39,306 nucleotides of DNA from an uncultured Alphaproteobacteria bacterium (GTDB lineage: Bacteria > Pseudomonadota > Alphaproteobacteria > HIMB59 > GCA-002718135): the NCBI GenBank assembly GCA_902627245.1, contig CACOIH010000014.1, positions 1 through 39,306 on the forward strand, read 5' to 3'. Below are positions 1-39,306 of the stretch, in pieces (within the stretch, counting starts at the first letter, position 1; the number at the start of each line of letters is the position of its first letter). The notes below the pieces were generated by a model. The model searched no databases. It was given only the letters and a program-made list of their open reading frames with translations, and had not been told where the DNA came from. Position numbers and translations under genes: made by a program.

Positions 1-1162
1 ATAATCTTTTATGTTCTTCATTCCATGCTTCGGGCAAATCATTAATACTAATTTCATTATTAAATATTTTTTTTTCAAGATTAAAGCGTAAAATAATATG
101 CAAAGGATATGTGACTTCATCTGATTCAACGCGTATAAAAGATTTCTGAACTCTTGTTCCAAGCAAATATAAATTATCTGGATCAAAAGAATTATCCATA
201 ATATTGAATTTATTTTTTAATAGTTTTGACAAAAATTTTTTAAAAGCTAGCGATCTTGTTATCTGCATTTCAATCATAAGGGATTGGCTTTCATGCATTG
301 CCATTCCTCTTGATTTGCCAACTGGTTGATGACTCCACTTCGCAGGAAGGTTTAATTCATACAGTGCGTGTCCTGTCTCATGCATCACTCCATCTAGAGA
401 CGAAAAAGGATTTTCTTCATTATATCTTGTTGTAATCCTTATATCATTTTTAGAACCACCGCAGAATGGGTGCACACTTTTATCAAGTCTTCCTCTTTTG
501 AAATCAAAACCAATTATTTTCATAATGTGTTCAGCAATATCCTTCTGTTGATGTTCACTGATTTTGTATTGAATTGGGACAATTTTTTGAGATTTTTGTT
601 TTTCAATTATAGTATCGATTAAAGGTGTCAGGAATTGTTGAAGATCATCAAATACACTTGCTATTAGTTGTGTATTTGATCCTGGTTCAAATTTATTAAC
701 TAGTGCATCGTAGGGTGATAAATTAAATTCTTTTCCTAATATACTTGCTTCCTCTTTAGTGAGATTAATTAGTTCATCCAAACTTTTTTTTATCAAATTA
801 AAATTTGAATTTTTTTTTGCTTCCTGCCATTCGCCTTCACATTTTGCTGCAGTTCTAGATATTTTTTGAACTAACTCAGATGGAACTGAATATGCCAATT
901 TATGTTCCCTTTCTATTTCCCTTAAATTATGTAAGTCATTTTGATTTAAATCTTCATTTTTTGCTTCTGATATTAAATCTCTTACTTCATTTGAAGATAT
1001 TTTATCATGATTTAACTTGGATAGGTATGCAAGCTGCTCCGCTCTTTGGTTTCTAGAGTTTGAGGGCATCATTGTAGACATATCCCAGTGCAAAATCCCT
1101 GCAATATCTAGTGATAAAGAGGCCTCTCTAAAAACTTCCTTAAGTTTTGTATAAGCAATCAT
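1..1162 (-). CDS. M32 (carboxypeptidase Taq family) metallocarboxypeptidase, 3' end cut off
   Basis: Partial gene: the first 387 codons lie in the window and the C-terminus runs off the left edge. The frame is open throughout. The product should be a cytoplasmic zinc carboxypeptidase that trims C-terminal residues from peptides. The HEXXH zinc motif reads HETGH at about residues 261-265 (bases 368-382) and continues as the family's ALYE. Upstream lies the conserved M32 block HPFCGG followed by DIRITTRY. The last visible residues resemble the family's DLPELWNE segment. Family members are about 500 residues, so roughly 110 are missing. The ATG overlaps the SURF1 stop by four bases (ATGA), so it is the last visible gene of the cytochrome oxidase operon. 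There is no obvious functional link to oxidase assembly; it is probably a translationally coupled passenger. Confidence 0.9.
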   Translation of the reverse strand, partial: MIAYTKLKEVFREASLSLDIAGILHWDMSTMMPSNSRNQRAEQLAYLSKLNHDKISSNEVRDLISEAKNEDLNQNDLHNLREIEREHKLAYSVPSELVQKISRTAAKCEGEWQEAKKNSNFNLIKKSLDELINLTKEEASILGKEFNLSPYDALVNKFEPGSNTQLIASVFDDLQQFLTPLIDTIIEKQKSQKIVPIQYKISEHQQKDIAEHIMKIIGFDFKRGRLDKSVHPFCGGSKNDIRITTRYNEENPFSSLDGVMHETGHALYELNLPAKWSHQPVGKSRGMAMHESQSLMIEMQITRSLAFKKFLSKLLKNKFNIMDNSFDPDNLYLLGTRVQKSFIRVESDEVTYPLHIILRFNLEKKIFNNEISINDLPEAWNEEHKRL

Positions 1163-1845
1163 TTATACCTTCTAATTAAATAAATAATATAGATAATCAA
1201 AATCGAAAAGCTCATTAAAAACCATGTAATAGCATATTGTAAATGATTATTAGAAAAATTATGTTTTGCTGTTGATGGCAATAAAAACTCACTATAGTTA
1301 GTCATATTTTTGATGAAAAAATTTTGATTTATATCGATTTGAAAATATTTTTGAATTTCTTTCAAATCATAATAATACCATTCATTTGTTTTTGGGGAGT
1401 TTTGTGGAGTAAATATTTTTTTTTCAGTTGGATATCTCAAATAACCTAAAATTTCTGTAGAAATAATATCAGAATTGTTTTTAAAATAATCTAATTTATT
1501 ATATTCAAACCAACCTTCATCTATAAGGTATTGATTATTATGATTATCAGTTAACAAACTAGCAATAAAAAAACCATTTTTACCATTATATGTTTTAGCA
1601 GGAAAAAAAATTTTTTTTGATCTATCAACAGTCCCCTTTGTTATAATTTTTGTGAACTCATCCATGTTTCTATACTTCATCTTTCCCATGGATAATGATA
1701 AGGGTTTTTCTTTTGCTAAATTATTAAATTCTTGGATTAAATTTTTTTTCCATTCTAATCTTTCGAGCTGCCAGTTACCCAAATATAGTGTTAACGCTAT
1801 ACAAAAAAAACTAAATAAAGAGAATTTTAAAGGAAATTTACTAAT
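1159..1845 (-). CDS. SURF1 family cytochrome c oxidase assembly protein, apparently non-canonical start
   Basis: SURF1 proteins help insert haem a into oxidase subunit I. The diagnostic N-terminal block LGNWQLERLEWK is present, and a C-terminal membrane helix (about the last 25 residues) ends in RRYK. The first ordinary start, TTG at 1782, would sit inside this block and delete the N-terminal membrane helix every SURF1 has. That helix is encoded in frame upstream (1783-1842, KFPLKFSLFSFFCIALTLY) but has no ATG, GTG or TTG. The frame opens directly after the coxC stop (1846-1848), and its first codon is ATT at 1845. A GGGGAG purine run (1851-1856) lies five bases upstream of that codon. I therefore place the start at ATT 1845 (228 residues). 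This is inference; TTG 1782 (207 residues) is the conservative alternative. The gene is in the same frame as coxC and overlaps the M32 gene by four bases. Confidence 0.82.
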   Translation of the reverse strand: MSKFPLKFSLFSFFCIALTLYLGNWQLERLEWKKNLIQEFNNLAKEKPLSLSMGKMKYRNMDEFTKIITKGTVDRSKKIFFPAKTYNGKNGFFIASLLTDNHNNQYLIDEGWFEYNKLDYFKNNSDIISTEILGYLRYPTEKKIFTPQNSPKTNEWYYYDLKEIQKYFQIDINQNFFIKNMTNYSEFLLPSTAKHNFSNNHLQYAITWFLMSFSILIIYIIYLIRRYK

Positions 1846-2694
1846 TTATGCTCCCCAAACATATACACAGACAAAAAGGAAAAGCCATACAACATCAACA
1901 AAATGCCAATACCATGCAGCAGCTTCTAAACCAAAATGTCTATCTGGCGTAAAATGATTTTTATAAATCCTATATAAACATACTGCTAGGAAGATTGTAC
2001 CTACCATGACATGAAAACCATGAAAGCCAGTTGCCATATAAAATACAGATGGATAAATACCATCAGTAAAACTGAAATAATGATGAGCAGCTTCGTAATA
2101 CTCAACGCCTTGCATGAATGAAAAGAATATTCCTAATCCAACAGTAATCCACAAAGCTTGAATTGCTTGATCTCTATGACCTTCTCTAACTGCATGGTGT
2201 GCCCATGTGCATGTTGTTCCCGACATAAGTAAAATTAAGGTGTTTAGAAATGGAACATCTAACGGATCAAATGTCTTAATACCTTCGGGGGGCCAAATAC
2301 CTACTGCACCATCAGAATCAAATGTTTCAGAAAATTCTTCAATGGGCAATTTAGGAGTTAAACTTGCATCAAAAAAAGCCCAGAAAAATGCTACAAAAAA
2401 CATAACCTCAGATGCAATAAACAAAGCCATTCCATACCGTAATCCTAATTCAACAACAGGAGTGTGTACTTTTTGAAAAGTAGACTCTTTAATTACATCT
2501 CTCCACCATAAAAACATAACGGTAAGAAGACCAATGGTTCCTAATATTAAAAGCCATTTAGTGTCGTAATGCATATAGAAAACTAAACCAGCTGCCATTG
2601 CCAAACCTGCTACTGAGGATAAAAATGGTAGAGGGCTAGGATCAACTAAGTGATATGGATGTTTTTGACCAGTTGATGTTGATTTATTAGCCAT
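1846..2694 (-). CDS. coxC: cytochrome c oxidase subunit III
   Basis: Subunit III of the aa3-type terminal oxidase, an integral membrane protein that stabilises the catalytic core. The 282 residues match full-length bacterial subunit III. The N-terminus KHPYHLVDPSPLPF is the family signature, followed by seven hydrophobic segments. The conserved RYGMALFIASEVMFF helix and the GFHGFHV segment with its histidines near residue 225 are present, and the protein ends in VYVWGA. The ATG lies four bases after the ctaG stop. It sits in the cox operon between ctaG and SURF1, and no gap separates its stop codon from the SURF1 frame. A typical housekeeping gene with nothing missing. Confidence 0.97.
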   Translation of the reverse strand: MANKSTSTGQKHPYHLVDPSPLPFLSSVAGLAMAAGLVFYMHYDTKWLLILGTIGLLTVMFLWWRDVIKESTFQKVHTPVVELGLRYGMALFIASEVMFFVAFFWAFFDASLTPKLPIEEFSETFDSDGAVGIWPPEGIKTFDPLDVPFLNTLILLMSGTTCTWAHHAVREGHRDQAIQALWITVGLGIFFSFMQGVEYYEAAHHYFSFTDGIYPSVFYMATGFHGFHVMVGTIFLAVCLYRIYKNHFTPDRHFGLEAAAWYWHFVDVVWLFLFVCVYVWGA

Positions 2695-2698
2695 TAGA

Positions 2699-3214
2699 TT
2701 AATCTATATATTTAAAAAAGGTATATGACAATGTTATCTCTTCCACATCTTTCATTGTTGGGTCTTCACTTATAGCAGGGTCTACATAAAAGACCACAGG
2801 CATATCTATACTTTCACCAGGATTTAGAGTTTGTTTTTCAAAACAAAAACATTGAGTTTTAATAAAATAAGGTCCAACTTTTTCTGGTAACACATTAAAT
2901 GTCGCAGTTCCTGTTGTTTGAATATTAGATAAGTTTTCAGCTTTATAGTTAACGAGCATATTTTCTCCAACCTTAAATTTAATATTTTCAGGTGCTTTAA
3001 AAGACCAATTTATACTATCATTTACATCAGCATTAAATTTCAAATTTATATCTCTCTCGAGAATAGTTGAAGACTGAAATTCAGAAATATTTGTTTTGCC
3101 TCCATATCCTGTGACACGACAAAAAAGATCATATAGTGGAACTGAAAATCCTACTAAGATAATCATAGTCAAAACTATTAAAGATAAACTAAGTGCTGTT
3201 CTATTATTTGTCAT
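2699..3214 (-). CDS. ctaG: cytochrome c oxidase assembly protein CtaG/Cox11
   Basis: Copper chaperone that delivers copper to the CuB site of subunit I. It is anchored by one N-terminal membrane helix (about residues 8-28) with a periplasmic copper-binding domain. The conserved VPLYDLFCRVTGYGG follows the helix, and the copper-binding CFCF motif occurs at about residues 122-125 in TQCFCFEKQTL. The C-terminal ITLSYTFF segment is also typical. At 171 residues it is slightly short but complete. Its ATG shares one base with the stop of the 35-residue peptide upstream (TAATG), implying translational coupling. Position between ctaB and coxC is the usual alphaproteobacterial order. Confidence 0.96.
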   Translation of the reverse strand: MTNNRTALSLSLIVLTMIILVGFSVPLYDLFCRVTGYGGKTNISEFQSSTILERDINLKFNADVNDSINWSFKAPENIKFKVGENMLVNYKAENLSNIQTTGTATFNVLPEKVGPYFIKTQCFCFEKQTLNPGESIDMPVVFYVDPAISEDPTMKDVEEITLSYTFFKYID

Positions 3215-3321
3215 TATACCCCAAAAATGTTTGCCTTAAACAATGTCCACAAGTAGAAAAAAGCAACTATACAAAGAAGTATAATAAGTGTGATTATATT
3301 TTTTTTTCTTCTGTTTTTCAT
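3214..3321 (-). CDS. 35-residue single-helix membrane peptide in the cox operon (CoxF-like position)
   Basis: A small gene fills the gap between ctaB and ctaG exactly. Its ATG is at 3321, two bases after the ctaB stop (3324), and its TAA overlaps the ctaG ATG by one base. The peptide starts with a basic stretch (MKNRRKKN), has one hydrophobic helix of about 18 residues (IITLIILLCIVAFFYLW), and ends KANIFGV. Basic residues first suggests N-in topology. Alphaproteobacterial cox operons often carry a short, poorly characterised membrane protein at this place (called CoxF in some annotations). Assignment is by position and topology, not by recognisable homology. The exact fit between two overlapping signals argues strongly that it is translated. 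Confidence 0.75.
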   Translation of the reverse strand: MKNRRKKNIITLIILLCIVAFFYLWTLFKANIFGV

Positions 3322-3323
3322 AA

Positions 3324-4238
3324 TTAAATAAGATGATCGATTAATAGAGCTGAAAATAAACTAAATAGGTAAAATATAGATATAGCAAAAAACTTTAATC
3401 CTTCTGGATTAGGTGATGATTTTTTTTCTTTACTGTTTTTTAATTTGATTGAGCTAGTAATTAAAAAGAAATTCAGTATTGTTCCTAAACCTAAATAGAT
3501 AATTCCTACGTTATCGCTTAAAAATGGAAGATAACTAGAAATAATTAAAATAACTGTGTAATTAACAATTTGTTTTTTCGTGCTGTCTATACTTTTTACA
3601 TTTGGTAGCATGGGTACTTTAGCATTTTCATAATCGTTAAATCTATATACTGATAGTGCCCAAAAATGTGGTGGCGTCCAAAAAAATATAATTAGGAACA
3701 TACTTATTGGTAGAAAGCTGATTTCTGGATTGACTGCAGTCCAACCAATTATCGGAGGTATTGCTCCAGCAGCTCCCCCAATTACGATATTTAGAGAGGT
3801 AGTTCTTTTTAGCCAAAAAGTGTAAATGAAAATGTAGAATAATATTGTAAATAAAAGTAAGCTTGTTGAAAGTGGGTTAGAATACCACTGCATTAAAATT
3901 AAAGATATAATACCAGTAAAAATTCCTAACACCAAAGCCTCATTTTTGGAAACTATACCAAGTGGTATAGGTCGTGTTTTAGTCCTCTCCATTGTACTGT
4001 CAATATCCTCATCAAACCACATATTTATAGCTGCTGAAGACCCTGCGCCAATTGCAATTGCTATAATAACAATAATGTAATTTATGGTTGCTATTTCTCC
4101 CGGTGCTAGAAACATTCCAACAAAAGCAGTAAATATTACTAGACTCATTACCCTAGGCTTCATAAGTTCGTAATACCCTTTAAGTTTTCTCAGAAAGAGG
4201 TTATCGCTGTATCTTTCTAATGTAGATTTACTGTACAC
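3324..4238 (-). CDS. ctaB: protohaem IX farnesyltransferase (haem O synthase)
   Basis: Transfers a farnesyl group to the haem B vinyl group, giving haem O, the precursor of the haem A needed by CoxA. It belongs to the UbiA-type prenyltransferases and has about eight to nine membrane helices. The first aspartate-rich motif is clear: NMWFDEDIDSTMERTKTRPIP near residues 72-92. The second loop motif is present as SVYRFNDYENAKVPMLPNV. ELMKPRVMSLVIFTAFVG near the N-terminus is the usual entry helix. Length 304 residues is normal. The start used is GTG at 4238, five bases after the coxA stop, with a purine-rich AGAAG just before it. A cox operon member. Confidence 0.96.
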   Translation of the reverse strand: MYSKSTLERYSDNLFLRKLKGYYELMKPRVMSLVIFTAFVGMFLAPGEIATINYIIVIIAIAIGAGSSAAINMWFDEDIDSTMERTKTRPIPLGIVSKNEALVLGIFTGIISLILMQWYSNPLSTSLLLFTILFYIFIYTFWLKRTTSLNIVIGGAAGAIPPIIGWTAVNPEISFLPISMFLIIFFWTPPHFWALSVYRFNDYENAKVPMLPNVKSIDSTKKQIVNYTVILIISSYLPFLSDNVGIIYLGLGTILNFFLITSSIKLKNSKEKKSSPNPEGLKFFAISIFYLFSLFSALLIDHLI

Positions 4239-4243
4239 CTTCT

Positions 4244-6650
<2,407 letters not shown>

Positions 6651-6737
6651 CTTAATGTGATGTATATAACACTTATGAATAAATAATTCAGCTATTTACC
6701 AAGGATTTTACGCCTAATTTTTAGGACAGGTTGTCGC
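6651..6737 (-). promoter_or_regulatory. intergenic region holding the probable cox operon promoter
   Basis: The 87 bases between rsmE and coxB are the only sizeable gap upstream of the oxidase operon. On the minus strand a TATATA box (6663-6668) could serve as a -10 element, but I see no convincing -35 partner and no strong ribosome binding site before coxB. A short dyad CCTAA-AAA-TTAGG lies just after the rsmE stop but has no following T run, so I do not call it a terminator. Confidence 0.3.
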
Positions 6738-7478
6738 TTATTTCTTATTTTCAACTAATGACTGTAATGAAAAGATTGCTGCAGTTGTTGCTGTATCTGA
6801 TCTTAAAATACGTTCTCCAAGAGAAACGGAGATTGTTGATGGTAAAGATAGTATTTTTTCTTGTTCTTCTTTTGAAAAACCTCCTTCAGGTCCTATTAAC
6901 ACAGCCCACTTTTTATATTTATCAACTTTCTTCAACAAAGCATCATATATCATAGAAAGACTTTCATTATTTTCATTACAAAAAATCAAACATCTATCTT
7001 TTGGAAAATTTTCAGCAATTTTGTCAATTTTGATTGGCTCTTCTATTGAAGGAAGCAATAATCTTTCTGATTGTTCAGTGGCCTCAATGATATTCATCTT
7101 TAAATTTCTAATATTAATTTTTGGCTGATTGGTATACTTGGTAATACAAGGTACAAATCTAGTTACTCCAAGTTCAGTAGCTTTTTGGATTGTAATATTC
7201 ATACGAAATAATTTTATTGGAGAGAAGATTAACCAAATATCAGTTTCAGATTTAATTTCTCTAGTTTTATTAATAACTTGAAGTACAATATTGTCACGAT
7301 TAATTGAAACAACTTTGGATAGCCATTCTCCAGTTAAACCATCAAAAACTAAAATATTGTCTTGAATTTTTATTCTTAAAACATTTTTTAAAAAATGATG
7401 TTGCTTATTTTTCAAATAAATCATTATATTTGACGACAATTTCTTTTCTACATACAATCGTGTTTTAGACATTTTCAT
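6738..7478 (-). CDS. rsmE: 16S rRNA m3U1498 methyltransferase RsmE
   Basis: Uses S-adenosylmethionine to methylate N3 of U1498 in the decoding region of 16S rRNA. It is a SPOUT-fold enzyme with an N-terminal PUA-like RNA-binding part and a C-terminal knotted domain. The knot motifs are clear: VLIGPEGGFSKEEQ (about residues 193-206) and LGERILRSDTATTAA (about 219-233). ATELGV and FVPCITKYT in the middle are also typical. Length 246 is normal. The start is ATG 7478, with a second in-frame ATG two codons later that cannot be excluded. It is divergent from ubiA across 34 bases and lies upstream of the cox operon on the same strand. Confidence 0.95.
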   Translation of the reverse strand: MKMSKTRLYVEKKLSSNIMIYLKNKQHHFLKNVLRIKIQDNILVFDGLTGEWLSKVVSINRDNIVLQVINKTREIKSETDIWLIFSPIKLFRMNITIQKATELGVTRFVPCITKYTNQPKINIRNLKMNIIEATEQSERLLLPSIEEPIKIDKIAENFPKDRCLIFCNENNESLSMIYDALLKKVDKYKKWAVLIGPEGGFSKEEQEKILSLPSTISVSLGERILRSDTATTAAIFSLQSLVENKK

Positions 7479-7512
7479 AACAATAGTTTAAAATATATCA
7501 TTTTATTCATAT

Positions 7513-8376
7513 ATGTTGGATAGTTTAGTTTTAAAAAAAATCACTAATTATTTGGAGTTAATTAGATTTAATAAACCAATTGGTTTCATGTTGTTAATGT
7601 GGCCATGTTGGTTTGGTTTATCACTGTTAAATTTGGAAATAAAAATTTTGACTATTTGGTTAATAATTTTTTCATTTGGCTCATTTTTTATGAGAAGTGC
7701 TGGATGCATAATAAACGATATTGTTGATAGGAATATTGATAGATCAATTCAAAGGACTCGGTTAAGACCCTTAGCATCAAATAAGCTTAGTATTATGGAA
7801 GCTATTTTATTATTATTTGTTTTTCTATTTTTAAGTTTGGTTATACTTTTGCAATTTAATTTATATTCAATTTTTTTTGGATTTTTAAGCATTCCATTTG
7901 TTATTCTTTATCCGTTTATGAAAAGAATAACATTTTGGCCTCAAGTTTTTTTAGGAGTAACATTTAGTTGGGGTGCTCTAATAGTTTCTACGCAATTTAA
8001 TCAATCTATAACTTTTCAATTTTCATTACTTTATTTTGCGTGTGTAATTTGGACTGTGGGATATGATACAATCTACGCATACCAAGATAGAGAAGATGAC
8101 ATTAAGCAAAATATCAAATCTACCGCCGTTCTTTTTGGCAAAAATGGCAAATGGCTAGTTTTTATTTGCTATGGTATAACTCTTTCTATTTTTGGGTATT
8201 TAGGCTGGAATTCGTCAAATTCTCCAATTAGTCTATTTGTTATAGCTATCATTGGAATTTGTACGTATATAGCAATTCAAAAATGGGATATAAACTCATC
8301 AGAAAGCTCAAGTTTTTACTTTCGTCAAAATAATATTTTTGCACTTATGCTATTTATATATTTATCATCTTTCTAA
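7513..8376 (+). CDS. ubiA: 4-hydroxybenzoate polyprenyltransferase
   Basis: Membrane enzyme that joins the polyprenyl tail to 4-hydroxybenzoate, the second step of ubiquinone synthesis. Two aspartate-rich Mg2+/prenyl diphosphate motifs identify it: NDIVDRNIDRSIQRTRLRP (about residues 68-86) and YDTIYAYQDREDDIKQNIKS (about 184-203). The N-terminal IRFNKPIGFMLLMWPCWFGL is the typical UbiA opening. About eight hydrophobic helices are present and length is 287. It starts the plus-strand run that continues into msbA, with a one-base overlap (TAATG). It differs from the other UbiA-family member in the window, ctaB, in its second motif. Confidence 0.96.
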   Translation: MLDSLVLKKITNYLELIRFNKPIGFMLLMWPCWFGLSLLNLEIKILTIWLIIFSFGSFFMRSAGCIINDIVDRNIDRSIQRTRLRPLASNKLSIMEAILLLFVFLFLSLVILLQFNLYSIFFGFLSIPFVILYPFMKRITFWPQVFLGVTFSWGALIVSTQFNQSITFQFSLLYFACVIWTVGYDTIYAYQDREDDIKQNIKSTAVLFGKNGKWLVFICYGITLSIFGYLGWNSSNSPISLFVIAIIGICTYIAIQKWDINSSESSSFYFRQNNIFALMLFIYLSSF

Positions 8377-10124
8377 TGTCATTATCAAAAAAACAATCTG
8401 TTACTTCAAGAATAATTTTTAATTACTTATTACACCATAAATTTAAAATTCTTTTAGCTTTAATAATGATGACCATATCAGCAGCTGCTACAGGATTGCA
8501 TGCATGGCTTGTAAGACCTGCTCTGGACGAAGTGTTAATTAAAGGTAATAAGGAAATGCTATTTTTAATCCCAATTGCAATTATAATTGTAACTTTAATT
8601 AAAGGATTAGCTACTTACACACATTCATATCAAATGAGTAAGGTTGCGCATGCAATAATTGCAAAATTACAAACGCAAATGTTTCAAAAATTAATGTATT
8701 TAAATATGAAGTTTTATAATGATTCAAAATCAGGGAACCTTATTTCAAGGTTAATAAATGACACTTATTACTTAAGATTAGCAATAGTAAAATCTGTAAC
8801 AGGTATAATTAAAGATGTGCTTGTCATTATTTTTTTATTAGGAAATATGTTTTATCAAAGTTGGACATTAACATTATTTGCTTTTTTTGCTTTTCCATTA
8901 GCGTTATGGCCAATAAGAAAGATAGGAAAAAGTATCAGAAAAATTACTTATACAATTCAAAGTGAAATAGCTGTTTTTTCCAATGTACTTGCTGAAAGTA
9001 TAAAAGGAATAAAACAAGTTAAATCTTATACAAAGGAAAATTATGAAAAAGATCGTGCTTTTAAAACAATTGATTTTATAAAAAAATATTTTACAAAATC
9101 AGCATATATAAGTAATCGGTTAAGTCCACTAATGGAATTTATAGGGAGCTTAGCAATAGCTCTATCAATATATGCAGGTGGTATTTTTGTTTTAAATGAA
9201 ACAATGACTACAGGACAATTTATGAGTTTTTTAGTGAGTTTATTACTTGCTTATCAACCAGTAAAGGCACTTGGTAATCTAAATATTAGTGTTCAAGAAG
9301 GACTAGCGGGTGCAGAAAGAATTTTTAAACTACTTGATACCTCTAACACAAATATGGAAGAAGTATCAGAAAAAGAAGATATTAAGTTAGATGGTAATAT
9401 TTCATTAAGTAATGTATCTTTTAGTTACGATAAAAAAACTGTCCTCAATGATATAAATATGAATATTCCAAAAAATAGGAAAGTTGCTATAGTTGGATTA
9501 TCTGGCTCAGGAAAATCCACAATTGCTAATTTAATAGCTAGATTTTATGATAATTATAAAGGAGATATAAAAATCGGATCTAAAAATATAAGACAAATTC
9601 ATTTGAAAGACCTAAGGGAAAATATCTCAATTGTTACTCAGGAAACTATTTTATTCAATGATACTATTGCGAATAATATCAGATATGGCAAATTAAGTGC
9701 GTCAGATAAAGAAATTGAAAATGTTGCAAATCTTGCTGGAATAACTGATTTTTCAGAAACTTTAGAAAAAAAATTGGAAACAATAATTGGTGAAAGTGGT
9801 ATAAAATTATCAGGTGGTCAAAGACAAAGAGTAGCAATTGCTAGGGCAATCATCAAAGATGCTCCTATACTTATACTAGATGAAGCAACTTCTTCATTAG
9901 ACAATATTACAGAAAAAGCAATTTATAAGACCATTAAAGATTTAATGAAAAATAAAACAATCTTAATTATTGCACATAGACTCAGCACAATTGAAGACTC
10001 TGATGTTATTTATGTAATTAACAGTGGTAAAATTGATAGTTGTGGTACTCATGAAGAACTTCTTAATAATTCAGATATATATAAAAAACTTCAGTTAAGA
10101 GAAAATTTAGAAAATGAGTTTTAA
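8376..10124 (+). CDS. MsbA-type ABC exporter (lipid A flippase family)
   Basis: Half-transporter with a fused membrane domain (about residues 1-320, six helices) and an ATPase domain. Walker A is GLSGSGKST (about 374-382), the ABC signature is LSGGQRQ, and Walker B is ILILDEATSS. H-loop AHRLS follows. Members of this family flip lipids or lipid-linked molecules across the inner membrane. The run of lipid A genes directly downstream makes lipid A-core the likely substrate, but that is inferred from context. Length 582 is normal. It overlaps the ubiA stop by one base and the next gene by 11 bases. Confidence 0.93.
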   Translation: MSLSKKQSVTSRIIFNYLLHHKFKILLALIMMTISAAATGLHAWLVRPALDEVLIKGNKEMLFLIPIAIIIVTLIKGLATYTHSYQMSKVAHAIIAKLQTQMFQKLMYLNMKFYNDSKSGNLISRLINDTYYLRLAIVKSVTGIIKDVLVIIFLLGNMFYQSWTLTLFAFFAFPLALWPIRKIGKSIRKITYTIQSEIAVFSNVLAESIKGIKQVKSYTKENYEKDRAFKTIDFIKKYFTKSAYISNRLSPLMEFIGSLAIALSIYAGGIFVLNETMTTGQFMSFLVSLLLAYQPVKALGNLNISVQEGLAGAERIFKLLDTSNTNMEEVSEKEDIKLDGNISLSNVSFSYDKKTVLNDINMNIPKNRKVAIVGLSGSGKSTIANLIARFYDNYKGDIKIGSKNIRQIHLKDLRENISIVTQETILFNDTIANNIRYGKLSASDKEIENVANLAGITDFSETLEKKLETIIGESGIKLSGGQRQRVAIARAIIKDAPILILDEATSSLDNITEKAIYKTIKDLMKNKTILIIAHRLSTIEDSDVIYVINSGKIDSCGTHEELLNNSDIYKKLQLRENLENEF

Positions 10125-10785
10125 AAAAAAATTATTTAAATTTTCTATCGCACAGAAGTTTTTAGCTTTTATTGGATATCTGTATATTTTATTTGTTGGG
10201 TTTACTTCGAAAATAGAAATAATAAATCAAGAATTTTCAAATAAAATGTGGAAAGAAAAGAAACCATTCATATTAGCATTTTGGCATGGTCAATTAATGA
10301 TGATTGGGTATGTTTGGAAAAGTAAGGCAGTACTAAATATGTTAGCTTCAAGTCATAGCGATGGCAGATTTGGAGCAAATATTGCTGGTCACTTTAATTT
10401 AAAAAATATTTCAATTGAATCAAAAAATAAATCTCCTTCGTTAAGACAAGTTTTTAAAATACTTAATAATGGAGATTATTTAGGAGTAACTCCTGATGGA
10501 CCTAGAGGGCCACATCAAAAAGTTTCTGAGGGCATAATTAAAATTGCTATTAATTCACAGGTTCCAATACTTCCACTAGGTTTTGCATCCAGTAAAAATT
10601 TTAGGCTCAAATCTTGGGATTCTTTTCTAATCACTTATCCATTTTCTAAATGTATGTTTATTTGGGGTGATCCAATTGTTATACCGTCAACAGTAAAAGA
10701 TTCTGAAATTGAAAAATATAAATTATTTTTAGAAGAAAAAATTAATTATTGTATGAATACTGCTGAATCAAAATTAGATGCTTAA
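10114..10785 (+). CDS. DUF374 lysophospholipid acyltransferase-like protein
   Basis: A 223-residue protein of the DUF374 family, related to glycerolipid and lipid A acyltransferases. Visible motifs are FWHGQLMMIGY (about residues 51-61), SSHSDGRFGANIAGHF, and the strongly conserved TPDGPRGP (about 128-135). A hydrophobic N-terminal stretch (about 11-27) suggests membrane association. The family is commonly found beside msbA, waaA and lpxK in alphaproteobacteria, as here, and is presumed to acylate a lipid A-related or phospholipid acceptor. The precise substrate is unknown. It overlaps the exporter by 11 bases and waaA by eight. Confidence 0.88.
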   Translation: MSFKKKLFKFSIAQKFLAFIGYLYILFVGFTSKIEIINQEFSNKMWKEKKPFILAFWHGQLMMIGYVWKSKAVLNMLASSHSDGRFGANIAGHFNLKNISIESKNKSPSLRQVFKILNNGDYLGVTPDGPRGPHQKVSEGIIKIAINSQVPILPLGFASSKNFRLKSWDSFLITYPFSKCMFIWGDPIVIPSTVKDSEIEKYKLFLEEKINYCMNTAESKLDA

Positions 10786-11998
10786 TTTATACAAATTATT
10801 CAGTTACATTTTAATACCAATAATTTTAATTAATTTATACATAAGATTGATAAGCAATAAAGAAGATAAAAAAAGATATAAAGAAAGATTAGGGAACACA
10901 GATTATAATTTAAAACTATCAAAAAAAACTATTTGGATACATGCAGCTAGTGTTGGTGAGTTTAAATCTTGCCATATAATAATTGAGAAATACTATACGG
11001 ACTTTAATATATTAGTTACAACTACAACCAAATCATCAGCTGAATATGTAAGTAGATATTATTATAATAAAGTTATTCATCAATATATACCTTTTGATGT
11101 TCCATTATGGTGCTCTAAATTCGTATGTCATTGGAAACCATCATTAGTTTTATGGATTGAATCAGACATATGGCCAAACATGTTAAAAGTTATAAGAGAT
11201 CAAGAAATCAAGTGTATGTATATAAACGCTAGAATATCGCCAAAATCTTTTAATAAATGGAAAAGTTTGAAAAAAATATATTCGATATCCTTAAGTACAT
11301 TTGATAAAATTTATGCTCAAAGTACTAATGATTTAAATCGTATTAAAATATTAAGTAATTTGGATGTTAAGTATATTGGTAATTTAAAACTATCAAAGTA
11401 TTTTGAAAATAAAACCTATCAAAATAATAATAAAAATTTTTCTATAATGTTAGCTAGCACCCATGATAAAGAAGAAGCAGAGATATTAAAAAAAATAAAA
11501 CATATTATAAAAAAAAATCAATTAAAAATGTGTATTGCACCGAGACATCCAGAAAGAACAACTAGTATTTCTAAATTATTGACTGAAAATAATTTTTCAT
11601 ATTCGTTTGATAGTAAAGAAAAAAATCTTAAACATGATGTAATAATAGTTGATAGTTTTGGTAAATTAGATTCATACTTTAATAGTAGTGAAATTGTAAT
11701 TTTAGGTGGTTCTTTTGTAAATAAGGGAGGGCATAACCCAATAGAACCTGCAAAACATGGTTGTGCTATTATAAGTGGAATGCATATACACAATTGGCAA
11801 AATATTTATGATGAAATGCTAAAAAATAAAGCCTGCGTAATATTAGATAATATTGACAATTTAGCTGAATTAATTGTTGAATTTATATCAAATAAAGCTC
11901 TACTTCAAGATTCCAAAAATAAAGCGCTGGACTTTTCAAATAAAAAGTTTTTTGATAATGAAACTTTGTTTGAAGAAATAAATTTGGTTTTAAATTGA
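10778..11998 (+). CDS. waaA: 3-deoxy-D-manno-octulosonic acid (Kdo) transferase
   Basis: Transfers Kdo from CMP-Kdo to lipid IVA, starting the inner core of lipopolysaccharide. It is a GT-B glycosyltransferase (family GT30) anchored by an N-terminal helix (about residues 5-25). The conserved ERLG and IWIHAASVGEF follow (about 37-63), the latter with the catalytic glutamate. The C-terminal donor-binding block GGSFVNKGGHNPIEPAKHG (about 310-328) is intact. Length 406 is typical. It overlaps the DUF374 gene by eight bases and abuts lpxK directly (TGA then ATG). Whether one or two Kdo units are added cannot be read from the sequence. Confidence 0.96.
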   Translation: MLNLYKLFSYILIPIILINLYIRLISNKEDKKRYKERLGNTDYNLKLSKKTIWIHAASVGEFKSCHIIIEKYYTDFNILVTTTTKSSAEYVSRYYYNKVIHQYIPFDVPLWCSKFVCHWKPSLVLWIESDIWPNMLKVIRDQEIKCMYINARISPKSFNKWKSLKKIYSISLSTFDKIYAQSTNDLNRIKILSNLDVKYIGNLKLSKYFENKTYQNNNKNFSIMLASTHDKEEAEILKKIKHIIKKNQLKMCIAPRHPERTTSISKLLTENNFSYSFDSKEKNLKHDVIIVDSFGKLDSYFNSSEIVILGGSFVNKGGHNPIEPAKHGCAIISGMHIHNWQNIYDEMLKNKACVILDNIDNLAELIVEFISNKALLQDSKNKALDFSNKKFFDNETLFEEINLVLN

Positions 11999-12997
11999 AT
12001 GTTAAAAGCACCTAGATTCTGGTACAAAAAAAATGATACATATTTATCAAATACATTGTATCCACTTTCTTTGTTATTTAGATTAGGAACTAGGCTTAGA
12101 AATATAATCAGTAGTCAAAGGATATCAGAATTACCAATAATATGTATTGGTAACATTGTTGTAGGTGGTGCAGGCAAAACTCCAGTTGCTTTAAAGTTAG
12201 GATCTTTACTGAAACAAAATGGATATAAACCACATTTTGTATCTAAAGGTTATGGAGGTATTGAGACTAATAATACCCTTATAAAAGAATGGCATTCAGC
12301 CCAAAGTGTTGGAGATGAATCTTTATTACTTTCAGAAATAGCCCCAACTTGGATAGGAAAAGATAGGAACAAGTCTTTTAAACTAGCTAAGGAAAATGGT
12401 GCAGATTGTATAATAATGGATGACGGATTTCAAAATCCAACAATACAAAAAGATTTTTCTATCATTGTCATTAATGGAGAACAAGGATTTGGAAATAAAA
12501 GAGTTATTCCATCTGGACCTTTAAGAGAGAGCATTTCAAGAGGAATTTCTAGGGCTAATCTAATTATAGTAATTGGAGAGATTGCAGATGACATAAAAAG
12601 AAAAATATCTAATAGTGTTCCTTTAATACATGCAAAATTTCAAATTAGTAAGGACAACAAAATATATAAGAATCAAAAAGTAACAGCGTTTGCAGGTATA
12701 GCGTATCCAGATAAATTCTATAATTCTCTCGATGAACAGGGAGCAATCTTGGAAAAAAAAATTAGTTATCCTGACCATCATATATTTGATGAAAATGATA
12801 TGCTTAATTTAGCTGAGACAGCTAATATTACTAAATCTATCCTTGTTACAACCAAAAAAGATTATGTAAGAATTCCAAAATCATACAGATCATTAGTAAG
12901 TACATTGGATGGTGAAATATCATTTGAAGATGAGGGATTATTAATTGAAATTTTAGGTAATCTTTTAGAAAATAAAATTAATAATATTGCTGTATGA
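11999..12997 (+). CDS. lpxK: tetraacyldisaccharide 4'-kinase
   Basis: Phosphorylates the 4' position of the lipid A disaccharide to give lipid IVA at the inner membrane. The P-loop is GNIVVGGAGKTPVALK (residues 51-66), in the family's unusual N-terminal position. The DDGFQ motif (about 140-144) and the following NGEQGFGNKRVIPSGPLRE complete the active site. DHHIFDENDM is the conserved late segment. Length 332 is normal. It starts on the base after the waaA stop and overlaps the next gene by four bases, so the whole lipid A run is probably one transcript. Confidence 0.97.
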   Translation: MLKAPRFWYKKNDTYLSNTLYPLSLLFRLGTRLRNIISSQRISELPIICIGNIVVGGAGKTPVALKLGSLLKQNGYKPHFVSKGYGGIETNNTLIKEWHSAQSVGDESLLLSEIAPTWIGKDRNKSFKLAKENGADCIIMDDGFQNPTIQKDFSIIVINGEQGFGNKRVIPSGPLRESISRGISRANLIIVIGEIADDIKRKISNSVPLIHAKFQISKDNKIYKNQKVTAFAGIAYPDKFYNSLDEQGAILEKKISYPDHHIFDENDMLNLAETANITKSILVTTKKDYVRIPKSYRSLVSTLDGEISFEDEGLLIEILGNLLENKINNIAV

Positions 12998-13857
12998 AAT
13001 TAATTTTTTATTTTTTAGAGTATATGGCATTTATTACAATTTATTTTATATATAAAATTTTACCATCCCGATTATCTTTAAAACTTTCTTCTCTAACATT
13101 TATAGTATTTGGCAAATTTTCTAAAACAAATAAAACTGCTATAGATAATTGTAAACATGTTTTTCCAAATCTTGGTGAGAAAGAGATTAGAAGCATAATT
13201 AAAAGCAGTTGGTATAATCTTGGAATGACAATTTGTGAACTATTAAGATTAAATGAAATTTTTGATAAAAAAAAAATAAAATATAAAAAATTAGAAAATG
13301 TTGAAGATTGTATTAAAAACAATAAACAAGCGATTTTTATCAGTATTCATCAATCTAATTGGGAAGTGTTAGTTCCAGGGTTAGATAGAATTGGAATAAA
13401 TATTGGTGGTATTTATAGGCACATAAATAATTTTTTTATTGATAAGTTAATACTCAATATTAGAAAAAATTCGCTTGTATCTCAAAAAAGTTTTTATACA
13501 CCCAAAGGCAAAAGGGGCGCAAAAGATATTGTAGATGCTATAAACAATTCTTTTTCAATTGTATTATTAATTGATCAAAAGGACAGTTCAGGAGAAAAGG
13601 TTTTATTTTTTAATAAAAAAGTTAAAACGCAAACTGGTTTTTTAAAAATTGCTAGAAGGTATAAATTACCAATTATACCAGTACAAAATAGAAGAATTGA
13701 TAATGGCAATATTGAATTAACATTTCTAGAACCCTTTTATCATAATAATTTAGAGATAAATGACATACAGATGATGGAAAAAATTCATAAGATAATAGAA
13801 GATTGGATAAAGTCAGAACCAGGCCAATGGTTCTGGCAACATAAAAGATTTAGTTAA
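12994..13857 (+). CDS. LpxL/HtrB-like lipid A acyltransferase
   Basis: Acyltransferase of the LpxL/LpxM family, which adds secondary acyl chains to Kdo-lipid A using acyl-ACP. The HX4E catalytic motif reads HQSNWE (His119, Glu124). The later block LLIDQKDSSGEKVLFFNKK matches the family's substrate-binding segment. A hydrophobic N-terminus (about residues 4-22) anchors it to the inner membrane. Final residues GQWFWQHKRF are the typical WxWxHRRW-like ending. Length 287 is slightly short. Chain specificity cannot be told. It overlaps lpxK by four bases (ATGA) and converges on xseA with an eight-base overlap of the two 3' ends. Confidence 0.93.
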   Translation: MKLIFYFLEYMAFITIYFIYKILPSRLSLKLSSLTFIVFGKFSKTNKTAIDNCKHVFPNLGEKEIRSIIKSSWYNLGMTICELLRLNEIFDKKKIKYKKLENVEDCIKNNKQAIFISIHQSNWEVLVPGLDRIGINIGGIYRHINNFFIDKLILNIRKNSLVSQKSFYTPKGKRGAKDIVDAINNSFSIVLLIDQKDSSGEKVLFFNKKVKTQTGFLKIARRYKLPIIPVQNRRIDNGNIELTFLEPFYHNNLEINDIQMMEKIHKIIEDWIKSEPGQWFWQHKRFS

Positions 13858-15181
13858 TTTTTTTTACTTTAACATTAATTGTACCATCAACAAGTTTAAC
13901 AGAAAGTTTATCATTATTAGCAATTTTTTTTGCAGATTTAACAATTTTATTTTTATTCATCAAAATAGCGTAGCCCTTTTTAAGGTTTGAAGAAATGGAA
14001 TTTGAATTTAATAGCCTTATGTTAGATTTGTACTTTTCAAGTTTATCCTTGTAATTATTATCTAAATGTAAATTTAAATTTTTAGATAGATTAATTATTT
14101 TGATTTGTTTAAGATTAATTGTTGATTCTGGTGAGTTGATAGACGTTCCTAAATTAATGACACTTAATTTTGTTATTCTATATTTGTTTTCTATTGATAA
14201 AGTTAAATTTTTAAAATTATCTAAAAGCTTATCTTTAAAATTATTTACTATTGTACTTGGCGATTTAAGAAACTTATTTAAATATTCATAATTCTCTTTC
14301 TTAGATTGAATTTTTGAATTAATACTTGATTGTAATCTTCTTTGTAAATTTTTTATTTTTTCAATTAATTCTAATTTTACTGGAGTTGCTTTTTCAGCAG
14401 CTGCCGTTGGTGTAGATGCTCTAACATCGGCTACTAAATCTATAATAGTCGTATCTGTTTCATGACCTATAGCTGAAATAATTGGTATTTTAGATTCAAA
14501 AACACATTTTGCTAAATTTTCATCATTAAATACCATTAAATCTTCAGTACTACCTCCTCCTCTAGCGATAATTATGACATCTGGTTTATCTAAGTTCATC
14601 ATATTAAAACCTTGAATTGCATTTATAATACTATCCGCAGCGTCAACACCTTGTACAGAAACTGGCCATACATCTAAAGGCATTGGAAACCTATCTTTCA
14701 CTCTATTAATTATATCATGAACTACAGAGCCAGTTGGAGATGTAATTATTCCTATACGATCGGGAAAAGATGGTAATTTGTGTTTACTTTTTTCATCAAA
14801 ATATCCTTTTTTTTCAAGTCTTTTTTTTCTTTCCTCAATTATTTTTAAAAGAGCACCCTGACCAGCAATTTCAATTTTATCAATATCAATTTGATATGTA
14901 GTTTTATATCGTGACCAAGTAGTTATTCTTCCTGTTGCTATAATTTCTAATCCTTCTTCAGGCTGTATATTTAAATATTTTGTTTTTTGATTCCAAATAA
15001 CACCACTTAAGATTGAGTCCTCATCTTTTAGTGTTAAATAAATTTGACCTCTTGTAGCTGTTTTAATCTCAGATATTTCTCCCTTAATTCTTACATAATT
15101 AAAATTTGACTCTATTAATTCCTTAAATGATTGATTAAATTCAGAGACGCCAAATTCAGGTATATTTATTCTTTTAGTCAT
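13850..15181 (-). CDS. xseA: exodeoxyribonuclease VII large subunit
   Basis: Large catalytic subunit of the single-strand-specific exonuclease VII, acting with XseB (not in this window). It has an N-terminal OB-fold domain (about residues 1-100, with VRIKGEISEI and GQIYLTLKDE). The catalytic domain follows, with DRIGIITSPTGSVVHDI, IIARGGGSTEDLMVFND, AIGHETDTTIIDLVADVRASTPTAAAE. A long, lysine-rich coiled-coil tail (about 270-400) ends in the KGYAIL segment. Length 443 is normal. Its 5' end overlaps tadA by eight bases, so the two are co-transcribed; its 3' end overlaps the lpxL-like gene. Confidence 0.97.
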   Translation of the reverse strand: MTKRINIPEFGVSEFNQSFKELIESNFNYVRIKGEISEIKTATRGQIYLTLKDEDSILSGVIWNQKTKYLNIQPEEGLEIIATGRITTWSRYKTTYQIDIDKIEIAGQGALLKIIEERKKRLEKKGYFDEKSKHKLPSFPDRIGIITSPTGSVVHDIINRVKDRFPMPLDVWPVSVQGVDAADSIINAIQGFNMMNLDKPDVIIIARGGGSTEDLMVFNDENLAKCVFESKIPIISAIGHETDTTIIDLVADVRASTPTAAAEKATPVKLELIEKIKNLQRRLQSSINSKIQSKKENYEYLNKFLKSPSTIVNNFKDKLLDNFKNLTLSIENKYRITKLSVINLGTSINSPESTINLKQIKIINLSKNLNLHLDNNYKDKLEKYKSNIRLLNSNSISSNLKKGYAILMNKNKIVKSAKKIANNDKLSVKLVDGTINVKVKKIN

Positions 15182-15626
15182 TTTTATTTATGAAAAAATT
15201 TTTCAATAAGTTACTGCATTCTTGTTCCATAATACCTCCATAAACATTAGGTATGAAAATGTTTTTTCTTTGAAAGGCTATCCTGAGTTTTTCGATTCCC
15301 CCATTTTTTTCATCATATGCACCAAAATAGATATTTTTAACGTGAACTTCACTTATAGCGCTGGCGCACATTGTGCATGGCTCTAAAGTAACAAATAGGG
15401 TCATATTGTCTAAGTACTTAATTTTAAACTTATCACAAGTATCGTTGATTAAATTTAATTCACAATGTTTTGTCGCATTATTATCTTTATTTACTGTATT
15501 ATGACTTCTGGCTACAATTTTATTAGATATATTATCAACAAGTACTCCACCAACAGGAAATTCTTTTAGATGAAAAGCTTTTTTTGCCTCTATTATTGCT
15601 TGTTGCATAAAATAATCAACGTTCAT
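15174..15626 (-). CDS. tadA: tRNA adenosine(34) deaminase TadA
   Basis: Cytidine deaminase-fold enzyme that converts A34 to inosine in tRNA-Arg(ACG), allowing reading of CGN codons. Zinc ligands and proton shuttle are His54, Glu56 (in HCE), Cys84 and Cys87 (in PCTMC). FPVGGVLVD in the N-terminal half is typical. The middle residue of the HxE motif is Cys where TadA normally has Ala. The flanking acceptor loop (DNNATKHCELN) also departs from the usual DPTAHAE, so a related nucleoside or guanine deaminase is the alternative. Length 150 fits TadA. It is divergent from the C26 hydrolase across 40 bases and leads into xseA. Confidence 0.85.
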   Translation of the reverse strand: MNVDYFMQQAIIEAKKAFHLKEFPVGGVLVDNISNKIVARSHNTVNKDNNATKHCELNLINDTCDKFKIKYLDNMTLFVTLEPCTMCASAISEVHVKNIYFGAYDEKNGGIEKLRIAFQRKNIFIPNVYGGIMEQECSNLLKNFFINKND

Positions 15627-15666
15627 TCTGGATCATACTTATTATGTACATTATAGTTGAATTACA

Positions 15667-16365
15667 ATGAAAAAACCAATTATTGGAATAACTCTTGATA
15701 GTGAAAAAAAGGCAACATATTCAAAATTTCCCTGGTATGCATTGAGGGAAAATTACTTAACTTCACTGACTAAATATAATGCTATTCCATTTCCTCTATT
15801 ACATGAAAAAAAATATATTCATGATTTTTGCCATTTAATTGATGGTTTAATTATTACTGGAGGAGATTTTGATATAAATCCCAAATTATATAAAACAAGT
15901 AACACCCGATCTAAAAATATTAAAAGTAAGAGAACGAATTTTGAAATAAATATTTTCAATAATTTTTTTAAATATAACAAACCTATATTAGGAATTTGTG
16001 GTGGTGCACAACTTATTAATGTTGCATGTGGCGGAACATTAATACAAGATTTAAAAAGAGATCCGATAAACCATGAACAATTAAATCCAAGAAATCAAAC
16101 TAGTCACAGTGTTAATATTTCAAAAAATACTCAACTACATAAAATATGTGGTACTCAAAAAATTAAAGTTAATAGTGCACATCATCAGTCAGTAAAAAAA
16201 ATTGGTATAGACTTAAATGTTTCGTGTGCTGCCAATGATGGTGTTATTGAAGGAATAGAGCACAAAAAACACAAATGGTGTATTGGCTTGCAATGGCATC
16301 CTGAATTTTTAATTACAAAATATGATATAAAAATAATAAAAAATTTTATTAATGAAGCAAAGTGA
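15667..16365 (+). CDS. gamma-glutamyl-gamma-aminobutyrate hydrolase family protein (peptidase C26)
   Basis: Class I glutamine amidotransferase-fold hydrolase of the PuuD type. The nucleophile elbow is LGICGGAQLINVACGG with Cys111. NSAHHQSV and the His-Glu pair in GLQWHPEF (about residues 211-218) complete the triad. DGLIITGGDFDINP near residue 59 is the family's oxyanion loop. PuuD members cleave gamma-glutamyl conjugates of GABA in putrescine breakdown, but no other putrescine genes are nearby, so the substrate is open. Length 232 is normal. It overlaps the following pseudouridine synthase gene by four bases (GTGA). Confidence 0.9.
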   Translation: MKKPIIGITLDSEKKATYSKFPWYALRENYLTSLTKYNAIPFPLLHEKKYIHDFCHLIDGLIITGGDFDINPKLYKTSNTRSKNIKSKRTNFEINIFNNFFKYNKPILGICGGAQLINVACGGTLIQDLKRDPINHEQLNPRNQTSHSVNISKNTQLHKICGTQKIKVNSAHHQSVKKIGIDLNVSCAANDGVIEGIEHKKHKWCIGLQWHPEFLITKYDIKIIKNFINEAK

Positions 16366-17054
16366 ATATTAGAATTTCAAAATATCTATCAAGTGCTGGA
16401 ATTTGTTCACGAAGAGATGCAGAAAAATTAATTGTTGAAAAAAAAATTAAAATTAATGATCAATTATGTCTTCATCCAAGTCATAAAGTAAGTGATTTGG
16501 ATATTATTAAAGTTAATAATAAAATTGTTAAACAAATAAATAAAGTTGAAGTATGGAAGTTATACAAACCAATTAAATATATTTGTAGTACAAAAGATAA
16601 TTTAGGTAGAAAAAAAATTTTTGATTTATTGCCAAAAAATATAGGCCAATTGATAAGTGTTGGAAGATTGGATTATATGAGTGAAGGGTTGATCTTACTA
16701 ACTAATAATGGTGATTATTCAAGATATTTAGAACATCCATCTTCAAACATGGAGAGGATCTATAGAGTTTGTATAAATAGCAATATACAAAATACTGATT
16801 TACAAAAAATAAATAAAGGCATTACAATTAAAGAAATAAGTTATAAAAGAATTAATGTTGCCTTTGAAAAAAAATTAAAAAATCATAGCTGGTTAATTTT
16901 TAAACTTAGAGAAGGAAAAAATAGAGAAATTAGAAATATTTGTAATTATTTTTCATGGAATATAGTTAAATTAATAAGAATTGGATATGGTCCTTACAAG
17001 CTCGGTAGGCTTAAAGAGGGGCAATTTCAAAAATTAAATTCAATTAGCAAATGA
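16362..17054 (+). CDS. RluB/RsuA-type pseudouridine synthase
   Basis: Isomerises a uridine in ribosomal RNA. An N-terminal S4 RNA-binding domain (about residues 1-48: RISKYLSSAGICSRRDAEKLI) precedes the catalytic domain. The catalytic aspartate is Asp104 in GRLDYMSEGLILLTNNGD; the usual Thr of the GRLDxxTEGL motif is Ser here, a mild change. The third motif is KLREGKNREIRNICNYF. At 230 residues it lacks the long C-terminal tail of E. coli RluB and is closest to RluB/RluE in layout. The exact target is not determinable; 23S position 2605 (RluB) is likeliest. GTG start, coupled to the gene upstream; the next gene overlaps by four bases. Confidence 0.9.
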   Translation: MNIRISKYLSSAGICSRRDAEKLIVEKKIKINDQLCLHPSHKVSDLDIIKVNNKIVKQINKVEVWKLYKPIKYICSTKDNLGRKKIFDLLPKNIGQLISVGRLDYMSEGLILLTNNGDYSRYLEHPSSNMERIYRVCINSNIQNTDLQKINKGITIKEISYKRINVAFEKKLKNHSWLIFKLREGKNREIRNICNYFSWNIVKLIRIGYGPYKLGRLKEGQFQKLNSISK

Positions 17055-17611
17055 TACGGATTACTGGAGGAAAGTTTAAGCAAAAAAAATTAGCTAGCAT
17101 TAATGATTTTGTAAGACCAACTTCTTCTCTAAAAAGAGAAGCTTTTTTTTCAATTATTGAAAGTTATGCAGTCAAAAATTCTATCGAATTATATAAAAAT
17201 AAAATTTTTTTAGATCTTTTTGCAGGTATTGGCACAATGGGTTTAGAAGCAATTTCCAGAGGCATGAGTGAAGTAGTTTTTTTTGAGAATAATATTGAAG
17301 TTCTTAAAATTTTAAGAAAAAATTGTTTAAGTATTTGTAACAATAATCAATTTAAAATTTATGAAGAAGACCTTATTGATTCTAAATTAGAAATAGAATT
17401 TAAAAATATTTCAGTTGTTTATATTGATCCACCATATACAAAGTATAATTTAACAAAGCTTTTAGAAAATTTATCAAATAATATTAAAAATACTTCTATT
17501 ATTGGTTTGGAGACGAGTGTGAAAGATAATATTGTAATTCCTGAAAATTATAATCTGCTTCAAAAAAAGACTTACGGTAAAACAATAATTTATTTTTTTA
17601 AATTATTTTAA
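17051..17611 (+). CDS. rsmD: 16S rRNA m2G966 methyltransferase RsmD
   Basis: Rossmann-fold SAM methyltransferase that modifies G966 of 16S rRNA. The N-terminus MIRITGGKFKQKKL followed by VRPTSSLKREAFFSII is characteristic. Motif I is FLDLFAGIGTMGLEAISRG (about residues 52-70) and the catalytic motif IV is DPPY (about 126-129, in VVYIDPPYTKYN). Length 186 is normal. The ATG overlaps the upstream stop (ATGA), giving a three-gene unit with the C26 hydrolase and pseudouridine synthase. Its 3' end overlaps pgi by nine bases in convergent orientation. Confidence 0.95.
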   Translation: MIRITGGKFKQKKLASINDFVRPTSSLKREAFFSIIESYAVKNSIELYKNKIFLDLFAGIGTMGLEAISRGMSEVVFFENNIEVLKILRKNCLSICNNNQFKIYEEDLIDSKLEIEFKNISVVYIDPPYTKYNLTKLLENLSNNIKNTSIIGLETSVKDNIVIPENYNLLQKKTYGKTIIYFFKLF

Positions 17612-18802
17612 ATAGGTTTTCGTTAGTTTTTTACCTTGTTCAACAGCAGGTTGGTCAAAAGGATCAACATCTAAATAAATACAGGAAGCAATTGTTTCTA
17701 TTATGCTAAATGATAATAATTTACCTAAGTTTTGTTCATCTATTTTAGGAATATGTATTTCTCTAAAACTAAAATTATTTAATTTAAAAGTTTCAATCGT
17801 TGCTCGCTGTTCAGCTTCCATCAAATCTCCCATTGTTTTATCTTTAAAATAGTCAATATCGGTACCTTCAAACAAATCATTATTAATTTTGATTCCCTTA
17901 TTTGAATGATCTGTAGTGATAAAGGTGAAATATTTATCTTTAGGTCCATCTAAATACAATTGTAATTGACTATGCTGATCAGTGGTCCCTACTGAATGAA
18001 TTGCTGTAATACCTTTATTATTTTTTCCAATACTTTCTGCCCAAAGTTGTAGATACCATTTTCCAAAAAAATAAAGTGAATCTGAATATGTCATTAAAAC
18101 ATTATTAGTAAATTCTGCATTTTCTTTTTGGGTTAAATATCTTCCAAGATCATAAGGTTTGTAATTATCAATATTATTAATTACTTCAGATGCTCCACTA
18201 AAAAGAGCATCTATATTTAACCCAGAAATGATTGCAGGCACAATTCCGACATTTGTAAATATTGAATATCTACCTCCAATATCTTTATGATGCTCTAATA
18301 GTAAACAATTATTTTCTTTCGCAATTTTAAAAAGAGGTGATTCTTTTAATTCAGTTATTATTAAAGTATTTGAAAAAAATACTTCAACTTTATTAGCTTC
18401 TATTGCTTTTTGATAGAGACATGAAAATTGGGATAATGTTTCAGGTGTAGTTCCAGATTTTGAAATAACTAGGAAGCCGGTTAATTCAAAATTTATATTT
18501 TGAAAATTTTTTTCAAAATTTATAGGATCAACATTGTCATAAAATTCTAAAGTTATTTCATTATCTGAAATAACATTGTTTAGAGCTCTTGCTCCTAAAT
18601 TTGAACCTCCAGTTCCAAAAATAATTATTTTTTCCTTTTTCTCTTTAAATTGATTTGAAATTTTGATGGTTTCTTCTAATAAATTTTTATCTGAGATAAT
18701 TTTGAGAGAAGGAAGTTTTTCTATTATATTTGTAATACTTTGATCAATATCTTTATTTTGAGTGATTTTGTCAAAATTTGAATTAAAGTATTTTATTTCC
18801 AT
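17603..18802 (-). CDS. pgi: glucose-6-phosphate isomerase (short form)
   Basis: Interconverts glucose 6-phosphate and fructose 6-phosphate. Sugar-phosphate binding motifs GTGGSNLGARAL and ISKSGTTPETLSQF are clear. The first family signature is DIGGRYSIFTNVGIVPAI and the C-terminal one is DPFDQPAVEQGKKL. SVGTTDQHSQLQLYLDG is also diagnostic. At 399 residues it is much shorter than the roughly 550-residue enterobacterial enzyme and belongs to the compact form seen in several bacterial lineages. It is the last gene of the ribF-ileS-lspA-lipoprotein-pgi run and links that operon to the sugar metabolism encoded to its right. Confidence 0.95.
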   Translation of the reverse strand: MEIKYFNSNFDKITQNKDIDQSITNIIEKLPSLKIISDKNLLEETIKISNQFKEKKEKIIIFGTGGSNLGARALNNVISDNEITLEFYDNVDPINFEKNFQNINFELTGFLVISKSGTTPETLSQFSCLYQKAIEANKVEVFFSNTLIITELKESPLFKIAKENNCLLLEHHKDIGGRYSIFTNVGIVPAIISGLNIDALFSGASEVINNIDNYKPYDLGRYLTQKENAEFTNNVLMTYSDSLYFFGKWYLQLWAESIGKNNKGITAIHSVGTTDQHSQLQLYLDGPKDKYFTFITTDHSNKGIKINNDLFEGTDIDYFKDKTMGDLMEAEQRATIETFKLNNFSFREIHIPKIDEQNLGKLLSFSIIETIASCIYLDVDPFDQPAVEQGKKLTKTYLK

Positions 18803-18810
18803 TTATAAAA

Positions 18811-19293
18811 TTAAAAGAAGAAAAACCTTTTTTTCTTTTTTTGTTTTTTATCACTGCTTTTATTTTTTGTAGTTGCTTCAATAGCTTGATTTAACTCTTC
18901 TTCATTCTCAAAAGTAGTCTCATCTTCTAAAGTTGATTTTTCTCCAGCAAATTCTTGATTAATTGTTGATCTAATATTTTCATCAACTTTATCAGCATCT
19001 GTCGCTTTTAAAATTTCACTAATTAATGAACTATTCGAGTTTAATTGATTATTATTGTCGTCTAAACCAAATAGTATTTCTTTAGCTAATTCACTCTCAG
19101 TGTCATCAATATCTTTAGACTCCATTTGTTCTGGTGGAAGAAGATTGAAATTTGGAGGTATAACTAATGGTGGATTTTCAATTACTGTATATTCATCTAT
19201 TACCTTTCTATTAACCCCAGCACTATCCCTGACTGTATTACAAGATAATAAAAATAAATTTAAAATAATAGTTATTAAGAATATTTTATTCAT
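18811..19293 (-). CDS. DUF3035-like lipoprotein
   Basis: A 160-residue predicted lipoprotein. The signal peptide (residues 1-17) ends in the lipobox LLSC with the modifiable Cys at 18. The conserved part is just after it: VIENPPLVIPPNFNLLPPE, typical of the alphaproteobacterial DUF3035 family. The rest is acidic and low-complexity with a lysine-rich tail ending KKKKRFFFF. Function is unknown. It sits directly after lspA, which encodes the signal peptidase that would process it; that neighbourhood is common in alphaproteobacteria. Gaps are five bases to lspA and eight to pgi, so it is co-transcribed with both. Confidence 0.85.
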   Translation of the reverse strand: MNKIFLITIILNLFLLSCNTVRDSAGVNRKVIDEYTVIENPPLVIPPNFNLLPPEQMESKDIDDTESELAKEILFGLDDNNNQLNSNSSLISEILKATDADKVDENIRSTINQEFAGEKSTLEDETTFENEEELNQAIEATTKNKSSDKKQKKKKRFFFF

Positions 19294-19298
19294 TTATT

Positions 19299-19742
19299 TT
19301 ATTTTGAGGCCCTAAAAAAACTTATTATTAGCATGATAATGCCAATAGTAATATAGATATCTGCTAAGTTAAAAGCAGGCCAATAAAAATTATTATAGTG
19401 AATTGATATGAAATCTACAACAAAAGTATTTATTATTCTGTCTAATATGTTTGAAACTGCACCAATTATAATTATAAAATAAGCAATTTTTTCTAATTTT
19501 TTTTTTGAAATAATCATTAAATAAATGATTAGAAAAACAATTAGTAATGCGATGGTGATTAAGTGCCAATGAGAAACTGTGCCCGATAACATACCAAATG
19601 AAACACCGTAGTTCTGGACATAAACAAGATTAAAAAAGCTATTTAATTCTAGTGATTGGTTTATTGATAAATTATTTTTAATATAAAATTTAGATAATAA
19701 ATCTAAAAAAATAAATAAAAAAAATATTATTATTTTTATCAC
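19299..19742 (-). CDS. lspA: lipoprotein signal peptidase (signal peptidase II)
   Basis: Integral-membrane aspartyl protease that removes signal peptides from lipidated prolipoproteins. Four hydrophobic helices are visible. The catalytic aspartates are in NILDRIINTFVVDFI and FNLADIYITIG (about residues 112-133). The early YVQNYGVSFGML matches the family's conserved NxGxxFG block. Length 147 is slightly short but complete. The start is GTG at 19742, four bases after the ileS stop. The ileS-lspA pair is widely conserved. The adjacent lipoprotein gene is a likely substrate, as are any lipoproteins encoded elsewhere. Confidence 0.95.
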   Translation of the reverse strand: MIKIIIFFLFIFLDLLSKFYIKNNLSINQSLELNSFFNLVYVQNYGVSFGMLSGTVSHWHLITIALLIVFLIIYLMIISKKKLEKIAYFIIIIGAVSNILDRIINTFVVDFISIHYNNFYWPAFNLADIYITIGIIMLIISFFRASK

Positions 19743-19746
19743 TTAA

Positions 19747-22521
19747 TTAATTTATTGCATCGTGGCATCTTTTACAAATTTCTTCATTAACTAATTCATC
19801 TTCATATTTCCAGCATCTTTGACATTTATTTCCATTTACTTTTGATGCTTTTACTTTTGTATTTGGCACATCTTCAAGCTCGAATCCTGAAGAGTTTTCA
19901 TTAAAAATATTTAATTTATAAGATGATGTGATTGCAATTTCATTGAATGATACATCTTGAATTTTTGCAAATATGTCCTCACTAACATAAATATCTAAAT
20001 GAGCTTCAAGACTGGATCTTATAATTTTATCTTCCCTTACTTTTTCAATAGCACCTGTAGCAACTTTTCGAATATTTTTAACAATTGACCATTTTTCATT
20101 AAGATCTTTATTTGCATACATTTTTTTGCAACTTAAAAAATCTTCTAAGTGTATACTTGTATTATTACCCATAGCTTTCCATGCCTCTTCAGTTGTAAAA
20201 GAAATAGAAGGAGCAAACCATCTTACTAGATAATTAAATATTATGTTTAATAGTGTTCTTGATGAACGTCTAGTTTGAGAACGTAAATTATCGCAGTAGA
20301 TAACATCTTTTCTTATATCAAAATAAAATGCTGAAAGATCATTTGAACAAAAATTAAGTAATGTTGTAAACATTAAATGAAAGTTAAAACTAATTACACA
20401 TTTTTTAACTATCTGATCAACTTCCCATAAACGATGAAGAAGATATTTCTCAAGTTCTGGGAAATCTTTTTCATTAATAATCTCATCTTTGTTAAAGTCA
20501 TTTAGATTACCTATTAAAAATCTAAATGTATTTCTGATTCGTCTGTATGATTCAGCCTGAGATTGCAGAATACCTTTATCAAGTTTTAAATCGTCATAAT
20601 AGTCCGACGCTACTACCCATAACCTTAATATATCTACGCCATATTGTTTAAGAATATCATCAGGTGATATAACATTACCGAGTGATTTTGACATTTTTCT
20701 TCCTTTTCCATCAACTACAAATCCATGTGTTAAAACACTTTCATATGGAGCTCTGCCTCTAGTTCCAGAAGATTCTAGTAAAGATGAGTGAAACCAACCT
20801 CTATGTTGATCACTTCCCTCTAAATACATTGATGCTGGCCATTTTAAATCAGATCGTTGCTCTAAACAGAAAGCATGTGTAGATCCGCTATCAAACCATA
20901 CTTCAACAACATCTTTAATTTGCTCAAAATCATCTGCGTAATATTCTTCTCCTAGAAACCTTTGAGGATCCTCCGTAAACCAAGTATTGCTCCCTTCTTT
21001 TTCATAGATGTCTGCAATTCTATTAATAATTTTTTCATCTCTCAGTGGTTGCCCTGTTTTTCTATTTATAAATAAAGGAAGAGGGACACCCCAAACTCTT
21101 TGCCTAGATACACACCAATCTGGTCTGGTTTCAATCATAGACCTTAGCCTAGTTTGACCTTGAGGAGGGTAGAATACAGTCTCATCTATAGATTTCAAGG
21201 CTATTTTTCTTAAACCTTTTTTTTCCATTGAAATAAACCATTGAGGAGTATTTCTATAAATTAATGGTGCTTTTGATCTCCATGAGTGTGGGTAGCTATG
21301 TCTTAATGTTCCTTGAAATAAAAGTTTTGAAAACTCTTTTAATTTATCAGCAATTTTTTGATCAACTTTATACACATGCTCACCTTCAAAACCAACTGCA
21401 TGATGATTATATTTACCATCATCTTCTACAGTTTGAATAATATCAACGTTATTTTTAATTCCAAGAACATAGTCATCATCTCCGTGTCCTGGTGCAATAT
21501 GTACTATGCCAGTTCCTTGTTCTAAATTAACAAATTCCCCATGAAAAGGTTTAACAATAAAATTATAACCTAAATCTTTGAAAGGGTGATTGCATTCACA
21601 GTTTGCAAGATTTGAACCCTTAAATTTTTTTACTATTGAATATTTTGAAATACCAATTTCATTTGTAACATTGTCTAATAAGTCTTTAGCAAAAATTAAT
21701 TTATCACCAACTGTTGCTAAGCTTGAAACTTCAACTTCATCGACTTTAATAATACAATATTCTAAATCATTTCCGTAAGCTAATGCTCTATTACCTGGTA
21801 TAGTCCATGGAGTAGTTGTCCAAATAACTATATTTGTGCCTACTAAATCTTTGTCATCTGAATTTGAAATTAAAAATTTAACATATATTGTATTAGAGGT
21901 ATGATCTTCATATTCTACTTCTGCATCAGCTAAAGCTGTTTTTTCAACTACAGACCAAAGTACAGGTTTAGCTCCTTTATAAAGACTTTCATCAATTAAA
22001 AACTTTCCTAATTCTCTAACAATTTGTGCCTCTGCCTGATTGGACATTGTAAGATAAGGGTTTTCCCAATCACCTTCAACACCCAAACGTCGAAATTCTC
22101 TCTTTTGAATTTCTATCCATTTTTCAGCAAATTCTCTGCATTCATTCCTAAATTGTACTGTAGGAACGTCATCTTTATTTTTACCCTTTTTTCTATACTC
22201 TTCTTCAATTTTCCATTCTATTGGAAGTCCATGGCAATCCCAACCTGGAACATAAATAGAGTCTTTTCCAGCCATTTGCTGAGTCCTAACAATGACATCT
22301 TTTAAAATTTTATTCAGAGCGGTACCCATATGAATATGTCCATTTGCATAAGGAGGACCGTCATGGAGTACAAATTTCTCTCTACCTTTTGATTTCTCTC
22401 TTAATTTTTTAAATATTTGTTCTTTATCCCATGCTTCTAAAATCTTTGGTTCTTTTTGAGGAAGATTAGCTCTCATTTCAAATGAGGTTTTTGGTAAAAA
22501 AATTGTATCTTTATATTCCAT
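19747..22521 (-). CDS. ileS: isoleucyl-tRNA synthetase
   Basis: Class I aminoacyl-tRNA synthetase charging tRNA-Ile. The HIGH motif occurs as PPYANGHIHMG (about residues 56-66), preceded by VLHDGP, and KMSKS as GRKMSKSLGN. The editing (CP1) domain lies between them with WTTTPWTIPGNRAL. The C-terminus has the four-cysteine zinc finger (CQRCWKY then CKRCH) typical of the bacterial, E. coli-like form. Length 924 is normal. The ATG overlaps the ribF stop by one base, so ribF and ileS are translationally coupled, a common bacterial arrangement. Confidence 0.98.
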   Translation of the reverse strand: MEYKDTIFLPKTSFEMRANLPQKEPKILEAWDKEQIFKKLREKSKGREKFVLHDGPPYANGHIHMGTALNKILKDVIVRTQQMAGKDSIYVPGWDCHGLPIEWKIEEEYRKKGKNKDDVPTVQFRNECREFAEKWIEIQKREFRRLGVEGDWENPYLTMSNQAEAQIVRELGKFLIDESLYKGAKPVLWSVVEKTALADAEVEYEDHTSNTIYVKFLISNSDDKDLVGTNIVIWTTTPWTIPGNRALAYGNDLEYCIIKVDEVEVSSLATVGDKLIFAKDLLDNVTNEIGISKYSIVKKFKGSNLANCECNHPFKDLGYNFIVKPFHGEFVNLEQGTGIVHIAPGHGDDDYVLGIKNNVDIIQTVEDDGKYNHHAVGFEGEHVYKVDQKIADKLKEFSKLLFQGTLRHSYPHSWRSKAPLIYRNTPQWFISMEKKGLRKIALKSIDETVFYPPQGQTRLRSMIETRPDWCVSRQRVWGVPLPLFINRKTGQPLRDEKIINRIADIYEKEGSNTWFTEDPQRFLGEEYYADDFEQIKDVVEVWFDSGSTHAFCLEQRSDLKWPASMYLEGSDQHRGWFHSSLLESSGTRGRAPYESVLTHGFVVDGKGRKMSKSLGNVISPDDILKQYGVDILRLWVVASDYYDDLKLDKGILQSQAESYRRIRNTFRFLIGNLNDFNKDEIINEKDFPELEKYLLHRLWEVDQIVKKCVISFNFHLMFTTLLNFCSNDLSAFYFDIRKDVIYCDNLRSQTRRSSRTLLNIIFNYLVRWFAPSISFTTEEAWKAMGNNTSIHLEDFLSCKKMYANKDLNEKWSIVKNIRKVATGAIEKVREDKIIRSSLEAHLDIYVSEDIFAKIQDVSFNEIAITSSYKLNIFNENSSGFELEDVPNTKVKASKVNGNKCQRCWKYEDELVNEEICKRCHDAIN

Positions 22522-23450
22522 TAGATATTGTGATATTTTTTTGCTGTTTCTATATCTTTTTTAATCTGTTTAGCTAATTCATCAAAATTAGCGAATTTTT
22601 GTTCAGGTCTAATAAATGTAAGGAATCGAACAGTCAATTCATTACCGTATATTTCTTCATTAAAATTGAAAATATGAGTTTCTAAAAGAAGTTTAGATCC
22701 ATCTACTGTCGGTCTTTCACCAAAATTAGAGATGCCTAAATATTTTTGATTTTTGAGATATGCCTCAATACAATACACTCCCTTTCTTGGAATAATATGG
22801 TTACCTGGTAAAACATTAGCTGTTGGAAAATTAATTTTTCTTGCCCTTTTATCACCCTCAACAATTAATCCAGTCATATGCCAATGGCGTCCTAATGCAA
22901 AATTGGCTTTTTTCATTTCACCATTTTTTATATTTTCTCGTATTATTGAGGAAGAGAATTTGTCAGAACTATCAGAGGGCATTATTGACTCAACAAGATG
23001 AACATTAAAATTATTTTCTTTCGAATAGTGATCCAAAATTTTAAAATTACCCAATCTGTCTTTACCAAATTTAAAATCTTTTCCTACTACTACATTTTTA
23101 ATATCTAGCTTATCAATTAAAATATTTTCTACAAATTGGCTCGCAGATAATTCAGAAAGATTTTTATCAAATTTAAATTCAATATAAGCATCAACATCAA
23201 ATTTTTTTAAAAAATTAATTTTATCTGATTTTGTATAGATATTAAAATTTTCAATTTTACTCTGAAAAAATTCTCTGGGATGAGGATTAAAACTCATTAT
23301 TGCAGTAGATTGATTTTTTTCATTAGCTATTTTTTTTAGTAAATTAAGAATAGCGATATGACCTTTATGAAAACCATCAAAATTACCTATTGCAAGGCAT
23401 AGGTTTTTTTCTTCAAACTGAGATTGTGTATCTAATTCAAAATACTTCAC
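22521..23450 (-). CDS. ribF: bifunctional riboflavin kinase/FAD synthetase
   Basis: Converts riboflavin to FMN and then FAD. The N-terminal nucleotidyltransferase domain has AIGNFDGFHKGHIAIL (about residues 21-36) and the SSSIIRENIKNGEM block (about 166-179). The C-terminal flavokinase domain has GDKRARKINFPTANV and KGVYC, then GERPTVDG and LETHIFNF. Length 309 is normal. The start is GTG at 23450. It is the first gene of the ribF-ileS-lspA-DUF3035-pgi operon, with a 46-base gap to xylA upstream on the same strand. Confidence 0.96.
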   Translation of the reverse strand: MKYFELDTQSQFEEKNLCLAIGNFDGFHKGHIAILNLLKKIANEKNQSTAIMSFNPHPREFFQSKIENFNIYTKSDKINFLKKFDVDAYIEFKFDKNLSELSASQFVENILIDKLDIKNVVVGKDFKFGKDRLGNFKILDHYSKENNFNVHLVESIMPSDSSDKFSSSIIRENIKNGEMKKANFALGRHWHMTGLIVEGDKRARKINFPTANVLPGNHIIPRKGVYCIEAYLKNQKYLGISNFGERPTVDGSKLLLETHIFNFNEEIYGNELTVRFLTFIRPEQKFANFDELAKQIKKDIETAKKYHNI

Positions 23451-23496
23451 GTTACTTATACTATTACCCTATAATATCTAAGTTATTAAGTAAGAA

Positions 23497-24810
23497 CTAT
23501 AAATATTTATTTATAATATTTTCTAAATATTCTTGTCTTCCAGATCGAGTTTTTGGATCAATATTATTATCAATAACTTTTTGATGAATTAAGTCTAAAG
23601 TTGCATCTTTATCGTGTATAAACTTACCTAATTCACCATCCCAATCAGAATAACGATCTTTAATAAATTTAGGAATAACATTATCTTCTATTAATTTCTC
23701 AACAGCAATTAGAGTTTTAGCGCAGACATCCATACCTCCAATGTGAGCATAAAATAAATCTTCTGGGTCTATTGATTGTCTTCTAATTTTTGCATCAAAA
23801 TTCAGGCCTCCACTTCCAAGCCCTCCATTAGTAAAAATATAATAAAAAGCCATTAGTAAATCAGCTGGATTGTTCGGAAACTGATCTGTATCCCATCCAA
23901 TTAATGTATCTCCTCTATTTACGTCGAGACTTCCCAATGCATCATTTGCAATAGCGTAAGCGATCTCATGCTCATAATTATGTCCAGACAAAGTTGCATG
24001 GTTTGCCTCAATGTTAAGTTTTATCTCACCTTCAAGTCCTGCTTTTCTTATAAAGGCAAGACAAGCGGCAGAATCAAAATCATATTGATGCTTTGTTGGC
24101 TCATGTGGTTTGGGCTCAATTAGTATTTGACCTTTGAAACCAATTTTGTGTTTGTAATTGACAACTAGTTCTAAAAATCTCTTTAAATTATCCATTTCTT
24201 TGGTCATATCAGTGTTCAGTATAGTTTCATAACCTTCTCTACCGCCCCACAAAACATAATTTTGTCCGCCAAGTCTTAGTGTTGCATCCATGCAGTCTTT
24301 TACTTGAGCTGCTTTGTATGCAAAGACCTCTGGGTCAGGATTTGTTGATGCACCACTCATATATCTTTTATGAGAGAAGGCATTTGCAGTACCCCATAAT
24401 AATTTCATACCCGTTTCTTCAATTTTATTTTCCATTAAATCAATAATATGCATAAAATTTTTTTGCGTTTCTCTATAATTTGATCCCTCAGGTGCAATAT
24501 CTCTGTCATGAAAACAAAAAAATGGAGTCTTTATCTTAGTAAAAAAATCAAATGCACAATTAAGTTTTTGTTCTGCCATTTTTATTGGATCACCATTGTT
24601 CATCCATGGTCTTTCAAATGTTTGTCCACCGAAAGGGTCTAATCCGGGCCATGTAAAAGTGTGCCAATAACATGTAGCAAAGCGGAAATGCTCTTTCATC
24701 GATTTTCCTAAAATAGTTTTATTTTCATCATAAAATTTAAAAGCTAATGGATTGTCACTATTTTCACCTTCGAATTGTATTTCAGGTATATTTTTAAAAT
24801 AATCGTGCAT
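23497..24810 (-). CDS. xylA: D-xylose isomerase
   Basis: Interconverts D-xylose and D-xylulose (also D-glucose and fructose) using two divalent metals in a TIM barrel. The start YFKNIPEIQFEG is the type II xylose isomerase opening. The catalytic pair is His101 and Asp104 in FHDRDIAPEG, and metal ligands lie in ILIEPKPHEPTKHQYDFD and NIEANHATLSGH. Length 437 is typical of the class II enzyme. A GGGAGA ribosome binding site (24815-24820) precedes the ATG. No classical xylulokinase or xylFGH is adjacent. It marks the left boundary of the sugar island and is divergent from the glyoxalase gene. Confidence 0.97.
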   Translation of the reverse strand: MHDYFKNIPEIQFEGENSDNPLAFKFYDENKTILGKSMKEHFRFATCYWHTFTWPGLDPFGGQTFERPWMNNGDPIKMAEQKLNCAFDFFTKIKTPFFCFHDRDIAPEGSNYRETQKNFMHIIDLMENKIEETGMKLLWGTANAFSHKRYMSGASTNPDPEVFAYKAAQVKDCMDATLRLGGQNYVLWGGREGYETILNTDMTKEMDNLKRFLELVVNYKHKIGFKGQILIEPKPHEPTKHQYDFDSAACLAFIRKAGLEGEIKLNIEANHATLSGHNYEHEIAYAIANDALGSLDVNRGDTLIGWDTDQFPNNPADLLMAFYYIFTNGGLGSGGLNFDAKIRRQSIDPEDLFYAHIGGMDVCAKTLIAVEKLIEDNVIPKFIKDRYSDWDGELGKFIHDKDATLDLIHQKVIDNNIDPKTRSGRQEYLENIINKYL

Positions 24811-24880
24811 TTCTTCTCCCTTAAGATTTAATTTATTTTAATTGTAGTCTAATTATAAATTAAATATAAATACATATAAT
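24811..24880. promoter_or_regulatory. divergent promoter region between xylA and the glyoxalase gene
   Basis: Seventy very AT-rich bases that must hold both promoters. The minus side has a good ribosome binding site GGGAGA (24815-24820) for xylA. On the plus side a TATAAA box (24855-24860) is a possible -10 for the glyoxalase gene. A TATAAT directly before its ATG (24875-24880) is too close to be the -10, and no ribosome binding site is visible there. I see no clear operator. Confidence 0.35.
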
Positions 24881-25306
24881 ATGAAATATTTACACACAAT
24901 GGTTAGAGTAGAAAATATAGAGAAATCTCTAAACTTTTATTGTAATCTTTTGGGATTAAAAGAAGTAAGAAGAAGAGAGAGTGAAAAAGGAAGATTTACT
25001 TTAATTTTTTTGGCAGCTGAGAATAGTGATGAAAAAACAGGTTTATTAGAGCTTACTTATAATTGGGATCCTGAGGAATATACAAGTGGCAGAAACTTTG
25101 GACATCTTGCTTATAGTGTAAAAAATATTTATGAGATATGTGATAAGTTAATGCAAAACGGTGTTACGATCAATAGACCCCCAAGAGACGGCCATATGGC
25201 ATTTGTAAGATCTCCAGATGGTATTTCAATTGAAATCCTGCAAGAAGGAGAGTCACTTCCTGAACAAGAACCATGGAAGTCTATGGAAAATACTGGTAAC
25301 TGGTAA
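24881..25306 (+). CDS. gloA: lactoylglutathione lyase (glyoxalase I)
   Basis: Converts the methylglyoxal-glutathione hemithioacetal to S-lactoylglutathione. A single-module vicinal-oxygen-chelate protein of 141 residues with two beta-alpha-beta-beta-beta repeats. The opening [25 protein letters not shown] and the metal-site segments [26 protein letters not shown] (with His) and [14 protein letters not shown] (with Glu) are typical GloA. Methylglyoxal arises from triose-phosphate overflow, so placement in a sugar catabolic island is sensible. It is the only plus-strand gene between xylA and the Gfo/Idh gene and ends 12 bases before the latter's stop codon. Confidence 0.93.
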
Positions 25307-25316
25307 TAAACCAGCT

Positions 25317-25335
25317 AACTATTTTAATAGTTTTT
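25317..25335 (+). terminator. possible rho-independent terminator after gloA
   Basis: A six-base stem AACTAT/ATAGTT around a TTTA loop (25317-25332), continued by a run of T on the plus strand. It begins 11 bases after the gloA stop and overlaps the 3' end of the convergent Gfo/Idh gene. The stem is AT-rich, so the call is tentative. Confidence 0.4.
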
Positions 25336-26464
25336 GAATTTCTTCATCTTTCAATGGAGTGGGTTTTTTACATGTTGATCGCATATTAACTTCTGTTGAA
25401 TTTTCTGCAGCTATCATTGCACTTTCAATAATATCAAGAACATGAAGAGCAAGTTCACCATTGCATCGTTGCTCAATATTATTTTCAATAGCATTTACCA
25501 TTTCAGACAAACCAATTCCTCTATAATTAGATTGTTTCGGCGCTTCATTACTTCTAACTGTTTTGTTTAGTATATTAGTTTTACCTAGAGGTTTATTTTC
25601 TACACTATGCTCAATCCACTCAGAACCTAACTCCATTGAAGTTACAACTGGTCCACCAAACATATTAGGATCAGGTACGATAATTGAGCCTTTTGTACCG
25701 TACAACTCTACATGGTTTCTTTTATGATTTAATACATCAAAGGAAATAAAGCCTTGGATAATTGAATTATTATGAAATTCCAAACTGAACATGTAAGAAG
25801 TTGGTATATCAACATCAAAAAATTTTCCAATTTTTGGCCCAGCTTTATATTCTCTTTTATCAGAAAACTTAACACCTCTACTTCTAATATTCTTTGCAGG
25901 ACCGAGTAAATTAACAAGAGTCGTAAAAAAATATGGTCCCATGTCAATGACTGGTCCACCACCATCTTGAAACCAAGATTCAGGATTTGGGTGAAAATCT
26001 TGGACACCTGGAAATGCAAATATAAAATTACCAGTGAGTATTTCTCCTAATTCTTTTGAATCAATAATCTCTCTAGATAGTTGACCGCCACCTCCAAGAA
26101 AAGTATCTGGAGCATTTCCAAAATATAAATTATTATTCTTAGAAATTTGAAGCAGTTCTTTTGCTTGATCGTATTTAACACTCATAGGTTTTTCTGAGTA
26201 AACATGTTTTCCTGCTTCTAATATTTTTTTAGAAACTTCAAAATGTGCTTGTGGAATTGTAATGTTTAAAACTACATCTATTGAATTATCACTTAATAAT
26301 TCTTCAACTGTTTGTGCTTTTATATTATTTTCTGACGCAGTCTTTTTTGCTAAGTCCATATTAATATCTGAACAAGAAACAAAATTGATATTATTAAAAT
26401 ATTCTTGTGATCGCAGATAAGTTTCAAGAATATTACCACATCCAATTACACCAATATTTTTCAT
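25319..26464 (-). CDS. Gfo/Idh/MocA family sugar oxidoreductase
   Basis: NAD(P)-dependent dehydrogenase acting on a sugar, sugar acid or cyclitol. The N-terminal Rossmann fold starts GVIGCGNILETYLRS (residues 5-19), and the EKP motif is residues 91-93 in YSEKPMSV. In the active-site helix, VIDMGPYFFTTLVNLLG has Tyr where many members have the catalytic His, as in glucose-fructose oxidoreductase-like members. Length 381 is normal and there is no twin-arginine signal. It lies six bases after the PhyH gene and is the last gene of the SBP1 importer operon, so its substrate is probably derived from the imported sugar. The exact substrate cannot be told. Confidence 0.9.
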   Translation of the reverse strand: MKNIGVIGCGNILETYLRSQEYFNNINFVSCSDINMDLAKKTASENNIKAQTVEELLSDNSIDVVLNITIPQAHFEVSKKILEAGKHVYSEKPMSVKYDQAKELLQISKNNNLYFGNAPDTFLGGGGQLSREIIDSKELGEILTGNFIFAFPGVQDFHPNPESWFQDGGGPVIDMGPYFFTTLVNLLGPAKNIRSRGVKFSDKREYKAGPKIGKFFDVDIPTSYMFSLEFHNNSIIQGFISFDVLNHKRNHVELYGTKGSIIVPDPNMFGGPVVTSMELGSEWIEHSVENKPLGKTNILNKTVRSNEAPKQSNYRGIGLSEMVNAIENNIEQRCNGELALHVLDIIESAMIAAENSTEVNMRSTCKKPTPLKDEEIQKLLK

Positions 26465-26470
26465 AGAAAT

Positions 26471-27319
26471 TTATTTGGCTTTATAGCCTAATCCAATATC
26501 ATTTACAGTTTTACTTACATCCATTATTTTAGGATATTTATAATTTAATCCTAAAAGTTGTTTAACTCTATTAGGACAATTTTTTTTAAATTCATCATCA
26601 AGATAAGTTACAAGATCCTCTACCGGCTTTATATACTTTGGAAGAAATTCTATTAGCAATACAGCTCTTTGATGATCAGAATTATTTGGTGATGCACCAT
26701 GCCAACAGTTACCATTGAATAAAACTAAATCACCTGGATTTGCTGTCATTTGTTTTTGTTTAGAAAAATCATCTTTATCATTAGGATAATGAAGTTTCTT
26801 TTGAGATCCTGGAACATAGGCTGTGGCACCTGACAATTCAGAACAAACATCTAGAGGAATTGTAGCCTGACAATTTTGAGGAAAAGAACTATTCAATCCC
26901 ATTGGAAATGTATCTTTTTTATAATAATCCCAGTAAGGATAATCTATATGTAATTCTTGACCGGGAGCCCCTGGCATCAATCTACTTGCGCAATAAGAAC
27001 CGCATGTAAATTCTGTACCTAAAAAAGAAGACATTAAATCAAATATTACATCATGCGAAATTAGTTTTCCAAAAATTGCCCCTTTACCAAAAAGATTCCA
27101 CACTCTTTGTTGTAAGTGAATTTTTCCTGAGGCTTCTGCTTCTGCATTAAAGTGAGATTCTTTTTGCTCTTGATTAGAAGCAAATTCATTAATAATATTC
27201 CTTGTTATTTCAATATCTTTAGAACTATAAACATCTTTAATTACTACAACACCACTACCTTTTAGAAGCTCATTTAGAATGTCTTGTTTGTTATAATCAT
27301 CATTATTGGCCAATAACAT
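26471..27319 (-). CDS. PhyH-family Fe(II)/2-oxoglutarate dioxygenase
   Basis: A 282-residue protein of the phytanoyl-CoA dioxygenase family. The double-stranded beta-helix iron ligands are His124 and Asp126 (LHIDYPYW) and His207 (CWHGASPN); Arg218 in HQRAVLLIEF is placed to bind 2-oxoglutarate. SGATAYVPGSQK between them is the usual family strand. The family oxidises many small molecules by hydroxylation, which can lead to demethylation. Location between the importer ATPase (45-base gap) and a sugar dehydrogenase (six bases) suggests it acts on a modified sugar or related carbon compound brought in by this importer; that is inference from context only. Confidence 0.88.
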   Translation of the reverse strand: MLLANNDDYNKQDILNELLKGSGVVVIKDVYSSKDIEITRNIINEFASNQEQKESHFNAEAEASGKIHLQQRVWNLFGKGAIFGKLISHDVIFDLMSSFLGTEFTCGSYCASRLMPGAPGQELHIDYPYWDYYKKDTFPMGLNSSFPQNCQATIPLDVCSELSGATAYVPGSQKKLHYPNDKDDFSKQKQMTANPGDLVLFNGNCWHGASPNNSDHQRAVLLIEFLPKYIKPVEDLVTYLDDEFKKNCPNRVKQLLGLNYKYPKIMDVSKTVNDIGLGYKAK

Positions 27320-27364
27320 TCCATTAATTAATCAAAAAATATAAGTATAGTCAAATAATATGAT

Positions 27365-28147
27365 CTATTTAAGATCTAACTCTTTTGCAAGGTCGCCTAT
27401 TTCTGCTCCACCTGCCATTAATCTTTTTACATCTTCTCCGCCAAGCTCACTTGCAAGGCCGTTTCCAATAACCTCACCCAAACTTAAAAAGGTATAACGG
27501 TCTGCAATAAGTCGTGCATGAATTTCGTTATGTGTAATTAGAATAATTGCAATATTACCTAGTCGTTGAACTTTTTTAATTGTTTTCAAAACTTCCATTT
27601 GTTGTTTTTGACCAAGAGCTGAAGTTGGTTCATCAAGAATTAATATTTTTGCTCCAAAATAAATTGCCCTTGCAATAGCTAAAGTTTGCCTTTGGCCGCC
27701 AGACATCGTTCCAACCTTTTGATTTGGATCAGCAATGTTAATTCCAATCTTAGACATTTCCTCAATTGTTATCTTGTGCATGTCATCCATTTGCATAAGA
27801 CCAAAGGGGCCAGGGCCTTTTTTTAATTCTCTACCTAAGAAAAAATTTAATGTAACAGATGTTAAATTATTTAAAGCAAGATCCTGATAAACCGTACCAA
27901 TACCAGCATCTGATGCTTGTCTTGGTGATGCAAATTTTACTATATCACCATCAACCTTTATTTCACCATTAGTGGCAGGATGGACTCCAGATAAGACTTT
28001 AATTAATGTTGACTTACCGGCACCATTATCACCAAGTAAAGCATGAACTTCTCCTGGGTATACATCTAGAGATACTCCATTTAGAGCAGTAAAACTTCCA
28101 AATTTTTTAACTAGATCTTTGATTTCAATTAAAGGCTTTTTATCCAT
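27365..28147 (-). CDS. CUT2-type sugar ABC importer, ATP-binding subunit (system 1)
   Basis: Single-domain importer ATPase of 260 residues. Walker A is GDNGAGKST, the Q-loop GTVYQDLALN, the signature MSGGQRQ and Walker B ILILDEPTSALG. Many ribose/xylose (CUT2) importers use a duplicated ATPase of about 500 residues; this one is the single-module FrcA-like form, so two copies should assemble. It is clearly related to the system 2 ATPase in this window but differs in the loop KKGPGPFGLMQMDD and in the C-terminus. Its start overlaps the permease stop by one base. It powers uptake with the permease and SBP1. Confidence 0.94.
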   Translation of the reverse strand: MDKKPLIEIKDLVKKFGSFTALNGVSLDVYPGEVHALLGDNGAGKSTLIKVLSGVHPATNGEIKVDGDIVKFASPRQASDAGIGTVYQDLALNNLTSVTLNFFLGRELKKGPGPFGLMQMDDMHKITIEEMSKIGINIADPNQKVGTMSGGQRQTLAIARAIYFGAKILILDEPTSALGQKQQMEVLKTIKKVQRLGNIAIILITHNEIHARLIADRYTFLSLGEVIGNGLASELGGEDVKRLMAGGAEIGDLAKELDLK

Positions 28148-29739
28148 TAAATACTTCCCATTATTCTTTTTCTTATGTTTTCATTGGTCAATGCTGCAAC
28201 AACTAATACTGCACCCAAGAATACTCTATAAAATGACCCATCAACACCAGGTATATAAAAGAAAGCTTCCTTTGCAATTCCAAATATAACAGCACCCAGC
28301 ATGATTCCTAAAATAGTTCCGAACCCACCAGTTAAAACAACTCCACCAATAACTGCGGCCGCAATAGCTTCTAATTCTTTAAGATTTCCCTTAGCTGTAT
28401 CAGCTGTGTTTACTTCAAATACCTGACACGCTGCAAACATTGTTGCACAAAAAGCAGTAAACATAAATAGCCCTATTTTAACTTTATTAGTTGGGACACC
28501 ATTTGCTTGTGCAGCAGATAGGTTACCACCTGTAGAATAAATCCAGTTACCCACCTGAGTTTTACTTAATACAAAATAACATATGATTGCTAGTAATACC
28601 CAAATCATTACACAAGAATAAAGACCAGGAGCAAACTTATTACCGAACATATTTACATTCCAATCGGCGGTAAAGTATAACCAATCAAAGAAAGGTTCCA
28701 TAATATCCCCGCCAAAGAAATTTGCTACTGGTCTTGCGGTAATGAAAGAATCTATATATGCTCTAGCCAAATCTAAATCTGTTACTGCTTTAGCAGCTAC
28801 TTCTGGAACCTGAATGCCTGCATCAATTTTTTTCTGAATTGCTTCAACCATCGTTTCGTTTCCAGATTTTATAGCGTTGTCTAAAGTATTTTGCATTGTA
28901 TCTACCATCTTTTGTTTTTGTAAAAGTGTTTTAGTAACTGCAACTTTTTCATTAATGTAAGTTAATTGTTCTGTAAGTTTATTAATTGTTTTGTCAGGAG
29001 CTGTTTTTAAGATTTCTAATAGTTCTTCATTTGACAACGCTTTTGCAGCATCACGTTCCATCTCTCCATGACCTGGAACATTAATAATATTTTTTATATC
29101 GGGAAGATCAGTCACTGTAGTAGATCCAGCTGTCTGATCAGGTTTTTTATTAAAAGCTCGATATGTAACTTCTGTTAAACCTCTCAGGAAAAATAGACCC
29201 CCTAAGGTAACAATAAATGAAGCTATTCCACTTTTAACAATTATGTATCCCTGAAACCAACCAAAAGAAAGGGTCATCACTAAAGTTATTAAAAGTGCTG
29301 TTAAGGGAGAGACATTTGTTATTTCAAATAACTTTATGCCTTCAAAATGAAAACCACCTTCAAATGAAATGTAAGGTATAACAACAGCAAATCCCCATTT
29401 AAGTATCATTGCCATTGCTCCTCCAGCAAAACCAATCATGGAACCGACACTAAGATCAAATTCACCTGCTATGATGAGCATACCTGCTCCAAGTGCAACT
29501 ATACCCAATTGTGAAATAACCCTGAAGTTATTCCTAATTCCAAGTGCGTTAAAACCTTCACCAGCAAATGGATTTAATGAAAATTCTCCTTGTGGAATTG
29601 AGAAGTAACCTAGCATTGCAAAAAGTAAAAGCATAACACCCAAAGGTCCAACTTCTGGTCTTGCAAAAAATGCTGAGTACCATCTTTTAGGTTTTAACCT
29701 ATCTGATTCTTGTCTTTGAGGTTGTGCGTTTGAATTCAT
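28147..29739 (-). CDS. CUT2-type sugar ABC importer permease with large extra domain (system 1)
   Basis: Membrane subunit of the importer. The core is typical of ribose/xylose permeases: helix with AGEFDLSVGSMIGF (about residues 91-104), GIASFIVTLGGLFFLRGL (about 171-188), and the C-terminal EAIAAAVIGGVVLTGGFGTILG (about 457-478). At 530 residues it is about 150-200 longer than usual. The excess is an insertion at about 195-370, between two core helices, containing a hydrophilic, helix-forming, lysine/glutamate-rich stretch (about 225-335) flanked by aromatic, glycine-containing segments. By the family's topology this loop should face the periplasm. It follows SBP1 after a strong hairpin and overlaps the ATPase gene by one base. 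Confidence 0.93.
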   Translation of the reverse strand: MNSNAQPQRQESDRLKPKRWYSAFFARPEVGPLGVMLLLFAMLGYFSIPQGEFSLNPFAGEGFNALGIRNNFRVISQLGIVALGAGMLIIAGEFDLSVGSMIGFAGGAMAMILKWGFAVVIPYISFEGGFHFEGIKLFEITNVSPLTALLITLVMTLSFGWFQGYIIVKSGIASFIVTLGGLFFLRGLTEVTYRAFNKKPDQTAGSTTVTDLPDIKNIINVPGHGEMERDAAKALSNEELLEILKTAPDKTINKLTEQLTYINEKVAVTKTLLQKQKMVDTMQNTLDNAIKSGNETMVEAIQKKIDAGIQVPEVAAKAVTDLDLARAYIDSFITARPVANFFGGDIMEPFFDWLYFTADWNVNMFGNKFAPGLYSCVMIWVLLAIICYFVLSKTQVGNWIYSTGGNLSAAQANGVPTNKVKIGLFMFTAFCATMFAACQVFEVNTADTAKGNLKELEAIAAAVIGGVVLTGGFGTILGIMLGAVIFGIAKEAFFYIPGVDGSFYRVFLGAVLVVAALTNENIRKRIMGSI

Positions 29740-29752
29740 AAAATTGTAAAAA

Positions 29753-29772
29753 AAGCCGCCCGAAGGCGGCTT
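29753..29772 (-). terminator. strong hairpin with T run between SBP1 and permease (attenuating terminator)
   Basis: On the minus strand an eight-base stem, AAGCCGCC paired with GGCGGCTT, closes on a TTCG tetraloop and is followed by a run of seven T. It begins 12 bases after the SBP1 stop and ends shortly before the permease ATG. It has the form of an intrinsic terminator inside an operon, which would let SBP1 be made in excess over the membrane subunits. Confidence 0.8.
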
Positions 29773-29784
29773 AAAGATTAATTA

Positions 29785-30693
29785 TTATCTATCAATACCA
29801 GCTAATGCTGAAACTGAAGCAGCATTAGACTTATCAACAAATCCTGGTCCAGATGGAATATTTGCACCTGGTAATAATCCTGCACTGTTGTTGTATAAGT
29901 GTAGAACTATAATTGGCATATAGCCTTGTAGTCTTTGTTGTTGGTCAATAGTAAATGAAACTTTACCAGCTCCAATTAAGTCCATAACTCCTGGGCTTAA
30001 ATCGAAACATGCGTGGTGAATACCACTCATACCAAGATCATCCATTGCTTTTGCAACACCTTCACAAACGTGCGGTCCTACTGATAGAACTGCATCAACG
30101 TCTGGGTTAGCTTGTAAAGCAGCAGTTGCACGAGTTACAATAGTTGCTGGGTCAGAAGTAGTGTCTGTAAATTCCATTGGAACAGCTTCTCCATAACCTT
30201 CACATCTGTCAACAAGTGCAGTGTTGTAAGCTTCTTGGATCATACATAGTGCTTTAGTAGCTCCTTCTGAAGCAGCTCTTGCACCTGCTTTTTGACCAGC
30301 AAGATACTCAGGCTGACCAACGTGCATTAAAGCACCTAAAGCAGCTGAGTTTTCAAGACCTGAGTTCATTGTTACAACTGGTACACCAGCAGCAACAGCA
30401 GCTTTAATTGCTGGGCCTAACGCATCTGGATCAGGTAATGAAATTACCATACCATCTGGCTGAGTTGCAGCAGCAGCTTGAATTGAACTTGCCATATCTG
30501 CCATATCAGCTGAAGGGTTGTAGATGTATTCAAAATCAGCACCGATTGCTCTAGCTGCATCTTCACCACCCTTTTGCACTACTGGCCAGAAAGGATCTTT
30601 ACCTTCACCGTGCGTTACCATAACGTATCTTTCAGCGAAGGCTGCACTTGTAGCAAATACGATTGCTACAACTGTCATAAGAAGTTTTTTCAT
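29785..30693 (-). CDS. periplasmic sugar-binding protein, ribose/LacI type (system 1)
   Basis: Captures the substrate in the periplasm for the system 1 importer. The signal peptide is residues 1-20 (cleavage after AAFA). The mature protein is a type 1 periplasmic binding fold: YVMVTHGEGKDPFWPVVQKGGEDAA, then the DGMVISLPDPDALGPAIKAAVAAGVPVVTMNSG hinge region, and FTIDQQQRLQGYMPI late in the protein. Ligand identity cannot be assigned from sequence. Base use is richer in alanine and G+C than its neighbours, as expected for an abundant protein. The ribosome binding site is a perfect AGGAGG (30701-30706), seven bases before the ATG. Confidence 0.93.
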   Translation of the reverse strand: MKKLLMTVVAIVFATSAAFAERYVMVTHGEGKDPFWPVVQKGGEDAARAIGADFEYIYNPSADMADMASSIQAAAATQPDGMVISLPDPDALGPAIKAAVAAGVPVVTMNSGLENSAALGALMHVGQPEYLAGQKAGARAASEGATKALCMIQEAYNTALVDRCEGYGEAVPMEFTDTTSDPATIVTRATAALQANPDVDAVLSVGPHVCEGVAKAMDDLGMSGIHHACFDLSPGVMDLIGAGKVSFTIDQQQRLQGYMPIIVLHLYNNSAGLLPGANIPSGPGFVDKSNAASVSALAGIDR

Positions 30694-30700
30694 ATTATAT

Positions 30701-30718
30701 CCTCCTAATAATTATTAG
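30701..30718 (-). promoter_or_regulatory. consensus ribosome binding site of SBP1 embedded next to a 14-base palindrome
   Basis: AGGAGG (30701-30706) is the strongest ribosome binding site in the window and fixes the SBP1 start. The perfect palindrome CTAATAATTATTAG (30705-30718) overlaps its first bases. Pairing in the RNA could mask the site weakly, or the palindrome could be a protein-binding site; neither is shown. Confidence 0.6.
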
Positions 30719-30743
30719 ATGGTGGACGTTAATATGGGCAAGA

Positions 30744-30768
30744 TTTCAAATCAAGATCAAATTTGAAA
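30744..30768. promoter_or_regulatory. candidate operator: inverted repeat in the SBP1/isomerase divergent region
   Basis: TTTCAAAT (30744-30751) and ATTTGAAA (30761-30768) form a perfect eight-base dyad with a nine-base spacer. It lies between the divergently transcribed importer and isomerase genes, where the SBP1 promoter is expected. Spacing of the half-site centres is 17 bases, suited to a dimeric repressor or activator. No regulator gene is present nearby, so the cognate protein is unknown. Confidence 0.4.
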
Positions 30769-30911
30769 CATCCTAAAAAAATTATTGATATAAGCATCTA
30801 TTGCGTCAAATTGTAGTTTTTAGATACCTGTTATGAGAAATGGGGTATGTATTAGAGAGAGAAAATTATCGTTTTGATTTTATTGATTTTCAGATTATGG
30901 TAACATCTTAT

Positions 30912-31889
30912 ATGAGTCAAAAATTTGGTGCAGGAATTTGGCATTTTGCTACATATGTTGATAGATATAATACCGAGGGTTACGGTGAGCCCCGTAGTGT
31001 GCTTGATGCTATTAAATTAGCAGGTCAGGTTAAGGATCTCTCAGTTGTAGATATAAATTATCCTTATTTTGGAGGCTCATTTACAAATCAAGAAATTAAG
31101 GATGAGCTAGATAAAGTTAATTTAGAAGTTATTGGAATTACTCCAGAGATCTATACTAAAGAATTTAGAAAAGGTGCGTTTACAAATCCTGACTCTGGCA
31201 TTCGTAATAGAGCTCATGAACTTATTACAGAAGCGTGTGATGCTGTGCGATTTTTTAATGCTGCTTATGTTAAGTTATGGCCAGGTCAAGATGGTTGGGA
31301 TTATCCTTTTCAAGTAGATCACAGAACATTATGGAAAAATTCAATGGATGGAGTTGCAAGACTAGCAAGCGAAAATCCAGATCTTAAATTTGTAATCGAA
31401 TATAAGCCGCGCGAGCCAAGGGTTAAAATGAGCTATGACTCGGTTTCAAGAACTTTACTGGGTATAGAAAAAATTGGGCTTCCAAATATTGGTATATTAC
31501 TTGATTTTGGACATGCTATTTATGGTGGTGAGTCAGCTGCTGACTCTGCTCAACTAGCTATAGATTATGGTCGCTTATTTGGAATGGATGTTAATGACAA
31601 TTATAGATCTTGGGATGATGATCTAATTGCTGGTAGCTTACATCCTATAGAAATATTTGAATTTTTTTATGTTTTAAAAAAGAATAATTGGGAAGGTGTT
31701 TGGCAACTTGATCAGTTTCCATTTAGAGAAGATAGTGTACAGATGGCAAATCAAGCAATCGACTTCTTAAAATCAATAGATAAGGCTTTGAATGATTTAG
31801 ATATGAAAGCACTTGAAGAAGCTCAAGCTAATCATGATGCAATGACTGCGTTAAAAATTGCACAGAAATCACTTTATAAATTTTTATAG
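30912..31889 (+). CDS. TIM-barrel sugar isomerase (xylose isomerase-like, L-rhamnose isomerase-related)
   Basis: Probable aldose-ketose isomerase of the AP endonuclease 2 superfamily. The pattern matches the Pseudomonas-type L-rhamnose isomerase layout. Glu is in [10 protein letters not shown], Asp and His in [11 protein letters not shown], the Asp pair in [15 protein letters not shown], and a late Asp in [11 protein letters not shown]. The usual metal His of the FHFND segment appears to be Asp here (GMDVND). Conserved similarity begins at [16 protein letters not shown], so I choose ATG 30912 (325 residues). ATG 30897 and ATG 30840 (349 residues) are open in frame, and none has a good ribosome binding site. 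It is divergent from SBP1 and ends four bases from the kinase stop. The substrate could be D-apiose, a 6-deoxyhexose or another aldose; not assignable from sequence. Confidence 0.85.
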
Positions 31890-31892
31890 ATT

Positions 31893-33359
31893 TTAAAAAT
31901 AAAATTTTTTTAAAACTTGTTTCCAATTTTCATAACTTTTGTTTGCTGAATTGTTTTTTGATGGAGTATAAACTAAATATTTTTGTTTTAGTGTTGTCAT
32001 TTCTTTAAAATTCTTTTTAATTTTCATACCTAGTAAACCCATCATTAATGCTCCATAAGAAGACATATCTTTATAATTAGTTACATATATTTTTTTATTT
32101 AAAGTATTAGACAGGAATTGAATAAATGGAGTATTAGAAACTATACCTCCATCAATAAAAATATCATTATACTTTATTTTATTTTTAATATCTAAGTCAT
32201 CTAGATAATCTTTAATTTGAAATGCTATAGACTCAAGAGCTGCTCTTATTATATGATTCTTATTAATAGAAGGTGTTAATCCATATATTAATGCCTTGCT
32301 ATTAGGCTTCCAATGAGGAGAACTTAAACCAACAAAAGCTGGAACGAAAACTACACCTTCAGTATTTTTAGTCTTAACAAATACTTGATCAGTCTCTTTC
32401 TCATTACTTATAATTTTTAAATTATTTTTAAGCCAACTTATAGTAGCTCCAGCATAATTAATTAGACACTCATAAGAATATGACGGTTTATTTCTATAAA
32501 CATAAGAAAGTGTAGTAATAATATTATTATTATGTTCAAATGACTGGCCTATATTTGTTAATATTGAGGCGCCTGTACCTAAAGTAACTTTAGTATTGCC
32601 CTTACTGAAACATTGATTTGCGAAAATTGAAGCTTGTGAATCTCCTATTACCCCTGAAATAGGAATGTTCTTATTTAATATCCCGTTAAAATTTGTATAT
32701 CCAAATATTGACGAACTTTCTTTAACATCTGGGAGGCTATGTAAATTTAATTTAAATAATTTTAAAAGATTCGTGCTCCAAACAAGTGAGCTATTATCAA
32801 ATAAAAGAGTTCTAGATGCATTTGTATAGTCGGTAGAATATATTTTTTGATTGGTTAATTGATAAATAAGAAATGTATCAATTGTGCCAAATAAAGCCGA
32901 GCCATTTTTTAATTTATCTTTAATTTTTTTATTTGAATTTAACAATTCTATCAATTTCGGTGCAGGAAAATATGTATCTAGTGTGAGTCCTGTCTTTTTT
33001 TTTATTAAATTTTTATTTTTTATTGATTTATTTATTTTATCACAAATTTTTTGACCCCTTCTACATTGCCATACAATTGCATTATGGAGAGGTTTGCCTG
33101 ATTTTTTGTCAAATATTACAAAGGTTTCCCTTTGATTAGTAATGCTTAAAAATAAATTCTTGTCATATTTAATTTTTTTAGAAATTTTTTTTACTAAAAA
33201 AAATATATTTTTCATTATTTCATTGGCATCGTGCTCTACATGACCTCTGGATTTTTGAATCTGTTTATGTGATTTAGAAATCTTAGATATAAGTTTAAAT
33301 TTTTTATTGTATAAAAAAATTGTAGTAGATGAAGTGCTTTGATCAAGTGATAAATACAT
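31893..33359 (-). CDS. FGGY-family carbohydrate kinase, glycerol kinase-like
   Basis: ATP-dependent kinase of a polyol or ketose. The N-terminal phosphate loop is LSLDQSTSSTTIFLY and the second domain has TLGTGASIL and IDGGIVSNTPFIQF. It resembles glycerol kinase more than xylulokinase: NQRETF (Arg77, Glu78), Tyr130 in LDTYFPAPK and Asp240 in GDSQAS sit where E. coli GlpK has Arg83, Glu84, Tyr135 and Asp245, which bind glycerol. FVPAFVGLSSPHW and YTNASRTLLFD are also GlpK-like. It lacks the xylulokinase-type MHG motif. Length 488 is normal. The start overlaps the transketolase C-subunit stop by one base. That coupling argues for a ketose or branched substrate (such as apulose or xylulose) rather than plain glycerol. 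Function is inferred. Confidence 0.9.
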   Translation of the reverse strand: MYLSLDQSTSSTTIFLYNKKFKLISKISKSHKQIQKSRGHVEHDANEIMKNIFFLVKKISKKIKYDKNLFLSITNQRETFVIFDKKSGKPLHNAIVWQCRRGQKICDKINKSIKNKNLIKKKTGLTLDTYFPAPKLIELLNSNKKIKDKLKNGSALFGTIDTFLIYQLTNQKIYSTDYTNASRTLLFDNSSLVWSTNLLKLFKLNLHSLPDVKESSSIFGYTNFNGILNKNIPISGVIGDSQASIFANQCFSKGNTKVTLGTGASILTNIGQSFEHNNNIITTLSYVYRNKPSYSYECLINYAGATISWLKNNLKIISNEKETDQVFVKTKNTEGVVFVPAFVGLSSPHWKPNSKALIYGLTPSINKNHIIRAALESIAFQIKDYLDDLDIKNKIKYNDIFIDGGIVSNTPFIQFLSNTLNKKIYVTNYKDMSSYGALMMGLLGMKIKKNFKEMTTLKQKYLVYTPSKNNSANKSYENWKQVLKKFYF

Positions 33360-34291
33360 TAACTTATTAGGTTCTTTGCAATTTCTGCTAATCTTTTGGG
33401 CTCCATATTATAATGATCTAGAACATCACTTTGTGAACCATTAATCATATACTCGTCTGGAAAGCCAATAATTTTGAAATTTGTTGTGATTTTTTTTTGA
33501 GCTAAAATACTTGAACATCTTTCTCCCAACCCTCCACTTTCACTATGTTCTTCTAATGTTATAATACCTCTAGTATGTTTTATAGAATCTAAAAAAAGAC
33601 TCTCATCAAAAGGTTTAATGGTGTGCATGCTAATTAGTGTGCATTTGAAATTATCTTTTTCAAGTATTTCTATTGCCTTATATGCTCTTTGAACAGTCTC
33701 ACCCGTTGCAATAAAAACTAGGTCTTTACCTTCTTTGATACTAATACCCTTACCTATTTTAAATGATTGATTATCATTGTGTATTTTTAACATTGGTTTT
33801 TTTCCAAATCTTACAAATAATGGTTCATTAAAATTTACAGCTGCTTGAATTATTTTTTTTGTTTCAAAATTATCACATGGAATAACGATATTTAAATTGT
33901 TAATGGCTCTCAATACAGCAATATCATGAATAGAGTGGTGTGTAGATCCAAGCTGACCATAACTGACACCAGAGCTGATCCCAACAAGTGTAACTGGATG
34001 GTTTGAGTAAGCGATATCATTTTTAATTTGTTCTAAAGCTCTTGCAGTTAAAAAACTAGAAGGGGATACTCCAAATACTTTTTTTCCAACAGCTGACAAA
34101 CCTGCACAAATTGCTACTAGGTTTTGCTCAGCAATTCCAACTTCAATAATTTGATCTGGAAGTTCTTTTCCAAAGTTTGTTAGTTTACCTGAACCCCTGG
34201 AGTCACTTGTAACAACAACAATATCTTTATCGTGTCTTGCAAGATCAAGTAAAGTTTCGGAAAAAACCTCTAAGTTAGCTTTTTCAATCAT
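33359..34291 (-). CDS. transketolase, C-terminal subunit (pyrimidine-binding and C-terminal domains)
   Basis: Second half of a split transketolase. VGIAEQNLVAICAGLSAVG (about residues 52-70) has the glutamate that activates thiamine diphosphate. SSFLTARALEQIKNDIAY and the GSTHHSIHD loop follow, then the transketolase C domain (LVFIATGETVQRAYKA and GIITLEEHSESGGLGE). Length 310 is right for this subunit. It overlaps the N-subunit gene by eight bases, so they are made together, and the kinase gene by one base. Split transketolases often serve dedicated catabolic routes, for example apulose-4-phosphate or sulfo-sugar transketolases, while a full-length transketolase serves central metabolism. 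Whether one exists elsewhere in this genome is unknown. Confidence 0.93.
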   Translation of the reverse strand: MIEKANLEVFSETLLDLARHDKDIVVVTSDSRGSGKLTNFGKELPDQIIEVGIAEQNLVAICAGLSAVGKKVFGVSPSSFLTARALEQIKNDIAYSNHPVTLVGISSGVSYGQLGSTHHSIHDIAVLRAINNLNIVIPCDNFETKKIIQAAVNFNEPLFVRFGKKPMLKIHNDNQSFKIGKGISIKEGKDLVFIATGETVQRAYKAIEILEKDNFKCTLISMHTIKPFDESLFLDSIKHTRGIITLEEHSESGGLGERCSSILAQKKITTNFKIIGFPDEYMINGSQSDVLDHYNMEPKRLAEIAKNLIS

Positions 34292-35117
34292 TTTCTAATT
34301 GTATTTTTTGTTTATTCAGTTCATCAATGGCTTTTGTATATTGATCATCGTCAGGAACTTTGTGATGCCAAACTACTTCGTTTTCTATAAAACTTACCCC
34401 TTTGCCTTTAATAGTATTTGCTATTATTACGTTTGGTTTTTTATTTTCAAAAGGCACTTCTTTGAAAACATTTATTAAATCTTCTACTGAGTTACCATTT
34501 ACCTCTTTCACTGATAAGCCAAAGGATGTAAATTTTTCTTTGAGTGGCTCCAAAGGATTTACATTTTCTGTCTCTCCAGTAATTTGTAATCTATTTCTAT
34601 CAATGATAATAATTAAATTATCTAAGTTATACTTATTAGCAGTCATCAATCCCTCCCACACAGAGCCTTCACTTAACTCTCCATCACCTAAAAGGGTAAA
34701 AACACTATAAGGTTTTGTATCTAGTTTAAATCCTATTGCCATTCCAACTGCCACTGACAAACCATGTCCTAAAGCTCCTGTGTTATGCTCTACTCCAAAT
34801 ACTTTTCTGGTTGGATGTCCAATAAAATGGGAATTGAATTTGTTTAAAGTTAAAAGCTGTTCCTTTGTATAAAATCCTTTATCACATAAAATTGTATATA
34901 ATGCTTCCACAGAATGGCCTTTACTTTGTATGTAGTGATTACGATCGTTTGAATTAAAATTACTTGGGTCAACTTTTAAAATTTTATTATACAATACATT
35001 AAGTATATCAATACAAGAAAGACTTCCGGCTGTATGTCCTGCGCCAGATTTATAAATTATTTCTAAAATTGTTTTTCGGTATTCAATAGATTTTGATTGT
35101 AGTGTTTTTATGTTCAT
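34284..35117 (-). CDS. transketolase, N-terminal subunit (thiamine diphosphate-binding domain)
   Basis: First half of a split transketolase. It carries the thiamine diphosphate-Mg motif LLGDGELSEGSVWEGLMTA with the terminal IIIIDRN (about residues 144-175). GAGHTAGSLSCIDILNVLY and SKGHSVEALY upstream are the family's cofactor and substrate loops. I start at ATG 35117 (277 residues), where family similarity begins (IEYRKTILEIIYKSGAGH). The open frame extends to 35228, but that would overlap frcA by 85 bases with an unrelated Cys/Arg-rich leader. The gap to frcA is then 26 bases and the overlap with the C-subunit eight. The substrate is not determinable by sequence alone. Confidence 0.93.
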   Translation of the reverse strand: MNIKTLQSKSIEYRKTILEIIYKSGAGHTAGSLSCIDILNVLYNKILKVDPSNFNSNDRNHYIQSKGHSVEALYTILCDKGFYTKEQLLTLNKFNSHFIGHPTRKVFGVEHNTGALGHGLSVAVGMAIGFKLDTKPYSVFTLLGDGELSEGSVWEGLMTANKYNLDNLIIIIDRNRLQITGETENVNPLEPLKEKFTSFGLSVKEVNGNSVEDLINVFKEVPFENKKPNVIIANTIKGKGVSFIENEVVWHHKVPDDDQYTKAIDELNKQKIQLEND

Positions 35118-35143
35118 TAGGTTTATTAAATTTTTTTCAAAAA

Positions 35144-35911
35144 TTAATTTTGTTTTGGAGGCTCTTTTGCTCCAGTCATAAATGCAACTGCATCTGACAT
35201 TGAATACTCTTTTGGATTGATAACACAAAGTCTTTTACCAAGGCGGTGTATGTGTATTCTATCTGAAACTTCGAAAACATGGGGCATGTTATGAGAAATT
35301 AGTATTATTGGTATTCCTTTAGCTCTTACTTCTCCAATTAAATCTAAAACTCTTCTGCTTTCCTTAACACCTAAGGCTGCAGTTGGCTCATCCATTATTA
35401 TTACTTTTGTTCCAAAAGTTGTAGCCCGAGCAACAGCCACTCCTTGTCTTTGGCCTCCGGACAATGTTTCAACTGGTTGGTTAATATTTTGTATAGTCAA
35501 AAGACCAAGCTCTGAAAGTTTTTCTCTAGCAAGTTTTTGCATTTTAAAACGATCCATAAATCTAAACAAATCTCCCATTATTCCTGGTTGTCTGATCTCT
35601 CTACCTAAAAACATATTATCTGAAATTGATAAAGCAGGTGACAATGCAAGATTTTGATAAACTGTCTCAATTCCAACTTTTCTTGCTTCCATTGGAGAAT
35701 TAAAATTTACCTCATTACCATCTAATAGTATCTTTCCCTCATCAGGTTGTACAGCTCCACACAATGCTTTAATCAAAGTAGATTTACCAGCTCCGTTATC
35801 ACCAATAACTCCAAGAACTTCGTTTGGATATAATTCTAAATTAGCATTATCCAATGCAACAACTCTTCCATAACGCTTAGATAAACTTATTGATTGAAGA
35901 ATAGGTTCCAT
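35144..35911 (-). CDS. frcA: fructose-type sugar ABC importer, ATP-binding subunit
   Basis: Single-module importer ATPase of 255 residues that strongly resembles rhizobial FrcA throughout. Walker A is GDNGAGKST, followed by GIETVYQNLALSPALSISDNMFLGREIRQPGIMG. The signature is LSGGQRQ and Walker B is VIIMDEPTAALG. The C-terminal segment IHIHRLGKRLCVINPKEYSMSDAVAFMTGAKEPP is FrcA-specific from memory of the family. It starts one base after the frcC stop and drives uptake with FrcB and FrcC. Fructose, mannose and ribose are substrates of the characterised Sinorhizobium system; the actual ligand here could differ. Confidence 0.93.
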   Translation of the reverse strand: MEPILQSISLSKRYGRVVALDNANLELYPNEVLGVIGDNGAGKSTLIKALCGAVQPDEGKILLDGNEVNFNSPMEARKVGIETVYQNLALSPALSISDNMFLGREIRQPGIMGDLFRFMDRFKMQKLAREKLSELGLLTIQNINQPVETLSGGQRQGVAVARATTFGTKVIIMDEPTAALGVKESRRVLDLIGEVRAKGIPIILISHNMPHVFEVSDRIHIHRLGKRLCVINPKEYSMSDAVAFMTGAKEPPKQN

Positions 35912-35912
35912 A

Positions 35913-36995
35913 TTATGCTGATATATTCCTTATCCACTGATCTATCGCTACAGCAACAATGATTAAACAACCTAAGGCAAATCTTTGCCATAAAACGTCT
36001 AACCCTGCAATTGATAGACCAGAGCTAAACACTCCAACAATTAGTGCTCCAAAAAGGGATCCAACTACTGAACCTCTGCCTCCGAAAAGAGATGTTCCCC
36101 CAATAACTACTGCAGTAATTGAATCTAAATTTCCTTCATAGAAACTTGTTGGAGAAACTGAGCCTACTCTACCTATTGAAACCCAAGCTCCAATAGCGCA
36201 TATTACTCCTGCCAAAGTATAGACAGATATTAAAGTTCTATCTGTTCTAATCCCTGAAAGTTCTGCAGCCTCTTTATCATCACCCACAGCATACACATGT
36301 CTACCCCAAGCCGTTCTATTTAACGCAAACCATAATACTACAAAAATAAGTATCATTAAAAAGGCGCCATAAGTAAATACAGCTCCATAAATATTTATTC
36401 TCTCTCCAAAGAAATGTAATAGTGGTGCATTAGATTCAATATCTCTTGCTCTTATAGATTGTGATCCAGAAAAATAAATTACTAGAGCAAAGAAAATACT
36501 CCATGTTCCAAGAGTTACAATAAAAGGTGGTAGTTTAACTTTTGTAACAAGTAATCCATTAAGCGCTCCACAACTTGCACCACCAATAAATCCAACAATT
36601 AACGCAAGTGGAGTTGGAAAACCAAGATTAACAGCTATGGTGCCCATAAATACCGAAGATAAAACCATAATGGCAGCAATGGATAGATCTATACCTGCTG
36701 TTAAAATGATTAGGGTTTGTCCAGCTGCAAGTATTCCAACAATAGTAACCTGCTGAATAATTAATGAAAGATTAAATGCTGAGAAAAATTTATCACCAGC
36801 AACTAAGCCAAATGCCATTACACTAATAACTAAAATAAAAACGGGAACCATTGTCGGATTCCCATGCAAAAAATGTTGTATTTTTTCTAAAATAGATTTG
36901 TCTTTCACCTCAAATGAATGATGTTCCTGATTTTTTTCACCAATGTCTTCAGAAAATGTTGGTTGTTTTTTTAAATCTTTTGAAATGTCAGACAT
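35913..36995 (-). CDS. frcC: fructose-type sugar ABC importer, permease
   Basis: Membrane subunit of 360 residues, the usual CUT2 size. A charged cytoplasmic N-terminus (about residues 1-50) precedes eight or more helices. Family marks are LTAGIDLSIAAIMVLSSVF (about 98-116), VKLPPFIVTLGTWSIF (about 152-167), AVGDDKEAAELSGIRTDRT in the cytoplasmic loop, and DSITAVVIGGTSLFGGRGSVVGSL (about 288-311). It lacks the large insertion found in the system 1 permease. It lies downstream of frcB with a hairpin between them and one base before frcA. Confidence 0.93.
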   Translation of the reverse strand: MSDISKDLKKQPTFSEDIGEKNQEHHSFEVKDKSILEKIQHFLHGNPTMVPVFILVISVMAFGLVAGDKFFSAFNLSLIIQQVTIVGILAAGQTLIILTAGIDLSIAAIMVLSSVFMGTIAVNLGFPTPLALIVGFIGGASCGALNGLLVTKVKLPPFIVTLGTWSIFFALVIYFSGSQSIRARDIESNAPLLHFFGERINIYGAVFTYGAFLMILIFVVLWFALNRTAWGRHVYAVGDDKEAAELSGIRTDRTLISVYTLAGVICAIGAWVSIGRVGSVSPTSFYEGNLDSITAVVIGGTSLFGGRGSVVGSLFGALIVGVFSSGLSIAGLDVLWQRFALGCLIIVAVAIDQWIRNISA

Positions 36996-37015
36996 GTTTT
37001 TTAATCTTATTTTAC

Positions 37016-37037
37016 TAGGGCGGATTAATCCGCCCTA
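37016..37037 (-). terminator. intercistronic hairpin between frcB and frcC
   Basis: A perfect nine-base stem TAGGGCGGA/TCCGCCCTA around a TTAA loop, GC-rich in an AT-rich setting. It lies 24 bases past the frcB stop and 20 bases before the frcC start. No T run follows on the minus strand (GTAAAATAAG), so it is more likely an RNA-protecting or partial-attenuation hairpin than a full terminator. Its place matches the hairpin in the system 1 operon. Confidence 0.65.
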
Positions 37038-37061
37038 AATTAAAATTTCTTACTTAATTTA

Positions 37062-38087
37062 TTAACCCCAACATCTGTCTAAACCTTCTTTAGTATCTAT
37101 AGAAGGCACACCAGGTGCAGGATTATCAGTAATTAAGTTAACACCAGTATCAAAGAAATCTAAACCAGGAGTGTTTGCTGGTTTAGTTCCATTTTCAGCC
37201 CATTCTTTAATTGCTTCAATACCTAAAGAAGCCATTAATAATGGATACTGTTGAGAAGTAGCTCCAATTACTCCATCTCTTACGTCTTCAACACCAGGAC
37301 ATCCACCATCAACTGATACGATTAATATACCATCTTTATCTTTTCCAGCAGCTTTAAGTGCTTCGTATGCACCAGCAGCAGCAGGTTCATTTAGTGTATA
37401 TACAACGTTGATGTTAGGATTTTTCTGAAGAAGTTTTTCCATAGCATTTCTACCACCTTCTTCATTACCATTTGTTGCTTCGTTACCAACTATTCTTGGG
37501 TCATCTTCATCACCCCATCTAGTAATATCTTTAGTATCGATACCAAAACCTGTTAAGAAGCCTTGGTCACGTAATACATCTACTGATGGTTGGCTGATGT
37601 TTAGGTTAAGCATAGCGATAATTGCTTTTGAAGTATCTCCAAAAGATGCTGCAGCCCACTCACCAATTAAACGACCAGCTTTAAAGTTATCTGTTGCGAA
37701 TGTAGAGTCCGCAGCTGTAATAGGCTCTAAAGGTGTATCTAGTGCGATAACAAGAAGTCCAGCATCACGCGCTTGTTGAAGTGGTGTTGTGATTGCTTTT
37801 GTATCTGATGCTGCAATTAAAATTCCTTTAGCACCGGAAGCAATACATGTTTCAACAGCTTTTACTTGTGTTTCATGGTCACCATCAATTTTTCCCGCAA
37901 ATGTTGAAAGCTTAATACCTAACTCATCTGACTTAGCTAATGCACCTTCCTTCATTTTTACAAAGAATGGGTTGATATCAGTTTTTGTTATCAAACATGC
38001 TTCAATAGAGTGTCCATCCGCAAATGTAGACAAACTAATAAAAGAAGCAGTAAAAAAACTAACTATAAATAGTAATACTTTTTTCAT
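37062..38087 (-). CDS. frcB: fructose-type periplasmic sugar-binding protein
   Basis: Type 1 periplasmic binding protein of 341 residues closely resembling rhizobial FrcB. The signal peptide is residues 1-23 (cleavage after STFA). Characteristic segments are [20 protein letters not shown] (about 30-49), [76 protein letters not shown] and [13 protein letters not shown], ending DRCWG. Characterised FrcB binds fructose and also mannose and ribose. The gene has a strong GGAGGA ribosome binding site (38091-38096) and begins the frcB-frcC-frcA-transketolase-kinase operon. Higher G+C at its codons suggests high expression. Confidence 0.94.
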
Positions 38088-38178
38088 TATTCCTCCAATT
38101 TTTTAAAAAAACTACAAGAACAAAATCTATAAATCAACAACTAATATTAGTAATTTTAATTAAATAACAAATTTTAGC
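38088..38178 (-). promoter_or_regulatory. frcB leader and probable promoter region
   Basis: Ninety-one AT-rich bases between the hydroxyacid dehydrogenase and frcB. They contain the GGAGGA ribosome binding site (38091-38096) and a ten-base palindrome CTAATATTAG (38141-38150). On the minus strand TTACTA and TATAGA with a 16-base spacer, overlapping the palindrome, are a possible promoter. This would allow frc expression independent of the upstream dehydrogenase gene. The promoter call is weak. Confidence 0.35.
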
Positions 38179-39204
38179 TTAATTAATATCTACTGGCTTC
38201 GATATTATTTTTGTGACAGTTTTTAATTCAGCTTTTTTACAATATTTAGGTGTCTTTCCAGCTAAAATTAATTTTAAATCGTTAATTACAATGTCACCCA
38301 TATCCTTAAAAACAACATCTAAAGCCCCGGCTCTGTGAGGAGAAAAAATGACATTTTTGAGTCTTCTCAGTGGATCATTCTTTGGAAAGGGTTCTTTTGG
38401 AAAAACATCAATTGCAGCAAAAACATTTCGTTGTTTTAGAAACTTAAATAAATCATCAAAATTAACTACTGCTGCTCTACTCATAATTAAAATTGTTGAT
38501 GAATCTTTCATTAGATTTAATTTTTTAAAATTAAGCATTTGTTTATTAGAAACGGTAGACGTAGCAAATACAAAAATAATATCAGAATTTTTTAATAGAT
38601 TTTCCAAAGAGGCAGGATGAACATTTTTAGACTTTATATTAATATTTGAAATCCAGGGATCAAATGCTAGAATTTTATTTGCAAATGGTTTGATTAAGGG
38701 AAGCGTTGCTTTTGCAAGATCACCAAAACCCACAAATCCAAAGTTTTTATTTTTGATCAAAAAATTGTTTTGGCTTATTTCTCCACCATACTTTTCTTTT
38801 TTATGAATAAAATCATTATGAGCAATGTGAATACTCCTTGCGATAGATAATAATAGTCCTAATGACATTTCTGCGACAGGTTGTGCAAAAACAGGAGATG
38901 TGGAAAGCACATAGATATTTTTTTTAAAACAATAATCATAATCCATGTTATGCAAAAAATTACTTTCAACATTAAAAATTGCTTTTAACTTTTTCGCTTT
39001 TTTTAAAGTAGATAATTCAAGTGTAGGTTGCCCTATTATAAATATAGCTTTTTCAATATTTCTGTCATAAAAATCTTTTTCTAAAATTTTACCTCTTTTA
39101 ATTAATTTAAATTTTGATTTTAGGTAATTTAATTTATCTTTTGAAAAGATTAATTCCATTGTGCGTGGAAATGGATCTACTAAGATAATAGGTTTTATTT
39201 TCAC
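38179..39204 (-). CDS. D-isomer-specific 2-hydroxyacid dehydrogenase
   Basis: NAD(P)-dependent oxidoreductase of 341 residues interconverting a 2-keto acid and a D-2-hydroxyacid. The dinucleotide motif is GFVGFGDLA (residues 156-164), with Ala at the last Gly position. The catalytic Arg is Arg243 (SRAAVVNFDDLF), Glu271 is in PKEPFPKNDPL and His290 in SPHRAGALD. The C-terminal NVIFSPHRAG block is standard. Glycerate, hydroxypyruvate, phosphoglycerate or a sugar-acid are all possible substrates. The start is GTG 39204. It lies 26 bases after the truncated gene at the right edge and 91 bases before frcB, so it may belong to the same sugar-island transcript. Confidence 0.9.
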   Translation of the reverse strand: MKIKPIILVDPFPRTMELIFSKDKLNYLKSKFKLIKRGKILEKDFYDRNIEKAIFIIGQPTLELSTLKKAKKLKAIFNVESNFLHNMDYDYCFKKNIYVLSTSPVFAQPVAEMSLGLLLSIARSIHIAHNDFIHKKEKYGGEISQNNFLIKNKNFGFVGFGDLAKATLPLIKPFANKILAFDPWISNINIKSKNVHPASLENLLKNSDIIFVFATSTVSNKQMLNFKKLNLMKDSSTILIMSRAAVVNFDDLFKFLKQRNVFAAIDVFPKEPFPKNDPLRRLKNVIFSPHRAGALDVVFKDMGDIVINDLKLILAGKTPKYCKKAELKTVTKIISKPVDIN

Positions 39205-39230
39205 AAAAAAATTTATCTGTTTTGTTAATT

Positions 39231-39306
39231 TTAAACACCCTTACGCTGTTTAGTTTTTCCTTCTATAAATTCCTCGTACGCTTTTTTATTTCCGTCAGTT
39301 GTATGA
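39231..39306 (-). CDS. C-terminal end of an unidentified gene, cut by the window edge
   Basis: The minus strand is open from the right edge to a TAA at 39231-39233, giving about 24 final residues, hydrophilic and rich in Lys and Glu, ending in KTKQRKGV. It lies 26 bases before the dehydrogenase start in the same direction, as expected for an operon. Too little is visible to name a family, and it could be a chance open frame. Confidence 0.4.
   Translation of the reverse strand, partial: HTTDGNKKAYEEFIEGKTKQRKGV

Follow-up and report, generated by a model that had tools for sequence, protein, structure and literature searches.

Seven neighbouring genes in the stretch of DNA analysed here (39,306 nt; hereafter the window) most likely encode a catabolic pathway for D-apiose of the transketolase type. 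The reading rests on gene content, operon structure, protein families, trees, the pocket signature of the kinase and conserved neighbours; the reactions, their substrates and the importer that serves them are predictions from these. The D-apiose transketolase pathway consists of ApsI, AplK and AptA/AptB (MetaCyc PWY-8089), and was reportedly described by Carter et al. in 2018. In the pathway proposed for the window, an importer with a binding protein would take up free D-apiose, the isomerase would convert it to D-apulose, the FGGY kinase would produce D-apulose 4-phosphate by phosphorylating one of the pair of CH2OH groups that the branch point carries, and the two-subunit transketolase would transfer a two-carbon unit to glyceraldehyde 3-phosphate, with xylulose 5-phosphate and dihydroxyacetone phosphate as products. 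The locus resembles the known route in its isomerase family, its two-subunit transketolase clade, its FGGY kinase, its sugar ABC importer and its neighbourhood, whereas its kinase forms a separate clade, its importers are not orthologous, its isomerase gene lies on the opposite strand and its host is a streamlined marine bacterium. It thus appears to be a known pathway in a new form, with a kinase that differs from those known for the D-apiose route.

Organisation of the locus

All seven frames of the island are open at the positions given in a preliminary description of this DNA and carry the expected Pfam domains, which bears out that the genes lie side by side. They are listed below together with a second importer.

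30912..31889 (frame open from 30840), plus strand: TIM-barrel isomerase of the ApsI family, predicted to convert D-apiose to D-apulose (AP_endonuc_2; PDB 3ktc, E 8.5e-132)
31893..33359, minus strand: FGGY kinase from a marine clade of its own, proposed to act as apulose 4-kinase (FGGY_N/C; GlpK model 461/590 bits; pocket Ser/Ser)
33359..34291, minus strand: transketolase C part, AptB-like, with pyrimidine-binding and C-terminal domains (PF02779, Transket_pyr; PF02780, Transketolase_C; 34% identical to E. coli AptB; two-subunit tree)
34284..35117, minus strand: transketolase N part, AptA-like, thiamine diphosphate domain (PF00456, Transketolase_N; 45% identical to E. coli AptA; two-subunit tree)
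35144..35911, minus strand: sugar ABC importer ATPase, single domain (PF00005, ABC_tran; highest-scoring NCBIfam models, short of their cut-offs, describe sugar-importer ATPases)
35913..36995, minus strand: sugar ABC importer permease (PF02653, BPD_transp_2; ribose/allose permease models below cut-off)
37062..38087, minus strand: binding protein for a sugar, probably encoded by the operon's first gene and proposed as the D-apiose receptor (PF13407, Peripla_BP_4; ribose-type binding proteins best in PDB; 25% identical to the binding protein of the E. coli apiose cluster)
27365..30693, minus strand: second importer of uncertain role, with ATPase (27365-28147), permease (28147-29739) and binding protein (29785-30693; 241 bits with a rhizopine-type binding-protein model, cut-off 420; PDB 4ru1, E 6.8e-48)

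The minus-strand operon has gaps of 66, 1, 26, -8 and -1 bases in gene order, the transketolase N-part gene overlapping the C-part gene by 8 bases, so that the tight coupling of the kinase, both transketolase subunits and the importer ATPase, pointed out earlier, is real. The isomerase gene stands outside this operon on the opposite strand, its end 3 bases from that of the kinase gene, and the second importer diverges from it with an intergenic region common to both. The isomerase start first chosen, at 30912, fits the relatives, most of which show similarity to the longer frame from its residues 22-28 onwards. Promoter-like sites (32, against 42.5 in shuffles) and terminator-like sites (3, against 3.2) showed no excess and were uninformative.

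Isomerase and transketolase families

PDB 3ktc and the window isomerase are members of one family. Over 323 aa, 3ktc has 100% identity to the product of an isomerase gene inside a canonical D-apiose cluster, where a one-strand run of genes encodes a binding protein, a DUF2291 protein, an ATPase, a permease, AptA, AptB and AplK. The genes around it match those of E. coli SE15 that serve as D-apiose references in PMC13001218; in the same article the authors name apsI in a Pectobacterium cluster, and Escherichia strains with the apiose cluster, other than SE15, grew on D-apiose, in contrast to E. coli K-12, which did not. Among the best 80 of 355 matches, the rhizobial, Devosia and actinobacterial copies are 73-81% identical to the window isomerase, and genes for AptA, AptB and AplK adjoin the relatives in 40 of the 50 loci from outside the order (L036-L085), the other ten, some of them on short contigs, being without part (three) or all (seven) of the apt set. 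One rhizobial cluster also includes tpiA, which fits a triose phosphate product. At 63-70% identity, relatives without apt genes seen nearby were met in Pantoea (L227), in Croceibacterium (L228) and at L222 and L223; the genome of L222 does contain apt genes at another site. Models of XylA gave the isomerase 28-62 bits against cut-offs of 447-888, the two equivalog models scoring 61.7/447 and 36.4/533 bits. By family and gene context, the window isomerase is a member of the ApsI family and a predicted D-apiose isomerase.

For the transketolase we used a two-subunit tree, in which each group at 72% identity was represented by a single row, all named rows were retained and four long rows of the HIMB59 order were dropped (L268, L270, L272, L273), instead of a tree of the N subunit only, which gave weaker support. 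The marine transketolase lies together with the apiose-context enzymes on one side of a branch supported at 96/95; among the rows labelled other, 15 of 19 fall outside the apiose-context clade and four inside. Its sister group (100/98) consists of the Listeria and Monoglobus enzymes, found near an apiosidase-domain gene (PF13204). The window subunits therefore belong to the AptA/AptB clade and do not group with other split transketolases; a grouping with housekeeping split transketolases, named beforehand as speaking against a dedicated pathway, did not appear. Together with the ApsI-family isomerase, the place of the subunits in the AptA/AptB clade supports the D-apiose transketolase route suggested in the preliminary description.

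The clusters compared differ in their remaining parts. That of E. coli SE15/ST131, whose AptA and AptB are the references for the identities listed above, is without apsI, has two SDR oxidoreductases instead and an importer with a DUF2291 protein. The apiosidase-linked clusters of Listeria and Monoglobus share with the window, besides the sister transketolase, a GlpK-like kinase with a Ser/Ser pocket, whereas their isomerase is a relative of fucose/arabinose isomerases; the Listeria cluster further differs by a PTS beta-glucoside transporter and the apiosidase-domain gene.

The kinase, the importers and other readings of the locus

The best matches of the kinase, in PDB and among NCBIfam models, are to GlpK, yet the GlpK model TIGR01311 gives 461.3 bits against a cut-off of 590.35, and the XylB model TIGR01312 gives 176.8 against 380.25. 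The kinase tree took a single row from each of 59 groups at 80% identity, with 21 of the 34 AplK rows and with L002 left out, and was built without a XylB outgroup, a lone XylB row having received a branch length of 10 that could not root the tree. In it the marine kinases form their own clade (100/100), apart from GlpK, and the 21 AplK rows form another (100/100), with the window kinase, 27% identical to E. coli AplK, outside. AU tests rejected neither the union of the marine kinases with AplK (p 0.055) nor that with GlpK (p 0.185). The kinase thus appears to be a distinct lineage near glycerol kinase, orthologous to neither GlpK nor AplK. A place within true glycerol kinases or xylulokinases, named beforehand as speaking against a dedicated pathway, did not appear, but the comparison with AptK does not extend to orthology with AplK/AptK.

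In the pocket, the window kinase keeps Arg83, Glu84, Trp103, Tyr135 and Asp245 of GlpK, whereas Gln246 and Phe270 are replaced by Ser. This pair is Gln/Phe in 11/11 GlpK and Ser/Ser in the window kinase, in 21/21 AplK and in both apiosidase-linked kinases, and its residues are small or polar in all apiose-linked or marine kinases compared. Across the marine kinase loci it reads Ala/Asn in 27 of 40 and Ser/Cys in three of 40, so the specificity of the kinase may vary; the comparison applies to the sampled kinases, and FGGY kinases with this pair and another substrate may exist. As a pointer to apulose kinase activity the pair is indirect. A kinase near GlpK would be chemically sensible, since apulose can be viewed as glycerol that bears a glycolyl group at C2. 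The Monoglobus kinase exceeds the cut-off of one GlpK subfamily (578 bits against 498).

The importer of the operon had been described as FrcBCA-type. By Pfam it is an ABC importer for sugars, but FrcBCA is a loose name, as the NCBIfam importer models shown are all below their cut-offs (in the case of the ATPase, the 25 top-scoring models out of 192). An E. coli-type D-apiose importer, with orthologous binding protein and DUF2291 protein, was not found in the window, the importer there not being orthologous to it; that type does occupy the same slot in five of 11 near relatives, which favours the apiose reading. Assigning a ligand from PDB neighbours was abandoned, because scores to a large number of ribose-type proteins were similar.

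The same enzyme logic might serve another rare aldose near apiose, such as a further branched sugar or a tetrose, which would be isomerised, phosphorylated and cut by the transketolase. The separate kinase clade, its pocket variation among marine members and the low identity of the binding protein to that of E. coli agree with this, but we consider it unlikely given an isomerase whose close copies, within the best 80 of 355 matches, lie mostly in apt clusters, a transketolase inside the apiose clade and the E. coli-type importer in the slot of relatives. Simple use of D-xylose, with a xylose-isomerase role for the isomerase and xylulose as substrate of the kinase, had been put forward as the main alternative, and the isomerase is indeed a distant relative of XylA, with a true xylA 6 kb away in the window. 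That gene encodes a full XylA (23497-24810; 660 bits, cut-off 533), however, and a different contig encodes a full XylB (522 bits against a cut-off of 380); we therefore reject the xylose pathway as hardly tenable, the more so as both proteins of the cluster score far below the XylA and XylB cut-offs and xylose has no need of a dedicated transketolase.

It is also very improbable that the kinase is the glycerol kinase of the cell and its neighbours are housekeeping genes. GlpK is its best match and the genome of the window (62% complete) has no second kinase match at E 1e-60, but the score below cut-off, the separate clade and the replaced Gln and Phe argue against it, and the single-contig relative G037 carries a full GlpK (670 bits, cut-off 590) besides its marine kinase. 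Equally hard to credit is an isomerase that belongs with the divergent importer of rhizopine/inositol type and not with the kinase and transketolase. The common intergenic region suggests such a partnership, and this importer stays beside the isomerase, or its fucose-isomerase-type replacement, in most marine loci; against it, the isomerase, kinase and transketolase are still together in L007, L012, L013 and L035, where that importer is not in view, and many loci of family f2 have the isomerase gene immediately before, and co-oriented with, the genes for transketolase and kinase.

Distribution and exchange of the isomerase

Among 162 genomes of the order, 57 carry at least one of the four marker genes. 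In some sister genomes the isomerase slot is occupied by a fucose-isomerase-type protein (for instance at L204:11535-12938) that is unrelated to the ApsI type; the latter occurs in 34 of the 162 genomes, the former in 18 and both in none. A marine kinase or transketolase accompanies either type in 51 of 52 genomes, an association far beyond chance, and chance adjacency of the genes was ruled out by the conservation of the neighbourhood across genomes. On a tree of the neighbouring genes the isomerase type changes at least four times (38 rows, from the 39 of 50 marine loci with three full-length proteins after removal of two duplicates and addition of the window; one row has no isomerase in view). 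The same fucose-isomerase-type protein (44-53%) is found in the canonical apiose clusters of Rahnella, Sodalis and G592. Because two unrelated isomerases alternate in the same slot, a D-apiose isomerase of the fucose-isomerase type is predicted; a literature search whose coverage left most subscription journals outside returned no report of such an enzyme or of apiose use in HIMB59.

D-apiose is mostly regarded as a rare branched sugar of land plants and seagrass. If the pathway is dedicated in the 57 genomes of this surface-ocean order, apiose would genuinely belong to the dissolved sugars of seawater and would be a food source of the open ocean so far overlooked. We hold with about equal belief and doubt the wider reading that free-living HIMB59/AEGEAN-169 ocean bacteria regularly draw carbon from D-apiose by way of a kinase lineage and importers undescribed for this pathway, and that a second, unrelated D-apiose isomerase, the type that completes the Rahnella and Sodalis clusters, has repeatedly been exchanged with ApsI, with a so far unnoticed apiose pool in open seawater as the implication. 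An open-ocean source of apiose is conjectural, and no apiosidase was found in the 162 genomes of the order, only 20 of which are at least 90% complete. A comparison of AEGEAN-169 genomes from 2023 reported fructose ABC transporters and broad sugar uptake, the word apiose being absent from its main text (PMC10308909); some of these 'fructose' importers may be importers of apiose.

Layout of the cluster and its counterparts elsewhere

The cluster consists of a minus-strand operon at the end of the window and a facing isomerase gene, and the gene coordinates and family assignments of the preliminary description proved correct.

38087 to 31893, minus strand, operon for binding protein, permease, ATPase, transketolase N, transketolase C and FGGY kinase
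30912-31889, plus strand, TIM-barrel isomerase, with 3 bases separating its end from that of the FGGY kinase gene

The window genome (62% complete, 1.19 Mb, 47 contigs) belongs to the HIMB59 order, alphaproteobacteria with small genomes, which we take to be the group also called AEGEAN-169/SAR11 subclade V. Close isomerase relatives come from single-cell and metagenome genomes, mostly AG-numbered; one relative, G037, is a single contig of 1,410,127 bases. A row of Gfo/Idh oxidoreductase, PhyH-type dioxygenase and rhizopine/inositol-type importer (25319-30693) is conserved jointly in several close relatives.

The sole strong PDB match of the isomerase is 3ktc (E 8.5e-132), to which a protein of genome G383 is 100% identical across 323 residues. 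The G383 gene lies in a one-strand run with genes for binding protein, DUF2291 protein, ATPase, permease, AptA, AptB and AplK (apulose kinase), with a regulator alongside; isomerase excepted, this run matches the E. coli SE15 cluster (AptA 79%, DUF2291 protein only 28%). According to the available part of PMC13001218, the SE15 genes served as D-apiose references, growth on D-apiose was seen for other strains carrying the cluster, and two SDR oxidoreductases stand in for apsI in E. coli. Among 50 isomerase loci from outside the order (L036-L085), drawn from the best 80 of 355 matches, relatives of AptA, AptB and AplK were all present in 40, a partial set in 3 and none in 7; a protein related to the E. 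coli binding protein was encoded in 27. No apt genes were in view near the 63-70% isomerase relatives of Pantoea (L227), Croceibacterium (L228) and loci L222 and L223; in one of these counter-example genomes, G319, apt genes are located elsewhere.

Phylogeny of the transketolase and the kinase

In a tree of both transketolase subunits joined (38 rows, after four long rows of the HIMB59 order were dropped), the marine transketolases form a single clade (100/100), whose sister is a Listeria and Monoglobus pair (100/98) encoded near genes with an apiosidase domain (PF13204). A 96/95 branch has on one side 23 rows, comprising the marine, Listeria/Monoglobus, E. coli, Pectobacterium-type, rhizobial and actinobacterial apiose transketolases. 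Four of these had been labelled 'other' beforehand: L285, surrounded by AplK and an SDR gene; L284 (Deinococcus), accompanied by an ABC importer and an FGGY kinase; and L241 and L235, which belong to AplK- and SDR-bearing loci (L289, L290). Of the remaining 15 'other' rows, 13 lie beyond a 100/98 branch, with Collinsella and L266 between. The window-type subunits are on the apiose side with these 15 rows outside, as the D-apiose transketolase route of the preliminary description had anticipated.

For the kinase the same proposal held in part: it stands in a clade of its own apart from GlpK, but apart from the AplK clade too. The 48-row tree resolved AplK (n = 21, 100/100), marine (n = 14, 100/100) and GlpK (n = 11, 100/99) clades, and the AU test rejected union of the marine clade neither with AplK (p 0.055) nor with GlpK (p 0.185); a 91/88 branch has the marine and two apiosidase-linked kinases on one side. 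Glycerol kinase is the best PDB match of the window kinase by sequence, although its score of 461 is below the GlpK family cut-off of 590, as are those of E. coli AplK (495) and of the kinases from Listeria (484) and Monoglobus (566), the last of which exceeds a second GlpK subfamily cut-off (578 vs 498). Genome G037 holds a marine-type kinase plus a full GlpK (670 bits).

Gln246 and Phe270 of E. coli GlpK (structure numbering) line the glycerol site. The residues at these positions are Gln/Phe in 11/11 GlpK and Ser/Ser in 21/21 AplK, in both apiosidase-linked kinases and in the window kinase; across 40 marine kinase loci, with at least one genome counted twice, they are Ser/Ser in 10, Ser/Cys in 3 and Ala/Asn in 27. 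Since apulose is glycerol bearing a glycolyl group at C2, loss of two large pocket residues fits a switch from glycerol to apulose, which could need it. In locus L013, directly past the isomerase (10001-10969), the marine kinase gene appears in two pieces, which may reflect a disrupted gene or a misassembly.

Two protein types at the isomerase position

ApsI-type isomerases, counted at E of at most 9.1e-104 with weaker 32-37% paralogues excluded, occur in 34 of 162 HIMB59-order genomes (one truncated by a contig end), and 18 carry a fucose-isomerase-family protein (PF02952) of 467 residues; none of the 162 has both. A kinase or transketolase is present in 51 of the 52 genomes having either type, and neither isomerase in 5 of the 56 genomes with kinase or transketolase, in four of which, by our reading, contig ends lie nearby. 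The replacement occupies the expected isomerase position, between the second, rhizopine/inositol-type importer and the transketolase genes, in 15 of the 17 loci read; in L195 it adjoins the kinase and in L208 the contig ends. On the transketolase and kinase tree the distribution of the two types requires at least 4 changes, so a single early replacement cannot account for the pattern. The same fucose-isomerase type occurs within canonical apiose clusters of alphaproteobacterium G592 (44%) and of Rahnella and Sodalis (53%). Two unrelated enzymes alternating at one slot, both in clusters with an AptA/AptB-type transketolase and an FGGY kinase, are the strongest comparative argument for a D-apiose isomerase there, and the fucose-isomerase-family protein (L204:11535-12938 and 17 more genomes of the order, also L226, L280 and L281) is a candidate second D-apiose isomerase.

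The pathway type is already known. Judged by the accessible parts of the literature surveyed, three things are apparently new: the distinct kinase lineage, the candidate second isomerase type and the occurrence of the pathway in HIMB59/AEGEAN-169. Part of this may be in Carter et al. 2018.

Importers, xylose and related clusters

The operon importer is not orthologous to the E. coli apiose importer (binding proteins 25%, permeases 30%). Among 11 near relatives, an E. coli-type importer fills its slot in 5 (binding protein 39-40% in all 5; in the 4 where the sequence continues, permease 54-55% and ATPase 46-49%; DUF2291-cluster protein alongside in 3), the window type in 5, and in one the sequence ends before the slot. 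We lean towards the operon importer being the apiose importer. The second, divergent importer was not seen in 4 of the 11, and therefore may serve something else. A search of the order's 162 genomes, of which 20 are at least 90% complete, found no apiosidase; uptake of free apiose by the cell is therefore probable.

Simple D-xylose use, the main alternative of the preliminary description, is disfavoured: the window encodes a full XylA (23497-24810) and another contig of the genome a full XylB, so xylose use does not require the cluster isomerase and kinase. According to the available part of PMC11747546, D-apiose supports growth of a marine Rhodobacteraceae strain through another route, which is oxidative.

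Relatives of the E. coli apiose-cluster SDR pair occur in marine loci L021, L022, L025, L026, L027 and L031 (52-60%), and also at L289, L290 and L285, the last showing the first SDR only. Because the marine loci also hold an ApsI-type isomerase and their own importer, these SDRs may channel a different substrate into apulose and not stand in for ApsI, the role that the accessible text of PMC13001218 proposes for them.

In Monoglobus pectinilyticus (L277:777-7008) and Listeria (L279:5296-12624), annotated isomerase, transketolase and glycerol kinase genes lie near an apiosidase-domain gene, and the 'glycerol kinase' has an AplK-like Ser/Ser pocket. The window genome holds a second cluster (L288, contig C15, 589-14528) with a 33% isomerase paralogue, FGGY kinase and split transketolase, together with a sugar ABC importer, an aldehyde-dehydrogenase-like gene and a DeoC-like gene (these three named by eye), which is probably another dedicated sugar route.
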